A DNA stretch of 64,000 bases, from assembly GCF_019711595.1 (NCBI RefSeq), contig NZ_JAIGNR010000001.1:372001-436000 (forward strand), given 5' to 3'. Position 1 is the first letter of the stretch. Every line of letters begins with the position of its first letter. This DNA is from Qipengyuania sphaerica. GTDB lineage: Bacteria > Pseudomonadota > Alphaproteobacteria > Sphingomonadales > Sphingomonadaceae. Made by a program: the position numbers and the translations under genes. Below are positions 1-64,000 of the stretch, piece by piece. A model generated the notes under the pieces. The model worked only from the letters and a program-made list of their open reading frames with translations, made no database searches and had not been told where the DNA came from.

Positions 1-501
1 ATCCCCGTGGCAGACGACAGGACCTGCTCGCTCGACGCTTACGAGCCGGGCACCAATGCTTCGGTATTTTCGCCGCAGGGAGGATTGCGGATCGGGATGC
101 GAGACCTGGCCCGCCTGGGGGCTGAATTGCTCAAGCCGGCGAAGGAAAGCGTATTTTCCGAGCGCGCGCTGGACGAGCTGTTTCTTTCGCTGACGGCAAA
201 TTCCGAAGCCCAAAGGCAACATTTTTTCTGCATATACGGATTTCATGTGCAGCTGATCGAATTATCGGGAGAAGAGTGCGACGACGCTCTGGTCGGAGAT
301 GGACGCTCGCGTCTCGGTCATGCGGGAGAAGCTTATGGCCTGAGATCGGGTCTGTGGCTCGATTACGAAGCAGGCACGGGCATCGCCTATTTTGTGACGC
401 AAGTTCCGGATCGAACTGCGCCCGACGAAGGCGGTTTTGCATTCGAAGAGGTGATATTGGTCCGCCGTGCCTTGCGAATAAAGACGGAAACGGGGAATTA
501 G
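1..501 (+). CDS. Serine beta-lactamase-family hydrolase, C-terminal part (5' end outside window)
   Basis: The frame is open from the left edge to TAG at 499-501, so this is the last ~166 codons of a longer gene. The segment GGLRIGMRDLARLG is typical of the class C beta-lactamase/penicillin-binding-protein fold, and GHAGEAYGLRSGLWLD then a strand ending GIAYFV fits the third active-site element (HxG in place of KTG) and the beta-strand beside it. The SxxK and YxN motifs would lie upstream, outside the window. The family covers esterases, D-aminopeptidases and carboxypeptidases, so the substrate cannot be named. It stops about 90 nt before the glycine riboswitch and is probably unrelated to it. 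Confidence 0.65.
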   Translation: MPVADDRTCSLDAYEPGTNASVFSPQGGLRIGMRDLARLGAELLKPAKESVFSERALDELFLSLTANSEAQRQHFFCIYGFHVQLIELSGEECDDALVGDGRSRLGHAGEAYGLRSGLWLDYEAGTGIAYFVTQVPDRTAPDEGGFAFEEVILVRRALRIKTETGN

Positions 502-589
502 CACCTATTCGAGCGCCGCAGGGAATTGACCCGGCGGGCTGCATCGCGCAGGGCTGGACCGTCGGCTGCGGGAGCGATTCTGCGGCGGG

Positions 590-771
590 CGCGCACGGGA
601 GAGCTTGCGGTCAGCCGCAACGCCGAAGGAGCAACCGCCCCGGAAACTCTCAGGCCAACGGACCGTGCGCCGCCATCGACACTCTGGAAAGCGTCACGCG
701 CGGCTGCGCGGGGCCACCGAAGGGGTAAGCGCTTCTTGCGCCAGTCTCTCAGGTTTCCCGACAGAGGGGGC
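590..771 (+). promoter_or_regulatory. Tandem glycine riboswitch (two aptamers) upstream of gcvT
   Basis: Two copies of the glycine-aptamer core are visible. Aptamer 1 (about 590-670) has CGGGAGAG at 597-604, GCCGAAGGAGCAA at 622-634 and AACTCTCAGG at 645-654. Aptamer 2 (about 681-771) has CTCTGGAAAGC, CACCGAAGGGGTAAGCG at 714-730 and GTCTCTCAGG at 744-753, ending in a GACAGAGGGGG closing strand. A short linker of about 10 nt joins them, as in known cooperative tandem glycine switches. It ends 56 nt before the gcvT start, so it should switch the whole glycine-cleavage operon on when glycine is abundant. I see no clear intrinsic terminator between aptamer 2 and gcvT, so control may act on translation; this last point is inference. 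Confidence 0.95.
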
Positions 772-827
772 ATGGGTTGGTTTGGTGCGCTGGAAAGGCG
801 CGCTCCCATGCTTTTGAAGGACGGGAC

Positions 828-2000
828 TTGAGCGAAGAGAACGACAACATCGAAGAAATCCAGACGCTGCCGCTCGATGCGTGGCATCGCCGCAAGGGCG
901 CGCGCATGGTGCCTTTCGCCGGCTACGAAATGCCGATTCAATACGAGGGCATCGTGGTCGAACACAACTGGACGCGCGAGCAGGCGGGGCTGTTCGATGT
1001 CAGCCACATGGGCCAGCTCATGGTCACGGGCGACAAGGCCGCCGAGGAACTCGAAAAGCTGCTTCCCGGCGCCATTGCCTCGCTCAAGCCCGGCCGCACG
1101 CGCTATTCGCTGCTGATGGCCGAAGATGGCGGGATCCTCGACGACCTGATGGTCACCAACGCCACCCCCTGGATCGAGGGCGACGAGGAGGAAGGCACCG
1201 AGAGCCACTGGGGCGACCCGGCCTATTATCTCGTCGTCAACGGCGCGATGAAGTGGGACGATATCGCCCACTTGCGCGAACATCTCGATGACGATGTGAC
1301 GCTGACGCATATGGACGACCATGCACTGGTGGCGCTGCAGGGCCCCAATGCGGCGACGGCTCTCAACCGCGTGATGCGCAATGTCATCGACGACATGGTC
1401 TTCATGGATTCGGTGCTGCACGATTTCGGCGAGTGGCCCCTGCGGATCACCCGTTCGGGCTATACCGGCGAGGACGGGTTCGAAATTTCCATCCCCGCCG
1501 AACATGCCGAAAGCCTGTGCAACCGCCTCTGCGCCGAAATCGAGGTGCGCCCCATCGGCCTCGGCGCGCGCGACAGCCTGCGCCTGGAAGCCGGCCTGCC
1601 GCTCTATGGCCACGACATTACCGAAGAGACCGACCCCGTCTCTGCCGACCTCCTCTTCGCGCTGACCAAGAAGCGCCGCGAGCAAGGCGGCTGGATGGGC
1701 CACGAGGCGGTCGCCAAGGTTCTTGCCGATGGTCCGGCGCAAAAGCGCGTCGGGCTCGACATCGAGGGCCGCTTGCCCGCCCGCGAAGGTGCGCTGGTCT
1801 ATTCGGGCGACAAACAGGTCGGACGCGTCACCAGCGGGGGATTTTCGCCCACGCTCCAGCGCCCGATTGCGATGGCATACATCGACACCGCGCTCGCTTC
1901 CGAGGGAACCGAACTCGAGGTCGAGGTTCGTAACAAGAGACTGTCTGCGAAGGTCGCAACGATGCCCTTCGTGCCCAACCGCTACTACAGAGGGAAGTGA
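828..2000 (+). CDS. gcvT: Aminomethyltransferase, glycine cleavage T-protein
   Basis: T-protein of the glycine cleavage system: it takes the aminomethyl group from lipoylated GcvH and makes 5,10-methylene-tetrahydrofolate plus ammonia. The sequence has the family signature [16 protein letters not shown] near the N-terminus, [10 protein letters not shown], the [10 protein letters not shown] segment, and the C-terminal [16 protein letters not shown] block. I place the start at TTG 828 ([11 protein letters not shown]...), because AAGGA at 817-821 sits 6 nt upstream; an in-frame upstream ATG at 777 would add 17 odd residues and lacks such a site. Length 390 aa, normal for the family. First gene after the riboswitch; gcvH starts 4 nt after its stop. 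Confidence 0.95.
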
Positions 2001-2004
2001 CCTG

Positions 2005-2376
2005 ATGGCCCGTTATTTCACCGATGAACACGAATGGATCGACCTCGAAGGCGACACTGCCACGGTCGGCATTACCGATTTCGCGCAAGGCCAGCTCGGC
2101 GATATCGTCTTCGTCGAACTGCCCGACGTCGGCACCATGGTCGAAAAGGGCAAGGACGCCGCAGTGGTCGAGAGCGTCAAGGCCGCAAGCGACGTCTACG
2201 CGCCGCTTTCGGGCGAAGTTGTCGAGGTCAATGACAGCCTCGAAGACGACCCGGCACTCGTCAATTCCTCGCCCGAGGAAGACGGCTGGTTCTTCAAGAT
2301 GACCGTCTCCGACAAGTCCGAGCTCGAAGGCCTGATGGACGACAAGGCCTACAAGAGCTTTTGCGACGGACTCTAA
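2005..2376 (+). CDS. gcvH: Glycine cleavage H-protein (lipoyl carrier)
   Basis: Small lipoyl-carrier protein (123 aa) that shuttles the aminomethyl intermediate between GcvP, GcvT and the L-protein. The lipoylation site is Lys59 in ESVKAAS, and the family core [22 protein letters not shown] precedes it in two short blocks. The C-terminus [11 protein letters not shown] is also typical. The gene starts 4 nt after gcvT ends, within AGGGAAGTGACCTGATG, where AGGGAAG provides the ribosome site. Tight packing and order T-H-P(A)-P(B) indicate one operon under the glycine riboswitch. Confidence 0.96.
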
Positions 2377-2411
2377 TTCCCATCCCGCACGCGGGACATA
2401 AGAGGTAATCG

Positions 2412-3779
2412 ATGCGCTACCTGCCGCTGACTGACGCCGACCGTTCGGCGATGCTTGAGAAAATCGGTGCGCCCGATGTGGACGCGCTCTTCGTCGACGT
2501 GCCCGAGGAGGCGCGGCTTTCCGGACCGATCCATGGCCTGCCGATGCATGCCTCCGAGATGGCGGTCGAAAAGCATATGCGCCGCCTGTCGAAGAAGAAC
2601 CTTGCGGCGTCCGACGCGGCGTTCTTCCTTGGCGCTGGGGCTTACAAGCACCATGTCCCGGCAAGCGTCGACCACATCATCCAGCGCGGCGAGTTCCTGA
2701 CCGCCTACACGCCCTACCAGCCGGAAATCGCGCAGGGCACTCTGCAGATGCTGTTCGAATTCCAGAGCCAGGTCGCGCATCTCTATGGCTGCGCGGTGGC
2801 CAATGCGAGCATGTACGATGGCTCGACCGCTTGCTGGGAAGCAGTCGCGATGGCCAGCCGCATCGCGCGGGGAAAGAAGCGCAAGGTCGTGCTCTCGGGC
2901 GCGCTGCACCCGCATTACGCCGAGGTCGTGAAGACCATGGCGAAGTTCACCGACGACGAGATCGCCCACGCCAAACCGGCGATGACGGCGGCGCCCGATA
3001 CCGAAGGCCTGATTGCCCGCATCGACGGCGACACGAGCTGCGTCGTAGTCCAGTATCCCGACATCCTCGGCCGCGTGACCGATCTCCAGCCGATTGCCGA
3101 TGCTGCCCACGCGAAGGGCGCGCTGCTTATCGTCGTGAATACCGAGCCTGTGGCGCTGGGTGCGATCAAGTCGCCCGGCGAAATGGGCGCGGATATCGTC
3201 GTGGGCGAGGGCCAGTCTATCGGCGTCGGCCTCCAGTTCGGCGGTCCCTATCTCGGTCTCTTCGCCGTCCGGGATCCCAAGCATGTCCGCATGATGCCCG
3301 GCCGCCTGTGCGGCGAAACGCAGGATGCGGAAGGCAAGCGCGGCTACGTGCTCACGCTCTCGACCCGCGAGCAGCATATCCGCCGCGAGAAGGCGACGTC
3401 GAACATCTGCACCAATTCCGGCCTCTGCGCGCTGGCCTTCAGCGTCCACATGACCCTGCTGGGCGAGAAGGGGCTGCGGCAGCTGGCGGCGGAGAACCAC
3501 CGCCTTGCCTGCCTCGCCGCCGACCGGTTGGCACAGGTGCCGGGAGTCACGGTGCTCAACGACAGCTTCTTCAACGAATTCACCATCCGCCTCGGTACCG
3601 ATGCCCGCGCGGTGGTGCGCAAGCTCGCCAAGGACAAGGTTCTTGCCGGCGTCTCGCTCGGCCGCCTGTTCCCGCAGCACGAGGAACTGGCCGACGGCCT
3701 CATTGTCGCGGTTACCGAGACCACCACCGAGGAGGACATCGAAACGCTGGTCTCCGCGCTGAAGGAGGTGCTGGCATGA
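2412..3779 (+). CDS. gcvPA: Glycine dehydrogenase (decarboxylating) subunit 1
   Basis: N-terminal half of the split, PLP-dependent P-protein, which decarboxylates glycine and loads the aminomethyl group on GcvH. The 455-aa length and the opening [19 protein letters not shown] are typical of the two-subunit form. Conserved blocks include [28 protein letters not shown] and [12 protein letters not shown]. The start lies behind the ribosome site AAGAGGTAATCG. Its TGA overlaps the ATG of the second subunit (ATGA at 3776-3779), so the two halves are translationally coupled, as expected for subunits needed in equal amount. Confidence 0.96.
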
Positions 3780-5383
3780 GCGCTCCCAACCAGTCCGGCT
3801 GGAAACCCGGCAGCCCCGTCAAGGATCACAACGCGATGAGCGGCCCCGACACCGTCACCGGCAACCGCGCGCTGATGCTGGAAGAGCCGCTGATCTTCGA
3901 GATCGGGACGACCGAAACGACCGGCGTGGACCTGCCGGAGCCTTCGCGTGGCGCCAACCGCCTCGGCGGCCTCGACCGCAGCGAGGAGATCGGCCTGCCG
4001 GGTCTCTCCGAACCGGAAACGGTGCGTCACTACACGCGCCTCAGCCGCCAGAATTACGCGATCGACCTCGGCCTCTTCCCGCTCGGCAGCTGCACGATGA
4101 AGCACAATCCGCGCCTCAACGAAAAGGTCGCGCGGATGCCCGGCTTTGCCGATGTCCATCCGCTCCAGCCGGTCGACACGGTGAAGGGCGGGCTCGAAGT
4201 CATCAACGAACTCGCCAACTGGCTGATCGACCTCACCGGCATGCACGGTGTCGCGATGAGCCCCAAGGCGGGCGCGCATGGCGAATTGTGCGGCATCCTT
4301 TGCATCCGCGCCGCTTTGGAAGCGCGCGGGGATGCGCGCGAAGTCATCCTCGTTCCCGAAAGCGCGCATGGCACCAATCCCGCCACCGCGGCCTTTGCGG
4401 GTTACAAGATCGAGGACATCCCTGCGAATTCCGACGGACGTGTCGATCTCGATGCGCTCAAGAGCCGTCTCGGGCCCGATGTCGCGGGTGTGATGATCAC
4501 CAACCCCTCGACGCTCGGCCTGTTCGAACGCGATTTGAAAGCGATCTCCGACGCGGTCCACGAAGCGGGTGGCTTCGTCTATTGCGATGGGGCGAACTTC
4601 AACGCGATCGTCGGCAAGGTGCGCCCGGGCGACCTCGGCGTCGATGCGATGCACATCAACCTGCACAAGACCTTCTCCACCCCGCATGGCGGCGGCGGAC
4701 CGGGTTCGGGGCCGGTAGTCCTTTCCGAAGCGCTCGCACCCTATGGCCCGCTCCCCTACGTGGTGCGCGGCAAGGACGGCGCGGTGCACCTCGTCGAGGA
4801 AGAGAATGCCGACGAGTTCGAGCACACCAAGGCCTTCGGCCGCATGACCGCTTTCCACGGCCAGATGGGTATGTTCACCCGCGCGCTGACCTATATCCTC
4901 AGCCATGGCGCCGATGGATTGCGGCAGGTGGCCGAGGATGCGGTGCTTAACGCCAATTACATTTTGCGCAGCCTCGACGACGTGCTCGATGCCCCCTTCG
5001 GCCACAGCGGCCCATGCATGCACGAGGCGCTGTTCAGCGATAAGGGCTTTGCCGAGGATATCTCGACGCTCGATCTCGCCAAGGCGCTGATCGACGAGGG
5101 CTGCCACCCGATGACCATGTACTTCCCGCTGGTGGTGCATGGTGCGATGCTGGTCGAACCGACCGAGACCGAGAGCAAGGCCGCGCTCGACCAGTTCATC
5201 ATGGCGCTCCGCAGCGTGGCGGAGCGGGCTCGGGCAGGCGACGAAAGCCTCAAGACCGCGCCGCATTACGCACCGCGTCGCCGGCTCGACGAGACGCTGG
5301 CGGCGCGCAAGCCCATCCTCGCTTGGGAAGAACCCAATCCTCCGGGCGGCGAACCGACGATGAGCGAGCAGGGCGGGCGGTGA
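3776..5383 (+). CDS. gcvPB: Glycine dehydrogenase (decarboxylating) subunit 2
   Basis: C-terminal half of the P-protein (535 aa), carrying the PLP-binding lysine in [20 protein letters not shown]. Other family blocks: [12 protein letters not shown]-type segment (here [16 protein letters not shown]), [13 protein letters not shown], and the C-terminal [21 protein letters not shown]. It begins at the ATG overlapping the gcvPA stop. The first ~25 residues ([19 protein letters not shown]) are a low-complexity extension before the conserved domain, and a downstream in-frame ATG at 3836 is a less likely alternative. It closes the classical gcv operon; the next gene starts only 16 nt later. Confidence 0.95.
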
Positions 5384-5399
5384 TCGCTCGCCTGCGGCC

Positions 5400-6131
5400 A
5401 TGAAGATCGTCTTCAGCCGCAAGGGCTTCGACAGCGCGGCAGGCGGCGGGTCGTCGCCGATCGTGGATGGCAAGCCGGTAAGCTTGCCGATCCCTGCGGG
5501 TACGGCGTCGCGCACGAGTTATGGCGACCTCGGGCTGGGCGAGCTCGCTGCCAAGTCCAGCCGCGGCAGGCTGGGGGCGGATGACCTCTGCCATCACGAC
5601 CCCATGTTCCGCGATGACGGCACCTGCATTTTCGGCCAGGTCGGTGCGGCGCAAACGCATCTCGCAAACCGGGGCGTGGGCATCGGCGATGTGTTCCTGT
5701 TCTTCGGCCTTTTCCGCGAGGAGGACAGCGGCGAGCCGCACCATCGGATCTTCGGCTACCTCCGGGTAGAGCGGATGGTTCACCTCGGCGCGTGCGGTGA
5801 GGATGAACGGTGCGAGTTTGCGGCCAGGCTTCATCCGCATGCGCTCGGCATGCACGGGGCCAACGATTGCCTCTACGTCGGGCGGGGGACGACCGCTGCG
5901 GCTGCGAGCGAGACCTTGCGCCTTACCGTTCCCGGCGGCCCGCCCAGCCTGTGGAAACGCCCCGACTGGCTGCGGGAGGGCGGGCTCAGCTATCATGACC
6001 GCCCGAATCGCTGGCTTCGCGGCGGACGCCTCAGATCGGTCGCGCGCGGTCAGGAATTCGTCGCCGATATCGGCCGCCGGCAGGCTCCGCGCGACTGGCT
6101 GGCGCGAATACTGACTGAAATCGGCGAATAA
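5400..6131 (+). CDS. Nmad3-like putative nucleotide-modification protein
   Basis: 243 aa. The N-terminus MKIVFSRKGFDSAAGGGSSP and the later LPIPAG, HHDPMF, FGQVGAAQTHL and GVGIGDVFLFFGLFRE segments match my memory of the Nmad3 (nucleotide modification associated domain 3) family, which was defined computationally from DNA-modification gene contexts and has no assigned reaction. Cytoplasmic: no signal peptide or membrane segment. It lies 16 nt behind gcvPB on the same strand without a terminator, so it is probably the last cistron of the glycine-switched operon. No Shine-Dalgarno sequence is evident at the ATG, which suggests coupling to gcvPB. No glycosylase, methylase or phage gene is nearby, so a role in DNA modification is only inherited from the family name. 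Confidence 0.7.
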   Translation: MKIVFSRKGFDSAAGGGSSPIVDGKPVSLPIPAGTASRTSYGDLGLGELAAKSSRGRLGADDLCHHDPMFRDDGTCIFGQVGAAQTHLANRGVGIGDVFLFFGLFREEDSGEPHHRIFGYLRVERMVHLGACGEDERCEFAARLHPHALGMHGANDCLYVGRGTTAAAASETLRLTVPGGPPSLWKRPDWLREGGLSYHDRPNRWLRGGRLRSVARGQEFVADIGRRQAPRDWLARILTEIGE

Positions 6132-6193
6132 TTCCGGAAAAATCCAGATTCGGGGCTAGGACTTTGCAACCTTCGTTGCTTATAGCCGACCCC

Positions 6194-6254
6194 GGTATCG
6201 CGGTGCTGCCCCGAGCCTTTCGGCCAGTCGCCCTACAGGCGGTGTCGCGATACC
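6194..6254. repeat. Widely spaced inverted repeat between convergent genes
   Basis: GGTATCGCG at 6194-6202 is repeated in inverse as CGCGATACC at 6246-6254, with a 43-nt interior that can form small stems of its own. It sits in the 136-nt gap between the Nmad3-like gene and mmsB, which converge. It may be the structured 3' end of one or both transcripts. No U-tract follows on either strand, so it is not a standard intrinsic terminator. Confidence 0.35.
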
Positions 6255-6267
6255 ACCTTCTTGAAAA

Positions 6268-7134
6268 TCAAAGCGTCTTGATGACCGCCGAGAAATCGAG
6301 CCCGCCATTCTCTTCGGCGAATGCCTCGTAGATTTCGGTGGCGTGACGCCCGAGTGCGGTCTTCGCATCGACGCTGTCGGCGGCTTCCATCGCGAGGCGC
6401 AAATCCTTGAGCATGAGGGCCGTGGCAAAGCCGCCCTGGTAGCCCTTGTCAGCCGGGCTTTCGACTCCCACGCCGGGCATTGGGGTGTAAGCATTGAGCG
6501 GCCAGCAGTAGCCCGACGAAACAGAGCTGATCTCGTAGAACTTCTGCGGATCGAGACCGAGCTTCTTCGCCATTGTCATCGCCTCGGTCGTGCCGATCAT
6601 GGTGATGGCGAGCAGCATGTTGTTGCAGATCTTTGCCGTCTGTCCTGCGCCTGCATCGCCCGCATGGATCACGGCCTTGCCCATGGCGTTGAGCACTTCC
6701 TCTGCGCGCCCGAACGCCTTGTCGGTCCCGCCGACCATGAAGGTGAGCGTGCCGCCATTGGCCGCCGCGATGCCGCCCGAGACGGGCGCGTCGACCATGT
6801 CGTAACCAGCCGCCTCGGCCCTTGCGATCACCTCCTTGGCGGTGGCGACATCGATGGTCGAACAATCGAGCAGCACCGCGCCTTCGGGGGCCTTGCCGAT
6901 CACGCTACCCTCGTAGACCGATTTCACGATCCCGCCATTGGGCAGCATGGTCACGACGCCATCGACGCCCTGAACGGCCTCAGCCGCATCGGTGAAGGTC
7001 GCGCAGCCGTTAGCCTTGGCGGTCGCGAGCGCCTCTTCGGACAGGTCGAAGGCATTCACATCGTGCCCCGCCTTGACGAGGTTCGCGGCCATCCCGCCGC
7101 CCATATTGCCGAGGCCGATGAAGGCGATTTGCAT
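6268..7134 (-). CDS. mmsB: 3-hydroxyisobutyrate dehydrogenase
   Basis: NAD-dependent enzyme of valine degradation: 3-hydroxyisobutyrate to methylmalonate semialdehyde. The 288-aa protein opens with the Rossmann signature IAFIGLGNMGGGMAANL, and has the DAPVSGG substrate-binding block and the GAGQTAKICNN segment carrying the catalytic lysine. I start it at ATG 7134, because GAGAGGAAAACGAC lies just upstream; a longer frame to 7179 would cross the palindrome described below. It is separated by 198 nt from the enoyl-CoA hydratase gene, so it may have its own promoter. It converges on the Nmad3-like gene. Confidence 0.93.
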   Translation of the reverse strand: MQIAFIGLGNMGGGMAANLVKAGHDVNAFDLSEEALATAKANGCATFTDAAEAVQGVDGVVTMLPNGGIVKSVYEGSVIGKAPEGAVLLDCSTIDVATAKEVIARAEAAGYDMVDAPVSGGIAAANGGTLTFMVGGTDKAFGRAEEVLNAMGKAVIHAGDAGAGQTAKICNNMLLAITMIGTTEAMTMAKKLGLDPQKFYEISSVSSGYCWPLNAYTPMPGVGVESPADKGYQGGFATALMLKDLRLAMEAADSVDAKTALGRHATEIYEAFAEENGGLDFSAVIKTL

Positions 7135-7158
7135 GTCGTTTTCCTCTCTCGAACACGA

Positions 7159-7184
7159 CGAAGCTGACACCTGTGTCAACTTCG
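7159..7184. promoter_or_regulatory. 26-bp imperfect palindrome upstream of mmsB (candidate operator)
   Basis: Arms CGAAG-c-TGACAC and GTGTCA-a-CTTCG flank a 2-nt centre, 25 nt upstream of the mmsB start. On the minus strand the palindrome contains TTGACA, a good -35 element, so a bound dimer would cover the promoter. Size and symmetry suit a TetR- or GntR-type repressor, but no such regulator gene is beside it. Function is inference. Confidence 0.5.
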
Positions 7185-7332
7185 GTTTCCCTCTGTTTTA
7201 CAGCGATATAGGCGCTGTTCTCCCGCAAAAAGTGACACCGAGCCGGTGGCGGAGATTACGCCTGGTGCAGCAGTGTCGAACGACGCCGAGAGCGATACAT
7301 GTCCCGGCGGCGTGTAGGAAAGGATTATCGCG

Positions 7333-8115
7333 TCACCGCCCCTTCCACTTGCCCTCGCGCTTTTCGACGAAGGCGGCCATGCCTTCCTTCTTGTCTTCGC
7401 TGGCGGTGAGGATCTGGAAGATGCGGCGCTCGATAATCAGGCCCTGGTCGAGGCTGGTCTCGAAGGCTGCGTTGACCATTTCCTTGTTCGCGATGGCGGC
7501 CATTGGCGGCATGCTCGCGATCTGCGCGGCAGTCTTCATCGCCTCGTCGAGAAGCTGCTCATGCGTCACCACGCGCGCGACGAGGTTGCTGCGCTCGGCT
7601 TCCTCGGCATCCATCATGCGGCCGGTGAGGCACATCTCCATCGATTTCGACTTGCCGATGGCGCGGGTCAGGCGCTGCGATCCGCCCATGCCGGGTGCAA
7701 CGCCGAGCTTGATTTCGGGCTGGCCGAACTTGGCCTTGTCCGAGGCGATGATGAAGTCCGCCATCATGGCGAGTTCGCACCCGCCCCCGAGCGCGAAGCC
7801 GTTTACCGCAGCGATCCACGGCTTGCGGGTCTTCTTGACGATCTCGCTGGTCCAGGGGCTGAAGAAATCTTCCAGATAGAAGTCGGCTGCCGCCTTCTCG
7901 CTCATTTCCTTGATGTCGGCGCCCGCGGCGAAAGCCTTGTCGCCTGATCCGGTAAGCACCGCGCACAGCTGGCTGGCATCGGCCTGATAGGCGGCGAATG
8001 CCTCGGTCAGCTCTTCGAGCACCTTGCTGTTCAAAGCATTGAGTGCTTGCGGACGGTTCAATGTGATCAGCGTGACCGCATCGCGCTGTTCGACGGTGAT
8101 GGTTTCAAAACTCAT
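7333..8115 (-). CDS. Enoyl-CoA hydratase (probable methacrylyl-CoA hydratase)
   Basis: Crotonase-fold enzyme of 260 aa; from context it hydrates methacrylyl-CoA to 3-hydroxyisobutyryl-CoA in valine breakdown. Signature blocks: [10 protein letters not shown], the oxyanion-hole segments [11 protein letters not shown] and [13 protein letters not shown], and [20 protein letters not shown] with the catalytic glutamates. Its ATG overlaps the stop of the upstream hydrolase gene (ATGA at 8112-8115), so I prefer this start over the ATG four codons upstream. Enoyl-CoA hydratases are promiscuous and it could also serve general beta-oxidation. Confidence 0.9.
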
Positions 8116-9170
8116 AGGGGTTTCCATTCCTCATCGGCGGGAAGCGGGGCGAAGATGCTGTCGAGCAATTCCTCGCTCACGCCCTCGGGCGTTGCCGGAT
8201 CCCATTTGGGGTCGTTGGTCTTGTCCACGATCACTGCGCGCACTCCTTCCGCAAAGTCGGGGCGGGTCAGCACGCGGCTGGCGATGCGGTATTCCATCAC
8301 CATGTTGTCTGCGAAATCGTCGAGCTGTTTGCTTGTCGCCAGTTGGCGCAGCGCAACCTTGCAGGTCTGCGGGCTCTTGCTGCGCAGCGTGGCCAGCTCC
8401 TTCGCCGCCCAGTCGCTGTCGTCGGCTTCGAGGCTCGCGAGGATGTCTTCGAAGCGATCGGAGGCGAAGTGCTTGGCGATCTTGTCGGAATTGCCCTCGA
8501 TCCGCGCTTCGGGCGGCGTGACCGAGAGTTCGGACAGGATGCCCGAGATGCGGTCGGGATGTTCGGCAATGCGTGCCTTGGCTTCGGCGAGCTTCTCAGC
8601 TGGCAGGTAATGCGTTGCGATGCCTGCCCAGAGGCATTCCGCCCCGTCGAGCCGCGCGCCGGTGAGCGCGAGGAACTGGCCCAGCCGCCCGCCGAGGCGC
8701 GAGAGGTGCCAGCCGCCACCGACATCGGGGAACAGGCCGATGCCGGTTTCGGGCATGGCGAAGCGCGTATGTTCGGTCGCAACGCGGTATTTGCATGGCA
8801 GCGCAATGCCCACGCCGCCGCCCATGGTGATGCCGTCCATGAAAGCCACGATGGGCTTTGCATAAGTCATCATCTGGTGGTTGAGCTGGTATTCGTCGTG
8901 GAAGAAGGCGCGGCCCGATGCGCCGCCGTCGTTCAATGCCGAATTGCGCAGCAGGTTGATGTCGCCGCCGGCGCAGAAACCGCGGCCTTCGGCGTGGTCG
9001 AGGATCACGGCTTCGACCGGATCGTCGCCCGCCCAGCCGGACAGGCCCGCGCTCATCGCGTGGCACATGTCGAGCGTCAGCGCATGGAGCGCCTTGGGGC
9101 GATTGAGCGAGATATGGCCCGTGCGGCCATGCGTGTGGATATGGACTTCGTCGGTCATTCTGGTGCTCAC
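8112..9170 (-). CDS. 3-hydroxyisobutyryl-CoA hydrolase
   Basis: Crotonase-superfamily thioesterase releasing free 3-hydroxyisobutyrate from its CoA ester, a step found almost only in valine catabolism. At 352 aa it is longer than an enoyl-CoA hydratase, as expected for this subgroup. Motifs: [52 protein letters not shown] and [14 protein letters not shown], the last being characteristic of the hydrolases. GTG 9170 overlaps the TGA of the dehydrogenase gene (GTGA); ATG 9158 is an equally possible start. Middle gene of a three-gene overlapping operon. Confidence 0.92.
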
Positions 9171-10321
9171 TGGCGCAGGAGGTCGCGGCCCACGATCATC
9201 CGCATGACCTGGTTGGTGCCTTCGAGGATCGAGTGGACGCGCAGATCGCGCCAGAACCGCTCGATGGGGTATTCGCGCAAATAGCCGTAGCCGCCGAAGA
9301 GCTGCAGCGCGTCATTGACGATCTTGCTGCCGCTGTCGGTGGCGAGGCGCTTGGCCATGGCGGAGAACTTGCTCTTGTCGGGTGCGCCATCGGTGACCTT
9401 GGCCGCCGCGAGATAGAGCAGCGCGCGCGCCGCCTCGAGGTCGGTGGCCATATCGGCGAGCATGAACTGGGTGTTCTGGAAGTCGGCAATCGGCGTGTCG
9501 AACTGCTTGCGGTCCCTGGTGTAGGCCACCGCCTCGTCGAGGCAGCGCTGCGCCCCGCCGAGCGAGCAGGCGCCAATGTTGAGGCGGCCGCCGTCGAGTC
9601 CCATCATGGCAAAGCGGAAGCCTTCGCCTTCATCGCCGACCCGGTTGGCGACCGGTACGCGCGCGTCCTCGAAAATGACCTGTGCGGTCGGGCTGGCATT
9701 CCAGCCGAGCTTCTTTTCGGGCTTGCCGAAGGAAACGCCGGGCGTGTCCTTGTCGATCACGAGGCAGGTGATGCCCTTGGTCTTGTGATCGCTGGTGCGC
9801 ACCATGGTGACGTAGACGTCGTTGAAACCGCCGCCCGAAATGAACTGCTTGGTGCCGTTGAGGACATAATGGTCGCCGTCGAGCTTTGCGCTGGTTTTGA
9901 GGCCTGCCGCATCCGAGCCGCTGCCCGGTTCGGTGAGCGCGTAGCTGGCGATCTTTTCCATCGTCACGAGATCGGGGAGGTATTTCTCCTTCACCTCCGC
10001 CCCGCCGAACTGGTCGATCATCCAGGCGGCCATGTTGTGGATCGAGATGTAGGCGCTGGTGGCAGGGCAGCCATAGGCCATGGCTTCCATGATCAGCGCC
10101 GCTTCCAGTCGCCCGAGGCCGATGCCGCCGCTTTCTTCGGAGACGTAAATCGCCCCGAAGCCGAGCTCCGCGCTCTGCTTGATGACGTCGCGCGGGAAGT
10201 GCGATTTCTCGTCCCACTCGGCGGCGTACGGAGTGATGTTGTCGGCGGTGAAGCGCTGCGCCATTTCCTGGATCTGCAGCTGCTCTTCGGTAAGCTGGAA
10301 TTGTCCTGAATTCGTAGTCAT
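9167..10321 (-). CDS. Acyl-CoA dehydrogenase (probable isobutyryl-CoA dehydrogenase)
   Basis: FAD flavoenzyme (384 aa) likely converting isobutyryl-CoA to methacrylyl-CoA. Family blocks: YALTEPGSGSDAAGLKTSA, GTKQFISGGGFNDVYV, the FAD/tetramer segment DRKQFDTPIADFQNTQF, FGGYGYLREYPIERFWRD, and SILEGTNQVMR, where the catalytic glutamate is expected. The start is ATG 10321 (MTTNSGQFQLTEEQ). Context with the hydratase, the hydrolase and mmsAB gives the substrate call. The 176-nt gap to the divergent DUF2892 gene must hold its promoter; it also has CTAGCG and CGCTAG arms at 10332-10353. Confidence 0.9.
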   Translation of the reverse strand: MTTNSGQFQLTEEQLQIQEMAQRFTADNITPYAAEWDEKSHFPRDVIKQSAELGFGAIYVSEESGGIGLGRLEAALIMEAMAYGCPATSAYISIHNMAAWMIDQFGGAEVKEKYLPDLVTMEKIASYALTEPGSGSDAAGLKTSAKLDGDHYVLNGTKQFISGGGFNDVYVTMVRTSDHKTKGITCLVIDKDTPGVSFGKPEKKLGWNASPTAQVIFEDARVPVANRVGDEGEGFRFAMMGLDGGRLNIGACSLGGAQRCLDEAVAYTRDRKQFDTPIADFQNTQFMLADMATDLEAARALLYLAAAKVTDGAPDKSKFSAMAKRLATDSGSKIVNDALQLFGGYGYLREYPIERFWRDLRVHSILEGTNQVMRMIVGRDLLRQ

Positions 10322-10497
10322 GGCGCGCGCTCTAGCGCCGCAAGTGCCGCTAGGGAAGGGGCGGTGACGAACCTCCTGCCCAAGCGTGGACGTTGATTCC
10401 CGCAGCGCCGATTTGCGCCAGATCAATGCGGGGTCGTCTGCATGGCTGTAGATCGGCGAAACCGGGACAGATTGGCCGGGATGCAGGAGATTATCTG

Positions 10498-10701
10498 ATG
10501 CGCAAGAACATGGGATCGCTCGACAAGACGATCCGTCTTATCTCGGCAGCGGTACTGGTCATGCTTGCCCTGACAGGAACGCTGACGGGCACACTCGCCA
10601 TCGCAGCCTATGCGATTGCGGCAATTTTCGTGGTGACAAGCCTCGTTTCGGTATGCCCGGCCTACCTGCCGTTCGGCATCAGCACCTGCAGGAAAGCTTA
10701 G
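10498..10701 (+). CDS. DUF2892 (YgaP-like transmembrane) family small membrane protein
   Basis: 67-aa inner-membrane protein. The N-terminus MRKNMGSLDKTIRL, two adjoining hydrophobic stretches (about residues 13-31 and 33-52) and the ending CPAYLPFGISTCRK are the DUF2892 pattern, in which two cysteines lie in and after the second helix. In other bacteria this domain stands alone or behind a rhodanese domain; no function is assigned. The ribosome site GCAGGAGA lies just before the ATG. It is a lone plus-strand gene between two minus-strand blocks. Confidence 0.85.
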   Translation: MRKNMGSLDKTIRLISAAVLVMLALTGTLTGTLAIAAYAIAAIFVVTSLVSVCPAYLPFGISTCRKA

Positions 10702-10717
10702 AAAACCGGCATTTGCG

Positions 10718-11104
10718 CTAGCCGACGATCGCCTCCGCCTCGATCTCGACCAGCCAATCGCTGCGGCATAGCCAGCTTGCGCCGACCATCGTTGCGGCCG
10801 GCGATGCTTCGCCGAAAAAGCGGGCGTGGACTTCGCCAACAGCTTCCTGGTCGTCGAAGTCGGTCAGGAACATGCGTGTACGGACGACATCCCCTGCCGT
10901 GCCGCCGAGCTGTTCGATGGCGCGCAGGATAAGCGTGCAGCACCGTTCGGCCTGTTCGGCGGCACCGCCAGGTGTGGAGGAACCGTCATCCTCGACCGGC
11001 CCGGTGCCTGCCACGATAATCCGGTCGCCGACGCGCACCGCGCGGGCAAAGCCGAACTTCGCTTCGAAGGGCGATCCGGTGAAGGCGTGCTTGCGGTCGC
11101 TCAT
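10718..11104 (-). CDS. RidA (YjgF/YER057c) family protein
   Basis: 128-aa trimeric RidA-fold protein. Proteins of this family deaminate reactive enamine/imine intermediates made by PLP enzymes, but many paralogues have other or unknown tasks. Visible blocks: GDRIIVAGTGPVEDDG, a central helix AAEQAERCCTLILRAIEQLGG, DVVRTRMFLTDFDD, and the C-terminal LVEIEAEAIV. The arginine in RTRMFLTD is in the usual place for the substrate carboxylate contact. Its ATG overlaps the stop of the I78-inhibitor gene (ATGA at 11101-11104), so the two are co-transcribed. Confidence 0.88.
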   Translation of the reverse strand: MSDRKHAFTGSPFEAKFGFARAVRVGDRIIVAGTGPVEDDGSSTPGGAAEQAERCCTLILRAIEQLGGTAGDVVRTRMFLTDFDDQEAVGEVHARFFGEASPAATMVGASWLCRSDWLVEIEAEAIVG

Positions 11105-11403
11105 CCGCAATAGATGCGGGTGATGATGCCGTTCGCGTCGTAGATCACGTTCACCCGGTCCTTGCGGTAGTCCATCGTGAAAACGCTGTCCGGCCCGCCC
11201 CAGCGCAGCTTGCGGGATTTGCTCATGTCGAGAATGCCGCGCCCGATCGAGCTGCTCGCCTTGCGGCCGATGAACTGCTGCGCCTCGGTGGCAGTGCAGC
11301 TGGCGGGGGGCGCGTCGGCTGCATCGAGGCCGCCGGTCGGCAGTGAACCGGCCATGCAGGCGCTCGCTGCGAGGGCAAGCGGGAGGATCGTGACGCGCAT
11401 CAT
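11101..11403 (-). CDS. Peptidase-inhibitor I78-family lipoprotein
   Basis: 100-aa exported protein. Residues 1-19 form a signal peptide with lipobox-like LAASAC or an alternative cleavage soon after. The rest has the I78 inhibitor pattern: CTATEAQQFIGRKAS, a middle helix, LRWGGPDSVFTMDYRKDR and the closing NVIYDANGIITRIYCG, with a cysteine at both ends of the domain. The family includes the Aspergillus inhibitor of subtilisin-like proteases; bacterial members are assumed to protect the cell envelope. The ATG at 11403 overlaps the stop of the upstream lipoprotein gene. Confidence 0.8.
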   Translation of the reverse strand: MMRVTILPLALAASACMAGSLPTGGLDAADAPPASCTATEAQQFIGRKASSSIGRGILDMSKSRKLRWGGPDSVFTMDYRKDRVNVIYDANGIITRIYCG

Positions 11404-11888
11404 GCCGGACACTTGGTGTAGGTCAGAGGTTCGGCAAGCGCTTCCTCGCCGAATTCGCTGCGGGTGATCGTGGTGCCGTCTTCCGACAAGGTAAGCTCCA
11501 TATCGCGGTTCCATTCCTGGCCTTCGCCGCTGAAGGCATAGGTCGCGCGGAACGAGCCGGGATCGCTCTGGGAAACCGTATCCACCACGCCGCGCGATTC
11601 ATAGAACTGTATGCCCTCGGCGTCGATGTTGACGAGACCCTTCGCGTCGCCGCGATCGGATGTGCAGTCTTCTGGCACGAGGCCCCAGCGCCCATGCAGT
11701 GCGGGCGGGATATCGCCGTCGACCATTTCGGGCGGTCCGGCGCCGTCGCCGATCCCGCCGTCGGGTTCGACCGGGATGGCGGTTTCTTCGGTGTCGGGCC
11801 TGTCTTCGATCGGTTCGGCGCAGGCGGCGAGCGCAAGCGCCAGCGAAGAAAAGGCGAGGGCGGAGCGGAAGGGGTGATGAATGGTCAT
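11400..11888 (-). CDS. Hypothetical lipoprotein
   Basis: 162 aa. Signal sequence MTIHHPFRSALAFSSLALALAAC ends in a clear lipobox (LAAC), so the mature protein should be anchored by Cys23. An acidic, proline-rich linker (residues ~24-55) is followed by a compact domain starting IPPALHGRWGLVPEDC and containing FYESRGVV and AYFSGEG-like strands (written AYAFSGEG here). The HGRWG...C opening suggests a small beta-barrel of the kind seen in sphingomonad lipoproteins, but I cannot name a family. Second gene of a four-gene run ending with ridA. Confidence 0.75.
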   Translation of the reverse strand: MTIHHPFRSALAFSSLALALAACAEPIEDRPDTEETAIPVEPDGGIGDGAGPPEMVDGDIPPALHGRWGLVPEDCTSDRGDAKGLVNIDAEGIQFYESRGVVDTVSQSDPGSFRATYAFSGEGQEWNRDMELTLSEDGTTITRSEFGEEALAEPLTYTKCPA

Positions 11889-11934
11889 GCTCCCCCAACG
11901 CTCCGCCCCGCAGCTTTATCCCGATCCTCGCCGC

Positions 11935-13170
11935 TTACGGCGCTTCGTCGGCCTGGACTTCCTCGACCGGCGCGGCGTCTTCTTCGGCCACCGTCTCGAC
12001 CACGGCTTCGGTGATGCCCGGATAGTCCATCCGCGTCATCGTCGTGCCCGAGCACATATAGGTCGCGCCATTGTGTATCTCGCCATCGACCAGTCGCTCG
12101 GCCAGATCGGGGCGGACCGAGGCGAGCGCCTCGCTCGCGACGGCGAAATCTCGGGCATAGCCCATGCCGGTGATTTTCTCGCCGTCGGGCTGCTTGGCGC
12201 CCATGAACGGGATAAGGTCGGTGAGATAGGTGATCTTCCCGGCTTCGACATGGCAAGTCGGCGCGCCGAAGCAATAGGTCGCCATGGGCACGGCCTTGCC
12301 GACCGAATCCGCGCTCAAGACATAATCGCCGGCAGTGAGCCGAACGATCTGCATCTCGTAGGGCGCCTTTCGATCCTTGCTGTTTATGCTTTCCCAATAG
12401 GTCGTGAAGTCGCCCATCTTCTTCCACTTGCGCGGCTGGTAGTGGAGATCGCCGTTTTCGGCGTCGTAACGCGCTACATCGAGCGAGCCGGAGCGGCCCA
12501 TGCTGCCTTCGTCATTGCGGCGGAAGACCACCATGATCGCTCCTTCGCCCTCTTCGAGCTGAACGGGGTCGCTGGGCGATACTTTCTTGCCGAGGTAGAG
12601 CGTGGGCGTGCCTGCCGGCGCACCGGTCATGCTGGCTTTGGTGCCCGATACCGGCTCGAAGCTGTCGAGCGTGGTAATCTCGCCTTCGACTTCCTCGGCG
12701 CCGACGATGGTGTTGAAGAAGGCATCGCGCTCCTCGTCGGTCATCGCGGCGATTGCGTCCTGCCGGGCCTGCGGCGGTTCGACAAGGCGCCAGCCGCGGA
12801 TCATCAGGCAGCTGCGGCGATTGGCGCGGCGCTGCTGGCCCTCGACGATGGCAGCGCCGATCAGGCCGCCGATCCCGCCACCCACCGCGCCTGCCAGCGG
12901 CGAGATCGCGGGATTGTACATCGCCGGATTGTAGACCGTTGTAGTGCCGGCGGGATTGCGCGAACCGCGCGCGATCAGCCGGCATTCCTGCCAGTCGCTG
13001 TCATAGTCGGCGCGGGTTGCACCCGGCTTGTTGTAGAACCGGCTGTCCTTCAAGTCGCGCGCGGCGTCCTTGGCGATTTCTTCCGGTGTATCGTCCACTT
13101 CCTGGACGGGCTGGGCCATGGCGGCAGTGGACGTGGCTGCAAGCAGCGCAGCAGTAATAAACGACCTCAT
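11935..13170 (-). CDS. Hypothetical secreted protein with glycine-zipper segment
   Basis: 411 aa with a standard signal peptide (cleavage after TAAMA, about residue 18). Around residues 90-115 the sequence PLAGAVGGGIGGLIGAAIVEG forms a glycine-zipper-like hydrophobic stretch. Further on, repeated charged and beta-rich segments and four cysteines (in YCFGAPTCH, YMCSG and upstream) suggest an extracytoplasmic domain. The last 20 residues are strongly acidic. I do not recognise the family. It is the first gene of a run leading into the lipoprotein, I78 inhibitor and RidA genes, all on the minus strand, which together may be an envelope-related group. Confidence 0.75.
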   Translation of the reverse strand: MRSFITAALLAATSTAAMAQPVQEVDDTPEEIAKDAARDLKDSRFYNKPGATRADYDSDWQECRLIARGSRNPAGTTTVYNPAMYNPAISPLAGAVGGGIGGLIGAAIVEGQQRRANRRSCLMIRGWRLVEPPQARQDAIAAMTDEERDAFFNTIVGAEEVEGEITTLDSFEPVSGTKASMTGAPAGTPTLYLGKKVSPSDPVQLEEGEGAIMVVFRRNDEGSMGRSGSLDVARYDAENGDLHYQPRKWKKMGDFTTYWESINSKDRKAPYEMQIVRLTAGDYVLSADSVGKAVPMATYCFGAPTCHVEAGKITYLTDLIPFMGAKQPDGEKITGMGYARDFAVASEALASVRPDLAERLVDGEIHNGATYMCSGTTMTRMDYPGITEAVVETVAEEDAAPVEEVQADEAP

Positions 13171-13196
13171 CTGGATTACCCCCTTGAATTGAATCC

Positions 13197-13233
13197 GTCG
13201 GGCAGCGAATTATTGAACAATCCGCTGCCCGAC
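13197..13233 (-). terminator. Strong hairpin 3' of mmsA, without U-tract
   Basis: GTCGGGCAGCG (13197-13207) pairs perfectly with CGCTGCCCGAC (13223-13233). The 15-nt loop contains ATTG-AA-CAAT, which can extend the fold. It lies in the 90-nt gap between the mmsA stop and the next minus-strand gene. No run of U follows, so it may slow or stabilise mRNA rather than end it. Confidence 0.5.
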
Positions 13234-13260
13234 AATCTCCAATGAAGGGGATTTCCTGAT

Positions 13261-14757
13261 TTATCCCATGGTGGGGATGACGAAGGCGTTCGAGCCATCG
13301 CCGCCGCCGTCGGGCCAGCGCTGGGTGACCTTCTTCGTCTTGGTCCAGAAGCGCAGGCCTTCCATGCCGTACTGGTCGATATCGCCGAAGCCCGAGCGCT
13401 TCCAGCCGCCGAAGCTGTGATAGCTGACCGGCACCGGGATCGGCACGTTGATGCCGACCATGCCGACATTCACGCGGCTGGCGAATTCGCGCGCTGCGTG
13501 GCCGTTGCGGGTGAAGATGGCGACGCCATTGCCGTATTGGTGCTCGCTCGGCAGCTTCACCGCTTCCTCGAAATCCTTGGCGCGCACGATCTGGAGCACG
13601 GGGCCGAAGATTTCTTCCTTGTAGCTGTCCATGTCGGTGGTGACGCGGTCGAGCAGCGTGGGGCCGACGAAGAAGCCGTCCTCGTAGCCCTGCAGCGTAA
13701 AGCCGCGGCCGTCGATGACGACTTCGGCGCCTTCCTTCTCTGCCGTGTCGATCCAGCCTTCGACGCGTGCCTTGTGTTCGGGCGTGACGACCGGGCCGTA
13801 ATGCGCGTCCTTGTCGGTCGAGACGCCGACGCGCAGCGCGTTGATGGCGGGGATGAGCTTGTCGCGCAGGCGGTTCGCGGTGTCCTCGCCCACGGGGACG
13901 ACAACTGGCAGCGCCATGCAGCGCTCGCCTGCCGAGCCGAATGCAGCCCCGGCAAGGTCGTTAACGACCTGGTCGAGGTCGGCGTCGGGCATGACGATGC
14001 CGTGGTTCTTCGCTCCGCCGAAGGCCTGCACGCGCTTCGCATTCGCGCTCCCTCGCGAGTAGATATACTGAGCGATGTCCGAGGAGCCGACGAAGCTGAT
14101 CGCCGGAATGTCGGGATGGTCGAGGATCGCGTCGACCATTTCCTTGTCGCCGTGGACCACCTGCAAGAGGCCCTCGGGCGCGCCCGCTTCGAGGAACAGC
14201 TCGGCGAGGCGCACCGGCACGCTCGGATCGCGCTCGGAAGGCTTGAGGATGAAGGCATTGCCTGCCGCAATCGCCATGCCGAACATCCACATCGGGATCA
14301 TGGCCGGGAAGTTGAACGGCGTGATCCCTGCGCCGATGCCGAGCGGCTGGCGCATCGAATAGACATCGATGCCGGGGCCGGCGCCCTGCGTAAACTCGCC
14401 CTTCAACGCCTGCGGGATGCCGCAGGCAAACTCGATGACTTCGAGCCCGCGTTGAACGTCGCCATGCGCGTCGTCGACGACCTTGCCGTGTTCGCTCGAC
14501 AGCAGTTCGGCGAGTTCCTGCTTGTGCTTTTCGACCAGCTCCTTGAACGCAAACATGATCCGCGCGCGCTTCTGCGGATTGGTCGCCGCCCATTCGGGCT
14601 GGACCTTTTTGGCTGCATCGACTGCGCGCTGGAGCAGCGCGGCATCGCCAAGTGCGACTTCGGCCTGAACCTCGCCCGTCGACGGGTTCCAGATCTTGTG
14701 AGTGCGATTGCTGGTGCCACCGGCGCCGCCGGCGATGAAATGGTCTACCTGACGCAT
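13261..14757 (-). CDS. mmsA: CoA-acylating methylmalonate-semialdehyde dehydrogenase
   Basis: 498-aa aldehyde-dehydrogenase-fold enzyme that turns methylmalonate semialdehyde into propionyl-CoA, CO2 and NADH, the last valine-specific step. The catalytic cysteine is in AGERCMALPVVV, and the NAD site follows ITPFNFPAMIPMWMF. GGAKNHGIVMPDADLDQV and INVPIPVPVSYHSFGGWK are hallmarks of the MmsA subgroup. I start at ATG 14757 (MRQVDHFIAGG), preceded by AGAGGAAACTCCC. It lies upstream of, and in the same direction as, the other valine genes, but about 2.9 kb of unrelated genes intervene. Confidence 0.95.
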   Translation of the reverse strand: MRQVDHFIAGGAGGTSNRTHKIWNPSTGEVQAEVALGDAALLQRAVDAAKKVQPEWAATNPQKRARIMFAFKELVEKHKQELAELLSSEHGKVVDDAHGDVQRGLEVIEFACGIPQALKGEFTQGAGPGIDVYSMRQPLGIGAGITPFNFPAMIPMWMFGMAIAAGNAFILKPSERDPSVPVRLAELFLEAGAPEGLLQVVHGDKEMVDAILDHPDIPAISFVGSSDIAQYIYSRGSANAKRVQAFGGAKNHGIVMPDADLDQVVNDLAGAAFGSAGERCMALPVVVPVGEDTANRLRDKLIPAINALRVGVSTDKDAHYGPVVTPEHKARVEGWIDTAEKEGAEVVIDGRGFTLQGYEDGFFVGPTLLDRVTTDMDSYKEEIFGPVLQIVRAKDFEEAVKLPSEHQYGNGVAIFTRNGHAAREFASRVNVGMVGINVPIPVPVSYHSFGGWKRSGFGDIDQYGMEGLRFWTKTKKVTQRWPDGGGDGSNAFVIPTMG

Positions 14758-14775
14758 GGGAGTTTCCTCTCTTTC

Positions 14776-14796
14776 CTTGCCAACGGCCTTGGCAAG
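14776..14796. promoter_or_regulatory. Palindrome in the mmsA leader
   Basis: CTTGCCAA and TTGGCAAG form a perfect inverted repeat around a 5-nt centre, ending 19 nt upstream of the mmsA ATG. It is close enough to the ribosome site to act as an mRNA hairpin or as a repressor site. No regulator gene is adjacent. Confidence 0.4.
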
Positions 14797-14816
14797 CACA
14801 GGGTCCGAAATCAACC

Positions 14817-14832
14817 GGTTTCAGATGAAACC
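14817..14832. promoter_or_regulatory. 16-bp perfect palindrome upstream of mmsA (candidate operator)
   Basis: GGTTTCA-GA-TGAAACC, 60 nt upstream of the mmsA start. Perfect symmetry with a 2-nt centre is typical of a homodimeric repressor site, for example of the TetR family. It differs in sequence from the palindrome before mmsB, so the two genes may answer to different regulators. Inference only. Confidence 0.45.
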
Positions 14833-14887
14833 TTGTCGCGCCGCGACGTTCACCCGACGCGGCGCACAAAGCTCGACATCGAGGATC

Positions 14888-14974
14888 TCACCAGATCCGC
14901 ACGCGGTCCTCGGGTGGAAGGTAGAGGTCGTCGTCCGGCGTCACCGCGAAGGCGCGATACCAATCGTCCAAGGC
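14888..14974 (-). pseudogene. Remnant of an M13-family metallopeptidase (C-terminal 27 codons)
   Basis: Minus-strand reading from about 14971 to TGA at 14888-14890 gives LDDWYRAFAVTPDDDL then YLPPEDRVRIW and stop. This is the usual tail of M13 (neprilysin/PepO-like) zinc peptidases, which end in a PED-RVRIW-type motif. A TAA lies in frame only two codons upstream of this tail (14978-14980), and nothing further upstream resembles the family, so the rest of the gene is gone. It borders the tRNA-Gly gene 74 nt away. The match is short, so the family call rests on the distinctive ending. Confidence 0.6.
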
Positions 14975-15047
14975 GCCTTAGATCGTTGCCAGGGCGTTGA
15001 AAGCAATTGACCGCCTGCGCGCGGCGCGGCTATTTCGCGCCCCACCG

Positions 15048-15121
15048 GCGGGTGTAGCTCAATGGTAGAGCAGCAGCTTCCCAAGCTGACGACGAGGGTT
15101 CGATTCCCTTCACCCGCTCCA
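15048..15121 (+). tRNA. tRNA-Gly (anticodon CCC)
   Basis: Cloverleaf of 74 nt including an encoded CCA end. Acceptor GCGGGTG (15048-15054) pairs with CACCCGC (15111-15117). The anticodon arm is CAGC-TTCCCAA-GCTG with CCC at 15080-15082, reading GGG codons. The T-arm has GGTTCGATTCC. The discriminator base is T15118, as in many bacterial glycine tRNAs. Confidence 0.97.
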
Positions 15122-15150
15122 AATCGCTGGGAGCGATTTGGAGGTTTTTT
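15117..15150 (+). terminator. Intrinsic terminator of tRNA-Gly
   Basis: CTCCAAATCGCT (15117-15128) and AGCGATTTGGAG (15132-15143) form a perfect 12-bp stem with loop GGG, followed by GTTTTTT. The 5' arm starts inside the tRNA's own CCA tail, so terminator folding and tRNA acceptor pairing compete for the same bases. Confidence 0.93.
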
Positions 15151-15225
15151 GCGCTACCGCCCTGCGCGCTACTTGAGCGCAGTGTTCCGAGGTCTATAGT
15201 CGCAACCTCAGAGCGCGAGGACACG

Positions 15226-15474
15226 ATGAAAATCTTCACCGATCACCCCAATTCCGTCGGCGAAACTTATGGCGAGCATTTCCTCGTCGCCACCGGGGTC
15301 GGCGCGAAGATGGTCGGGGCGGGGCTTGCCTGCTTCGTCCACGCCGTGTTCCCCTTCTGGTGCAAGTCGACCGGAAGCAAGACCATCCTCGGCTTGCACA
15401 AGCGCATCATCCACGGGCGCGAAAAATTCGACGGCAAGGCTTCCAAGGGCCATCAGAAGGACTGGTGTATCTAG
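15226..15474 (+). CDS. DUF6356-like small protein
   Basis: 82 aa. The pattern FTDHPNSVGETYGEH, a hydrophobic middle (GAKMVGAGLACFVHAVFPF, about residues 26-44) and a basic tail matches the DUF6356 family of sphingomonads as I remember it; no function is known. The single hydrophobic stretch suggests membrane association. GCGCGAGG lies 5-12 nt before the ATG. Its TAG (15472-15474) directly abuts the TGA of the convergent acyl-CoA dehydrogenase gene, with no base between. Confidence 0.75.
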   Translation: MKIFTDHPNSVGETYGEHFLVATGVGAKMVGAGLACFVHAVFPFWCKSTGSKTILGLHKRIIHGREKFDGKASKGHQKDWCI

Positions 15475-16578
15475 TCAGCTGCGGCTGAGGTTGCCGACTT
15501 TCCTCAGGTGATATTCAGAGCTGCCGAGCAAGGCATCGTTGGCGAGGATGCGCTTGTGGAGGTGGCTGACAGCCAGTTCGTCGGTCATGCCCACGCCGCC
15601 ATGCGTCTGGATCGCGGCTTCGCCCACTTCGCGGCCCAGCTTGCCGGTCTGGCCCTTGAGGATGGCCATGTCGCGCTCGGTCGCATGGCCCGCTTCCATC
15701 AGCGCTGCGGTGTAGAGCAGCGTTGCGCGTGCCTTGGTGTAAGCGATCTTCATGTCCGCAAGCCGGTGCGCGACCGCCTGGAAAGTGGCGATGGGGACAC
15801 CGAACTGCTTGCGGGTTGAGGCATATTCGGCGGTGCGGGACAGCAACTCGCCCATCGCGCCGACGCTCTCGGCACATAGCGCCAGGATCGCGGTGTCGAG
15901 GGCCTTTCGCAGAGCATCCTCGATATCGTTGGCGAGCAGGTCATCCTTCTCGACCTGGACTCCGGAAAACCGGATGTTCGCCGCGCGGCGGCCGTCGATC
16001 GTCTGGTAACCTTTGATGGTAATCCCGTCGCTGTCCGGCGAGAGGGAGAACAGCGCCAGCCGGTCTTCCAGCCGGTCTTCCAGCCGCGCGACCACCAGCA
16101 GCAGGTCGGCATCCCCGCCTGCGAGAACCATCCGCTTTTCGCCGTCGAGCATGAAGCGCTCGCCATCGCGGTGCGCGGTCATGGCGATGTGCGAGGGGTC
16201 GGCGGTGCCGTGTCCTTCCTCATAGGCGAGGGCGGCGAGTTTGCTGCCCTCCATGATCCCTTCGAGCCGTTCGTCTTCCACGCTCGCCAGCAGCGGCGCG
16301 GCGAGCAGGGTGGCGATGAAAGGCTCGGCAAGGAGATGCGCGCCGAACGGCTCGGCGACCGCGACGAGGTCCGGCGCCGTCCCGCCGAGGCCCCCCGCAT
16401 CTTCCGCTACGGGAAGAGCGAGGAGGCCGATCTCGGCGATCTGCTCCCAAATGGCTCGCGACCAGCCCTCGGCGCTGCGAACGATCTTGCTACGTGCATC
16501 GAAATCGTAGCTGCGCTGGAGGAATGAGGAGACGCTGTCGCGCAGCATTTGCTGTTCGTCGGTGAAGCTGAAATCCAT
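15475..16578 (-). CDS. Acyl-CoA dehydrogenase family protein (probable partner subunit)
   Basis: 367 aa, with MDFSFTDEQQMLRDSVSSFL at the start, FMLDGEKRMVLAGGDADLLLVVAR in the middle domain, a TRKQFGVPIATFQAVAHRLADM helix, and IQTHGGVGMTDELAVSHLHKR near the end. It lacks the YEGT/AGSNEVQR-type end seen in the neighbouring paralogue. Adjacent unequal acyl-CoA dehydrogenase genes often encode heterotetramers (known for cholesterol side-chain and pimeloyl-CoA dehydrogenases), in which each subunit gives part of the FAD site; that fits here but is inference. Only 3 nt separate it from the upstream gene. Substrate unknown. A 12-bp tandem repeat lies within it. Confidence 0.88.
   Translation of the reverse strand: MDFSFTDEQQMLRDSVSSFLQRSYDFDARSKIVRSAEGWSRAIWEQIAEIGLLALPVAEDAGGLGGTAPDLVAVAEPFGAHLLAEPFIATLLAAPLLASVEDERLEGIMEGSKLAALAYEEGHGTADPSHIAMTAHRDGERFMLDGEKRMVLAGGDADLLLVVARLEDRLEDRLALFSLSPDSDGITIKGYQTIDGRRAANIRFSGVQVEKDDLLANDIEDALRKALDTAILALCAESVGAMGELLSRTAEYASTRKQFGVPIATFQAVAHRLADMKIAYTKARATLLYTAALMEAGHATERDMAILKGQTGKLGREVGEAAIQTHGGVGMTDELAVSHLHKRILANDALLGSSEYHLRKVGNLSRS
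16056..16086. repeat. 12-bp tandem repeat inside the acyl-CoA dehydrogenase gene
   Basis: CCAGCCGGTCTT occurs twice in direct succession (16056-16067, 16068-16079), followed by a partial third copy, CCAGCCG. It keeps the frame and adds a LEDR repeat (ARLEDRLEDRLAL) in a surface region of the middle domain. Confidence 0.9.
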
Positions 16579-16581
16579 GTC

Positions 16582-17790
16582 TCAGGCCCCCCGTCCGGCA
16601 GTGCGCGCGATAAGGTCGCGCTGGACTTCGTTCGACCCGGCGTAGATCGTGGTCGCGCGGCTGTTGAGGTAATAGGGCATGGCCACCAGTTCGAGATCGC
16701 TCCCCAGCGGCTCGACATTGGCACCGACGCGCAAGGCCTCGTGCTGCAGCGGCAACCCCTCGTTGCCCGTCACTCGCGTCATCATCACACTGATGCGCTG
16801 GGTGAGCACGGAATTCATCGTCTTGTTCATCGAGGGCCAGGACGGATCGTTCGCCATCGGATGCCCGCTCACACCCAGCTTCTCGAACGCCTCATAGCTG
16901 GCGATATCGGCTTCCAGTTCGCCGAGGTCGCGCAGGAACACCGGGTCCTCGGCCAGGCTGGTCCCGAAGCCGCTGGGCGTATCCTTCGCTGCCTCGCGGA
17001 TGCGCTCGATCCCGCGGTGCAGTGTCGGGCTTTGCGCGCCGCCGCCGCGTTCGTGCTTGAGCAGGTGCTTGGCCACCGTCCAACCGTCGTTCTCCTCGCC
17101 CACGCGGCCCGATTGCGGCACGCGGACATCCTCGAAAAAGACCTCGCATTGCTCGGGAAAGCCGTCGAGACCGACAATCGGGCGGATGGTCATGCCGGGA
17201 TAATCCACCCGGTCGAGCAGGAGGAAAGTGATGCCCTGCTGTTTCTTGCCCGTATTGTCGGTGCGCACGAGCATGAACATGCGGTTGGCGTGGTGCGCGT
17301 AGGTGGTCCAGATCTTGGAGCCGTTGATGATGTAATCGTCGCCGTCCTTGTCCGCGCGGCAGCTCAAGGAAGCGAGGTCGGAGCCGGAGTTGGGCTCTGA
17401 ATAGCCCTGAGCCCAGAAATCCTCGCCCTTGAGGATCGGCGGGAGATATTTCGCCTTCTGCTCCTCGGTCCCGATATCGATCAGCAACGGCCCGACCATG
17501 CCGAGGCTTTGCGGCAGCAGCGGCGGCAGATCGCGGCGACGGTATTCCTCGGCAAAGATATAGCGCTGCTCGACCGTCCAGCCGGTGCCGCCATGCTCCT
17601 TCGGCCAGGAGGGCGCGGCCCAGCCTTTCTCGTAGAGGATCTTGTGCCAGGCCATGACCTGCTCGAAGGGCGCGAAGACGCTGGTGAGCTTGCGCCCCGC
17701 CTCGCGGATTTCGGGCGTCGGCGCGGTGTCGAGGAAATCGCAGACCTCCGCGCGAAACGCCTCGAGTTCGGGGCTGAAATCGATTTCCAT
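16582..17790 (-). CDS. Acyl-CoA dehydrogenase family protein
   Basis: 402 aa. Blocks: PSWPKEHGGTGWTVEQRYIFAEEY, GYSEPNSGSDLASLSCRA, GSKIWTTYAHHANRMFMLVRT, FPEQCEVFFEDVRVP and the C-terminal ATTIYAGSNEVQRDLIAR, which holds the family's FAD/adenine contact. This is the long paralogue of a two-gene pair; the WTTYAHHA pattern is typical of dehydrogenases acting on bulky or branched substrates, such as steroid or cyclic acyl-CoAs. It lies 18 nt behind the SDR gene and 3 nt before the partner gene. Substrate unknown. Confidence 0.9.
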   Translation of the reverse strand: MEIDFSPELEAFRAEVCDFLDTAPTPEIREAGRKLTSVFAPFEQVMAWHKILYEKGWAAPSWPKEHGGTGWTVEQRYIFAEEYRRRDLPPLLPQSLGMVGPLLIDIGTEEQKAKYLPPILKGEDFWAQGYSEPNSGSDLASLSCRADKDGDDYIINGSKIWTTYAHHANRMFMLVRTDNTGKKQQGITFLLLDRVDYPGMTIRPIVGLDGFPEQCEVFFEDVRVPQSGRVGEENDGWTVAKHLLKHERGGGAQSPTLHRGIERIREAAKDTPSGFGTSLAEDPVFLRDLGELEADIASYEAFEKLGVSGHPMANDPSWPSMNKTMNSVLTQRISVMMTRVTGNEGLPLQHEALRVGANVEPLGSDLELVAMPYYLNSRATTIYAGSNEVQRDLIARTAGRGA

Positions 17791-17808
17791 GTCTGTCCTC
17801 TCCTCACC

Positions 17809-18603
17809 CTATTTGGGCGGCATCCTGATTGCCCCGTCGAGCCGGAACTGGTGGCCGTTGATATAGCTGTTGCGGGCAATCTCGCAGATCAGCGAGGCGA
17901 ATTCTTCCGGTTCGCCGAGGCGCTTGGGGAAGGGGACGCTGGCATTTAGCTGGTCCCACATCTGCGGGTTGCGATCCTTCATTCCGAGCATCAGCGGCGT
18001 GGCAAAGATGCCGGGCATGACCGAGTTCACCCGGATGCCGAGGTCCATCAGGTCGCGCGCCATGGGCAGGACGAGGCCGTTCACGCCGGCCTTGCAGCTG
18101 CCGTAGATGACCTGCCCGATCTGCCCGTCCTGCGCAGCGACACTTGCGGTTAGCGTGATGCAGCCGCGCTCACCGTCCACGTTCAGCGGCTCGCTGTTCG
18201 CCATGCCGAGCGCCGAATGGCTGGCGATACGGTAGGAGGAAACGAGGATCCCTTCTGCGCCGAAGGCATAATCTTCCGTCGAGAGGCGCTTGTAGCCGCC
18301 CTTTTCCTTGTCCCAGCCCAGGGTCTTGCCGCGGCGGCTGGTCATGGCGCAGTGGACCGTGACCCGCTCCTGCCCGTGCGCGGTGCGCGCCTTTTCGAAA
18401 CCGTCGACCACCGATTGCTCGTCGGTGATGTCGACCATTGCGAATGTGCCGCCGATGGCGCTTGCATGCGCTTCGCCTGCCTCTTCGTTGACGTCGAAGA
18501 TCGTCACCTTGAGGCCGAGGTCGGCCAGTGCCTTCGCGCTTGCCTTGCCGAGGCCGCTCGCCCCGCCGGTCACCACCGCCGCCATGCCTTGGGTCAGCTG
18601 CAT
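17809..18603 (-). CDS. SDR-family oxidoreductase (3-hydroxyacyl-CoA dehydrogenase type 2-like)
   Basis: 264-aa classical short-chain dehydrogenase. NAD(P) site VVTGGASGLGKASAKAL, then FDVNEEAG, which suggests NAD preference through the acidic residue after beta-2. Catalytic Ser lies in LTASVAAQDGQIGQ and the YxxxK motif in VIYGSCKAG. C-terminal HQFRLDGAIRM is usual for the fold. The length and general shape match type-2 3-hydroxyacyl-CoA dehydrogenases, so it may oxidise the product formed after the two acyl-CoA dehydrogenases behind it. Start ATG 18603 (MQLTQGMAAVVTGG). First gene of a three-gene operon divergent from the PhoX-like gene. Confidence 0.88.
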   Translation of the reverse strand: MQLTQGMAAVVTGGASGLGKASAKALADLGLKVTIFDVNEEAGEAHASAIGGTFAMVDITDEQSVVDGFEKARTAHGQERVTVHCAMTSRRGKTLGWDKEKGGYKRLSTEDYAFGAEGILVSSYRIASHSALGMANSEPLNVDGERGCITLTASVAAQDGQIGQVIYGSCKAGVNGLVLPMARDLMDLGIRVNSVMPGIFATPLMLGMKDRNPQMWDQLNASVPFPKRLGEPEEFASLICEIARNSYINGHQFRLDGAIRMPPK

Positions 18604-18676
18604 CCACTCTCTCCCACTGTCATTTGCCCGTCGCACTGCTATCGCATGGGAAGCCAGAGAGCCAATGGAGAGTCGC

Positions 18677-19999
18677 ATGACCGCAGAGATGCACCGCCGC
18701 CAGTTCCTGTCCGCTACCGCCACCGCATTCGGCGCGCTGAGTTTGAGCGGCTGCATGACGCCGCAGTCCGATTGGCCCAAGCTGGCAGGTTACGGGCCTC
18801 TCATCCCCGACCCCGACGGACTGCTCGACCTTCCCGAAGGCTTTTCCTACCGGCTGCTTTCGAGCCTCGGCGACGCGATGAGCGATGGCGGCACAGTGCC
18901 CGACAAGGCGGACGGCATGGGCTGCCTGCAGTTGCCGAATGGCGAAATCGCACTCATTCGCAATCATGAACTGGTACCGGGCGATGGGGCTGGTGCCACG
19001 CTCGCCTCGGGATATGACAAGGCGGCCGGGCAGATGGTCCTGCCCGGCGGCACCACGACGATCGTGCTCGATGCCGCCACGCTCGAAAAGAAGCGCGAGT
19101 TCCGGTCCCTAGCGGGAACGATCCGCAACTGTTCGGGCGGGATAACCCCATGGGGCAGCTGGCTTACGTGTGAGGAATTCGTCTCCGAGCCGCAGCATAT
19201 CGCGCCCGACAAGCTCGCTCGCGATCATGGCTGGACCTTCGAAGTGCCTGCAAGCGCCACCGGGCAGGTCAATCCCGAGCCGCTGAAGGCTATGGGCCGC
19301 TTCAATCACGAGGCAGCTTGCGTCGATCCCGAAACAGGCATCGTCTACCAGACCGAGGACCGGAACGACTCGGTATTTTACCGCTTCATTCCCAAAGTTC
19401 CGGGCGATCTGGCCAAGGGCGGGAAGCTGGAGGCGATGCGGATCGTCGGCATGCCCGACACGCGCAACTGGGAAGCGGCCTCGATGCAAGTCGGCACGCG
19501 CTATCCGGTCGAGTGGATACCGATGGACGATGTCGAGGCGCCTCAAGACGATCTGCGCAAGCGTGCGGCCGCACAGGGCGGCTCGCTGATCGCTCGCGGC
19601 GAAGGGCTGCACATGGGTGAGGACGAACTCTTCATTTGCTCGACAAGCGGCGGCGCGGCGAAGCTGGGGCAGGTTTTCAAGTTCATCCCGGGAAGGAGCG
19701 GTGCGGCAGACAGGATCGAGCTGTTTTTCGAAAGTGAAAACCGATCGCAGTTCAATTATGGCGACAATCTTACCGTCGGCCCCAACGGACACCTGATCGT
19801 CTGCGAAGACCAATACACTCCGGTGGTGGACAACCGCCTGATCGGCATCACACCGGCTGGCGAGCCCTATGCCTTCGGCCGCCTGCGGATGCAGACCGAA
19901 CTGGCGGGAGGGTGCTTCTCGCCCGACGGCAAGTGGTTCTTCGTCAACGCCTATGCTCCTACGCGAACGGTGGCGATCACGGGACCATGGGTCGCGTGA
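18677..19999 (+). CDS. PhoX-like (DUF839) family protein, Tat-exported lipoprotein
   Basis: 440 aa. The N-terminus has twin arginines in HRRQFLSATATAFGALSLSGC, i.e. a Tat signal ending in a lipobox (LSGC). The mature part resembles the PhoX/DUF839 beta-propeller: LPEGFSYRLLS, DGMGCLQLPNGEIALIRNHE, CSGGITPWGSWLTCEE and DNLTVGPNGHLIVCEDQ. PhoX phosphatases need iron and calcium and are exported folded by Tat, which agrees. Start 18677 is chosen because GGAG at 18667 lies 6 nt upstream; ATG 18665 would add four residues. It could be a phosphatase or an unassigned paralogue. Confidence 0.82.
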   Translation: MTAEMHRRQFLSATATAFGALSLSGCMTPQSDWPKLAGYGPLIPDPDGLLDLPEGFSYRLLSSLGDAMSDGGTVPDKADGMGCLQLPNGEIALIRNHELVPGDGAGATLASGYDKAAGQMVLPGGTTTIVLDAATLEKKREFRSLAGTIRNCSGGITPWGSWLTCEEFVSEPQHIAPDKLARDHGWTFEVPASATGQVNPEPLKAMGRFNHEAACVDPETGIVYQTEDRNDSVFYRFIPKVPGDLAKGGKLEAMRIVGMPDTRNWEAASMQVGTRYPVEWIPMDDVEAPQDDLRKRAAAQGGSLIARGEGLHMGEDELFICSTSGGAAKLGQVFKFIPGRSGAADRIELFFESENRSQFNYGDNLTVGPNGHLIVCEDQYTPVVDNRLIGITPAGEPYAFGRLRMQTELAGGCFSPDGKWFFVNAYAPTRTVAITGPWVA

Positions 20000-20041
20000 G
20001 GTTCATCGACTGAGGCGATTACTGGAACCGCCAGTATTCGG

Positions 20042-20066
20042 GAAACCTGCATCTCCGGCGTCCGTT
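20042..20066 (+). promoter_or_regulatory. Possible EcfG (general stress) promoter of dps
   Basis: GAAAC at 20042-20046 and CGTT at 20063-20066 are 16 nt apart. This differs by one base from the alphaproteobacterial EcfG consensus GGAAC-N16/17-CGTT. It lies 22 nt before the dps start. dps is a usual target of the general stress response, which makes the call plausible. Confidence 0.4.
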
Positions 20067-20088
20067 GTCAGGACAAAGGAGAATTCAG

Positions 20089-20550
20089 ATGGCCGAACTC
20101 GGCAACAATGCGAAATCGGGTCTCGTTACCGCGCTCAACGGCGCGCTGGCGGACACGATGGCGCTCTATTTCAAGACCAAGAACTTCCACTGGCACGTCG
20201 CCGGTCCGCGTTTTCGCGACCTGCACCTGCTGTTCGACGAACAGGCCGCGCAATTGATCGCGACCGTCGACGATATCGGCGAACGCGTGCGCAAGAACGA
20301 CGAATACACGCTCACCTCGATCGGCACGATTGCCGCGGAGACGAAGATCGCGGATCAGGATGACGTAACCCTTACCGCCGATGCGATGGTCGCCGAGCTG
20401 CGCGACGACAACCGCAAGCTGAAAGATCGCCTCGAAACCGTGAAGGAAGAGGCCGAAAGCGTGGGCGACAACGCCACTAGCGGGATCGTCGACGACTGGA
20501 TCGACCAGTGCGAAGAGCGCATCTGGTTCCTCAACCAGACGAGCAAGTGA
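20089..20550 (+). CDS. dps: Dps-family ferroxidase/DNA-protection protein
   Basis: 153-aa four-helix ferritin-like protein forming 12-mer shells that oxidise and store iron and shield DNA from peroxide. The ferroxidase residues are in KNFHWHVAGPRFRDLHLLFDEQ (two His, Asp and Glu, shared across a dimer interface). The tail WIDQCEERIWFLNQTSK is typical of alphaproteobacterial Dps. The N-terminus MAELGNNAK is short and has little positive charge, so DNA binding may be weak. AAAGGAG lies 6 nt before the ATG. Single-gene unit with a terminator behind it. Confidence 0.93.
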   Translation: MAELGNNAKSGLVTALNGALADTMALYFKTKNFHWHVAGPRFRDLHLLFDEQAAQLIATVDDIGERVRKNDEYTLTSIGTIAAETKIADQDDVTLTADAMVAELRDDNRKLKDRLETVKEEAESVGDNATSGIVDDWIDQCEERIWFLNQTSK

Positions 20551-20571
20551 CCGCGCTCGCATAGCAATTCA

Positions 20572-20603
20572 CCCGTCTGCGGCTTGGCCGCAGGCGGGTT
20601 TGC
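20572..20603 (+). terminator. Intrinsic terminator after dps
   Basis: CCCGTCTGCGGC (20572-20583) pairs with GCCGCAGGCGGG (20587-20598) with one G-U pair and a TTG loop, followed by TTTGCTGT. It separates dps from pgl. Confidence 0.75.
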
Positions 20604-20618
20604 TGTATCGGAGGATGC

Positions 20619-21239
20619 ATGGCTGACGTGAACATCATCGAAAATGCAGGCGATGCGCAGATCGCGCAGTGGCTGGAAACGAAACTCGGCGCAGCACTGG
20701 ATGCGCGCGAGGGCCCAGTAACGATTACCGTGCCGGGCGGCTCCACGCCGTTCCCGATCATCGCGAAACTGCTCGAAGCCGACCTCGACTGGTCGCGGCT
20801 GGTGGTCTGGCCGGGTGACGACCGGATCGTCCCCGAAGATCACGAGGCGTCGAATACCGGCAAGCTGCGCGCGCTGTTCGAACCTGCAGGTGCCGAGGTC
20901 GTGACGCTGACGATCATGGAGCAGGTCCCGCATTTCGACCTCGCCTGGCTCGGAATGGGTGCGGACGGGCATATCGCCTCGCTTTTTCCAAATACCGATC
21001 CCAAGCTCGACGAAGAGCGCCGGATCATCCGGCTGACCCCCGACCCTTTGCCGCCCGAAGCACCTTTCGACCGCATCAGCCTGACCCTGCCTGCGCTGCT
21101 CGACAGCGAAGAGATCGCCTTCGTCATTCGGGGAGACGACAAGCGGGCGGTGTTCGAGGATGCTGTTGGGGGGAAGAGCGATTTACCGGTTGCGAGGCTG
21201 CTTTCGGGCGCTAAACAGCCGGTTACATGCTTCACCTGA
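20619..21239 (+). CDS. pgl: 6-phosphogluconolactonase
   Basis: 206 aa; hydrolyses 6-phosphogluconolactone in the oxidative pentose phosphate / Entner-Doudoroff route. Motifs: TVPGGSTPFPIIAKL and WPGDDRIVP near the N-terminus and the active-site loop WLGMGADGHIASLFPNTD. It is slightly shorter than usual (about 230 aa). zwf or edd, its common partners, are not in the window. GGAGGATGC lies just before the ATG. The 3' end overlaps the start of the NUDIX gene by 13 nt, so the two are coupled. Confidence 0.92.
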   Translation: MADVNIIENAGDAQIAQWLETKLGAALDAREGPVTITVPGGSTPFPIIAKLLEADLDWSRLVVWPGDDRIVPEDHEASNTGKLRALFEPAGAEVVTLTIMEQVPHFDLAWLGMGADGHIASLFPNTDPKLDEERRIIRLTPDPLPPEAPFDRISLTLPALLDSEEIAFVIRGDDKRAVFEDAVGGKSDLPVARLLSGAKQPVTCFT

Positions 21240-21697
21240 TCCCTGCTCCCCTTCACCGGTTCGCACTCAAGATCGCCTATCGCCTGCGCAACCGGCTGCG
21301 TTCGGCAACCGGCAAGGCACGCGACGGGGTGACGGTCATCGGCCGCGATTTCGACGGGCAGGTATTGCTGGTCCGGCACAGCTATGGCCCGCAGGACTGG
21401 TTCTTCCCCGGCGGCGGCATCGCCAATGGCGAAAGCCCCGAAGACGCCGCGAGGCGCGAGTTGATGGAAGAGACCGCCTGCGAAATCGAAGGCATGAAGC
21501 TGGTCGGCGTGATCGAGGAAACGGTTTCGGGCGCGCTCCACAAGGGGCACGTTTTCGAAGGCGTCGTCCACGACATGCCCGAGGCAGATGGCCGCGAGGT
21601 TATCGAAGCGCGGTTCTTCCCCACGCATTCGCTGCCCGAACCGCTCAGCCGCTACACGCGCGAACACCTCAGGATGTGGCAGGCGCGCAAGAGCTAG
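21227..21697 (+). CDS. NUDIX hydrolase
   Basis: 156 aa. The NUDIX box is GGIANGESPEDAARRELMEE followed by TACEI; the final Gly of the usual REUXEEXGU is Ala here, while all metal-binding glutamates are kept. Hydrolyses a nucleoside diphosphate linked to another group; substrate unknown. The N-terminal segment LRNRLRSATGKARDGV precedes the fold as a basic helix. It overlaps pgl by 13 nt and its stop codon shares bases with that of dinB on the other strand (CTAG at 21694-21697). Confidence 0.9.
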   Translation: MLHLIPAPLHRFALKIAYRLRNRLRSATGKARDGVTVIGRDFDGQVLLVRHSYGPQDWFFPGGGIANGESPEDAARRELMEETACEIEGMKLVGVIEETVSGALHKGHVFEGVVHDMPEADGREVIEARFFPTHSLPEPLSRYTREHLRMWQARKS

Positions 21698-22809
21698 AGC
21701 AGCGAAAGCTGAGCGTCGGGGCGTTTGGGTTCTTCCGGCCCGTCGTGTTCCAGTTTCGACAATGTCAGTCCCATCAGCCTGATCGGCATGGGCAGCGGCA
21801 GGACCTCCTCCAGCAGCTCGCGTGAAATCCGTTCGAATTCCGCCCGTTCGGTGATGGGTCTGTCGACCGTCTTTGCGCGGCTGAAGATCTGGAAATCGGT
21901 GTATTTCATCTTGAGCGTCACCGTGCGCCCCTTGGCCTCGGCGCGAAGGATATAGCCCCAGACAATATCGATGATGTCCTCCAGCGTCTCGCGCAGCTCG
22001 CTGCCCGAGGAGAGGTCGCGGCTGAAGGTCCGCTCGCCGCCCACAGACTTGCGGATGCGGCTCGAGCGGACTGGACGCAAATCGATGCCCCGTGCCGCGC
22101 GGTAGAGGTAATCGGCAAAGCTGCCGAAGTGGGCGCGCAGCCACTCAATGTCCTTTGCTGCCAGGTCCGCACCCGTCTGGATGCCGAGCCGGTCCATCTT
22201 CTCCGCGCCCTTTGGTCCGACACCGTGGAACCGCCGGACCGGGAGCGACTGGACGAATTCGGCACCTTGTCCCGGGCGTATAACGCACAGCCCATCTGGC
22301 TTGTTCTGGTCGCTCGCCAGCTTGGCGAGGAACTTGTTGTAGCTCACCCCCGCGCTGGCGGTCAGCTTCGTCTTGGCCCGGATTTCCTGCCGGATCAGCT
22401 CGGCGATACGCGTCGCGCTGCCGATGCCGAGCTTGTCCTCGGTCACATCGAGGTAGGCCTCGTCGAGGCTCAACGGCTCGACCAGGTCGGTGTGGTGGCG
22501 GAAAATCGCGCGGATTTGCTGGCTCACCTCGCGGTAGACGTCGAAGCGCGACTTGCAGAAGATGAGGTCGGGGCAGAGGCGCTTGGCGGTGACGCTCGGC
22601 ATGGCGCTGCGCACGCCGAACTTGCGCGCCTCGTAGCTGGCGGCGGCCACCACCCCGCGCCCGCTCGATCCGCCCACGGCCACGGGCTTGCCCTGCAATT
22701 CCGGGTTGTCGCGCTGTTCGACGCTGGCAAAAAAAGCGTCCATGTCGACATGGATGATCTTGCGGAGGCCGACTGCCTCCCCATCGTCATCCTTTTCGTC
22801 CTCGGCCAT
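21694..22809 (-). CDS. dinB: DNA polymerase IV (Y-family)
   Basis: 371-aa translesion polymerase. Catalytic motifs: HVDMDAFFASVEQRDNPEL with the first metal-binding aspartate, SYEARKFGVRSAMP, and SLDEAYLDVTED with the second acidic pair. ASAGVSYNKFLAKLASDQNKPDG and the helix-hairpin-helix region GVGPKGAEKMDRLGI follow, and the little-finger domain ends about residue 355. A beta-clamp-binding tail is probably the final QLSLL. Start ATG 22809 (MAEDEKDDDG) excludes an implausible upstream extension. No alphaproteobacterial LexA box (GTTC-N7-GTTC) is seen in the 115-nt gap to the divergent transporter gene. Confidence 0.94.
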   Translation of the reverse strand: MAEDEKDDDGEAVGLRKIIHVDMDAFFASVEQRDNPELQGKPVAVGGSSGRGVVAAASYEARKFGVRSAMPSVTAKRLCPDLIFCKSRFDVYREVSQQIRAIFRHHTDLVEPLSLDEAYLDVTEDKLGIGSATRIAELIRQEIRAKTKLTASAGVSYNKFLAKLASDQNKPDGLCVIRPGQGAEFVQSLPVRRFHGVGPKGAEKMDRLGIQTGADLAAKDIEWLRAHFGSFADYLYRAARGIDLRPVRSSRIRKSVGGERTFSRDLSSGSELRETLEDIIDIVWGYILRAEAKGRTVTLKMKYTDFQIFSRAKTVDRPITERAEFERISRELLEEVLPLPMPIRLMGLTLSKLEHDGPEEPKRPDAQLSLL

Positions 22810-22924
22810 GATCAGGCGATAAACGCGGGGGCGCGACAAATGAAGCACAGCGCGGGAAAATTTCGAGGGTGAGGACCCGCAATGACTTTCCAGCGTATCA
22901 ATCCCTCGACAAAGACCTTCCCGC

Positions 22925-24193
22925 ATGATCACGCGCATCTCTTCCAGCGACGGCACAAGTCGTAGCATCGGCCGGGCCGAATTCGTTGCGCTGATGGCGG
23001 CGACGATGAGCCTTGGCGCGCTCGCGATCGACGCAATGCTGCCCGCGCTCGACGAGATTGCGGGTTCCTTCGGAGTGACCGAGCCCAACCGGCGGCAACT
23101 GGTCGTCGGCATCTACTTGCTGGCGGCAGGGGCGGGCTGCCTTGTCCCAGGTTCATTTGCCGATACCTTTGGCCGCCGCCGCGTGCTGTTCGTGGCCTTC
23201 GCCTTCTACGTGGTGACCTCGATCCTGTGCGCCTTCGCGCCGACATACGAGAGCCTCTTGTGGATGCGAGGGATCCAGGGCTTCTGCACGGCGGGCCTCG
23301 GCGTACTGCCCGCCGCGATCATCCGCGACCGGTTTGAGGGCGATGCGATGGCGCGGATCATGTCGACCATCTTCATCGTCTTCATGGTCGTGCCCGTGCT
23401 CGCGCCCAGCGTAGGGCAGGCAGTGCTCGCCTTCGCCCAGTGGCCATGGGTCTTCGTGGTGATGGCGCTGATCGCCGCGGCGGTTTGGGTCTGGGCATGG
23501 TCGCGCCTGCCCGAAACGCTGGCGCGGGAAGACCGCACGCGCCTCGATTTCCGCACGGTGGCGCACAACCTCCCGCTCACGCTGACCACGCGCGAGGCAT
23601 CGGGATACGTCATCGGCAGCGCGCTCACCTTCGGGGCGCTGTTCGGTTATATCAACAGCGCACAGCAGCTGATCGGCGAGCATTTCGATGCCGACGAGTA
23701 TTTCCCGATCATCTTCGGCATGACCGCATCGACGCTGGCCGTATCCAGCTTCGCCAATTCGCGCATCGTCGAACGGTTCGGCGCGCGGCGGGTGAGCCAT
23801 ACGGCGCTCGTCACCTTCATCTGCCTTGCCGCAATGCAGGTCTATGCCGCCTTCTTCCAGCCGGGTAACCTCGTATGGTTCGTACCGCTGATGGCGGGCA
23901 ATTTGTGCCTGCTCGGCTTCATGGGCGCGAACTTCGGTTCGATCGCGATGCAGCCCTTCGAAAAGACCGCAGGGGCGGCGAGTTCGGCGCAGGGTTTCAT
24001 CCGTATGGGCGGCGCTGCGCTGATCGGCATCGCCATCGGGCAGGCCTATGACGGCACGGCCAAGCCCATCGCGCTGGCGCTGTTCGGCTTCAGCCTGTGC
24101 GCGCTGCTGCTGGTGCTGTTCAGCGAGCGCGGCAAGCTGTTCCGCCGTCCGGGCGAGGCGCGCAAGTACCTCGCCATGCACGAGGCGATCTAG
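22925..24193 (+). CDS. MFS drug efflux transporter, Bcr/CflA type
   Basis: 422 aa with about 12 membrane helices. SLGALAIDAMLPALDEIAGSF (in two parts) is the Bcr/CflA helix-1 pattern; LPGSFADTFGRRRVLF-like loop 2-3 (here VPGSFADTFGRRRVL) is the MFS signature A; LAPSVGQAVL in helix 5 fits motif C of drug:H+ antiporters. Exports small molecules by proton antiport; substrate unknown. Divergent from dinB. Its TAG overlaps the TAG of the convergent carboxylase gene within CTAG (24190-24193). Confidence 0.9.
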   Translation: MITRISSSDGTSRSIGRAEFVALMAATMSLGALAIDAMLPALDEIAGSFGVTEPNRRQLVVGIYLLAAGAGCLVPGSFADTFGRRRVLFVAFAFYVVTSILCAFAPTYESLLWMRGIQGFCTAGLGVLPAAIIRDRFEGDAMARIMSTIFIVFMVVPVLAPSVGQAVLAFAQWPWVFVVMALIAAAVWVWAWSRLPETLAREDRTRLDFRTVAHNLPLTLTTREASGYVIGSALTFGALFGYINSAQQLIGEHFDADEYFPIIFGMTASTLAVSSFANSRIVERFGARRVSHTALVTFICLAAMQVYAAFFQPGNLVWFVPLMAGNLCLLGFMGANFGSIAMQPFEKTAGAASSAQGFIRMGGAALIGIAIGQAYDGTAKPIALALFGFSLCALLLVLFSERGKLFRRPGEARKYLAMHEAI

Positions 24194-25740
24194 GTCTCGC
24201 TCTCCAGCTTGCGCCACGCAAGCTGGGCGAACTCACACAGCAGCGGGCGCGTATCACGCGGGTCGATAATATCCTCGACATTGAAGCGCTCGGCGCTGCG
24301 GAAGGGGGACGTGACTTTGTCCAGCCGCTCGCGGATCGCGGCGAGTTCGGCTGCCGGGTCTTCGGCAGCTTCGAGTTCGGACTTGTAGGCCACCTCCAGC
24401 CCGCCCGCGATGGGCAAGGAACCCCAGTCGCCCGAGGGCCAGCAGAAACGGTACTGATAGGTCTCGGCATTGCTCATCGCGCTGCCGGCGATGCCATAGG
24501 CGCGGCGCAGCACGACCGAGGCGAGCGGGACGCTGGCCTTGTAGATCGCGTTCATCGCCTGCACGCCGTAGCGGATCGTGCCCGCCATCTCCGCCTCGCG
24601 CCCGATCATGAAGCCGGGATTGTCGACGAGGTGGACGATGGGCAGGCGGAACTGGTCGGCAAGCTTGACGAAGCGTTCGACCTTCTCGCTCGTCTTCGCC
24701 TCCCACGAACCGCCGAGATAGGACGGGTCGCTGGCGAGTACCGCCACCGGCCAGCCGTTCAATCGGGCGAGTGCGGTGATACATGCACGGCCCCACATGC
24801 GGCCGATCTCGAAGACTGTGCCCTGATCGAGCACCATGTCGAGACAGCGGCGCATTGAATAAACCTGCTTTTCCTCACGCGGGACGAGGTCGAGCAACGC
24901 TTCCTCGCGGCGGTCCGCCGGGTCGGAGCATTCGGCGCGGGCTGCGAGCTGGCCGACATGCTCGGGCATGAAGGAGAGGAAATGCCGCGCGCGGGCGAAG
25001 GCCTCCGCCTCCGAGCCGACCTCGTCGTCGACCACGCCGTTGCGCGTGTGGATTTCGGAGCCGCCCAGGTCTTCCTTGGCCTGCTGGTGATCGGCCGGTC
25101 CCTTGTAGCTTTCGCCAAGTCCATCGACCACGGCGGGTCCGGCGGCGAATATCTGGCTGAGGCCTTTCACCATGATCGAATAATGGCTCGCCACGGTGCG
25201 CGCCGCTCCGAGGCCTGCGGTGGGGCCAAGCGCCAGCGCGACCACGGGCACGGTGTCGAGGTTTTTCACCACGTCCGACCAGCCGGGTACGGCGGGAATG
25301 TAGGTCGCGCCGATCATCTCGAGCGTCTTGACGCTGCCCCCGCCGCCGGTGCCGTCGATCATGCGGATGAGCGGCAAGCGCAGTTCATGTGCCATCTTTT
25401 CGGCTTGCACCATCTTGCGGCTGATCCCCGCATCGGCAGCCCCGCCGCGAATGGTGAAATCGTCTGCCGTGGCGACCACGGGGCGTCCGTTAATTTCCGC
25501 CTTGCCGAAGAGGAAGGGGGCAGGGGTAACGTGGCCAAGATTGCCGTCCGCATCATAGTGCCCCTTGCCCGCAATCTTGCCGATCTCGCGGAAGGAGCCG
25601 GGATCGACCAGCGCGGCAAGCCTCGCCCGCGCATCCATCTTGCCGCGGCCATGCTGGCGAGCGAGCTTGTCGGGTCCGCCCATGGCTTCGGCGAACTCTT
25701 GCCGCTTTCGCAGTTCCTCGAGTTCGCCTTGCCAGCTCAC
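24190..25740 (-). CDS. Biotin-dependent acyl-CoA carboxylase, carboxyltransferase (beta) subunit
   Basis: 516 aa, two crotonase-like halves as in PccB/MccB. N-half: HGRGKMDARARLAALVDPGSF and ATADDFTIRGGAAD; C-half: GWPVAVLASDPSYLGGSWEA, LVDNPGFMIGREAE and LRRAYGIAGSAMSN. The segments around the oxyanion holes (GTGGGGSVKTLE; AYGIAGSAM) differ from textbook propionyl- and methylcrotonyl-CoA carboxylases, so I leave the substrate open. GTG 25740 overlaps the stop of the biotin subunit (GTGA). The two subunits form a coupled pair directly behind the carotenoid operon. Confidence 0.88.
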   Translation of the reverse strand: MSWQGELEELRKRQEFAEAMGGPDKLARQHGRGKMDARARLAALVDPGSFREIGKIAGKGHYDADGNLGHVTPAPFLFGKAEINGRPVVATADDFTIRGGAADAGISRKMVQAEKMAHELRLPLIRMIDGTGGGGSVKTLEMIGATYIPAVPGWSDVVKNLDTVPVVALALGPTAGLGAARTVASHYSIMVKGLSQIFAAGPAVVDGLGESYKGPADHQQAKEDLGGSEIHTRNGVVDDEVGSEAEAFARARHFLSFMPEHVGQLAARAECSDPADRREEALLDLVPREEKQVYSMRRCLDMVLDQGTVFEIGRMWGRACITALARLNGWPVAVLASDPSYLGGSWEAKTSEKVERFVKLADQFRLPIVHLVDNPGFMIGREAEMAGTIRYGVQAMNAIYKASVPLASVVLRRAYGIAGSAMSNAETYQYRFCWPSGDWGSLPIAGGLEVAYKSELEAAEDPAAELAAIRERLDKVTSPFRSAERFNVEDIIDPRDTRPLLCEFAQLAWRKLESET

Positions 25741-27608
25741 TCTTCGTTAGGCTCCACAACCGCCAGCACCGCCTCGACCTGTACCTGCCCGCCTTCGCTG
25801 GCGGAAAGCTCGGTCACGGTGCCGTCGAAGGGTGCGGTGAGCGCGTGTTCCATCTTCATCGCCTCGAGCACCATCAGACGTTGTCCCGCGGTGACTGTGT
25901 CGCCCTTGGCCACATCGACCGCGATGACCTTGCCCGGCATGGGGGCGAGGATGGCGCCGTCACCTGCTGCCGCAGCGCCAGTTCCGCGCGACTGGCGTTC
26001 GAAAACGAAGCTCTGACCGTCGGCAAACACAACCGCGCGCGCGGGATCGACGAAGCCAGTCGCGTGTGTTTCTGCGGTCTGGTTTGCAGCAGTCACCGTG
26101 CGCGTCTGGCCCTTGTGGGTTAGGGTGGCGGACAGAACGCCAGGTGCATTCAGGCGAAGCCCTATCGGAAGGTCCGAATGGTCTTCGGTTTCGGCGAGCG
26201 CGATGAAATCTGCAGCGCTCTGCCAGATTTCGTCATCGGCCTCGTCCGAGGAAACAAGGCTGTCGAGCTTTTCCGCGATAAAGCCGGTATCGATTTGCGC
26301 TTCCTCGAAATCCTCGTCCTGCAAGCAGTTCGCGATGAAGGCAGCATTGGTTTTCACCGGCCAGATTTCCACGCCCTCTGCGATCCCAGCGAGCTGGTCG
26401 ATCGCCTCGCCGCGCGTTTCGCCCCAGACGACGAGCTTGGCAACCATGGGGTCGTAGAATGGCGAGATCATGTCGCCTTCCTCGACCCCGGTTTCGATCC
26501 GTCCTTCCACGCCAAGATCGAAATGGTCGAGCCGCCCGGTCGAGGGCAGGAAACCGCCCGAGGGGTCTTCGGCATAGAGGCGCGCTTCGATGGAATGTCC
26601 GTCTATGAAAAGCTCATCCTGCGTGCAGGGAATCGGCTCGCCGCTAGCCACTCTTAGCTGCCATTCCACCAGGTCCACCCCGGTGATCTCCTCGGTCACC
26701 GGGTGTTCGACCTGAAGCCGCGTGTTCATTTCCATGAAGAAAATGCGGTCGGCGCGCAGGCCTTCGCTGGCGTCGGCGATGAATTCGATCGTGCCGGCGC
26801 CCTCGTAATCGACGGCCTTGGCGGCGCGCACGGCGGCGGCGCAGATTTCCTCGCGCGTGGCCTCGTCCATGCCGGGGGCGGGGGCTTCCTCGATCACCTT
26901 CTGGTGGCGGCGCTGAAGCGAGCAGTCGCGTTCGAACAGGTGGACGACATTGCCGTGGGCATCGCCGAACACCTGAACCTCGATATGGCGGGGCGAGGTG
27001 ATCCACTTTTCGAGCAGCACCTCGTCGTTGGAGAAGCTGGCCTTGGCCTCGCGCCGGCAGCTTTCGAGCGCGGCTTCGAAGTCCGCCTCCGCATCGACCT
27101 TGCGCATCCCCTTGCCGCCGCCCCCTGCGACCGCCTTGATCAGCACGGGGTAGCCGATGGCGTCGGCTTCGGACTTGAGGCGCTCGACCGACTGGTCCTC
27201 GCCCTCATAGCCCGGCGTAACGGGTACGCCCGCCTCGCGCATCAGTTTCTTGGCCGCGTCCTTGAGGCCCATCGCCTCGATGCTGGAAGGCTTGGGGCCG
27301 ACCCAGATCAACCCCGCGTCGATCACCGCCTGCGCGAAGCCCGCGTTTTCCGAGAGGAAGCCGTAGCCGGGGTGGATGGCCTCAGCGCCGGTTTCCCTGG
27401 CCGCCGCGATAATTTTCTCGCCCACGAGGTAGCTCTCGGCAGCAGGCGAGGGACCGATATGAACCGCCTCGTCAGCCGAGCGAACATGGAGCGCCTTGGC
27501 ATCGGCATCGGAATAGACCGCCACCGTGGCGATCCCCATTTCGCGCGCGGTTCGGATGATGCGACAGGCGATTTCGCCACGATTGGCGATGAGGAGTTTC
27601 GAAATCAT
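25737..27608 (-). CDS. Biotin-dependent acyl-CoA carboxylase, biotin carboxylase/BCCP (alpha) subunit
   Basis: 623 aa. Biotin carboxylase domain (residues 1-450): KLLIANRGEIACRIIRTAREMG, HPGYGFLSENAGFA, the ATP-grasp loop KAVAGGGGKGMRKV, and MEMNTRLQVEHPVTEEITG. A middle linking region follows, then the BCCP domain with PMPGKVIAVDVAKG and the biotinylated lysine about residue 585 in LEAMKMEHAL. Composition is that of propionyl/methylcrotonyl-CoA carboxylase alpha subunits. It starts 36 nt behind crtB on the same strand. Together with the beta subunit it fixes CO2 onto an acyl-CoA. Confidence 0.93.
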   Translation of the reverse strand: MISKLLIANRGEIACRIIRTAREMGIATVAVYSDADAKALHVRSADEAVHIGPSPAAESYLVGEKIIAAARETGAEAIHPGYGFLSENAGFAQAVIDAGLIWVGPKPSSIEAMGLKDAAKKLMREAGVPVTPGYEGEDQSVERLKSEADAIGYPVLIKAVAGGGGKGMRKVDAEADFEAALESCRREAKASFSNDEVLLEKWITSPRHIEVQVFGDAHGNVVHLFERDCSLQRRHQKVIEEAPAPGMDEATREEICAAAVRAAKAVDYEGAGTIEFIADASEGLRADRIFFMEMNTRLQVEHPVTEEITGVDLVEWQLRVASGEPIPCTQDELFIDGHSIEARLYAEDPSGGFLPSTGRLDHFDLGVEGRIETGVEEGDMISPFYDPMVAKLVVWGETRGEAIDQLAGIAEGVEIWPVKTNAAFIANCLQDEDFEEAQIDTGFIAEKLDSLVSSDEADDEIWQSAADFIALAETEDHSDLPIGLRLNAPGVLSATLTHKGQTRTVTAANQTAETHATGFVDPARAVVFADGQSFVFERQSRGTGAAAAGDGAILAPMPGKVIAVDVAKGDTVTAGQRLMVLEAMKMEHALTAPFDGTVTELSASEGGQVQVEAVLAVVEPNEE

Positions 27609-27644
27609 ACGAATGCGCTAGCCGCGAGACGGCAGCGCTTCAAG

Positions 27645-28664
27645 CTACCAGCCTGCAACAGGGCGGAAATCGTGGCGCGACCAGATGATCGGCTCGACCG
27701 GTCCGCTGGGCCTGTTCCACACGGCCTGGAAGAAAGCCGTGGTGACATGCCACATCTTCTCTGCAGCGTTGACGCGGGTGCGCGTGTCCCAGGCCTTCTG
27801 GCCGCGATTGAGGACCTTGCGCCCGATCGCGCCATAGATGTTCGCCGCCGACAGTACCGCCCAGCGCGAACGGAAGCGCAGGCGCTTGGCGCCCAGACGC
27901 GCGGCATCCTCGTGCTTCTGCATAAGGCCTATCATACGCGGCATGACCCCTGCGAGGATGAAGCGGTTTTCCGGTTTCGCGTGTTCGCCCGGGGTCAGGC
28001 CCGCCTCCGCCAGCCAGTCGGCAGGAATGTAGACACGCCCTGCAGCAGCATCTTCCACCACGTCGCGGCTGATATTGGCGATCTGGAAGGCAAGGCCAAG
28101 GTCATTCGCCCGGTCGAGCGTTTCGCCATCGTCGTCATGCACGCCCATGATCTTGGCCATCATGATGCCGACTGCTCCCGCGACATGGTAGGAATAGCGC
28201 AGCATGTCGGTCTCGTTCTTGGGCGCAAAACCGGTCGCATCCATGGCGAAGCCGCCGATGACATCGTTGCACATCTCGTAGGTCAGCCCGCATTCGGAAG
28301 CGACCATGCCGAGCGCATCGAAGGCGAAATCCGCCGTCGGCTGCCCCTCCAGCGCGCGGCGGGTGAGGACGCGGATCGCCTGGATCCGGTCTTCGGCTTC
28401 CTTGGGCGTGCCCTGGTTGCCGAGCGGGCCGCCCTTGTCCTGATTGTCGGCAATGTCGTCGCAGCGGCGGCACCATGCATAGAGCAGCCAGCTGCGCTCG
28501 CGCGTGGCCTTGTCGAACAGCTTGGAGGCCGCCGAAAAGCTGTGCGAACCGACTTCGATGGATTCCAGTGCCTTGGCAACGAGTGTCGCACGCTCGCGCC
28601 CGCCGCCCGCGCGGGCCGGTGTCGGGCGCAGGTTCTGCGTGGTCAGGGGGCGCTGCGTCGTCAG
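27645..28664 (-). CDS. crtB: Phytoene synthase (probable CTG start)
   Basis: Condenses two geranylgeranyl-PP to phytoene, the first committed carotenoid step. The aspartate-rich sites are CRRCDDIAD and QIANISRDVVEDA; YSYHVAGAVGIMMAKIMG lies between. About 339 aa. From residue 20 on, the frame matches the family (ALESIEVGSHSFSAASKLFD). No ATG, GTG or TTG exists in frame between an ATG 240 nt inside the upstream gene and the conserved domain. CTG 28664 overlaps the TGA of the LOG gene (CTGA), copying the overlap style of the other crt junctions, and gives MTTQRPLTTQN. I therefore choose it, with AAGG 10 nt upstream. The start is inferred; the gene itself is certain. Confidence 0.9.
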   Translation of the reverse strand: MTTQRPLTTQNLRPTPARAGGGRERATLVAKALESIEVGSHSFSAASKLFDKATRERSWLLYAWCRRCDDIADNQDKGGPLGNQGTPKEAEDRIQAIRVLTRRALEGQPTADFAFDALGMVASECGLTYEMCNDVIGGFAMDATGFAPKNETDMLRYSYHVAGAVGIMMAKIMGVHDDDGETLDRANDLGLAFQIANISRDVVEDAAAGRVYIPADWLAEAGLTPGEHAKPENRFILAGVMPRMIGLMQKHEDAARLGAKRLRFRSRWAVLSAANIYGAIGRKVLNRGQKAWDTRTRVNAAEKMWHVTTAFFQAVWNRPSGPVEPIIWSRHDFRPVAGW

Positions 28665-28670
28665 AGGTCG
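28635..28670. repeat. 18-bp tandem duplication at the LOG/crtB junction
   Basis: On the minus strand CGACCTCTGACGACGCAG is followed at once by the near copy CGCCCCCTGACCACGCAG. It gives RPLTTQ twice in the crtB frame and places a CTG in each copy. The first copy contains the end of the LOG gene (TGA 28661-28663). The duplication may have changed or destroyed an older crtB start. Confidence 0.8.
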
Positions 28671-29242
28671 GATGCCTTCATCTTGAAGATCGGAGTGTGC
28701 GGGACATAGGTTTCCATCTTGTCCAGCAACGCACTTAACGTCTCTTCGGCCAGAATTATCCCCTGGTGCGCGGGGCGCACGAAACCGACATCGGCCATGT
28801 GGCGGTTGAAGGCGATGAGGTGGTCGTAGAAGCCGAAAGCATTGAGAAGGCCGACCGGATTCTGGTGATAGCCCAGCTGCGCCCAGCTGACCGCTTCCCA
28901 CAGCTCGTCCATCGTGCCCACGCCGCCGGGAATGGTGACGAACCCGTCCGACAGGTCGGTAAAGCGCTGCTTGCGCTCGTGCATGCCCGAAACGGTGTAG
29001 AGCTCGGTGCAGTCGTGATTGGCGACTTCGCTATTGGCGAGTGCATCGGGAATGATCCCGATAACTTCGCCGCCCTTGTCGAGCGCGCCAGCGGCGACCG
29101 CGCCCATGAGGCCGAGACGACCGCCGCCATAGACGACCCCGATTCCGCGCTCAGCCAGGCTTGCACCCACTTCGCGCGCCAGTTCAAGATAACGCGGGTC
29201 CTCCGGGGAGGCCGAACCGCAATAGACTGCCAGTCGCTTCAC
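28661..29242 (-). CDS. LOG/TIGR00730-family Rossmann-fold protein
   Basis: 193 aa. The lysine-decarboxylase-like LOG motif is PGGVGTMDELWE; other blocks are VYCGSASPEDPRYLELAREVG, VYGGGRLGLMGAVA and GMHERKQRF, which bears the phosphate/ribose contact. LOG enzymes cleave cytokinin or purine nucleoside 5'-monophosphates to base and ribose phosphate. GTG 29242 is the start: AGGAGG lies 7 nt upstream and it overlaps the lipoprotein gene's TGA (GTGA). The gene is embedded between crtI and crtB, so it is made with the carotenoid enzymes. Whether it makes a cytokinin-like base is not visible in the sequence. Confidence 0.9.
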   Translation of the reverse strand: MKRLAVYCGSASPEDPRYLELAREVGASLAERGIGVVYGGGRLGLMGAVAAGALDKGGEVIGIIPDALANSEVANHDCTELYTVSGMHERKQRFTDLSDGFVTIPGGVGTMDELWEAVSWAQLGYHQNPVGLLNAFGFYDHLIAFNRHMADVGFVRPAHQGIILAEETLSALLDKMETYVPHTPIFKMKASDL

Positions 29243-29661
29243 GGCATCACCTCCTGCCCGCACAGATAGCCGGATATGCTGCGCAAGTAATAGCTGCGGG
29301 CGGCGAAATCGCGCTCGGGAATGACGAGGGAGCTTTCCGCCACCGTTTCGCCGCTCGACGTTTGAATTGAAAGGACCTCCTTCGTCGCATGCTGCGGCTC
29401 GCAGCGCGCGGTCCATCTTTCGCGGCGAATGGCCCAGCGATCGTCGGTCGTCTCGAAGACCTCGACGAACACTCCGGTGCGCGCCGGATTGCCATTCATC
29501 TCGCCTTCGCCGCGCGAGGCTGGGTCGAAATAGACACGTTCGCCAGCCGGCATTTCGACAGGCTCGAGGCCAGCAGGCACCGGCGCTTCTTCACGCGCCG
29601 CCGTTTCACCGCATCCTGCAATAACGAATGCCGCCAACGCGACAGCAAATCCGAACTTCAC
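29239..29661 (-). CDS. Hypothetical lipoprotein within the crt operon
   Basis: 140 aa, starting with GTG 29661, which overlaps the crtI stop (GTGA). Signal MKFGFAVALAAFVIAGC ends in lipobox IAGC. The mature part has an acidic, proline-rich stretch, then VYFDPASRGEGEMN, WAIRRERWTARCEP and SYYLRSISGYLCGQEV, with two cysteines that could pair in the periplasm. No family recognised. Its place between crtI and the LOG gene suggests co-expression with pigment synthesis; an envelope role linked to pigment membranes is a guess. Confidence 0.75.
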   Translation of the reverse strand: MKFGFAVALAAFVIAGCGETAAREEAPVPAGLEPVEMPAGERVYFDPASRGEGEMNGNPARTGVFVEVFETTDDRWAIRRERWTARCEPQHATKEVLSIQTSSGETVAESSLVIPERDFAARSYYLRSISGYLCGQEVMP

Positions 29662-31211
29662 AAAACCAAATCCTCTACCATCAATCCTGCAGTCGCCTTG
29701 GCGCTGCCGACGACGCCGGGGATGCCCGCGCCGGGGTGCGTCCCTGCACCGACGAGGTAGAAATTGTCCAGCACGTCGTCGCGATTGTGCCCGCGGAAGA
29801 AGGCGCTTTGGGTGAGCAGAGGCTCGAGGCTGAAGGCGCTGCCCTTATGCGCGTTCAAATCCATCGCGAAATCGCGCGGGGCATAATGGAACTTGGTCAC
29901 GATCCGCTCTGACAGGCCGGGGATCAGGCGCCGCTCGACCTCTTCGAGGATGCGCTGTTCGAGCACGGGGCCCATCTGCTCCCAGTCGACCGACAGCTTG
30001 CCCATGTGCGCGACCGGTACCAAGGCGTAGAATGTGCTCATCCCTTCCGGCGCGACACTGGGATCGGTCACGCTGGGGTGGTGCAGGTAGATCGAGAAAT
30101 CCTGCGGCAGCACGCCGTGATCGTAGATGTCCTCGAGCAGTTCCTTGTAGCGCGGCCCGAACAGGATCATGTGATGCGGGATGCCGGGCCAGGTGCCCTC
30201 GATCCCGAAATGGACCACGAACAGGCTGGGCGAGAAGCTCTTGCGTGAGAGCGACTTCGAATAGCTCTCACCGCGCTTGGTGCCTGCGAGCAGGTCCTTG
30301 TAACTGTGCATGATGTCGGCATTGCTGGCGACAGCGTCGAAGCGCTGTTTGAAGCCTGAGTGGGTCTCCACCTCGCTTGCCTTGTTGCCGAGCGTGTGGA
30401 TGCGAGTGACCGGATCGTGCAGGCGCACCGTGCCGCCGATCCGCTCGAAATGTTTCACCATCGCTGCGATCAGGCGGTTGGTGCCTCCCTTAGCCCACCA
30501 CACGCCGCCATCCTTTTCGAGCTTGTGGATCAGCGCGTAAATGCTCGACGTCTTCATCGGGTTGCCGCCGACGAGCAGCGTGTGGAAGCTCAAGGCCTCG
30601 CGCAGTTTCTCGTTCTCGACATAGCTCGAGACCATCGAATAGACGCTGCGCCAGGCCTGCTTCTTGGCCAGCGCGGGCGCGGCCTTCATCATCGACTTGA
30701 AATCGAGGAAGGGAACGTGGCCAAGCTTCACGTAGCCTTCCTCGTAAACGCCTTCGGAATATTCGAGGAAGCGCTGGTAGCCTGCCACATCGCCCGGATT
30801 GAGCTCTGCGATTTCGCGGAAGAGCTGCTCCTCGTCGTTCGAATAATCGAAGTTGGTGCCGTCGGGCCAGTTGAGCCGGTAGAAGGGCATCACCGGCACG
30901 ATCTCGATGTCCTCGGCCATGTCGTGGCCGGTCAGCGCCCATAGCTCGCGCAGGCAATCGGGATCGGTGATGACGGTGGGACCGGCATCGAAAGTGAAGC
31001 CGTCACGCTCCCAGAAATAGGCGCGGCCACCCGGCTTGTCGCGCGCCTCGATTACCGTGGTGGCAATGCCGGCCGATTGCAGCCGGATGGCCAGGGCAAG
31101 GCCGCCGAAGCCCGATCCGATGACACAGGCCGTCCTGCCGGTCGGCTCGGGAATGGTCGGTGTTTCGGGAAGATCGGCGGGAACCGGCGGGTACGTCGTT
31201 TCGGCGTTCAT
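29658..31211 (-). CDS. crtI: Phytoene desaturase
   Basis: 517-aa FAD enzyme that desaturates phytoene stepwise to lycopene. N-terminal dinucleotide site VIGSGFGGLALAIRL followed by EARDKPGGRAYFWERDGFTFDAGPTVI, and the CrtI C-terminal signature GAGTHPGAGIPGVVGSAKATAGLMVEDL. Internal block PFYRLNWPDG. ATG 31211 overlaps the crtY stop (ATGA). Peripheral membrane enzyme. Second gene of the crt operon. Confidence 0.96.
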   Translation of the reverse strand: MNAETTYPPVPADLPETPTIPEPTGRTACVIGSGFGGLALAIRLQSAGIATTVIEARDKPGGRAYFWERDGFTFDAGPTVITDPDCLRELWALTGHDMAEDIEIVPVMPFYRLNWPDGTNFDYSNDEEQLFREIAELNPGDVAGYQRFLEYSEGVYEEGYVKLGHVPFLDFKSMMKAAPALAKKQAWRSVYSMVSSYVENEKLREALSFHTLLVGGNPMKTSSIYALIHKLEKDGGVWWAKGGTNRLIAAMVKHFERIGGTVRLHDPVTRIHTLGNKASEVETHSGFKQRFDAVASNADIMHSYKDLLAGTKRGESYSKSLSRKSFSPSLFVVHFGIEGTWPGIPHHMILFGPRYKELLEDIYDHGVLPQDFSIYLHHPSVTDPSVAPEGMSTFYALVPVAHMGKLSVDWEQMGPVLEQRILEEVERRLIPGLSERIVTKFHYAPRDFAMDLNAHKGSAFSLEPLLTQSAFFRGHNRDDVLDNFYLVGAGTHPGAGIPGVVGSAKATAGLMVEDLVL

Positions 31212-32401
31212 GGGTTGGTTCCTTGGACCAGTGGGGCGCCCTTGCCAAGCAAAGCCTTGACGGCGCGTCCCACAGCTACGGGCGGCTTGCCGGTAAGGAT
31301 GCGCAACTTGTCGAGCGGAGTGGATCGTGCGGCATAAAACCGTTCGATCAAGGGTTCGGGAAGGCGGTAGAAGCGTTCGAAAATCCGGTAGCGTTCGCTG
31401 GGCTCGGCAGCGTCGAAAAGCATTTTGCCCAGCATCCGGTAATAGGCGGTTCGGCGCCAGTGCATTTCGGCACGGCCTTCGAGAAACTCCGGCAGCGATT
31501 CCAAATTGTCAGACGCCTGCGCGGCGATTGCCAGCGCGTTCTCGACCGCGATGGGGAGGGTGTAGCTGGTCAGCGGATGGACGAAGCCGCCGCGCGCGCC
31601 GGACAAGGCCACACCTTTTGTAGCAAGCGAGGCGCGATAGGCGGCGAAATCGCCCCCGGTGATGACGGGCAGGACGCCTGTTTCCTCGTGGACGAGCTGG
31701 CCCTCCCAGCCTTGCGCTGCGGCGTAGTGCGCAATGCGGCCGCGCAGGAGTTTTTCGTCGAGCACCGGGCTGTTGGCGTAGTAAGTATCTTCGATAAAAA
31801 CTTCATCAGGGCCGAGCGGCAGGACATAGACGAAGCGATAGGCCCCCGGCTGGTCGACGGTCGCATCCATGATGATTGGTCGATCTATCCCGTGCGGCTT
31901 TTCGCTCCGCAGCTGCTGGCCGAGGAAGATCTGCCAGCCACCGGTCAGGTGCTCGCTCGGTCCGGCATCGCGGCAATCGATGACCAAGCGTGCCTTCACC
32001 CGTTTGCCGCCTTCGAGCGTAACGCCTTGCGCATCCAGCCCCATCACCTTCGATCCGGTGCGGATGGCCTCCTGCGGCAGGAGGCGACGTAGCGCAGCGT
32101 CAAAGCTGCGGCTGTCGAGCGAGCGGTAATCGCTCGACAGGCGGCGTGTATGCGACGGGAAACGCACCTCGTTGCCGCCCGGCCACTGGGCCTTTTCGAA
32201 CGGTTCCATCAGCGCGGTCCCGGCCTCGTCGAGATCGCCTTCGAACCAGCTCCAGCGATGATTGCCACCGAAGCTCTGGCCTGCCTCGAACAGGCCGATC
32301 GGGAGCATCGGGCATGCCCGGTTGATCGCCAGCGCGGTCAGCCCTCCGGCAAGCCCCCCGCCGACGATGGCGATATCGATTTTCTCAGCCTGCATCGGCA
32401 T
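31208..32401 (-). CDS. crtY: Lycopene beta-cyclase
   Basis: Cyclises both ends of lycopene to give beta-carotene. About 397 aa. Dinucleotide site IDIAIVGGGLAGGLTALAI, then FGGNHRWSWFEGDLD with the conserved HxWxW-like stretch, and DATVDQPGAYRFVYVLPLGPDEVFIEDTYY in the catalytic region. Two possible starts: ATG 32401 (MPMQAEK) or 32395 (MQAEK); neither has a strong ribosome site. First gene of the operon crtY-crtI-lipoprotein-LOG-crtB, divergent from the MipA-like gene, so the 106-nt gap must hold the crt promoter. No hydroxylase (crtZ/crtG) is in the window. Confidence 0.93.
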   Translation of the reverse strand: MPMQAEKIDIAIVGGGLAGGLTALAINRACPMLPIGLFEAGQSFGGNHRWSWFEGDLDEAGTALMEPFEKAQWPGGNEVRFPSHTRRLSSDYRSLDSRSFDAALRRLLPQEAIRTGSKVMGLDAQGVTLEGGKRVKARLVIDCRDAGPSEHLTGGWQIFLGQQLRSEKPHGIDRPIIMDATVDQPGAYRFVYVLPLGPDEVFIEDTYYANSPVLDEKLLRGRIAHYAAAQGWEGQLVHEETGVLPVITGGDFAAYRASLATKGVALSGARGGFVHPLTSYTLPIAVENALAIAAQASDNLESLPEFLEGRAEMHWRRTAYYRMLGKMLFDAAEPSERYRIFERFYRLPEPLIERFYAARSTPLDKLRILTGKPPVAVGRAVKALLGKGAPLVQGTNP

Positions 32402-32507
32402 GCGGCTTAAGGGCAGGGTGCATTGCGGGCAACGTCCTTTCGTTTTGTGCAGGAACGAGGAACCCGCCAATCCGTTGCTGGCGAAAGACAAATTGAGGGA
32501 AATCCGA

Positions 32508-33386
32508 ATGATCCGTTTCGCGCACGTTGCTGCAATTGCCCTGTCCTGTGCCGCTTTCCCGGCACTTGCGCAGGAAGTCGATGCGGAGGACCCGCTACCC
32601 GCCGGGCCGCCGGAAACCGTGTTCGATGGCGACTTCCTCAGCGTTGGCATCGGCGTTGGCTACAACGCCAGTTATTCGGGCAGCGACGATTATGGCGTGA
32701 ACATACTGCCGATCGTCCAGGCGAGCGTTGGGGGCATCAAGATCAACCCGCGCCCGGCCGGGATTGCGGTGGACCTCGTTCCCGATCCCGATGAAGGCGT
32801 GGCCATATCCGCAGGTCCGCTCATCCGCCTGCGGAACGACCGGACCGATGTCGAAGATATCAGGGACGATGTTGTCGCGGCCTACGGCGAGCTCGACCGC
32901 GCGGTCGAATTGGGTGGCAGCGTCGGTCTGAGCTTTCCCAAGCTGCTCCATCCCTTCGACAGTCTCAGCGTCAATCTGGACGCGGCCTGGGATGTCGCAG
33001 GCGCGCATGGCGGCATGTACTGGAGCCCGAGCGTGACCTATTTCACGCCCTTCAGCCGCGCCACGGCAGCCTCGCTCTCCTTCAGCACCACCTTCATCGA
33101 CGACAAGTTCGCCGATTATTACTACTCGGTCCCGCCAGCAAACGCGCTGCTGCCCGATCCCGATGTCCTGCCCGGTTTCCAGGCCGAGGGCGGAATGCAG
33201 AGCTACGGTGTGAACCTGCTCCTCGCGCACGATCTTTCGGGCGATGTGACCGACGGCGGCTTCTCGCTGGTCGGTATCGGAGGCTGGTCCAAGCTGGTGA
33301 ACGATGCTGCGGATACGCCTTTCACAAGCATCCGCGGCAATAACGACCAGTATTTCATCGCGTTGGGCGTCGGCTACACTTTCTAG
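32508..33386 (+). CDS. MipA/OmpV-family outer-membrane protein
   Basis: 292 aa with a signal peptide cleaved after PALAQ (about residue 22). GDFLSVGIGVGYNASYSGSDDY opens the barrel, alternating beta-strands follow, and the protein ends in IALGVGYTF with the terminal Phe needed for outer-membrane insertion by BamA. MipA was named for interacting with murein enzymes; other members are sometimes linked to antimicrobial resistance. GAGGGAAA lies 8 nt before the ATG. Divergent from crtY. Confidence 0.9.
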   Translation: MIRFAHVAAIALSCAAFPALAQEVDAEDPLPAGPPETVFDGDFLSVGIGVGYNASYSGSDDYGVNILPIVQASVGGIKINPRPAGIAVDLVPDPDEGVAISAGPLIRLRNDRTDVEDIRDDVVAAYGELDRAVELGGSVGLSFPKLLHPFDSLSVNLDAAWDVAGAHGGMYWSPSVTYFTPFSRATAASLSFSTTFIDDKFADYYYSVPPANALLPDPDVLPGFQAEGGMQSYGVNLLLAHDLSGDVTDGGFSLVGIGGWSKLVNDAADTPFTSIRGNNDQYFIALGVGYTF

Positions 33387-33442
33387 CGGATAGTTTCGCG
33401 CGGCGGCTTGCCGTCGGCTGAAGCCCGCCCCAATCAGGCGGC

Positions 33443-34036
33443 ATGTCTGCACGCAAGCTCAGTCCGCACCGCAAGGCCTTTGTCGCCGCCCTCGCAATCG
33501 TGGCGGTGACGCTGGCGATCCTGTTCGCGATGGGCCGCCCGCCGATCTGCACCTGCGGCTATGTGGCGCTGTGGTATGGCGACATCAACGCCTCGGGCAA
33601 CAGCCAGCACCTGTCGGACTGGTACACGCCGAGCCACATCATCCACGGCATGATCTTCTATGCGCTCGGCTGGCTGCTGTTTTCCAAGCTGGGCATCGGC
33701 GGGAAGTCGGCGGGGAAGTACTCCTTCACTCTCGCCGTCTTTATCGAGGCCGCCTGGGAAATCCTCGAGAATACTTCCTGGATCATCGACCGTTATCGCT
33801 CGGTCACGGTCAATTGGGGCTATTCGGGCGACAGCATCATCAATTCCATGGCTGACATCGGCTGGATGAGCTTCGGCTTCTGGCTCGCCCTGAAGCTGCC
33901 CGTTCGGGTGACGGTTGTGCTGGCAATAATCATGGAAGTGGTCGCCGCATGGGTGGTGCGGGACAATCTCACGCTCAACGTGATCATGCTCCTCTACCCC
34001 TTCGAATTCATCCGCGAATGGCAGGCGCTGGGCTGA
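33443..34036 (+). CDS. DUF2585-family membrane protein
   Basis: 197 aa with about five hydrophobic segments. GRPPICTCGYVALWYGDINASGNSQHLSDWYTPSHIIHG (in parts) is the family core, with a CxC pair and an invariant-looking HLSDWYT...H block; FIEAAWEILENTSWIIDRYR is the second block and FEFIREWQ the end. Typical of alphaproteobacteria, function unknown; the conserved His, Asp, Glu and Arg near the membrane face would suit an enzyme. It ends 2 nt before the stop of the convergent two-TM gene. Confidence 0.88.
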   Translation: MSARKLSPHRKAFVAALAIVAVTLAILFAMGRPPICTCGYVALWYGDINASGNSQHLSDWYTPSHIIHGMIFYALGWLLFSKLGIGGKSAGKYSFTLAVFIEAAWEILENTSWIIDRYRSVTVNWGYSGDSIINSMADIGWMSFGFWLALKLPVRVTVVLAIIMEVVAAWVVRDNLTLNVIMLLYPFEFIREWQALG

Positions 34037-34038
34037 GC

Positions 34039-34509
34039 CTAGCCGCGCAGGGTCGTGCGCTCGTCATCAAGGGCGATTTCCTTGCCCGCCGAGATCGGTA
34101 GCAGTTTCCGGTCGCCGACATCGATCGCGTAAATCAAGTCGTCATCACCGAGCCACGCCTTCGCGCTCGCCGTCGCTCCGCTCGTGCGATGATCTTTTGC
34201 GAGGCTCCTTGTATCGACGGTCAGTCGCCATTTTCGGGTTTTCGTCACGAAAACTATTTGAGCCACATCCTCTTCCTCGCCCTGCAGCCCTTCGACGATG
34301 ATCTCTCCCTTGCGGTCTCGACCACCGGCGTAGGCGCGTCGGCGCTGGATGCGCAGCCAGAGGTGATGCAAGCCGGCCAGGATGACGAGCAGCCCGAAAA
34401 CGACCAGAATGACCGACATCGCCGTCGGAATGTCGTTAGTGTCCGGGAACACGCGCAAGCCTGCAGCGATTATCGCGCAGCCGGCCACGATGAAAAGTAT
34501 CGCCCGCAA
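34039..34509 (-). CDS. Hypothetical two-TM membrane protein
   Basis: 156 aa. I start it at TTG 34509, since GGAGG lies 5 nt upstream (AGGGAGGAAAACTTG); no ATG is near, and longer frames run into the opposite promoter region. Residues ~2-18 (AILFIVAGCAIIAAGL) and ~28-47 (MSVILVVFGLLVILAGLHHL) are membrane helices. The cytoplasmic tail RRRAYAGGRDRKGEIIVEG leads into a beta-rich domain ending IALDDERTTLRG. No family recognised. Divergent from the amidohydrolase gene. Confidence 0.65.
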   Translation of the reverse strand: MRAILFIVAGCAIIAAGLRVFPDTNDIPTAMSVILVVFGLLVILAGLHHLWLRIQRRRAYAGGRDRKGEIIVEGLQGEEEDVAQIVFVTKTRKWRLTVDTRSLAKDHRTSGATASAKAWLGDDDLIYAIDVGDRKLLPISAGKEIALDDERTTLRG

Positions 34510-34640
34510 GTTTTCCTCCCTGTCTCCCTGCCTGCTATCCCATAGCACCGATAACCCTTTCAAACAGCTTGCCGGAAACGGCGCTTGCCGCTTGAGGGTC
34601 AAAAAGGCATCACGCATCTCCGTCAAAGGGGAGAGACCGC

Positions 34641-35912
34641 ATGCGCACACTCATAATCGGGCTGGTTGCCGGGCTGATGGCTTCCACTGCCGCTGCCGAA
34701 ACCACCGTCATCCATGCCGATGGCGTCATTACCGATGCCGATGCAAAGCCCATGGGCCGCGCGACGGTTACCGTCACCGATGGCCGGATCGTCAGCATCG
34801 AGGAAGGCTGGTCGGCGGTCCCCGAAGGCGCGAGCATGGTGCATCTCGAAGGCAAGACGCTGGTGCCCGGCCTGATCGACCTGCACACGCATCTCTCCGG
34901 CGATCCGAGCGGCGAGTTCTGGCGCACCGCCACCACCCCACCCGAATGGAAGGTTATCGAGGGGGTCAAGAATGCGCGGCTCACTGCGCTCGCCGGTTTT
35001 ACCACCGTGCGCGATGTTGGCTCGCGGACCGACCAGGTCATGCAATCGCTCCGCCGGGCGACCGAAATCGGCATGGTGCCGGGCCCCCGGATCATCACTT
35101 CGGGCCGCACGATATCGATCGTCGGCGGGCATGGCGATTACGGCAACGGCTTCCGCAAGGAACTCGACCCGGTCCTGACGACCGGCTTCAACTGCACCGG
35201 CGAGGTCGAGTGCGCGGAAAAGGTTCGCCTCGCCTCGAAATATGGTGCTGACCTGATCAAGATCACCGCGACCGGCGGTGTGCTCAGCCAGCAGGGACGC
35301 GGCCTCGAAGCGCATTTCTCCGATGCAGAGATGCGAAGCATCGTCACCACGGCGGAATCGCTCGGCTTGAAGGTCGCGGCCCATGCGCACGGCGCGCGCG
35401 GCATCGAGGCGGCGGCCCGTGCGGGTGTCCACACGATCGAACACGGCACCTATCTCGACGAGCGTGCAGCCAGGGCCATGCGCGAGAACGGCACGACGCT
35501 GATCCCGACCCTGATGGCATTCGAAGGCATCAAGAAGAACCTCGGCACGGGCTATTATACTCCTGTCGTCGAGGGGAAGATCCGCGCCGTCAGCGAATAT
35601 GCCAGCACGATCGTCGAACGCGCCCGTCGCTGGGGCGTGAACGTGGCCTTCGGCACTGATGCGGGCGTATTCCCGCATGGCGAGAACGCAGGTGAATTCG
35701 CGCTCCTCAAAGCCAATGGCATGAGCGACCGCGATGCGCTTGCCAGCGCCACGACCGGCGCCGCAAAGATCATCGGCATGGAAGGAGAGATCGGCCGGAT
35801 TGCACCGGGCTATTCGGCCGACATCATCGCGGTCGACGGCAATCCGCTGGAAGATGCGACCGTGCTGGAAGATGTCGACTGGGTGATGATCCGCGGCCGC
35901 GTGATCGAATAG
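34641..35912 (+). CDS. Secreted amidohydrolase (Xaa-Pro dipeptidase-like / imidazolonepropionase-related)
   Basis: 423 aa with signal peptide (cleavage after STAAA, ~residue 20). Amidohydrolase-superfamily metal ligands: HTHLSGD (HxH), the likely carbamylated lysine in DLIKITATGGVLS, HAHGARG, IEHGTYLDE and AFGTDAGV with the final Asp. The C-terminal GRIAPGYSADIIAVDGNPLED closes the composite beta-sandwich. Related Caulobacter enzymes hydrolyse dipeptides with C-terminal Arg or Lys, so a periplasmic dipeptidase is plausible, but the substrate is not fixed by sequence. AAAGGGGAGAG precedes the ATG. Confidence 0.88.
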   Translation: MRTLIIGLVAGLMASTAAAETTVIHADGVITDADAKPMGRATVTVTDGRIVSIEEGWSAVPEGASMVHLEGKTLVPGLIDLHTHLSGDPSGEFWRTATTPPEWKVIEGVKNARLTALAGFTTVRDVGSRTDQVMQSLRRATEIGMVPGPRIITSGRTISIVGGHGDYGNGFRKELDPVLTTGFNCTGEVECAEKVRLASKYGADLIKITATGGVLSQQGRGLEAHFSDAEMRSIVTTAESLGLKVAAHAHGARGIEAAARAGVHTIEHGTYLDERAARAMRENGTTLIPTLMAFEGIKKNLGTGYYTPVVEGKIRAVSEYASTIVERARRWGVNVAFGTDAGVFPHGENAGEFALLKANGMSDRDALASATTGAAKIIGMEGEIGRIAPGYSADIIAVDGNPLEDATVLEDVDWVMIRGRVIE

Positions 35913-36033
35913 GCTAGCACGATCCCACCCGGCCGTTGGTCGAGAATGGTTGCGCGGCGGTCGGAGGGGGCTTCCCTCTCCGGCAATTTGGCGTAGAGCC
36001 GCGCCAAAGTCCAAACCGGGGAAATTGCCGCAA

Positions 36034-37878
36034 ATGAATTTCGTTCGTATCGCGCTGACCGGCGCATCCGCCCTTTCGCTGGCCGCCTGTGCGACCACCG
36101 GCGGAATGGACGCTGCGTCGTCTGTAGCTGCCGAGGTGGAAGCGACTGCTGCGGCAATGGAAGCGGCGGCAGAGCACGAAGACCTTTTCGCCCTGTTTGC
36201 CGAGGCCGACGAGCGCAATCTCGAGCTCAATCCGATCAGCGCGCTGTTCCGCGGCGACATGCGGCGCCCCGACAAGATCGGCGACTACTACACCGATGCC
36301 TACAACGATGCGAGCCGGGCCGATGCCGAATTGAACCTGCGCAAGCTGGCCGAGATCGATCGCAGCGTGCTCTCGCCGACCGACCAGCTGGCGTATGACG
36401 TCTTCGAATATGACCAGACGCGTGCGGTAAGGAGCCTGGCCCCTGACATCCTCGCGCTCACCGAAGTACGACCGGTCAACCATTTCGCCGGCTACCACAC
36501 TTTCTATCCCAACTTCGCCAGCGGGCAGAGCGCGGCGCCTTTCGCCACGGTCGAGGACTACGAAAACAACCTCAAGCGCCACGCCGACTATATCGCGCTC
36601 AACGACCGGATGATCGCAAAGATGCGCGAGGGCATGGCGTCCGGCGTGCTCGAGACCAAGCTGACGATCGGCAATGTGATCACCCAGCTCGACACCCAGC
36701 TGGGCATGAAGGTGCACGAATCCCCGCTGTGGATGCCGATCACGAACTTCCCCGACAGCTTCTCGGCTGCGGAAAAGAAGCGTCTCCAGTTCGAATATCT
36801 CGAGTCCATCCTTGCGGTCTATGGAGCGCACGGACGGCTGCGCGATTTCCTGCGCGACGAATATTACGAAGTGGCGCGTGACAGCGTGGGCCTCGCCCAG
36901 ATGAAGGGCGGGCCTGCGCTTTACCAGCACCTGATCGAAGAAACGACGACGCTGCCGCTCACCGCGGATTATTTGCACGATCTCGGCCTTGCCGAAGTGA
37001 CGCGCATCAAGACGGGGATGGAAGAGATCAAGGACGAGGTCGGCTTCACCGGCACGCTCAACGAATTCTTCGATTACGTGCGGACCGATCCGCAGTTCAA
37101 GCACCCCAGCCGCCAGGCGCTGACGCAGCGGTTCTATGACATCGGGCACGAAGTCGATGCCATGATCGGCGACTATTTCTCGCTCGTTCCCAAGACCCCG
37201 CTCGTGATCAAGCCCTACGAGGAATATCGCGAGAAGTTCGAAGCGGGCGGTTCTTACGAGAGCGGTGCGCCCGACGGATCGCGGCCCGGCATCTTCTATT
37301 TCAACGCCTATGACCTGCCGAGCCGCCTGAAGACCGGCAATGTCACGCTCTACCTGCATGAAGGGTCGCCCGGACACCACTTCCAGATCAGTCTTGCGCG
37401 CGAGAACGAGGACCTGCCCAGCTTCATGCGCTTCGGCGGGACCACGGCCTATATCGAGGGCTGGGCGCTCTATGCCGAGACCCTCGGCTACGAAATGGGC
37501 TTCTACGACGATCCGTGGAACCGCTATGGGACGCTGCAGGACGAACAGTTGCGCGCCATGCGACTGGTGGTCGACACCGGTCTCCACTCCAAGGGCTGGA
37601 CGCGCGAGCAGGCGATCGACTTCATGTTGCAGAACAGCGGCATGACCGAAACCGAGGTAATCGCCGAAGTCGAGCGCTACATCGCCATTCCGAGCCAGGC
37701 GCTGGCCTACAAGGTCGGTGCGCTCAAGATACAGGAACTGCGCACCAAGGCGGAGGAACGGCTCGGCGAGAAGTTCGACATCCGCGATTTCCATGCGCAG
37801 GTTCTCGATACCGGGGCGCTGCCACTGCCTGTTCTGGAGACGAAGATCGATCGCTGGATCGCGCGCGGCGGCGGCTGA
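36034..37878 (+). CDS. DUF885-family zinc-peptidase-like lipoprotein
   Basis: 614 aa. Signal MNFVRIALTGASALSLAAC ends in lipobox LAAC. The catalytic-looking motif HEGSPGHH (His442, Glu443, His448) and EGWALYAE (Glu475) form a HExxxH-like zinc site found across the DUF885 family. Family blocks FFDYVRTDP, LPSRLKTGNVTLYL and IPSQALAYKVGALKIQELR are present. Members are assumed to be periplasmic metallopeptidases. An alanine/glutamate-rich stretch (residues 30-60) links anchor and domain. Tandem paralogue 50 nt downstream. Confidence 0.87.
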   Translation: MNFVRIALTGASALSLAACATTGGMDAASSVAAEVEATAAAMEAAAEHEDLFALFAEADERNLELNPISALFRGDMRRPDKIGDYYTDAYNDASRADAELNLRKLAEIDRSVLSPTDQLAYDVFEYDQTRAVRSLAPDILALTEVRPVNHFAGYHTFYPNFASGQSAAPFATVEDYENNLKRHADYIALNDRMIAKMREGMASGVLETKLTIGNVITQLDTQLGMKVHESPLWMPITNFPDSFSAAEKKRLQFEYLESILAVYGAHGRLRDFLRDEYYEVARDSVGLAQMKGGPALYQHLIEETTTLPLTADYLHDLGLAEVTRIKTGMEEIKDEVGFTGTLNEFFDYVRTDPQFKHPSRQALTQRFYDIGHEVDAMIGDYFSLVPKTPLVIKPYEEYREKFEAGGSYESGAPDGSRPGIFYFNAYDLPSRLKTGNVTLYLHEGSPGHHFQISLARENEDLPSFMRFGGTTAYIEGWALYAETLGYEMGFYDDPWNRYGTLQDEQLRAMRLVVDTGLHSKGWTREQAIDFMLQNSGMTETEVIAEVERYIAIPSQALAYKVGALKIQELRTKAEERLGEKFDIRDFHAQVLDTGALPLPVLETKIDRWIARGGG

Positions 37879-37928
37879 TTTTGCGCTTTGCCTGATAGGG
37901 GCTAGACTGGCGGCAAGGGAGGGTCGTC

Positions 37929-39812
37929 ATGGGAAATTCCCGAGTCTTTCGCGCTGTAATGGCATGCGGCACGGCGCTGGCGCTCGCATCTTGCGGCGGC
38001 GGTGACGGATCGAGCGGAGGGGGCACCGGGATTGCGCCGACCCCCACGCCATCATCGAACCCGTCTCCTGCGCCAACCCCCACGCCTACACCTGCGCCCC
38101 CGGTGGTCCTCTCCGCCCGGCTCACTGCCGTGTTTGATGCTGCGGAGGCAGGGTATGACGAGATGTTCCCCCTCAATGCGCAGTTACGCGGCAAGAGCGA
38201 ATATGCAGGCCGCTTCGGCGATTACCTTAGCGATGCCTGGTATGCCGAATTGCAGCGGCAGGCACAGGCCAATCTCGATGCGCTGGCGGGGATCGACCGC
38301 TCGAAACTGAACACCCCGAGCCAGATCGCCTACGACGCTTTCGCCTTCAAGGAACGCCAGACGCTGGCGCTGTTCGATCCGGCGGTCCTCCCCTTCGAAC
38401 GCGGGCTGCCGATGAACCATATCACGGGCATCCAGGCCTTCTATCCCAGCTATGCCAGCGGCGATGGCCCGATACCCTTCGAAACGCTCGAGGATTACGA
38501 GAACAACATCTCGCGTACGAAGGAATTTGCCGTAGCGCTCGATGCCACGGCAGACGCCTTTCGGCGCGGGGCAATCCTCGGCGTGGTGGAATCGCGCAAT
38601 ACGATCGACATCGTAATTTCGCAGCTGGGCGCGCTGGCGGACGATAGCGTGACCGGCTCGCCCTTTTACAAGCCAGTCACGAATTTTCCCGCTTCTATAT
38701 CTTCTGCCGACCAGTCGCGCCTCCAGACAGAATATGCCGACATGGTTACGAACGACGTGCTGCCCGCCATCCGCCGCCTGCGCAATTACCTTCAGAACGA
38801 ATACCGTCTCCAGGCACGCACGACACCGGGCCTTGCGGGGCTGGCAGGAGGGCAGGCCTATTACGATCACCTGATCGAGGCCAATACCTCGCTCGACCTG
38901 GCCGCACCCGCCATCCACCAGACCGGCAAAGACGAGGTGGCGAGAATCCTGGGCCGCATGGATGCCATCCGCCGCAGCCAGGGCTTTTCCGGAACGCTCG
39001 ACCAGTTCGACCAGAGCCTGCACCAGAACGCCGCCTATGGCGTCTCGTCGCGCGCGGCATACCAGCAGCTGTTCGAAGACATCGGCGACAGGGTGGTGCC
39101 CAAGGCTTACGGCCTGTTTCGCTACCAGCCGACCTCGCAGCTTTCGATCAAGCCCTACGATGCGGTGCAAGAGCAGTTCATGTTCGCCGCGTCTTACCTG
39201 CCGGGCACGGCCGACGGATCGCGTCCGGGCATCTTCCGCTACAATGCCTCCAGTTTCGGCGGCCACAAGCTCGCCTCCACCAGCCTGTTCATGCACGAGG
39301 GCGTGCCTGGTCACCACTTCCAGATCATGCTTGCACGTGAAAACGAGGGGCTGCCCGATTTCATGAACGGCACGGGCCTGATCGCCTATGTCGAGGGCTG
39401 GGCGCTCTATGCCGAAACGCTCGGTTACGACATGAAATTCTATGACGATGAACTTGTCGAATACGGCCACCTGACGCAAGAATTGCTGCGCGCTTTGCGG
39501 TTGGTCGTCGATACCGGCATTCACCATTTCGGCTGGAGCCGCCAACAGGCGCTGAACTATGTCGCCGCCAATTCGCCCTACAACAATGGCCTGCCGGGCG
39601 AGATCGATCGCTATATCGGCTGGCCGAGCCAGGCGCTCGGATACAAGATCGGCGAGTTGAAAATGCAGGAACTGCGCGCGGAAAGCGTTGCTGCGCTGGG
39701 CGACACGCGCGAGGTGCTCAAGGGCTTCCATCACCAGGTGCTGGGGACTGGGGTGATACCGCTGCCGGTGCTCGAAGCCAAGGTCGATGCATGGGTGGCT
39801 GCGGGAAGCTGA
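37929..39812 (+). CDS. DUF885-family zinc-peptidase-like lipoprotein, second copy
   Basis: 627 aa. Signal peptide ends ALALASC (lipobox). Residues ~25-57 are a Gly/Ser- then Pro/Thr-rich linker (PTPTPSSNPSPAPTPTPTP), a flexible tether. Zinc motif HEGVPGHH (His456) and EGWALYAE (Glu489) are kept. It shares order and blocks with the upstream gene, but differs enough to be an old duplication. AAGGGAGGG lies 7 nt before the ATG, so it has its own strong ribosome site within a likely two-gene operon. Confidence 0.87.
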   Translation: MGNSRVFRAVMACGTALALASCGGGDGSSGGGTGIAPTPTPSSNPSPAPTPTPTPAPPVVLSARLTAVFDAAEAGYDEMFPLNAQLRGKSEYAGRFGDYLSDAWYAELQRQAQANLDALAGIDRSKLNTPSQIAYDAFAFKERQTLALFDPAVLPFERGLPMNHITGIQAFYPSYASGDGPIPFETLEDYENNISRTKEFAVALDATADAFRRGAILGVVESRNTIDIVISQLGALADDSVTGSPFYKPVTNFPASISSADQSRLQTEYADMVTNDVLPAIRRLRNYLQNEYRLQARTTPGLAGLAGGQAYYDHLIEANTSLDLAAPAIHQTGKDEVARILGRMDAIRRSQGFSGTLDQFDQSLHQNAAYGVSSRAAYQQLFEDIGDRVVPKAYGLFRYQPTSQLSIKPYDAVQEQFMFAASYLPGTADGSRPGIFRYNASSFGGHKLASTSLFMHEGVPGHHFQIMLARENEGLPDFMNGTGLIAYVEGWALYAETLGYDMKFYDDELVEYGHLTQELLRALRLVVDTGIHHFGWSRQQALNYVAANSPYNNGLPGEIDRYIGWPSQALGYKIGELKMQELRAESVAALGDTREVLKGFHHQVLGTGVIPLPVLEAKVDAWVAAGS

Positions 39813-39820
39813 CCTGCCCG

Positions 39821-39853
39821 CGGCCCCGGGGCCGAATTCACCGCCGATTTTTT
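39821..39853 (+). terminator. Possible terminator after the DUF885 pair
   Basis: The perfect 14-nt palindrome CGGCCCCGGGGCCG (39821-39834) is followed 13 nt later by TTTTTT. The gap is longer than usual, so this is a weak call. Confidence 0.35.
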
Positions 39854-39943
39854 GAGGTCTTCGTGACGCTACGGAATTCGGAGCATCGCGATGGTTAAAG
39901 GTGCCCGATTGCCACAGCTGGCGCCGCCGATGACGGTTTAGCG

Positions 39944-39969
39944 GGAACCGGAGGCGTACTTAGGCGGTT
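39944..39969 (+). promoter_or_regulatory. Possible EcfG-type promoter of the 49-aa gene
   Basis: GGAAC at 39944-39948 and CGGTT at 39965-39969, 16 nt apart, resemble the general-stress consensus GGAAC-N16/17-CGTT with one extra base in the -10 element. It lies about 45 nt before the small gene. Weak. Confidence 0.3.
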
Positions 39970-40012
39970 TTACGGATCGGACGCAGGGAAAAGATTTCAT
40001 GGAGGATTACCC

Positions 40013-40162
40013 ATGTCGAGCTTGTCCTATCGCAGCAGCCGCCCCGACGGGTGGGTGAAGCCCAAGAGCTATAGCGATGCCAGCCTTCGCTATAAGCACC
40101 ACGGGAAGATCATCCCGATGGAAGAACCGGGTTTCCTCGCACGCCTGTTCGGCGCACGCTGA
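40013..40162 (+). CDS. Small basic protein, 49 aa
   Basis: Reads MSSLSYRSSRPDGWVKPKSY then a KHHGKIIPMEEPGFLARLFGAR ending (two parts, one frame; 7 residues between). GGAGGA sits 6 nt before the ATG and a strong terminator follows 24 nt after the stop, so this is a complete small transcription unit. Rich in Arg, Lys, Ser and Tyr, net basic, no signal peptide or membrane segment. The C-terminal PGFLARLFGAR looks amphipathic and could touch a membrane or partner protein. No family recognised. Confidence 0.72.
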   Translation: MSSLSYRSSRPDGWVKPKSYSDASLRYKHHGKIIPMEEPGFLARLFGAR

Positions 40163-40186
40163 GACTAAGGTTCAGTCAAATGGACA

Positions 40187-40223
40187 GGGGCCGGGAGTCG
40201 CATGACTCCCGGCCCCTTGCTTT
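40187..40223 (+). terminator. Intrinsic terminator
   Basis: GGGGCCGGGAGTC (40187-40199) pairs perfectly with GACTCCCGGCCCC (40204-40216), loop GCAT, followed by TTGCTTTT. It ends the small-gene transcript; the convergent symporter gene ends 28 nt further on. Confidence 0.9.
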
Positions 40224-40244
40224 TGCTCCTCGAACTGGAGGAAC

Positions 40245-41768
40245 CTAGTATTCCTCGGGCTCTTCCGGCGTGTCTGCCGTGTGCGTGGGCCCGGCCTTGC
40301 GATCGCCGCGGGCCAGTTTGAAGACCACGCCCGAAAGCAGCGCCAGTGCCAGCAGGTTGGGCAGAGCCATGGCCGCGTTGGAAATATCGCCAAGACGCCA
40401 GACCAGTTCGCTCGGCTGGGCTGCGCCGAGGAAGATCACCACGCACCACAGCACGCGCCATGCCATATGCAGCTTCTTCTCGCCTTCGCGGTTCGAGCCC
40501 TTGAAGCGGTCGTAGATGAAGGTGATCGCCCGCTCGCCGTAATAGCTCCAGGTCAGCAGGGTGGTGAAGACGAACAGGATCAGCGCGACCGAGGCGATCA
40601 GCGTACCGATCGGGATCGAGGCGATTTCGAGCGGGAAAGCCGCCGCGAACGCGCCGCTGGTCATCTCGAAGCCGACGCGGTCCGATTGCCAGGCATGCAC
40701 AACCGCTTCGCCGCCGGCCGTGAAATCCCCGCGCACCGTCAGGATGACGAGTGCGGTCATGGTGCAGATCACGATGGTGTCGATGAATGTGCCGAGCATG
40801 GCCATACGTCCCTGCAGTTCGGGATCGTCGGTCTGTGCGACGGCATGGGCGATCGGGGTCGAACCCTGGCCGGCCTCGTTCGAGAAAAGGCCGCGCGCCA
40901 CACCGGCACGGATCGCCATGATGATCGCTGCACCGGTAAAGCCGCCGACCGCGCTCTGCGGGTTGAAGGCGCCATGGAAGATCAGAGCGAAGGTTTCGCC
41001 GAGGTCGCCGAAATTCAGGATCAGGGCAATCACGGCCATCACGATGTAGGCGGCCGCCATGAAGGGAACGACCTTTTCGGCCACGTTACCGATCGATTTG
41101 ATACCGCCGATGATGACGATGAATACGAGGATCGCCACGATCAGCCCGCCCATCCATTCCGGAATGGCGAACAGTTCGTTGAGGCCGTCGGCCACCGCAT
41201 TCGCCTGGATCGAGTTGCCCGTGACCAGTGCGCTGAACAGCGTGCCGAGGCAGAATACGACCGCAAGCCAGGTAAACTTGGGGCCGAGACCCATCATGAT
41301 GTAGCTCATCGGGCCGCCGCGATAAACGCCGTCCGAAGTCCTTTCGCGGTAGCGGATCGCCAGCGAACCCTCGGCGAAGGCCAGTGCCATTCCGAACAGC
41401 GCGGTGATCCACATCCAGAAGATCGCACCCGGGCCGCCCAGCGCGATTGCGGTCGCGACACCGGCAAGGTTACCCGTGCCGACCTGGCCCGAAAGCGCGG
41501 TCGACAGCGCGGCGAAGGGAGAAATTTCGCCCGCGCCCTGCCCCTTGCGACCGGCGAACAGGCCGGTGATCGAGGACCACAGCTTGACGATCGGATAGAA
41601 CCGCAGCCCGACCATGAACCACAGGCCGACACCCAGCAGGATGATCGCGAGTGGCGGGAAGGGGATTACGGCTTCGCCGTTCCACGTGCCTCCCCAGATG
41701 AAGTCGGAAACATTGGTGACCGGTTCGATCATCCTTTCGCCGAAGCTCGGCGGTGCGGCATTTGCCAT
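40245..41768 (-). CDS. Alanine/glycine:cation symporter (AGCS family)
   Basis: 507 aa with about 11 membrane helices; takes up alanine or glycine with sodium. AGCS blocks: KGQGAGEISPFAALSTALSGQVGTGNLAGVATAI (in two), GPGAIFWMWITALFGMALAFAEGSLA, and AGVARGLFSNEAGQGSTPIAHA. An insertion of hydrophilic residues near the C-terminus is absent. GAGGGGAATACC lies before the ATG. With a glycine-switched gcv operon 36 kb away, glycine import is an attractive but unproved role. It is monocistronic and divergent from secE. Confidence 0.93.
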   Translation of the reverse strand: MANAAPPSFGERMIEPVTNVSDFIWGGTWNGEAVIPFPPLAIILLGVGLWFMVGLRFYPIVKLWSSITGLFAGRKGQGAGEISPFAALSTALSGQVGTGNLAGVATAIALGGPGAIFWMWITALFGMALAFAEGSLAIRYRERTSDGVYRGGPMSYIMMGLGPKFTWLAVVFCLGTLFSALVTGNSIQANAVADGLNELFAIPEWMGGLIVAILVFIVIIGGIKSIGNVAEKVVPFMAAAYIVMAVIALILNFGDLGETFALIFHGAFNPQSAVGGFTGAAIIMAIRAGVARGLFSNEAGQGSTPIAHAVAQTDDPELQGRMAMLGTFIDTIVICTMTALVILTVRGDFTAGGEAVVHAWQSDRVGFEMTSGAFAAAFPLEIASIPIGTLIASVALILFVFTTLLTWSYYGERAITFIYDRFKGSNREGEKKLHMAWRVLWCVVIFLGAAQPSELVWRLGDISNAAMALPNLLALALLSGVVFKLARGDRKAGPTHTADTPEEPEEY

Positions 41769-41864
41769 TCTGGTATTCCCCTCAAGCGTCCCTTGAATTT
41801 GAAGCGCGCAGGCTAGCTATCGCGGGGCTGCTTGGAAAGCCGCAATTGCGTGCATCTCCACCGC

Positions 41865-41893
41865 TTGCGTTTTGCGGCCGCGCGGCCTAAATG
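41865..41893 (+). promoter_or_regulatory. Sigma-70-type promoter for secE-nusG
   Basis: TTGCGT (41865-41870) and TAAATG (41888-41893) are separated by exactly 17 nt. It lies about 115 nt upstream of secE in the 239-nt gap to the divergent symporter. The rest of the gap shows no tRNA or gene. Confidence 0.5.
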
Positions 41894-42007
41894 CCTCCCC
41901 GTCTTCCGACATCGATGAAGGAAAAGCCCCTCCCGACCTTGTATCGGGGCGGCGAAACCCCCATCCCGGAAGCGACGCAAGAATTCTAGTTCGAGAGCAG
42001 GTTCATC

Positions 42008-42241
42008 ATGGCCGACAAAGCCGACAAGACGACCAAGGTTGCGAAAGGCACCAAGACTTCGCCCGCCGAATTCATCCGGCAGGTCCAGACCGAAGGCCGC
42101 AAGGTCGTCTGGCCGACGCGCGAAGAAACGATCCGCATTTCGATCTTCGTTTTCATCATGACGCTGATTCTCTCGCTCTTCTTCCTCGGCATCGATTCGG
42201 CATTCAGCGCCCTCGTCGGCTGGCTCATGACGCTGGCCTGA
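42008..42241 (+). CDS. secE: Preprotein translocase subunit SecE
   Basis: 77-aa membrane subunit clamping SecY in the Sec translocon. Pattern EFIRQVQTEGRKVVWPTREETIR, then one membrane helix IFVFIMTLILSLFFLGIDSAF and a short end, as in the short single-helix SecE of alphaproteobacteria. The first ~18 residues (ADKADKTTKVAKGTKTS) are a basic, unstructured extension. nusG follows 28 nt later. Confidence 0.95.
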   Translation: MADKADKTTKVAKGTKTSPAEFIRQVQTEGRKVVWPTREETIRISIFVFIMTLILSLFFLGIDSAFSALVGWLMTLA

Positions 42242-42269
42242 TCGGACTTAAGGAATAACGGGAATACAC

Positions 42270-42806
42270 ATGGCACGCTGGTACATCATCCACGCCTATT
42301 CGGGTTTCGAGAACAAGGTCCGCGATTCGATCATCGCCGAGGCCGAACGCCTTGGCCTGTCCGAAGGCGTCGAAGAGGTCGAAGTCCCGACCGAGACGGT
42401 CACCGAAGTGAAGCGCGGCAAGAAGGTGCAGGTCGAACGCAAGTTCATGCCCGGCTACGTGCTGGCCAAGCTCAACATGACCGACGACGTCTACCACCTC
42501 GTCAAGAACACGCCCAAGGTCACCGGCTTCCTCGGCAACAATAACAAGCCGCAGCCGATCTCCGAAAAGGAAGCGGCGCGCTATTTCGGCGGCGTGGAAG
42601 AAGCCAAGTCCGCGCCCAAGAAGCAGGTCAGCGTCGATTACGAAATCGGCGACCAGGTCAAGGTGCTCGACGGCCCCTTCGCCAGCTTCAACGGCCTCGT
42701 CGAGGAACTCGATTTCGACAAGCAGAAGGTCAAGGTTTCGGTCTCGATCTTCGGCCGAGCAACGCCGGTCGAACTCGAATTCGAGCAGGTCGAACTGGTC
42801 AAGTAA
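42270..42806 (+). CDS. nusG: Transcription termination/antitermination protein NusG
   Basis: 178 aa. N-terminal NGN domain ARWYIIHAYSGFENKVRDSI, the loop KRGKKVQVERKFMPGYVLAKL, and TPKVTGFLG; C-terminal KOW domain VDYEIGDQVKVLDGPFASFNG to the end. It binds RNA polymerase and links it to Rho or ribosomes. In most bacteria rplK follows at once; here a terminator and three opposite-strand genes lie between. Confidence 0.97.
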   Translation: MARWYIIHAYSGFENKVRDSIIAEAERLGLSEGVEEVEVPTETVTEVKRGKKVQVERKFMPGYVLAKLNMTDDVYHLVKNTPKVTGFLGNNNKPQPISEKEAARYFGGVEEAKSAPKKQVSVDYEIGDQVKVLDGPFASFNGLVEELDFDKQKVKVSVSIFGRATPVELEFEQVELVK

Positions 42807-42829
42807 GACTGCAAAATCCGACATCGGCA

Positions 42830-42864
42830 GGGGCGCGGCTCGGGATGGAGCTGCGCCCCTTCTT
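42830..42864 (+). terminator. Intrinsic terminator after nusG
   Basis: GGGGCGCGGCTC (42830-42841) pairs with GAGCTGCGCCCC (42848-42859) with one G-U pair, loop GGGATG, then TTCTT. It cuts secE-nusG off from rplK. Confidence 0.8.
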
Positions 42865-42880
42865 GCGTCTGGCTTCCCGG

Positions 42881-44047
42881 TCAGTCGAGCCCGAATGTAT
42901 CGTCCAGGATGCGTGCGGCGAGCGCGTTTTCGTCGCTCTCGTCGCGCACGGCGAGGATCGCCGCCAGGGGGGCATGCAGGTGATAGAAAAAGCGGTCTTT
43001 CTCGAAGCGCCGGTCGGCCCTGCCTCGTAGGACGGTGGGCACGATTCTGGTCAACAGCTTGGTGCCAAACCCCTCTTTCTGGTCGACCGCGAAACTGAGC
43101 GGGGCCTTGCCGACGAGTTCCTCGTTCCAGACAAGGTCGAAATATTCGATCCCGTCGACCCCGGTCGCGGTGTGCCACGAAACTTCCAGCTTGGAATCGG
43201 TGTCGTCGAGCATCCCGTATTTCTGGGCGTTGGTCGCCAGTTCATGGATGGCGAGGCTGATCTGCTGGGCCGCTTCCGAACTGATCCTGAGGGAAGGTCC
43301 CGACACGGTTATGCGGTCTTGCACGGTGCTGGTCAGCGGGGTGAGCTGCTTGCGAATAATGGTTTCGATTTCCTGGGAAGTCGCATCGTCACCGCCAATG
43401 ACCGATGCGGTCGCCTCGTTCAGCGCACCGAGCCGGCCTATGAAGGTTTCGACGAACTCGTCGGGGTTCTTGGTAGCCCTGGCATTCTGCCGCGCCAGAG
43501 AGGTGACGACGCTCAGCAGGTTGCTGCTGCGATGGACCGCCTCGCGTGTCAGCACGGCAAGCCTGGCCGAGGCCTCGCTCAGCTCTGCAGTGCGCTCATC
43601 CACCTTTGCTTCCAGTGTTAGGAGCGTGGCCTGATGCGCCTCGATCTCTTCGCGCAGGCGAGTGTTGGTTTCTTCGAGCTGCGCCGGGGAGGGGAAGTCC
43701 ACCAGCGTCGGGATAAGGCGGAACAGCGTGACGGCAGTCACGGCCGAAACGATCCCGGTGGCCAGTTTCACGATGGCGACATAGGGATAGATCGGAACCC
43801 ACAGCGTCACGATCGACAGCAGGTGGGTCAGGCCGCACAGCAGGATGAACGAGGCGAACAGGATGACGATGCCTGAATGAGGCACGTCTTGACGCTGGCG
43901 AAGAACCGTCATCAATGCGATCGGGATGGCGGAATAGGAAAGGAAGATCAGCAGGTCCGACCCCGCCCAGAGCAGGACGAGCCATGGTTGCCACAAAAGG
44001 CACATGCCATGGGGCATATATTGCCAGAAGTCGCTGAACGGATCCAT
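42881..44047 (-). CDS. HWE-type sensor histidine kinase with ethylene-receptor-like (ETR1-type) membrane sensor
   Basis: 388 aa. Three N-terminal helices (about residues 20-110) closely follow the sensor of plant ETR1: SDLLIFLSYSAIP (ETR1 SDFFIAIAYFSIP), FASFILLCGLTHLL (FGAFIVLCGATHLI) and a third helix ending RLIP (HIIP). The ETR1 ligands map to Asp31, Cys71 and His75; Cys and His hold Cu(I) in the plant receptor. A coiled coil (~122-165) leads to the kinase: phosphoacceptor His172 in REAVHRSSNLLSVV, N-box AIHELATNAQKYGML and the VWNE element that fits the HWE subgroup. ATG 44047 is chosen because GGAGG lies 4 nt upstream. No response regulator is adjacent. Confidence 0.85.
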   Translation of the reverse strand: MDPFSDFWQYMPHGMCLLWQPWLVLLWAGSDLLIFLSYSAIPIALMTVLRQRQDVPHSGIVILFASFILLCGLTHLLSIVTLWVPIYPYVAIVKLATGIVSAVTAVTLFRLIPTLVDFPSPAQLEETNTRLREEIEAHQATLLTLEAKVDERTAELSEASARLAVLTREAVHRSSNLLSVVTSLARQNARATKNPDEFVETFIGRLGALNEATASVIGGDDATSQEIETIIRKQLTPLTSTVQDRITVSGPSLRISSEAAQQISLAIHELATNAQKYGMLDDTDSKLEVSWHTATGVDGIEYFDLVWNEELVGKAPLSFAVDQKEGFGTKLLTRIVPTVLRGRADRRFEKDRFFYHLHAPLAAILAVRDESDENALAARILDDTFGLD

Positions 44048-44139
44048 CATTCCTCCGATCCGCGCAATTTCAAGCACGGCATTGAATACAGGGTTCGCAC
44101 GGCCCTAAGCTTTCCTGAGAGGTAAGGCAAAAGGTCAAA

Positions 44140-44895
44140 TCATCCAGTGATTTGAACCGCACCGAGTTTGTCCGCATAGGCGAGGCTCATCATGATTACG
44201 TCAACCGCCATATGCGCGATGACGAGCGCCCAGAGATTGCCCTTGCGATTGTAGCGCAGCCAGCCCAGGCCGAGGCCCACCACGCCGGTTATGATAACCC
44301 CGCCGAGGCCTTGGTATGCATGAGGCAGGCCGAACAAAATCCCCTGGATCAGGATGATCAGCCAGGCCTTTCCGCCAAGGCCGGGGAGGCGTTCGAGCCG
44401 GTCCATCAGGAAGCCGCGCCAGAGCAGTTCTTCGCCGAGGCCGGCGGCGAAAAGCGCAACCAGCACGATCCACAGGATGAAGTGGAACTGGCTCTGCGTG
44501 ACCCAGCCCAGCACTTCGACCACGTCGGGTGTGTCGAGGCCGATCTGCTGTACCAGCATGGCGCCGAGCGTGAACCAGCCGATGATGGCGATGGTCGCAA
44601 GCGCTGCGACGCCGAGAGTTATCGGCCATCCGCCGGTTGGCGAGCGAAGGTTCCAGGCCTGTGCGACGGCATTGTCGCGGCGAAGCCAGAACCACGCCAT
44701 CAACAGCGCGCCCGCCATGCTGGAGGCGACCGATACGGCCGCACCGGTGGAACTGACAACCAGTTCGCCGGCGGCGTCGACTTCGCCCCAGATGATCGCG
44801 GCGGGGATGGAAGCGGCGAAATAGACCACGGCCACCGTCAGGAACTGGAGGATGAAGCGCCCCCAGCCAAGCTCGCGTGTCGTAACCTCGTTCAT
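44140..44895 (-). CDS. CPBP-family intramembrane metalloprotease
   Basis: 251 aa with about seven hydrophobic segments. The CPBP (CAAX/Rce1-like) motifs are GEELLWRGFLMDRL (EExxxR), FGLPHAYQG with a metal-ligand His, and AHMAVD near the end. Eukaryotic relatives cleave prenylated proteins; bacterial ones process small peptides or membrane proteins. Start ATG 44895 (MNEVTTRELGWG). It lies 92 nt upstream of the ETR1-like kinase gene and on the same strand, so the two may be co-transcribed. Confidence 0.9.
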   Translation of the reverse strand: MNEVTTRELGWGRFILQFLTVAVVYFAASIPAAIIWGEVDAAGELVVSSTGAAVSVASSMAGALLMAWFWLRRDNAVAQAWNLRSPTGGWPITLGVAALATIAIIGWFTLGAMLVQQIGLDTPDVVEVLGWVTQSQFHFILWIVLVALFAAGLGEELLWRGFLMDRLERLPGLGGKAWLIILIQGILFGLPHAYQGLGGVIITGVVGLGLGWLRYNRKGNLWALVIAHMAVDVIMMSLAYADKLGAVQITG

Positions 44896-44924
44896 TTCCG
44901 ATTCCCTGTCCTTTTCGCGCACAC

Positions 44925-44958
44925 CAAGAAGAAGGGCGGCACCTTGCGGCACCGCCCT
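44925..44958 (-). terminator. Possible terminator after the PspA-like gene
   Basis: Read on the minus strand: GGGCGG, a 12-nt loop, CCGCCC, then TTCTTCTT. It lies between the PspA-like and CPBP genes and may separate their transcripts. Confidence 0.5.
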
Positions 44959-44978
44959 AGCATTTCAGCAGCTTGCAA

Positions 44979-45677
44979 TCACGCAGCCTTGCCGCGTTTT
45001 CCGCCTTTCTTTGCGGGAGTCTTCTTGAAAGGAGTGCCGGTCCGCAATGCGGCAAGTTCTTCCTCGATTTGCCGCTCGCGGCGCATTTCCTCGATCTCGC
45101 GCTCGACCGATGCATTGCCTCGGCAATTCCCTCCGGTTTCGGTGGCGAAATCGGTGCGCTTTTCGAGCGTTTCGATGCGGTCCATCCGGCGTTCGGTGCG
45201 CTTGGCATAGCCGCTGTTGTCTCCGCCCGATCCGCTGGCGTAACCATCGGCGGCCTTCTGGTCGGCATGCCGCTGGCGGACATCTTCGCGCTTGGCCTCG
45301 AGTTCGCGCTCTGCTGCCTGCATTTCCGCGATATCGACATTGAGGCGTCCGATATCCTGCTTCAGCCGGGCGATCCCGCCGCGGCAGTCTTCGCGCGCGA
45401 TCAGCGCCTGGCGCGCCAGGTCCTCGCGATCGGCATCCATCGCGATTTTCGCCTTGTCCGACCAGTCCGCTTCGCGCAGTTCGGCCTGCGTGAGTTCGGT
45501 GTGCAGGCGTTCCTGCTGGCGGCGGGCCTTCGACAATTCGCCATGAAGACCGATCAGCGCTTCCTCGATCTCGCGCTGGAGGCGGGCGAGCAGCTTGGCA
45601 GGGTTCGAGGCGGCATCGAGTGCGCTCGACACATTGCTAGAAATCAGCTCCCTGGTCTGGATTGCGATACGAAACAT
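44979..45677 (-). CDS. PspA/IM30-family protein
   Basis: 232 aa, mainly long coiled coil (residues ~20-140), with the opening MFRIAIQTRELISSNVSSALDAASNPAKL (in two parts) as in PspA/Vipp1 proteins, which form rods or rings on stressed membranes. Typical arginine/glutamate-rich core (LARLQREIEEALIGLHGELS). The C-terminal ~70 residues have an SGSGGDNSGY linker and a very basic lysine end, unusual for classic PspA. Start ATG 45677 behind AAGGGGGACG. No pspBC or pspF gene is present. Confidence 0.82.
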   Translation of the reverse strand: MFRIAIQTRELISSNVSSALDAASNPAKLLARLQREIEEALIGLHGELSKARRQQERLHTELTQAELREADWSDKAKIAMDADREDLARQALIAREDCRGGIARLKQDIGRLNVDIAEMQAAERELEAKREDVRQRHADQKAADGYASGSGGDNSGYAKRTERRMDRIETLEKRTDFATETGGNCRGNASVEREIEEMRRERQIEEELAALRTGTPFKKTPAKKGGKRGKAA

Positions 45678-46072
45678 GAAAGCGTCCCCCTTGAAAGTCC
45701 CGTTGTCCCTAGCGGGCAAGTCTTAAGGCTTTGGAACCAGTGGGATAGGACAGATCGGACGAATTCCTTATCTGGCCACGGTTTCCTACCTCGTGACCCG
45801 CATTTGCTTTGCCGCCGTGTTGTCAGCCACGTCCACTCTTCAGGGAATTTCTCCCTTGGGCTGTGTTTCATCCGTTCCATCATGTTGGGAAGCTGCAGGG
45901 CCACTCCAACCGGCCACGAATGCTTGCATTTGCGCGCAGAATCGCTATGTGCGCGCCTTCCCAAGCGACAGTTAGGGATTCCACGCGGGAGGCTCGCCCC
46001 GGCAAGCCGCTCGACCGCTCAACATGAGGCTCTCTCGAAAGAGGCAGCCGACAGTGTGAAAGGAGGCCAGTG
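45678..46072. other. 395-nt intergenic region between pspA-like gene and rplK
   Basis: Divergent promoter region. No gene, tRNA or long repeat found. It holds the likely rplK promoter at 45924-45951 and a short CCCG...CGGG stem at 45702-45719. A ribosomal-protein leader structure could lie in the ~110 nt before rplK, but I see no recognised L11/L1 site. Confidence 0.5.
45924..45951 (+). promoter_or_regulatory. Likely rplK-rplA promoter
   Basis: TTGCAT (45924-45929) and TATGTG (45946-45951), 16 nt apart, about 120 nt before rplK. With nusG terminated 3 kb away, the ribosomal genes need their own promoter, and this is the best match in the gap. Confidence 0.45.
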
Positions 46073-46504
46073 ATGGCCAAGAAGATCGAAGGCTATATCA
46101 AGCTGCAGGTGCCCGCGGGCACTGCAAACCCGTCACCCCCGATCGGCCCGGCACTGGGTCAGCGCGGCGTGAACATCATGGAATTCTGCAAGGCGTTCAA
46201 CGCCGCCACGCAGGACCTCGAGAAGAACGCTCCGATCCCGACCGTTATCACGGTCTATGCCGATCGTTCGTTCAGCTTCGTCACCAAGACGCCGCCCGCA
46301 TCGTTCTACCTCAAGAAGGCTGCCAAGCTGAAGTCGGGCTCGAAGGAGCCGGGCAAGGTTTCGGCCGGGACCATCAAGCAGAGCCAGGTGAAGGAAATCG
46401 CCGAAGCCAAGATGGTCGACCTCAATGCGAACGATATCGACCAGGCCATGAAAATCATCGAAGGCAGCGCGCGTTCGATGGGCCTCGAAGTGGTGGAGGG
46501 CTAA
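46073..46504 (+). CDS. rplK: 50S ribosomal protein L11
   Basis: 143 aa. Start [42 protein letters not shown] (in parts) is the L11 N-terminal domain; C-terminal RNA-binding domain ends [10 protein letters not shown]-like (here [13 protein letters not shown]). Binds the GTPase centre of 23S rRNA. AGGAGG lies 6 nt before ATG 46073, better than the GTG three bases upstream. Confidence 0.97.
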
Positions 46505-46508
46505 GGAC

Positions 46509-47201
46509 ATGGCAAAGCAGACGAAGAACCAGCAGGTCCGCGCGAAGCTCGACGGCGAAAAGCTGTACACCGTGGACGAGGCACTCGCCACGCTGCGCGA
46601 GCACAAGGCGAAGTTCGACGAGACCGTCGAAGTCGCAATGAACCTCGGCGTCGATCCGCGCCACGCCGACCAGATGGTCCGCGGCATGGTCTCGCTCCCG
46701 AGCGGCACCGGCAAGGACGTCAAGGTCGCCGTGTTCGCCAAGGGCGACAACGCCGAGAAGGCTCTTGCCGCAGGTGCGGACAAGGTCGGTGCCGAAGATC
46801 TCATGGAAGACATGCAGAACGGCAACCTCGACTACGACCGCGTGATCGCGACCCCCGACATGATGGGTGTCGTCGGCCGTCTCGGTAAGGTGCTCGGCCC
46901 CAAGGGCCTGATGCCGAACCCGAAGCTCGGCACCGTCACGCCGAACGTGGAACAGGCCGTTAAGGACGCCAAGGGCGGCCAGGTCGAATTCCGCGTCGAG
47001 AAGATGGGCATCATCCACTCGGGCATCGGCAAGCTATCGTTCAAGGACGAAGACCTGAAGGCCAACTTCAAGGCGCTCACCGACGCGATCGTGAAGTCGA
47101 AGCCGTCGGGCGCCAAGGGCAAGTACGTCAAGAAGGTCACCCTGACCTCCTCGATGGGCCCGGGCCTCAAGGTCGACCTCGCCGAGGTCGAAGGCGCGTA
47201 A
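46509..47201 (+). CDS. rplA: 50S ribosomal protein L1
   Basis: 230 aa. L1 blocks: [69 protein letters not shown] and [12 protein letters not shown]. Forms the L1 stalk and often represses its own operon. It follows rplK by 4 nt. rplJ and rplL, its usual followers, are absent: a terminator and a convergent gene come next. Confidence 0.97.
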
Positions 47202-47230
47202 AACCGCTTTCCTACCTGGAAATGATTTGA

Positions 47231-47262
47231 GAGGGCCGGAAGGAAACTTCCGGCCCTTTCTC
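47231..47262 (+). terminator. Intrinsic terminator after rplA
   Basis: GGGCCGGAAG (47233-47242) and CTTCCGGCCC (47247-47256), tetraloop GAAA, followed by TTTCTC. GAGA/TCTC flanks may extend the stem. It lies between convergent genes. Confidence 0.9.
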
Positions 47263-47271
47263 ATTGCCGCG

Positions 47272-48027
47272 TCAGATACCGCCCGGCTGGTAGGCGAAAC
47301 CGGCCTTGTCCAGCCCTGCGCACAGGTCCGCCAAACAGGCGTCGAGTTCCGCGCGGTCGGTGGAGCGGATCACGAAATTCGCGCCGACTTTGCCCTCCTT
47401 GAAGAAGGGATAGCTGCCGATCTGGCAGTTTTCATGCGCCTTCTCGACGTCGCGGAGGAGGGTGGAAACCTCGCTTTCCGGGATGAAGCCGCCGACCGTC
47501 TCGGAGAGCAGCGGCGCGCCGCCTTCGAGCGTCCCGGTCAGCGCATCGAGCATGCCCGCCGCGATATGCGGGACGCCGGCCATCATGTGGACATTTCCGA
47601 TGCGGATGCCCGGCGCGCCCGACATGCGGTTGGGTATCAGCTCCGCGCCTTCGGGCGTGCGCGCCATGCGCAACCGGCCCTCGTTCACGCCGCCCTTGTC
47701 GGCATAATAGCGCTCGAGGATTGCGCGCGCCTCCGGGTGGACAATTACCGGGACCCCCAGAGCCTGCGATACCGCATCAACGCTGATGTCGTCATGCGTC
47801 GGGCCGATCCCGCCGGTCGTGAAGAGATAGTCGTAAGCCTCGCGCAGCGCGTTGACGGCCTCGACGATCCGTTCGATCACATCGGGGACCACGCGCACTT
47901 CGGACAGGCGGATGCCCTGCACCTGAAGCCAGCTGGCGACCTGCGCGATGTTCTTGTCATGCGTTCGGCCCGAGAGGATTTCGTCGCCGATCACGACGAG
48001 GCCTGCGGTATAGATGCGGTCGGTCAT
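47272..48027 (-). CDS. CinA-like molybdopterin-binding-fold protein
   Basis: 251 aa. MoCF-type fold: AGLVVIGDEILSGRTHDKNIAQVASWL, FTTGGIGPTHDDIS and GAPGIRIGNVHMMAGVP are the CinA N-terminal domain signatures. The C-terminal pyridine-nucleotide deamidase domain of full-length CinA (about 410 aa in total) is absent, as in many alphaproteobacteria, where a separate protein carries it. The domain may hydrolyse ADP-ribose-like compounds. Start ATG 48027. It lies 7 nt behind the monooxygenase gene. Confidence 0.9.
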   Translation of the reverse strand: MTDRIYTAGLVVIGDEILSGRTHDKNIAQVASWLQVQGIRLSEVRVVPDVIERIVEAVNALREAYDYLFTTGGIGPTHDDISVDAVSQALGVPVIVHPEARAILERYYADKGGVNEGRLRMARTPEGAELIPNRMSGAPGIRIGNVHMMAGVPHIAAGMLDALTGTLEGGAPLLSETVGGFIPESEVSTLLRDVEKAHENCQIGSYPFFKEGKVGANFVIRSTDRAELDACLADLCAGLDKAGFAYQPGGI

Positions 48028-48034
48028 GTATGCG

Positions 48035-49555
48035 TTACGTCGCCGTTTCGAGCGTTTCGTTGGCTGCCCGGGCATTCGCGCCCTTGCGGCGGAAGATCAG
48101 GAGCCCGTCCTCCACTTCGCCATCGCGCATTGCCTTGCGGTCCGCATAATAGTCCTGGCTCAGGTACCAGGGCGGCCCGCCAGCCGAATTCTTCGGCATG
48201 AGGTGGAGCGAGCGCTGGAGATAGCCGGAGGAGAAATCGGTTATTTCTTCCTCTTTCATCAATTCGGGATGATCGAGCACTGGCACGGCGATCGCATCGC
48301 CGCGGCTGCGCATGTGGTCGAGCACGCGGCAGACGAAGCCGGCAACCAAATCCGCGCGCAGCGTGTAGCTCGCCGCCAGATAGGGGAAGATGAAGCTGGT
48401 GTTGGGCAGGTTCGAGAGCATGCAGTTCTTGTAGAAATAGTGCTCGCTGAAATCGACCGGTTGGCCGCCGACCGACACCGCTATCTTGCCGCCCCAGACC
48501 ACCTGCAGCCCCGTTGCAGTGACGATGATGTCGGCGGGCAGTAACTCACCCGATTTCAGCCGTACGCCGCCCTGCTCGAAACCGGCAATGTGCCCGGTCA
48601 CGATTTCGGCCTTTTCGGCCTTCATCGCTTCGAACAAATCCGCGTCGGGGACGAGGCAGAGCCGCTGTTCCCACGGATTGTAGGGCGGAGTGAATGTCGG
48701 ATCGTCGTATTTCTCGCCCAGCGCGCTGCGGATGCCCTTCTTGAGGTAGTCGATCACCTTTTCGGGCGAACTGCGCGCCTTGCGATAGGAGAACTGCTGC
48801 AGCGTGATGTTCTTGAACCGTGTCAGCCGGTAGGCGAGCTTTTCGGGCAGCACCTTGCGCAGCGTGTTGGCGATCTTGTCCTTGGCCGGACGGTTGACCA
48901 TCCACGTGGGCGTGCGCTGCAGCATTGTGACATGCGCGGCCTTGTCGGTCATCGCGGGGACGAGCGTTACCGCCGTCGCGCCCGATCCGATGACCACCAC
49001 GCGCTTGCCCGAATAGTCGAGGTCTTCGGGCCAGAACTGCGGGTGGACCACTTCGCCGTCGAAGGCGCTGAAATCGAACCCTGCGTCATAGGGCTTGTCG
49101 TAATCGTAATAGCCCGATCCGAGGTGCAGCCAGTTGGCGGTCAGCCGCTTGCGTTCGCCACCATCGGTTTCCAACGTGATATGCCAGCGCGCCTCAGCCT
49201 CGCGCCAGTCGGCGGAAACGACCTTGTGGCCGAAGCGCATGTGACGGCGGATATCGCGTTCGTCGACAATGCGATTGAGGTATTCCAGGATGGTCGGACC
49301 ATCGGCGATCGATTTCTCGTGCTTCCACGGCTCGAACTCGAAACCAAGCGTGTGCATGTCGCTGTCCGAGCGGATGCCGGGATAGCGGAAGAGGTCCCAG
49401 GTCCCGCCCAGTTGCTCGCGCCGTTCCACGATCGCGAAGCTGAGGTCGGGAACCTTGTCCTTCATATGCGCTGCCATGCCAATGCCGGAAATCCCGGCAC
49501 CTACGATCAGCACGTCGAAATCGGTTGCGCGGCTGCTTGTCGGTCTCTCACCCAT
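48035..49555 (-). CDS. Flavin-containing monooxygenase, Baeyer-Villiger type
   Basis: 506 aa. FAD site VLIVGAGISGIGMAAHM (residues 15-31), NADPH site VVVIGSGATAVTLVP (~187-200), and between them FDGEVVHPQFWP (165-176), which fits the Type I Baeyer-Villiger fingerprint FxGxxxHxxxWP. These enzymes insert oxygen next to a ketone or oxidise sulfur. The layout LGGTWDLFRYPGIRSDSDMHTLG resembles the EtaA-like group. Substrate unknown. With the CinA gene it forms a two-gene unit on the minus strand. Confidence 0.9.
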   Translation of the reverse strand: MGERPTSSRATDFDVLIVGAGISGIGMAAHMKDKVPDLSFAIVERREQLGGTWDLFRYPGIRSDSDMHTLGFEFEPWKHEKSIADGPTILEYLNRIVDERDIRRHMRFGHKVVSADWREAEARWHITLETDGGERKRLTANWLHLGSGYYDYDKPYDAGFDFSAFDGEVVHPQFWPEDLDYSGKRVVVIGSGATAVTLVPAMTDKAAHVTMLQRTPTWMVNRPAKDKIANTLRKVLPEKLAYRLTRFKNITLQQFSYRKARSSPEKVIDYLKKGIRSALGEKYDDPTFTPPYNPWEQRLCLVPDADLFEAMKAEKAEIVTGHIAGFEQGGVRLKSGELLPADIIVTATGLQVVWGGKIAVSVGGQPVDFSEHYFYKNCMLSNLPNTSFIFPYLAASYTLRADLVAGFVCRVLDHMRSRGDAIAVPVLDHPELMKEEEITDFSSGYLQRSLHLMPKNSAGGPPWYLSQDYYADRKAMRDGEVEDGLLIFRRKGANARAANETLETAT

Positions 49556-49612
49556 GGCAGGCAGCCTATCCCAAGCCGCATCACAGGGAAAGTGTAAGTT
49601 GCGGCGCGAAAC

Positions 49613-51010
49613 CTATCGCGGGGTATCGCCTGCGCGCGCGGCGAGGGCCTTGCGGCGTTCGGCCGGTGTCATCGCGGCGGGCGCACGATTGTCCGGGATC
49701 GGCGTGTAGACCAGCCTTGGTCCGGAAACCCTCGCGATGAGAAGCGCCAGCAGCAGCGGTCCAAAATAGAAGGGCACGCTGCGGAAGAGCGTCACCAGCG
49801 TCCCGTCGCGGAAAACGAGCACGCTCGTGCAGATGACGAAAGCATAGGCAAGCCGCGCGATCGGCCCGTCATACCTGCCCAGCAACAGGCGATAGGCGCC
49901 GGCGAATATCAGCGCGAAAATCAGCGCATTGATGATGATGCCGAGATAGCCGAGGCTCATCCAGCCCACTCCCGGCAGAGAGGCGGTCATGCCGACCGGC
50001 TGGCCGTAATCCCACAGCGAGAAGAACTTGATCGGCGACCCTACCGGTTTGTCTGGCCACATCCGGCGCGGGATCGGTTCGGTAAATACCTGCAGCACAT
50101 TGGCGAAATAGTCATAGCTGCCCGATCGCTGCGGCACGACGTAGACGAGGTATTCGAAATATTCGAGATTGGCGAAATCCATGTGCTCGAGCGGGTCGAG
50201 GGCATTCTCGTCGACATAGCCTTCTCCCATATCGTCCGCGACGAGCTGGCGGACCGCACCGCCGCGGTCGATCACGATCTGGTTGAACGCGAAGGCGGCC
50301 ACCAGTGCGAGGATCACTGCACGCCAGTCGAACCACTTGCGCCCCGTCTCCATCAGCAGCGTCACGCCGATGGCGGCAATCGCGAAAATGAGTGCATGGC
50401 GCGTCCCGGTTCCGGCCTGGAGGAAGGCGAAGACGGCGAAGTAGATCCAGCCCCACCAGCGATAGCGCGCCAACCAGATCAGCATGACCGCCATCGGTGC
50501 CATCATCAAGGCGGCATCGGTAAACCAGCCATTGCCATGCAAATTGACCGTGTTGCCGGTCGCAGCATCGCGCACCATGGTCTCGAAATCATTGACCCGC
50601 AGGCGCCAGTTGCCGATCTGCGCGACCAGGGCGATGGGCGTCAGCAGGCCGGTCATGATCATGATCGGCCAGAACATCCGCCGGCGCGCTTCCTCGATCA
50701 TGGAGCGATCGGGCGGCGAGAAGGCTCGCGGTGCAATTGCAAGGCTCGCGATCACGAAAACGATCATCGCCAGATTGGCGCCGAGGATTACGGTGATCTT
50801 GTCCGTCATCGATGGCTGGAACTGGTAGAGCCGGTAAACGAAATCGAAGTCGTAATAGCGCGCCACGATCGGCCTGAAGACGAACAGGAAACCGTGAAAG
50901 GCGAGATAGAAGCTGGCCGGATGGGCAAGCGAAGCTGCCGGATGGCGCAGATAGGCCAGCGAAATGCCGAGAAAGACGATAACCGAGGCAAAGAGGAGAA
51001 AGTCGTACAC
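49613..51010 (-). CDS. O-antigen/polysaccharide polymerase-like membrane protein (Wzy-like)
   Basis: 465 aa with about ten hydrophobic segments and a large hydrophilic loop (residues ~255-320) holding LEYFEYLVYVVPQRSGSYDYFANVLQVF and RRMWPDKP, as in O-antigen/oligosaccharide-repeat polymerases. Arginines in that loop and in RWWGWIY would contact the sugar chain. Sequence identity among such polymerases is low, so the call rests on topology and neighbours: it lies 44 nt behind a Wzx-like flippase. The last 30 residues are a basic cytoplasmic tail. Confidence 0.75.
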   Translation of the reverse strand: MYDFLLFASVIVFLGISLAYLRHPAASLAHPASFYLAFHGFLFVFRPIVARYYDFDFVYRLYQFQPSMTDKITVILGANLAMIVFVIASLAIAPRAFSPPDRSMIEEARRRMFWPIMIMTGLLTPIALVAQIGNWRLRVNDFETMVRDAATGNTVNLHGNGWFTDAALMMAPMAVMLIWLARYRWWGWIYFAVFAFLQAGTGTRHALIFAIAAIGVTLLMETGRKWFDWRAVILALVAAFAFNQIVIDRGGAVRQLVADDMGEGYVDENALDPLEHMDFANLEYFEYLVYVVPQRSGSYDYFANVLQVFTEPIPRRMWPDKPVGSPIKFFSLWDYGQPVGMTASLPGVGWMSLGYLGIIINALIFALIFAGAYRLLLGRYDGPIARLAYAFVICTSVLVFRDGTLVTLFRSVPFYFGPLLLALLIARVSGPRLVYTPIPDNRAPAAMTPAERRKALAARAGDTPR

Positions 51011-51054
51011 GGCGCCCTATCCCTATCCCGCGCGGCATGTGGGCTGCAAGGCGC

Positions 51055-52428
51055 TCATTTCGGCTTGCGAAGGACAGTCCACAGCGCCTTCACATCGTCC
51101 AGTCGTTCGCGCGAGACCAGCGAGGTTGCGAATTCGCGCGGCGTCATCTCGATCATCGCAAGCGCCCGGCGCATCGTGGGTACCAATTGCGAGGTCTCGG
51201 CCGCAATCAGCGGCAGGAGGACAACCGGCAGCGGAGCGCCCGCCCAGCCTATCAATATAGCCACCAGGAGCGAGAGAGCCGAGCCGATGAGGTAAAGCAG
51301 AATGATCCGGGCGTGGGCATTCTCGGCGGCGACGAGGGCGATGGCGTTGGCCGACACGGCCCTGACGGCGGCGGCCAGCACCAATACGATCGCGACTGCC
51401 GGATCGAACAGGGTTTCGCCCAGCGTGTAGATATCCTGCACCAGCGGACCCAGGACCAGCAGGACGATGGCGAAGCCTGTCGACATCACGAGCGAGATTA
51501 CCGTCATCGTCGCGAGCATCCGTTTCTGGATCGCCCTGCGGTCGCCCGAGATATACCCGCTTTCGTAGAACTGCATTCCGTAAACGAGCCCGGTAATCAG
51601 GTCTAGCAGGCGCGCCAGCGTCCGGGTCGCCGCAAAACCGGCAAGCACCACCGCGCCGAAAACGGCGCCGACGAGCAGGAGATATCCCTGCAGGTTCAGT
51701 CCGAAGATCAGCGGGGAGAGCATGAATGCGAGCGATGGTTTCCAGAGCCCGTCGAGGCTCTCGCCGATTGGACCATGACCGCTTTCGAACATCTGCGGAG
51801 CGACCTTGCGGGCCGAAAGGTAGATCGCGAAAGCGGCGAGACAGCGAAACAGGGCCAGCGACATGGCGAGCACTGCAAGGCTTTGCGAAAAGGTCACCGC
51901 CGCCGCCAGCACCACGATTTCGAGCAGGCTTGTCGCATTGTAGAGAAAGATGTGGTCCGGATACCGCCCGACCGCCCGATAGGGGATATCGAATACCGCC
52001 ATCTGGCTGGTGGCAAAGACATAGAGCGCGAGCCATGCAGAGGCCTGTGCGATATCCCAGATGTCCAGCCCGTCGCCGTTTTCGACGACCGAGGGCACGA
52101 TGATCATTGCCGTTGTCGCAAAAACCAGCGCGAGGGCCGCGGTCGACCCGGCCGAAATCGCCCATGCGGCGCGGAAATCCCGGCGCGCGCGGGGCATTTC
52201 CCCTTCCTGTACCGCCGCCAGTGCCGCGGTGCCGCCGGCCCCGGCGAAACCGTTGCCGACCAGCGCCACATAGGCGGGGATGGCGAACAGGATCAGCCAT
52301 GTGCCTATCGCCTCGACACTCCAGCTGGCGAAGAGGATCGGAAGCGTGGCGAACTGGACCGCGATGCGCGTACCCAGCGCGGCAATATTGGCAAGGATGC
52401 CGCGCTTGATCCTCTGCCCGATGCTCAC
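51055..52428 (-). CDS. Polysaccharide flippase-like membrane protein (Wzx/MATE-like)
   Basis: 457 aa with about 12-14 membrane helices and the opening SIGQRIKRGILANIAALGTRIAVQFATLP (in two), typical of the polysaccharide transporter branch of the MOP superfamily. It would flip lipid-linked sugar units across the inner membrane. GTG 52428 overlaps the stop of the glycosyltransferase gene (GTGA), so the two are coupled. The last ~30 residues are a cytoplasmic helix. Confidence 0.8.
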   Translation of the reverse strand: MSIGQRIKRGILANIAALGTRIAVQFATLPILFASWSVEAIGTWLILFAIPAYVALVGNGFAGAGGTAALAAVQEGEMPRARRDFRAAWAISAGSTAALALVFATTAMIIVPSVVENGDGLDIWDIAQASAWLALYVFATSQMAVFDIPYRAVGRYPDHIFLYNATSLLEIVVLAAAVTFSQSLAVLAMSLALFRCLAAFAIYLSARKVAPQMFESGHGPIGESLDGLWKPSLAFMLSPLIFGLNLQGYLLLVGAVFGAVVLAGFAATRTLARLLDLITGLVYGMQFYESGYISGDRRAIQKRMLATMTVISLVMSTGFAIVLLVLGPLVQDIYTLGETLFDPAVAIVLVLAAAVRAVSANAIALVAAENAHARIILLYLIGSALSLLVAILIGWAGAPLPVVLLPLIAAETSQLVPTMRRALAMIEMTPREFATSLVSRERLDDVKALWTVLRKPK

Positions 52429-53474
52429 GCCTCGGTGTTCCGGCCCAGCAGTTTGCGCGCGGCAGACTTGCCGATATCGATCGCCGATTGCGCCGTTCCC
52501 ATGATCCGCGTGCGTCGCCTCTCGCGAGAAAGATTTGCCTCCCACTCGCGGTAACGCGCTGCGATCGGGCCTTCGAGCATTCCGACCCATTGCGAAGCGA
52601 GGCGCTCGATCGAGAACTTGCGCGTCTTGTGCCGTCCTGCCTCGACCAGCTCGTCGTAAAGTTCAGGATGGTTGCACAGGCGGTCTACTTGGCTGGCGAC
52701 TTCTTCGCGGTTATGCGCCAGCAGGTGGTCGACACCTGCCGTGCCCGCCTGCGAATAGGCGGAATCGCTGCCGCCTATGAATGGGACGCCTGCGATCCAG
52801 GCATTGATCAGCTTGTTTGCGGGTTTGCGCGAATGGCGCGAATGGCCGAAACTTCTCAGGCCGATCACGACATCGAGATCGGAGAAATCGTGCCAGCGTG
52901 ACGGGTCGCGCGCGACGAATTCGATCCCGCGCCGGGCCAGCAGCTGCGACCAATCGTCGACGCTGGAGGCGAGATTGCCTTCTATACTGCCGAGGAAGCC
53001 AACGCGCTTCACGCCCCGGCGATCGGGATCGCGCGGAATGATGCCCGCCTGCGGCCAGAGATACTGGAGCGCGGAATCCTCGCATAACTGGTCGGCGTTC
53101 TGCTGGATATGGAACTGCGCCCACAGGATGCGCGGATAGTCCGCCTGGATCGACACCTGGAACAGCGCGGGATTGGCCCCCGAGCGGGAAAGCGTCTTTG
53201 ACTTTGCAAGGTTGATGCGACCTTCGGCGGGCCGGGTCGCAATCTCGATCCCGCCCACGTCCATGTCGCGCAGGCGGCACCAGGTCTGGACCGTCCAGCA
53301 CAGGTCGCCGTTCTCGGCAAAGGAGCGCAGGATATCGGGGCGAACTTCTAGCAGCTTGCCAAAATCCTCGCTGGCGATCGCCTCTTGCGCACCGAACCGA
53401 TCATTGTGGACGAAGCGCACCGGAGCGGGGGTGTCGAGCATGCGCTCGCCCTTGGTTATCTGAACTTCGCTCAT
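52425..53474 (-). CDS. Glycosyltransferase-like protein of the polysaccharide cluster
   Basis: 349 aa, soluble. The C-terminal half has RGVKRVGFLGSIEGN, DLDVVIGLRSFG, NKLINAWIAGVPFIGGSDSAYSQAG and VASQVDRLCNHPELYDELVEAGRHK, which is the GT-B pattern of nucleotide-sugar binding domains (acceptor-proximal GxP loop). The N-terminal half is unusual for GT4 enzymes and shows no clear family. A sugar transferase is probable because it is coupled to the flippase. Start ATG 53474 (MSEVQITKGERML). First gene of the GT-Wzx-Wzy run. Confidence 0.68.
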   Translation of the reverse strand: MSEVQITKGERMLDTPAPVRFVHNDRFGAQEAIASEDFGKLLEVRPDILRSFAENGDLCWTVQTWCRLRDMDVGGIEIATRPAEGRINLAKSKTLSRSGANPALFQVSIQADYPRILWAQFHIQQNADQLCEDSALQYLWPQAGIIPRDPDRRGVKRVGFLGSIEGNLASSVDDWSQLLARRGIEFVARDPSRWHDFSDLDVVIGLRSFGHSRHSRKPANKLINAWIAGVPFIGGSDSAYSQAGTAGVDHLLAHNREEVASQVDRLCNHPELYDELVEAGRHKTRKFSIERLASQWVGMLEGPIAARYREWEANLSRERRRTRIMGTAQSAIDIGKSAARKLLGRNTEA

Positions 53475-53639
53475 TCGTCCGACGCGCGATCCAGCTTTGC
53501 TTGGTTTCGCATTGCGATCCCCCGGTGATCCCTTGATCGCAGCTTTCCCATGTCTTGCGCGTCGCTGCAAGCGCGGCTGCACTCTCGCTTTCCCAAAAAT
53601 GCTGCGCTAGGGGCTAAGCCAATGGTTTGAGGAGAGAGC

Positions 53640-54671
53640 ATGACCAGAGAGGGTAACGGGCGCCCGCACCGCGTCACGTCGATCGATGTGGCGGAACGCG
53701 CAGGGGTCAGCCAGTCCACCGTGAGCCGCGCGCTTTCGGGCTCCGAGACTATTACCGAAGCGACCCGCCGCCGCGTGGAGCAGGCGGCCGAGGAGCTCGG
53801 CTATCACGTCAACATGCGCGCTGCGGGCCTGCGCAAGGGCGAGACCGGAACCATCGCCATCGTGGTCATCGGGCGCGAAGGGCAGGGACCTGCCGCGATC
53901 AATCCTTTTTATTACAGCCTGCTCGGCAGCACCTGTGCTGCAGCCGCCGAACGCGGGTACGAGGCGCTGGTGTCATTCCAGGCCAAGGAAGACGAATTGT
54001 TCGGACATTATGTCGGGCGGCGACAGGCAGACGGTGTCGTCGTCATCGGAACGGCTACGAACGGACCGGCCTGGGACTATTTCCGCAAAGTGGCCGCCGA
54101 CAGCAAGTCGATCGCCTTCTGGGGCTCGCCATTCGACGACGCGGTCTGGGTCCGCTCGGACAATTTCGAAGGCGGCAGGCTGGCCGTGGAAAAGCTGGTG
54201 TCGGGCGGCGCGAAGGACATCGTCTTCGTCGGCGATCCCAATTCCTCGCAGAAGCAGTTCCGCGAACGCTATGAAGGCTATCGCAGTGCGATGGAGAAGG
54301 CGGGCCTGACTGCGCGCGATCCAGCTGCCCCAGAACAGGGTGCCGACCGCGTAACGCAAGGAAGAAGCGCCGTGGGCGCGATGTGCGACAACGGCGAGAA
54401 ATTCGACGGCCTCTTCTTCGCCTGCGATGCGATGGCACTGGGCGCACTCGAGGAATTGTCCTCCCGCGGTGTCGCCGTACCCGAAAAGGTGGGCGTGGTC
54501 GGCTTCGACGGCCTCGGCTCGGGCGAGTTCAGCAATCCGCCTCTCACCACGGTCGAACCGGATTTTGCCGAGGCCGGCAGGTTGCTGGTGGAGACGGCGC
54601 TGGCCGGCGAGGGCGAGCGTGCCGAGCGCCGCGTGCCGGTGCGGTTGGTGGAGCGCTCAAGCGCCCGGTAG
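53640..54671 (+). CDS. LacI-family transcriptional regulator
   Basis: 343 aa. Helix-turn-helix SIDVAERAGVSQSTVSRALSGSETITEATRRRV (in parts) and hinge YHVNMRAAGLRKGETGTIAIVV, followed by a periplasmic-binding-protein-like effector domain ending RRVPVRLVERSS. LacI members usually sense sugars and control transport or degradation genes; neither side has such genes, so the target is unknown. GAGGAGAG precedes the ATG. It may regulate the divergent polysaccharide genes; the 165-nt gap shows no clear palindrome. Confidence 0.92.
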   Translation: MTREGNGRPHRVTSIDVAERAGVSQSTVSRALSGSETITEATRRRVEQAAEELGYHVNMRAAGLRKGETGTIAIVVIGREGQGPAAINPFYYSLLGSTCAAAAERGYEALVSFQAKEDELFGHYVGRRQADGVVVIGTATNGPAWDYFRKVAADSKSIAFWGSPFDDAVWVRSDNFEGGRLAVEKLVSGGAKDIVFVGDPNSSQKQFRERYEGYRSAMEKAGLTARDPAAPEQGADRVTQGRSAVGAMCDNGEKFDGLFFACDAMALGALEELSSRGVAVPEKVGVVGFDGLGSGEFSNPPLTTVEPDFAEAGRLLVETALAGEGERAERRVPVRLVERSSAR

Positions 54672-54707
54672 AACACCGTCCGGTAATCGGTGGGAATAGA
54701 ATAAAGG

Positions 54708-54742
54708 ACGGCCCCGGCCGCTAAGGGTCGGGGCCGTTCTCG
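54708..54742. terminator. Bidirectional terminator between lacI-type gene and chemoreceptor
   Basis: ACGGCCCCGGCC (54708-54719) pairs with GGTCGGGGCCGT (54726-54737) with one G-U pair. TTCTCGAGTTT follows on the plus strand and CCTTTATTCTATT on the minus strand, so it may serve both convergent units. Confidence 0.8.
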
Positions 54743-54760
54743 AGTTTCCAGTCCTGCGAA

Positions 54761-56104
54761 CTAGGAAGCGCGGATCTGGAACAGGAATTCGTCGACCTTG
54801 TCGCGCAGCGTGCTTGCCTGCGTTTCGAGGTCGCTGGACGAGGCCAGAACCTGGCTTGCTGCAGCGCCGGCCGAGATGCTGGTATCCTTCATCGCGTCGA
54901 GATGGCTTGCCACCTCGTCGGTGCCCTGCGCGGCGCGGTCGATACTGCGCGCAAGGTCCTGTCCGGCTACCGACTGCTGGTCGACTGCACTGGCGATGGA
55001 GATCGCCGTCGTTTCCAGCTGCTTGATCTGCTCGCCGATCGAACGCAGCGCATTGACGCTGGCGCCGGTCGACGCCTGCATGGCCTGGATCTGCTCGGAT
55101 ACTTCTTCGGTCGCGCGGCTGGTCTGCGCGGCGAGTTCCTTCACCTCGCTGGCGACGACCGCGAATCCGCGACCTGCTTCGCCGCCGCGCGCGGCTTCGA
55201 TGCTCGCGTTGAGAGCGAGGAGATTGGTGCGCTGGGCGATCGACTGGATAAGCTCGACGATCTGGCCGACCTGTTCCGCCGAGTGAGCAAGCGCGCCGAT
55301 CGTCTCGTCCGCGCCTTCGGCATCGTCCGATGCCTTGCGCGCCAGTTCGGCCGAATTGGCGGCCTGGCGGCTGATCTCGCCGATCGACATGGCGAACTCG
55401 TCGGAGGCGGCAGCGGCTGCAGTGACGCCGCCCGATGCCTGTTCCATGGCGCCCGTGATCTGGCTTGCCTGGCCGGCGGCCTGTTCGGCTGCACCCGCCA
55501 TGGCGCTGGCGGTCGAGTTGAGCTGGCTGGAAGCTGCAGCAACGCCGCCAACCACATCGCCAACTGTCTTTTCGAAACTGTCGGCAAGCAGCATCAATTC
55601 CTGCTTCCGCTGCTCGGATGCGGCCTTGCGGCCGGCGAACAGCTCGTCGAGCTTGTGGCCCGAACGGGAGAAAACGGCGAGCGAACGGGAGAGGTCGCCG
55701 ATTTCATCGGGGCGGCTTGTGTCGCCCACCTGGATATCGCGAGCACCGCCAGCAAGCCGCGCCATTTCGACCGTGATCTGCTGGAAGGGAGCGATGACGT
55801 CGCGTAGGATGAAACGCAGGCTGAGGAGCGCTCCAACTGCCGAAACAGCGGCCAGCGCAATGATGAGCGCAGTCGCGGTAGAGGCGAAGGCGGGGTCGCC
55901 CAAGCCGGCCAGGGCAATCGCCGAAATGGCCAGCACGCCGCCAAGCGTGAAGATCGAGGCGATCTTGGCCTTGGCAGACATCGATTTCGCCATGAACCAG
56001 CCGTGCAGGCCGCCCGTGTGGCGGATTTCCTCGAGCAGCGGTCCCTCGACCTCGGCGATCTCGCGGCTCAGCTCTTCCTCGATGAAACCTACTTGCGCAT
56101 TCAC
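54761..56104 (-). CDS. Methyl-accepting chemotaxis protein without periplasmic sensor
   Basis: 447 aa, GTG start at 56104. About 50 cytoplasmic residues come first, then two membrane helices (~52-70 and ~75-97) with only a few residues between, so there is no periplasmic ligand domain. HAMP region (~98-150) and signalling domain: hairpin tip [17 protein letters not shown] then [19 protein letters not shown]. The C-terminal 240 residues are almost the same as in the next receptor. No CheR-docking pentapeptide. Last gene of the chemotaxis run, 53 nt behind the other receptor. It may sense cell-internal or membrane state. Confidence 0.93.
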
Positions 56105-56157
56105 GGCTCACATCCCTTCCCGATTTGCGCTTTTGCTAGCGCATAATGGTTACCAAT

Positions 56158-57936
56158 TTAGGCTTCGCGTACGTGCCGCAGGAAGTCGTCCACCTGCTGG
56201 CGAAGCACTCCGGCCTGCGATTCGAGCGAGGTAGCCGAACCCAGGACCTGGCTTGCCGCGGCACCGGTAGCGACGCTGGCCTCGCGTACCTGCGTGATGC
56301 TGCTGGAGACCTCGTCGGTCGAACGCGCGGCAAGGTCGATGCTGCGCGCAAGATCCTGGCCCGCGACCGACTGCTGGTCGACTGCACTGGCGATCGAGAT
56401 AGCCGTCGTTTCGAGTTGCTTGATCTGGTCGCCGATCGAACGCAGCGCGCTGACGCTGGCGCCGGTCGAGGCCTGCATGGCCTGGATCTGTTCGGCCACT
56501 TCCTCGGTGGCGCGGCTGGTTTGCGCTGCCAGTTCCTTCACTTCGCTTGCCACCACGGCAAACCCGCGGCCTGCCTCGCCGCCACGCGCCGCTTCGATGC
56601 TGGCGTTGAGGGCAAGAAGGTTGGTGCGCTGGGCAATCGACTGGATCAGTTCGACGATCTGGCCGACCTGCTCTGCCGAGGATGCAAGCGCACCGATGGT
56701 CGCATCGGCACCTTCGGCATCGTCCGAGGCCTTGCGCGCCAGTTCGGCGGAGTGCGAGGCCTGGCGGCTGATCTCGCCGATCGACATCGCGAACTCGTCC
56801 GAGGCGGCAGCTGCGGCGGTGACGCCGCCCGATGCCTGTTCCATCGAATGGGTGACGGATTCGCTCTGGTGCGTTGCCTGTTCGGCAGCGGCGGCCATTG
56901 CAGAGGCGGTCGAATTCAGCTGGCTGGACGCAGCCGCAACCCCGTTGACGACTTCGCCGACCGTGCTTTCGAACTGCAGAGCGAGACGCTGGAGATCCTG
57001 GCCGCGTTCGGCGCGCAGGGCTTCCTTCTCGGATGCCATCTTCTCGAAGCGGAAAGCGGCACGCAGGAATACATGAAGCGAACGGGCGAGGCCGCCCAGC
57101 TCGTCGCGGCGTTCGAGGCCGGGGATCTGGATCGACTTGTCGCCCGTAGCCAGCCGTTCCGCGCTATCGGTCAGCTGGCTGACCGTGCCCGAAATGTCGC
57201 GGGCGATAATGCGCGTCGACAGCACGATCAGCACGATGCCGGCGAGGGCGACCGTGAAGAACAGGACAAAGAGATAGACGATGTTTGTTTCGCCCGCCGA
57301 ATCGCTCGCCTGTCCCGTGCTCGACAGGGCTGCCTTGAGTTGCTTGGTGAGAGCGTTGAACTCGGCCCCTTCTTCAAGTGCGCCTTCGACCACACCTAGC
57401 CGGGTCGTCATGTCGCGCACCGATTTGAGCTGCTCGAGACGGCCGTTCAGCGTGTTGAGGCCTGCACGCAATTCGGTGATGGTGGCCGCCTGCTCCGGCA
57501 CCACTGCGACCACGTTACGCTCGATCGCGTTGAGATCGCGGCGGGCATCCTGCAGCGCACTGCGAGCGCCGTTCAGCGACTTGTTGTCGCCGTAAAGTGC
57601 ATAGCGCTGGATCTGCAGCTGGGCGGCGTCCGAACCGGCCGAAAGTTCGGTCGACAGCAGTACCATCTCCGATATCTGCATGCGCTCCTTGCGCAGTTCG
57701 ATGGCGAACCAGCCGCCGAGGACGATCGCCATCAGGATCGCCACGACTGCGCCGACGTTTGCGAAAGCGACAAGGCTCAGCTTGCCGCCGATCGACATGT
57801 CGGCAAACTTGCCGCGCAGGCCTTCGCTGCCCGCACCGATATCGGCGAGGATCGCGCGGTCTTCGGCGATCTCGTCGGAATAATACTTGCTGGTATCGAC
57901 TTCGGCGGCACCGAAATCGTGGCTCACTGCATTCAT
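56158..57936 (-). CDS. Methyl-accepting chemotaxis protein with periplasmic four-helix domain
   Basis: 592 aa. N-terminal cytoplasmic part (~1-55), first membrane helix [20 protein letters not shown], a ~150-residue helical periplasmic domain ([20 protein letters not shown] onward, 4HB-like), second helix [24 protein letters not shown], and a signalling domain with the same conserved tip as its neighbour. Start ATG 57936 overlaps the stop of the GGDEF/EAL gene (ATGA), so receptor and c-di-GMP enzyme are translationally coupled. Confidence 0.94.
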
Positions 57937-59474
57937 GCTACCTTGACCCCCCGGTCAGTGTTGGTGCCCCCGGCTTCGACGCCAGTGATCGTCTTTCCGA
58001 GGTGCTGCTTGATTTCGTCTGCGGGCATGGCCTTGAAGTAGAGCCAGCCCTGGATCTGGTCGCATCCGGCGGCGCGGACCATGTCGGCCTGTGCCTGCGT
58101 TTCGACGCCTTCGGCGGTAACCGCCATGTTCATCGCCTGCGCCATGGTGATGCTGGAAAGCATCATCGCGCGGCTCGATTCGTCCTCGCTCGCCTGGACC
58201 ACCAGGCTGCGGTCGATCTTCAGCTTCTCGAAGCGGAACTGGCGCAGGAAGCCGATCGAGGCATAGCCCGTGCCGAAATCGTCGAGCGCGACGCCGACGC
58301 CGAAGCCGCGGATGAGGTTGAGGCTGCGCTCGGCGACCACGGGGTCGAGCACAAGGCAGGTCTCGGTGATTTCCAGCTCTAGCCGTTCGGGATCGAAGCC
58401 GGTTTCCTCGAGGATGTGGCCGAGCTGGATCGGGAATTCGGGATTGCGCAGCTGCGCGGCCGAGATGTTGACCGACAGCGTCACGCCTTCCCACTCGAGA
58501 GCATCGACGCAAGCCTGGCGCAGGACCCACAGGCCGATCGGATTGATCAGGCCCGATTCCTCGGCGACCGGGATAAAGGTGTTGGGACCGACGGTCTTTC
58601 CGTCGGGACGCTCCCAGCGCATCAGGCTTTCGACCGCCACGATCCTGCGCGTGTTGGAATCGACCAGCGGCTGGTAATGCATGCGGAATTCGCCGAGGGT
58701 CAGCGCCTGGCGCAGGTCGTCGTCCAGTTGCTTGATCTGTTCGCGGCTGCGATCGAAGGCCTCGTTGAACCAGGTGCAGCGCATCTTGCCGCCGCGCTTC
58801 GAAGCATACATCGCCACATCGGCGCGGCGCAGCATTTCCGAAGAGCTGACGGTCTGGCCGGGCGCGTTGCGGGCAAGCCCGATGCTGGCACCGAGCGTCA
58901 GTCGCTTCTCGCCGATCTTCACCGACTTGGCGAGCCGTTCGATGATCCGGCGGCTGTGACCCTCGAGCAGCGTTCCGGCAAGATCGCCGTGCATCAGGAC
59001 AGCGAATTCGTCACCGCCGAGGCGATAGATATCGGCTTCCTCTCCGCAAATGTCGCGGATGATCTTTCCGATGGTCTTGATGGTCTCGTCGCCGACGAGG
59101 TGGCCGTAGTGGTCGTTGATGATCTTGAACCCGTCGAGATCGACGATCGCCAGCGCGACCTCGTGCTGGTCCGACATGTGCTCGGCAACATCGCGGTGCA
59201 GCGCGCGGCGGTTGGGCAAAAGGGTGAGGGCATCGCTGTTCGAAAGGCGTTCGAGTTTGCGCAGGTGCTTGAGGCCGAGGACCGCAAACCCGCCGATGCT
59301 GGCGAGGAAGGCGACAAGGCCGCCGCTCAGAACCGCTTCCATCGAAGTGACGCCGAAATGCGTGCCGAATACCGCCATCACTGCGGTAACGCCGACGATC
59401 CCAGCCAGCGAGGCCAGCGGCGCGAATATCATCACGCGCGTGCTTTGCTGTGCCATGTCGGTATGTGAACGCAC
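57933..59474 (-). CDS. GGDEF/EAL bifunctional c-di-GMP protein
   Basis: About 513 aa. Two N-terminal membrane helices ([20 protein letters not shown] and [21 protein letters not shown]), GGDEF domain with intact RLGGDEFAV (residues ~153-157) and EAL domain in which EAL itself reads ESL (AVESLMRW, ~282), while the metal and catalytic residues in [26 protein letters not shown] and TAEGVET are kept. Both synthesis and breakdown look possible. GTG 59474 is preferred, since AGGGGGA lies 6 nt upstream; ATG 59456 or 59528 are alternatives. The 138-nt gap to cheR holds a GGTAAA/TTTACC inverted repeat, so it may have its own promoter. Confidence 0.88.
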
Positions 59475-59612
59475 GCGATTCCCCCTGGGCTCAACCCAAC
59501 TTTCGTTATCGCCCTCGCTAACGCGCATTCGCTAATTAACGGTAAACCCCAAATTTACCTTGGTCAGCGGGCGTGGGAGCGCGATCCGCGTTTTCGCGCG
59601 GACCGGACGATG

Positions 59613-60488
59613 TCAGCCGTTGGCGACTTTCGGCAGTGAACCCGAAAGCACCGTACCGACCGAACTCGCGGCGGTTTTCGGCACGTAGATCGCAGAGCCG
59701 AACGGAGCGGGCTCGAACTTGTCGGTCTGGCCGACCACGGTCTCGCCCGCGCCCAGCATCAGGAAGCCGTCGGGTGCGATACCGCCGGAAAGCCGGTCGA
59801 AGGCGTTGCGACGCACTTCGGGATCGAAATAGAGCAGGCAGTTGCGGCACAGCACCAGGTCGAACCGCCCGGGCGAGGGCGGGTAATCGAGGATGTTGCG
59901 CTGTTCGAACTTCGTCATCGAAAGCACCTTGTCGGCGACTTTCCAGCCCTTTGGCGTCTCGGTGAAGAAGTTGAGCATCTGCGCCACCGAAATGCCGCGC
60001 TGGATTTCGAACTGCGAATAGGTGCCCGTCCTGGCCTGCTCGATCGCCTTGCCCGAAACATCGGTGCCGAGGATTTCGATCGTCCAGTCCTGCCACCTGC
60101 CCGGCTGTTCGCAGAAGGTCATCGCGAGGCTGAGAACTTCCTGCCCGGTCGAGCAACCAGCAGACCAAATCGAAATCTTGCGTGTATTGGCACGTTTCTT
60201 CGCCAGTTCCGGAAGGACCGTATTGGCGAGCGTTGCGAAATATGCGTGATCACGGAAGAAATAGGTTTCGTTATTCAGCAGCGCTTCCACCACGCGCGTG
60301 GCGAGGCGGTGTTCGCCCGGTCGCTCCAGCATGCAGGCGAGTTGGTCGACGTTCTCGATCCCGAATTCGCGGAACAGTCCCGAAAGCGCGGTCGAGATCC
60401 GCCAGCGACGGCTCTCGGTCAGCGTCTGACCGGTGCGCGCATTGAGGAGATCGGCAATGATCGTGTGGGAAGCGTCTTCTAGCGCCAT
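59613..60488 (-). CDS. cheR: Chemotaxis protein methyltransferase CheR
   Basis: 291 aa; methylates glutamates of chemoreceptors with S-adenosylmethionine. N-terminal helical domain, then SAM site ISIWSAGCSTGQEVLSLAM, EILGTDVSGKAIEQARTG, and RFDLVLCRNCLLYFDP; receptor-pentapeptide loop region absent or short. VEALLNNETYFFRDHAYF is the typical block before the catalytic domain. Start ATG 60488 overlaps the cheB end by 10 nt. Confidence 0.95.
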   Translation of the reverse strand: MALEDASHTIIADLLNARTGQTLTESRRWRISTALSGLFREFGIENVDQLACMLERPGEHRLATRVVEALLNNETYFFRDHAYFATLANTVLPELAKKRANTRKISIWSAGCSTGQEVLSLAMTFCEQPGRWQDWTIEILGTDVSGKAIEQARTGTYSQFEIQRGISVAQMLNFFTETPKGWKVADKVLSMTKFEQRNILDYPPSPGRFDLVLCRNCLLYFDPEVRRNAFDRLSGGIAPDGFLMLGAGETVVGQTDKFEPAPFGSAIYVPKTAASSVGTVLSGSLPKVANG

Positions 60489-61573
60489 GCATCGGCCCCC
60501 ACGGTCTTGAGGATCTTGTCGGCAAGTTCTGCCGGGGGGAGAACGGCGGATGCGAGCCCGCGTTCGGTGACGTCGCGCGGCATGCCCCAGACGGCGCATG
60601 TGTCGGCGCTCTGGGCGTACATCGAGCCGCCCGCATTGATGATCGCCTCGGCCCCTTCGCTCCCGTCGCGGCCCATGCCCGACAGGAGGATGCCCGCGAC
60701 CTTGCCGTCAAAGGCTTCGGCCAGCGTTTCGAACATCGGATCGACCGATGGCGTGCAGCCGCTCTTGACCGCGTGGAAGGCGAGATCGGTGACGAAGCGC
60801 GTGCCCTTCTGGCGCACGACCATATGTCCGTGGCCCGGCGCGATCACGATCGTCCCGCGCTGGATTTCGGTGCCTTCGCCCGCCAGCACGGCCTTGCGAC
60901 CGGCGGCCATTTCCATCTGCTTGGCGAAGACCGGGATAAAGCTGCCGGGAAGGTGCTGCGTGATCAGGATCGGCAGGTCGAATTCGCGCGGGATCTGGCG
61001 CAGGAACAGGTTCAGCGCGTGGATGCCCCCGGTCGATGCGCCGATGGCAAGGACCTGTGGTTTCTTGCCCGCACGACGTTCGCTCCACTTTGGGCGGACG
61101 GGCCTGGGCTGCTCGTAGGGCGCAAGGCCCTTGAGCGCGCGGATCTTGCCGAGCAGCTGGGTCCGGTAGTCCTCGTTGAACCCGCCCGGGCGCGGCTTGA
61201 GCATGGTGTCGGCCGCGCCCATCTGGAGCGCCTTCACCGTATGCTCTGCGCCTTCGGCCGTGAGCGAGGAGATCACCAGCACCTTGGTGCGCGGCGATGC
61301 CTTGAGGATCTTAGGAAGCGCCTCGATCCCGCCCATGCCGGGCATCTCGAGGTCGAGCAGGATCACGTCGACCCGGTGGCTGGAAAGCTCTTCGAGCCCG
61401 CGTTCGGCCGTGCTCGCGCTGGCGACGATCGTCATGTCGTTCTCGCGCTCGATCATGCGCGAGAAGACTGTCCGCACGGTCAGCGAATCGTCGACCAGCA
61501 TCACCCGCACGGTGGCAGGCGAGGGCGACACGCTGTGGGAGGCGGTCCTGGTTGATCGGAGCGCGGTCACCAC
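60479..61573 (-). CDS. cheB: Protein-glutamate methylesterase/response regulator CheB
   Basis: 364 aa. Receiver domain (VRVMLVDDSLTVRTVFSRM; phospho-Asp in DVILLDLEMPG), a linker of ~50 residues, and methylesterase domain with catalytic Ser in LAIGASTGGIHAL, His in ITQHLPGSF and Asp in LLSGMGRDGSEGA. It removes methyl groups when phosphorylated by CheA. It lies 18 nt behind the CheY gene. Confidence 0.95.
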   Translation of the reverse strand: MVTALRSTRTASHSVSPSPATVRVMLVDDSLTVRTVFSRMIERENDMTIVASASTAERGLEELSSHRVDVILLDLEMPGMGGIEALPKILKASPRTKVLVISSLTAEGAEHTVKALQMGAADTMLKPRPGGFNEDYRTQLLGKIRALKGLAPYEQPRPVRPKWSERRAGKKPQVLAIGASTGGIHALNLFLRQIPREFDLPILITQHLPGSFIPVFAKQMEMAAGRKAVLAGEGTEIQRGTIVIAPGHGHMVVRQKGTRFVTDLAFHAVKSGCTPSVDPMFETLAEAFDGKVAGILLSGMGRDGSEGAEAIINAGGSMYAQSADTCAVWGMPRDVTERGLASAVLPPAELADKILKTVGADAWR

Positions 61574-61591
61574 GGCTCGTATCCTTTCGGA

Positions 61592-61957
61592 TCAGGCCAT
61601 GCCGACGAGCTGGAGCTTGATCTGCAGGGTTTCGTGGTCGAACGGCTTCATGACGTATTCGTCGGCACCGGCGCTGATCGCCTCGCGGATGTGCGCGACG
61701 TCGTTCTCGGTGGTGCAGAACACGACCTTGGGCTTGTCGCCGCCTTCGTGCTTGCGCAGCTCGTGGATGAACTCGATGCCCGTCATGACCGGCATGTTCC
61801 AGTCGAGCAGCACCACTTCGGGCATGCTTTCGAGGCACTTGTTGAGGCCTTCCTGGCCGTTTTCGGCTTCGTCGACAGTGAAGCCGAGCGTTTCGAGGAT
61901 ATGGCGCGACACCTTCCGGATAACGCGCGAATCGTCGACGATGAGACAGGTTTTCAT
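61592..61957 (-). CDS. CheY-like response regulator
   Basis: 121-aa single receiver domain. DD in CLIVDDSRVIRKV, phospho-Asp in VVLLDWNMPVMTG, Thr in VFCTTENDV and Lys in YVMKPFD are in place. Start ATG 61957 (MKTCLIVDD) with GAAGGGA ~10 nt upstream; GTG 61975 would add six residues. It probably passes the CheA signal to the flagellar or other motor, although no motility genes are in the window. Confidence 0.93.
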   Translation of the reverse strand: MKTCLIVDDSRVIRKVSRHILETLGFTVDEAENGQEGLNKCLESMPEVVLLDWNMPVMTGIEFIHELRKHEGGDKPKVVFCTTENDVAHIREAISAGADEYVMKPFDHETLQIKLQLVGMA

Positions 61958-62013
61958 TTCGTGTGATCCCTTCACTTGCCCGGCCTTCCTAGCACCGAGC
62001 GGTAACCAATCGC

Positions 62014-62448
62014 TTAAGCTGCTTCGCGCAAGGGTCCGGAGACCAGCTGGTCGATATCGACCAGCAGGGTCGGACCTCCGTCCGTTTCCACCATGCCCTT
62101 CGAGGCGCGCTGCCAGCCTTCGCCGAAGCCGCCCGGCACGGCGACCGGATCGCTGTTTGCCTCGCCCACGTCATGCGCTTCGTCGACGAGCAGGGCGTAG
62201 AGATGACCTTCGATCTCGACGACAGCCGCACGGCGGTCGGCCGATTCGCACGCGGTATCGAGGCCCAGGGCGAGCGAGCAGTCGATGACCGTCAGCGCCT
62301 GGCTGCGCAGCGCGGTCAGGCCGAGGATGAAATCGGGCGTGCCGGGGATGGGGGTGATGTTTTCCACCTCGATCACCGACTGGACTTCGATCGCGGGGAT
62401 TGCCGCACGGCGGCCCGCGATGGTGCACATCAAAAGCAGTTCGTTCAT
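62014..62448 (-). CDS. cheW: Chemotaxis coupling protein CheW
   Basis: 144 aa with SH3-like fold: LMCTIAGRRAAIPAIEVQSVIEV, ITPIPGTPDFILGLTALRSQ and ALLVDEAHDVGEA. It bridges receptors and CheA. ATG 62448 overlaps the cheA stop (ATGA). A 56-nt gap with a GGTAACCAAT element separates it from cheY. Confidence 0.92.
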   Translation of the reverse strand: MNELLLMCTIAGRRAAIPAIEVQSVIEVENITPIPGTPDFILGLTALRSQALTVIDCSLALGLDTACESADRRAAVVEIEGHLYALLVDEAHDVGEANSDPVAVPGGFGEGWQRASKGMVETDGGPTLLVDIDQLVSGPLREAA

Positions 62449-64000
62449 GCCGCCCTCCCGGTGCGGATGCGCTTGAGCGCGGCGAGCAGCCCGTCGCGGT
62501 CGTAGCGGTAGATGGTGTCGTCGCCCGCATCTTCGGGTTCGGGACGCAGGCGGATGGTTTCGCGAGCGCCGCTGGCAGGCGTCTCGCCTTCTTCGGCCAG
62601 CGCGATGGCAAGATCGGCTTCGACCTCGTCATCCTCCCGGGCGATACGATAGCCTGCAGCCTGGACAAGCGGCTCGAGGATGGTCCTGGCCCATTCGCTG
62701 CCTTCCGGAATGCGGCAGGTCAGCGTGTGTTCGAGTTTCTTGCTGGCACGGTAGCGCGAGAAGACCGCATGGCCGTCGAGCAGCGGAATCGGGTTGCCGC
62801 CGATCAGCGTGACGCCCTCGATCGCCTTGTCGGCTTCGCTCGGTACGACATCGTCGGTAATGTCTGCAGCATCGAGCACTTCCTTGACCGCATAGACCAG
62901 TTCCTGCTCGCCGTCCGACAGGCGCAGCAGGCGCACGCGCTCTTCGGGGAGCGGCCCCACATCGTGTCCGGCGAGCGTCATGATCTCGCCGTCGATGACG
63001 GCCTGGGCGCGTTCGCCCTCGATATCGATCGCATCGCGCGAAATCGTGTCGATCCGGCGAACCAGTTCGAGGCGAACCGCACGGTGACGACCGTCGAGCC
63101 CTGCAAACAGCATGACCGGCACCGCCTTGGTGCGATCGGCATTGTCCTTCTTCTCGACATCCGCTGCTTTGGCCCGGACATTGCCTGACATGCCGCGCAT
63201 CTGCGCGATCGAGGGCAGGTCGATGAGCATCATCGGGCGCCCGTCGTCGAGCAGGGTGGTCCCGGCGTAGAGGCGGGTGTCCATGATCGCGGGCGCGATC
63301 GGCTTCACCACCACGTCCTCGTGATCGAACACGCGGTCGACCGCGAGCGCGAAGACATCGTCGCTGGCGAGCCGGACGAGGATGAGCGTCTTGTCTTCCC
63401 ACTTGCAGTCCGCGCCCGCTTCGCCGCCGAGGATCTCGGACAGGGCAAGGCAGGGCACGCGCTGGTCGCGGAAGGTCATCAGGCGGCGATCGCCGGCCTG
63501 GGCGAAATCGACATGGCTCGAATTACCGAACACGATTTCTTCGACATAGCTGCGCGGGATAGCGTAGCGCTGGTCGCCGCTGCCGACGGTCAGCGCCGCG
63601 ATGATCGAAAGCGTCAGCGGCAGCTGGAGGTGGAAGCTGGTGCCTTCGCCGAGCTTGCTGGTGACCTCGATCGAACCGCCGACGCGCTCGATGTTCGAAC
63701 GCACCACGTCCATTCCCACGCCGCGGCCCGAAACCGAGCTGACGGCTTCTGCGGTCGAGAGGCCCGGTTCGAAGATCAGGTCCTGCTTCTGCTTGTCCGA
63801 CATCTTGTCGAGTTCGGACTTCGAATAGAGTCCGTTTGCCAGCGCCTTGGCGGTCAGCTTGTCCAGATTGATGCCGCCGCCATCGTCGGTAATCACGAGG
63901 CTGATCTGGTTGCCCGACTGGCGCGCGGCGAACTTGAGCATGCCGATTTCGCGCTTGTCGTTCTTGAGGCGCGTGGCCGGGCTTTCGATGCCGTGATCGA
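62445..64000 (-). CDS. cheA: Chemotaxis histidine kinase CheA (5' part outside window)
   Basis: The frame is open to the right edge, so only the C-terminal ~517 residues are seen. ATPase domain: DHGIESPATRLKNDKRE, G1 box ITDDGGGINLDKL, F box FEPGLSTAEAVSSVSG and G2 GRGVGMDVVRSN; then CheW-like domain RYAIPRSYVEEIVFG. A second SH3/CheW-like region (MLFAGLDGRHRAVRLELVRRI...) and a ~110-residue unrecognised C-terminal part with acidic AREDDEVEADLAIALAEEGE follow, longer than in E. coli CheA. The Hpt and dimerisation domains lie outside. Confidence 0.95.
   Translation of the reverse strand, partial: DHGIESPATRLKNDKREIGMLKFAARQSGNQISLVITDDGGGINLDKLTAKALANGLYSKSELDKMSDKQKQDLIFEPGLSTAEAVSSVSGRGVGMDVVRSNIERVGGSIEVTSKLGEGTSFHLQLPLTLSIIAALTVGSGDQRYAIPRSYVEEIVFGNSSHVDFAQAGDRRLMTFRDQRVPCLALSEILGGEAGADCKWEDKTLILVRLASDDVFALAVDRVFDHEDVVVKPIAPAIMDTRLYAGTTLLDDGRPMMLIDLPSIAQMRGMSGNVRAKAADVEKKDNADRTKAVPVMLFAGLDGRHRAVRLELVRRIDTISRDAIDIEGERAQAVIDGEIMTLAGHDVGPLPEERVRLLRLSDGEQELVYAVKEVLDAADITDDVVPSEADKAIEGVTLIGGNPIPLLDGHAVFSRYRASKKLEHTLTCRIPEGSEWARTILEPLVQAAGYRIAREDDEVEADLAIALAEEGETPASGARETIRLRPEPEDAGDDTIYRYDRDGLLAALKRIRTGRAA

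Follow-up and report, generated by a model that had tools for sequence, protein, structure and literature searches.

The window, that is, the whole 64,000-nucleotide stretch of Qipengyuania sphaerica DNA analysed here, carries on its minus strand a gene that joins an ethylene-binding domain, a presumed coiled-coil linker, and a histidine kinase of the HWE type (Table 1). The open reading frame given in the initial annotation, 42881-44047 on that strand, is real. From the start at 44047 it encodes 388 amino acids, and an in-frame ATG one codon upstream (44050) would extend it to 389. A GGAGG sequence at 44056-44052 lies 4 nt before the first of these starts and 1 nt before the second, and because of this spacing 44047 is taken as the better start. 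Residue numbers in this text follow the 389-aa form and are reduced by one for the 44047 start; D32, C72, H76, and H173 are thus the Asp31, Cys71, His75, and His172 that had been placed, correctly, in the 388-aa form. The strings SDLLIFLSYSAIP, FILLCGLTHLL, and RLIP, which had been read as blocks shared with the plant ethylene receptor, are present in the translation. The host genome (2.84 Mb) contains a single ETR1_N match, which is this receptor, and nine HWE matches, this receptor included.

Table 1. Features of the receptor gene and its surroundings, in window coordinates
Feature	Position	Strand	Basis
nusG, frequent neighbour, outside the system	42270..42806	+	Neighbourhood comparison
Receptor gene (ethylene-binding domain, coiled coil, HWE histidine kinase)	42881..44047	-	ORF, Pfam, GGAGG
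ATP-binding part: HELATN box (E270, N274), WNE (308-310), GFG (327-329)	42962..43294	-	Residue alignment
HWE_HK phosphoacceptor domain, residues 170-252, with H173	43295..43543	-	Pfam, conserved residues
Helical, presumably coiled-coil linker to the kinase	43535..43687	-	AF2 model, alignment of 41 relatives
Predicted membrane helix 3, residues 88-118 (K95, S102, P114)	43697..43789	-	AF2 model
Ethylene-binding domain, Pfam ETR1_N PF25487, residues 24-117	43700..43981	-	Pfam; same place in whole-genome search
Predicted membrane helix 2, residues 59-82 (I69; presumed Cu(I) ligands C72, H76)	43805..43876	-	AF2 model
Predicted membrane helix 1, residues 22-52 (D32, Y39, I42, P43)	43895..43987	-	AF2 model
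CPBP-type membrane protein gene	44140..44952	-	Neighbourhood comparison
PspA-like gene	44979..45719	-	Neighbourhood comparison
rplK, far edge of the interval holding the receptor	46070..46504	+	Neighbourhood comparison

The sensor is the N-terminal domain, which matches ETR1_N in a Pfam scan with an E-value of 5.2e-30 and 104 bits (cut-off 27), while none of 14 control genomes holds a match. The profile search, which could have placed the domain in another family, returned ETR1_N and no other N-terminal Pfam family at E ≤ 0.1, in agreement with the plant-ETR1-like sensor first proposed. A chance resemblance of a hydrophobic N-terminus is ruled out by the profile score together with the residue conservation. 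We infer from the AF2 model that the three helices ahead of the signalling part cross the membrane; the model was built as a monomer from 42 related sequences (mean pLDDT 86.1, pTM 0.58) and is silent on the dimer and on copper. All seven residues of the ethylene site (D32, Y39, I42, P43, I69, C72, and H76) are present in the receptor, Y39 being, as we assume, the counterpart of Y32, the seventh residue in ETR1. Alanine scanning of ETR1 is reported to have identified seven residues as necessary for ethylene binding (PMC11819568), and D25, I35, P36, I62, C65, and H69 are given as ETR1 binding residues (PMC12643061, PMC6586836). The residue spacing equals that of ETR1 (25-35-36 and 62-65-69), and S102 and P114 fit, with an identical separation of 12, S98 and P110 of ETR1, which are described as required for signal output (PMC6586836).

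These residues are conserved well beyond the window. The seven binding residues, S102, P114, K95, and Cys17, which sits ahead of helix 1, are kept in 35/35 distinct kinase-intact HWE-type proteins, a set gathered by a motif that presupposes correctly spaced D, I, P, and H and that missed 13 loci; the conservation of Asp31, Cys71, and His75 among close homologues was checked in this set. A motif-free recount by match coordinates finds all seven residues in 110 of 123 distinct ethylene-domain rows (124 rows, leaving out the truncated L015 and the window copy L001; one genome may occur twice, with different segment ends), and the 13 failing rows are distant ones together with L193, the sole HWE-type failure there. 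Over 142 aa, the first 150 residues share 45.5% identity (E 4e-28) with a plasmid record of Azospirillum brasilense Sp7, in which the same seven letters occur (L156). By strain, domain order, and downstream regulator this locus fits AzoEtr1, the first 130 residues of which are reported to bind 14C-ethylene when expressed in yeast (PMC11819568). Very probably, the window protein is an ethylene receptor that depends on Cu(I); that it binds copper and ethylene appears highly likely, and ethylene is the best-supported choice of ligand. Two matches to the Cu-transporting ATPase family in the host genome lend weak support, since all 14 controls match too.

Behind the three N-terminal helices, the model shows a single helix, residues 122-192, that continues into the kinase. 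Among 41 aligned relatives, P114 and H173 are 59 residues apart in 30, 66 (+7) in 10, and 80 (+21) in one, and these steps of seven are whole heptads, as a continuous coiled coil would allow. Since two rows with a changed linker length, L011 and L004, belong to the genus of the window, the length has probably changed on three or more separate occasions. A GAF domain of the plant ETR1 type between sensor and kinase was considered and rejected, its place in the model being held by the single long helix; the Pfam scan of the receptor returned no GAF, PAS, or other extra sensor domain at E ≤ 0.1 and no receiver domain in the receptor itself.

The kinase half matches HWE_HK in Pfam with an E-value of 4.2e-16, and its ATP-binding part gives a weak HATPase_c_2 match that is below its own cut-off (E 0.0019). 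The HWE hallmarks are H173, E270 in the HELATN box, where it replaces the first N-box Asn, and W308-N-E310; H173 and N274 are kept in 35/35 kinase-intact HWE-type rows. The best sequence match of the kinase half is 5epv, an HWE LOV-kinase of Brucella (E 1.7e-23), which is also the best fold match (E 2.9e-16) and is followed by EL346 (4r39, E 6e-8); none of the best 50 of 366 fold matches is named as an ethylene-receptor membrane domain. Pfam, sequence, and fold matches agree on the HWE-type kinase (His172) that had been recognised earlier, and histidine kinase activity appears highly likely. The usual H-box motif of HWE kinases is HRxKN. The receptor reads HRSSN, with Ser replacing a Lys that is missing in most relatives too and that L177 does carry; with this replacement, the choice of partner may differ from that of known PhyR kinases.

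The gene occupies part of the interval between nusG and rplK (window 42807-46069), which across the genus holds the receptor, CPBP, PspA, a 350-aa protein family, or others, in varying sets. The PspA and CPBP neighbours are as the initial annotation gave them, both on the minus strand and on the side opposite nusG (+); the names nusG, CPBP-type, and PspA-like rest on recognition and not on a family search. That the receptor works as a unit with the CPBP and PspA genes was considered and rejected: no more than 4 of 22 relatives' loci (L089, L091, L092, and L096) have both beside it, and the content of the interval varies much. The receptor stands by nusG and/or rplK in 13 of these 22 loci and elsewhere in nine. 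A shared-neighbour search for a conserved neighbour that would name a partner yielded, within the genus, the nusG-rplK region, besides a few genes common to L098, L100, and L102, and in seven loci from Rhodobacterales and related marine families nothing is common to three or more but the receptor and overlapping frames.

The stretches upstream of rplK were compared in 38 of the 45 receptor-negative genus genomes and in two genomes that carry the gene elsewhere, 40 stretches in which nusG was not reached in L131 and L147. One of the 38 receptor-negative stretches (genome G018) retains a C-terminal stub of the receptor (L139 666-959); the remaining stretches, searched with the receptor, showed no match or, in L142, L143, and L147, weak kinase-only matches, those in L142 and L143 being PAS-HWE kinases. 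At the same place in genome G032 (L096 2714-3601), helices 1 and 2 are missing, helix 3, the linker, and the kinase are kept, and the kinase frame is open. The stub and this reduced copy together imply in-place reduction at least twice.

The sensor is less rare than was first held. Within the genus, which counts Qipengyuania citrea, Q. xiapuensis, Q. intermedia, Q. polymorpha, and Erythrobacter vulgaris among its members, 15 of 60 genomes match at E ≤ 0.001, 14 of them above the cut-off; since the gene was not found in the other 45, the receptor is dispensable. Matches occur in 30 of 298 genomes and 19 of 91 genera of the same family group and in 32 of 387 genomes and 27 of 264 genera of the same class. 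The carriers include Blastomonas, Alteripontixanthobacter, Pseudopontixanthobacter, Novosphingobium marinum, Oceaniradius, Loktanella, Cognatishimia, Leisingera, Jannaschia, Notoacmeibacter, and Kandeliimicrobium. One HWE-type receptor (L155 2113-3258) lies on pBSY18_2 of Blastomonas sp. RAC04, with a site-specific integrase on one side and two short response regulators on the other; the strain is an algal phycosphere isolate and the plasmid a mobilizable one. A contig scan combined with the relatives' alignment yielded 50 named loci, 34 of them HWE-type and five of these with degenerate kinases, by patterns (MPHGMCLL and W[QE]PWL[VL]xLW) that favour the HWE clade and say little on the frequency of other receptors.

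In a tree built from 97 ethylene domains, the HWE-type rows (41) are monophyletic (SH-aLRT 98), with a single change for kinase type; this tree was made by a quick method from 130 columns, leaves 43 of 94 inner branches open, contains one very long row (L204), and leaves out loci that missed the motif, except L193. Its topology fits one joining of the sensor with an HWE kinase, followed by spread. Kinase classes were assigned by simple motifs, by which six rows classed as 'HisKA_2/HWE' fall outside the HWE-type clade and 17 rows were unclassified; six of the latter were then read by eye and 11 stayed so.

Plant subfamily-2 ethylene receptors have degenerate kinases, and a possible bacterial parallel to these kinase-dead plant receptors is found in one branch of the HWE-type clade. 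This branch (SH-aLRT 100) consists of L043, L184, L185, L186 (Erythrobacter sp. NAP1), L187, and L193. The Asn of HELATN has become Arg in all six rows, and the phosphoacceptor His is Gln in four, Ser in one, and still His in one (L187). The whole ethylene site is nevertheless kept in five of the six, L193 having lost Tyr39 and Cys72. With synonymous sites near saturation, pN/pS in the first five rows is 0.14-0.28 over the ethylene domain and 0.25-0.56 over the kinase part, no higher than in six intact genus members (0.16-0.31 and 0.25-0.71, respectively). The rows look like maintained pseudokinases, not pseudogenes. All six lie in one gene neighbourhood, beside genes that we take, by recognition, to be accB- and accC-like. 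The kinase-dead copies are positioned at about 5.9-7.2 kb in L184-L187 and L193 and at 6198-7418 in L104.

No response regulator is found among the genes adjoining the window receptor. A receiver is near or fused at 5 of 35 HWE-type loci versus 16 of 22 loci of other ethylene receptors (Fisher p 1.3e-5, with loci counted as independent of kinship), as detected up to 6 kb on each side by a profile that was built from the host genome's own regulators and that finds one of two annotated Blastomonas regulators, so that its sensitivity is incomplete. The 35 loci are L155, L158-L190, and L193, with short flanks in L155, L162, L167, L171, L178, and L183; the 22 others include L111-L114, hand-picked from the family search, L157, which is cut, and L192, the receivers of which lie more than 1 kb from the receptor. 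The receivers of the other ethylene receptors are mostly fused or directly downstream, and those at HWE-type loci belong to a neighbouring hybrid kinase (L173, L180, L181, and L183) or to neighbouring regulators (L155). Another 22 loci (L083-L104), many of which share these genomes, add one more receiver, at L100, from the same genome as L173. HWE-type ethylene receptors are mostly orphans. In L180 (3336-5615), L181 (3329-5581), and L183 (3198-5621) the hybrid kinase has the layout DUF4118-PAS-PAS-HWE-receiver and is divergent from the receptor, of which it is a possible partner. Related single-domain response regulators lie directly downstream of sphingomonad receptors at L111 (7546-7926), L112 (5031-5453), and L204/L205 (about 7.5-7.9 kb), and the receptors of L111, L112, and L205 have a HisKA_2-like kinase by motif.

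A network that could receive the signal is encoded in the host genome. At locus L105 on contig C5, PhyR, a CHASE-HWE kinase, NepR, and an adjacent sigma factor lie side by side; profile searches give PhyR_sigma2 at E 6.4e-23, with a receiver, and NepR at E 6.8e-16, and the sigma-70 r2/r4 protein (E 1.7e-15 and 8e-15) is assigned as EcfG by position. The general stress response of alphaproteobacteria is described as receiving its main inputs from HWE/HisKA2 kinases (PMC12148442, PMC6599016), and the HWE LOV-kinase 5epv is reported to pass phosphate to PhyR (PMC4438053). Because of these inputs, the 5epv precedent, and the host PhyR-NepR-EcfG locus, the general stress response is the likeliest target of the receptor kinase, an assignment by analogy that we hold tentatively, with a little less than even confidence.

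The locus as a whole is explained, with moderate confidence, as a membrane-bound ethylene receptor with an HWE output into the general stress response. The three helices, as a dimer, would coordinate Cu(I) by C72 and H76, close to D32, and ethylene would bind this copper. From helix 3 the signal would travel along an uninterrupted coiled coil into the HWE kinase, altering the autophosphorylation of H173. The kinase has no response regulator of its own and would probably pass its phosphoryl group to the shared stress network, reaching PhyR directly or via a single-domain regulator, and this network would then release EcfG. In plants, Synechocystis, and Azospirillum, receptor loss is reported to mimic ethylene, and ethylene is therefore thought to switch the receptor off (PMC11819568). 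Since this is so in ETR1, SynEtr1, and AzoEtr1, ethylene is assumed to be inhibitory here as well and probably turns the kinase down, which we regard as fairly probable on this analogy. This marine-type bacterium may use ethylene gas as a cue.

The receptor could instead be wired to a private or plasmid-type response regulator acting on biofilm, motility, or c-di-GMP, as in Synechocystis and Azospirillum, an alternative that is possible yet on the unlikely side. The bacterial receptors treated in PMC11819568 act on biofilm, and SynEtr1 on phototaxis also; the Blastomonas RAC04 plasmid copy is flanked by two regulators, and the host genome encodes at least seven short stand-alone receiver proteins from which such a partner could come. 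Across the HWE-type loci, however, a stand-alone regulator gene is near just 1 of 35 (at the incomplete sensitivity of the profile), and one of the two Blastomonas regulators matches the host receivers at 25-33%, while the other has no match at E 0.01. That the fold serves instead as a copper(I) sensor, or as a sensor of another small ligand such as propylene, isoprene, CO, or a lipid cue, is improbable: the fold has a Cu(I) site, and the dynamics of ETR1 are reported to change with copper loading alone (PMC12643061), but the ethylene residues beyond the copper ligands (Y39, I42, P43, and I69) are kept in 35/35 rows, and the 45.5%-identical domain is reported to bind ethylene (PMC11819568). 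That the ethylene domain is a relic, in the course of being lost and of little function today, is very improbable: the patchy presence in 15 of 60 genus genomes and the reduced copies in G032 (L096) and G018 (L139) might suggest it, but all binding and kinase residues checked are intact in the window copy and the ethylene-domain pN/pS among the six genus members stays at 0.16-0.31.

The ethylene receptor with a stress-response output, which remains the preferred reading, can be set beside several known systems. AzoEtr1 of A. brasilense is alike in its N-terminal ethylene domain, the same binding residues, and a histidine kinase output, but has a PAS domain, a response regulator that overlaps its stop codon (PMC11819568), and a HisKA-like kinase by motif, whereas the window receptor combines an HWE kinase with the lack of both a PAS domain and a nearby regulator. 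The sensor family, the D/C/H site, and its spacing are shared with SynEtr1 of Synechocystis (PMC6682694, PMC11819568) and with plant ETR1; unlike these, the window receptor shows no GAF or receiver domain in the Pfam scan, and its kinase is of another family. The HWE LOV-histidine kinase (5epv, 6ph4) and EL346 of Erythrobacter litoralis (4r39) are alike in the kinase half but are blue-light sensors with LOV domains, in contrast to the membrane ethylene domain found here. The Paks of Sphingomonas melonis Fr1 belong to a comparable sphingomonad network, in which several kinases that activate the general stress response feed into PhyR-NepR-EcfG, and in the available part of the source none is named as an ethylene receptor (PMC6599016).

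Bacterial ethylene receptors are known, and they are predicted in many proteobacteria (PMC11819568). Earlier published hit lists may well include the present HWE-type proteins; among the matches listed from open-licence PMC literature, no HWE-type, Erythrobacter, or pseudokinase ethylene receptor is described. The less expected part of the receptor is its output, an orphan HWE kinase. It is a speculative and rather doubtful proposition that marine and aquatic alphaproteobacteria have a receptor class of their own, in which an orphan HWE kinase feeds the general stress response and the NAP1 branch signals as a pseudokinase. In seawater and at algal surfaces, algae are described as one source of ethylene and the action of light on dissolved organic matter as another (PMC4036023). 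If the proposed reading is true, ethylene from algae or sunlit organic matter would inform the cell about its surroundings, and to the receptors known in plants, cyanobacteria, and Azospirillum would be added a compact stress-kinase version that lets seawater or algal-surface bacteria read ethylene directly. The short layout also makes the receptor convenient for studying how kinase output is raised or lowered by a Cu(I)/ethylene site.

Two further groups of genes were observed in the window. On the minus strand at 54761-63998, about 10.7 kb from the receptor, lie CheA-, CheW-, CheY-, CheB-, and CheR-like genes (by eye; the receivers by profile), together with three membrane proteins of the methyl-accepting type (by eye). 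On the plus strand at 35950-39812, two adjacent paralogous proteins of 642 and 627 aa are encoded, with about 40-60% identity to each other's relatives.
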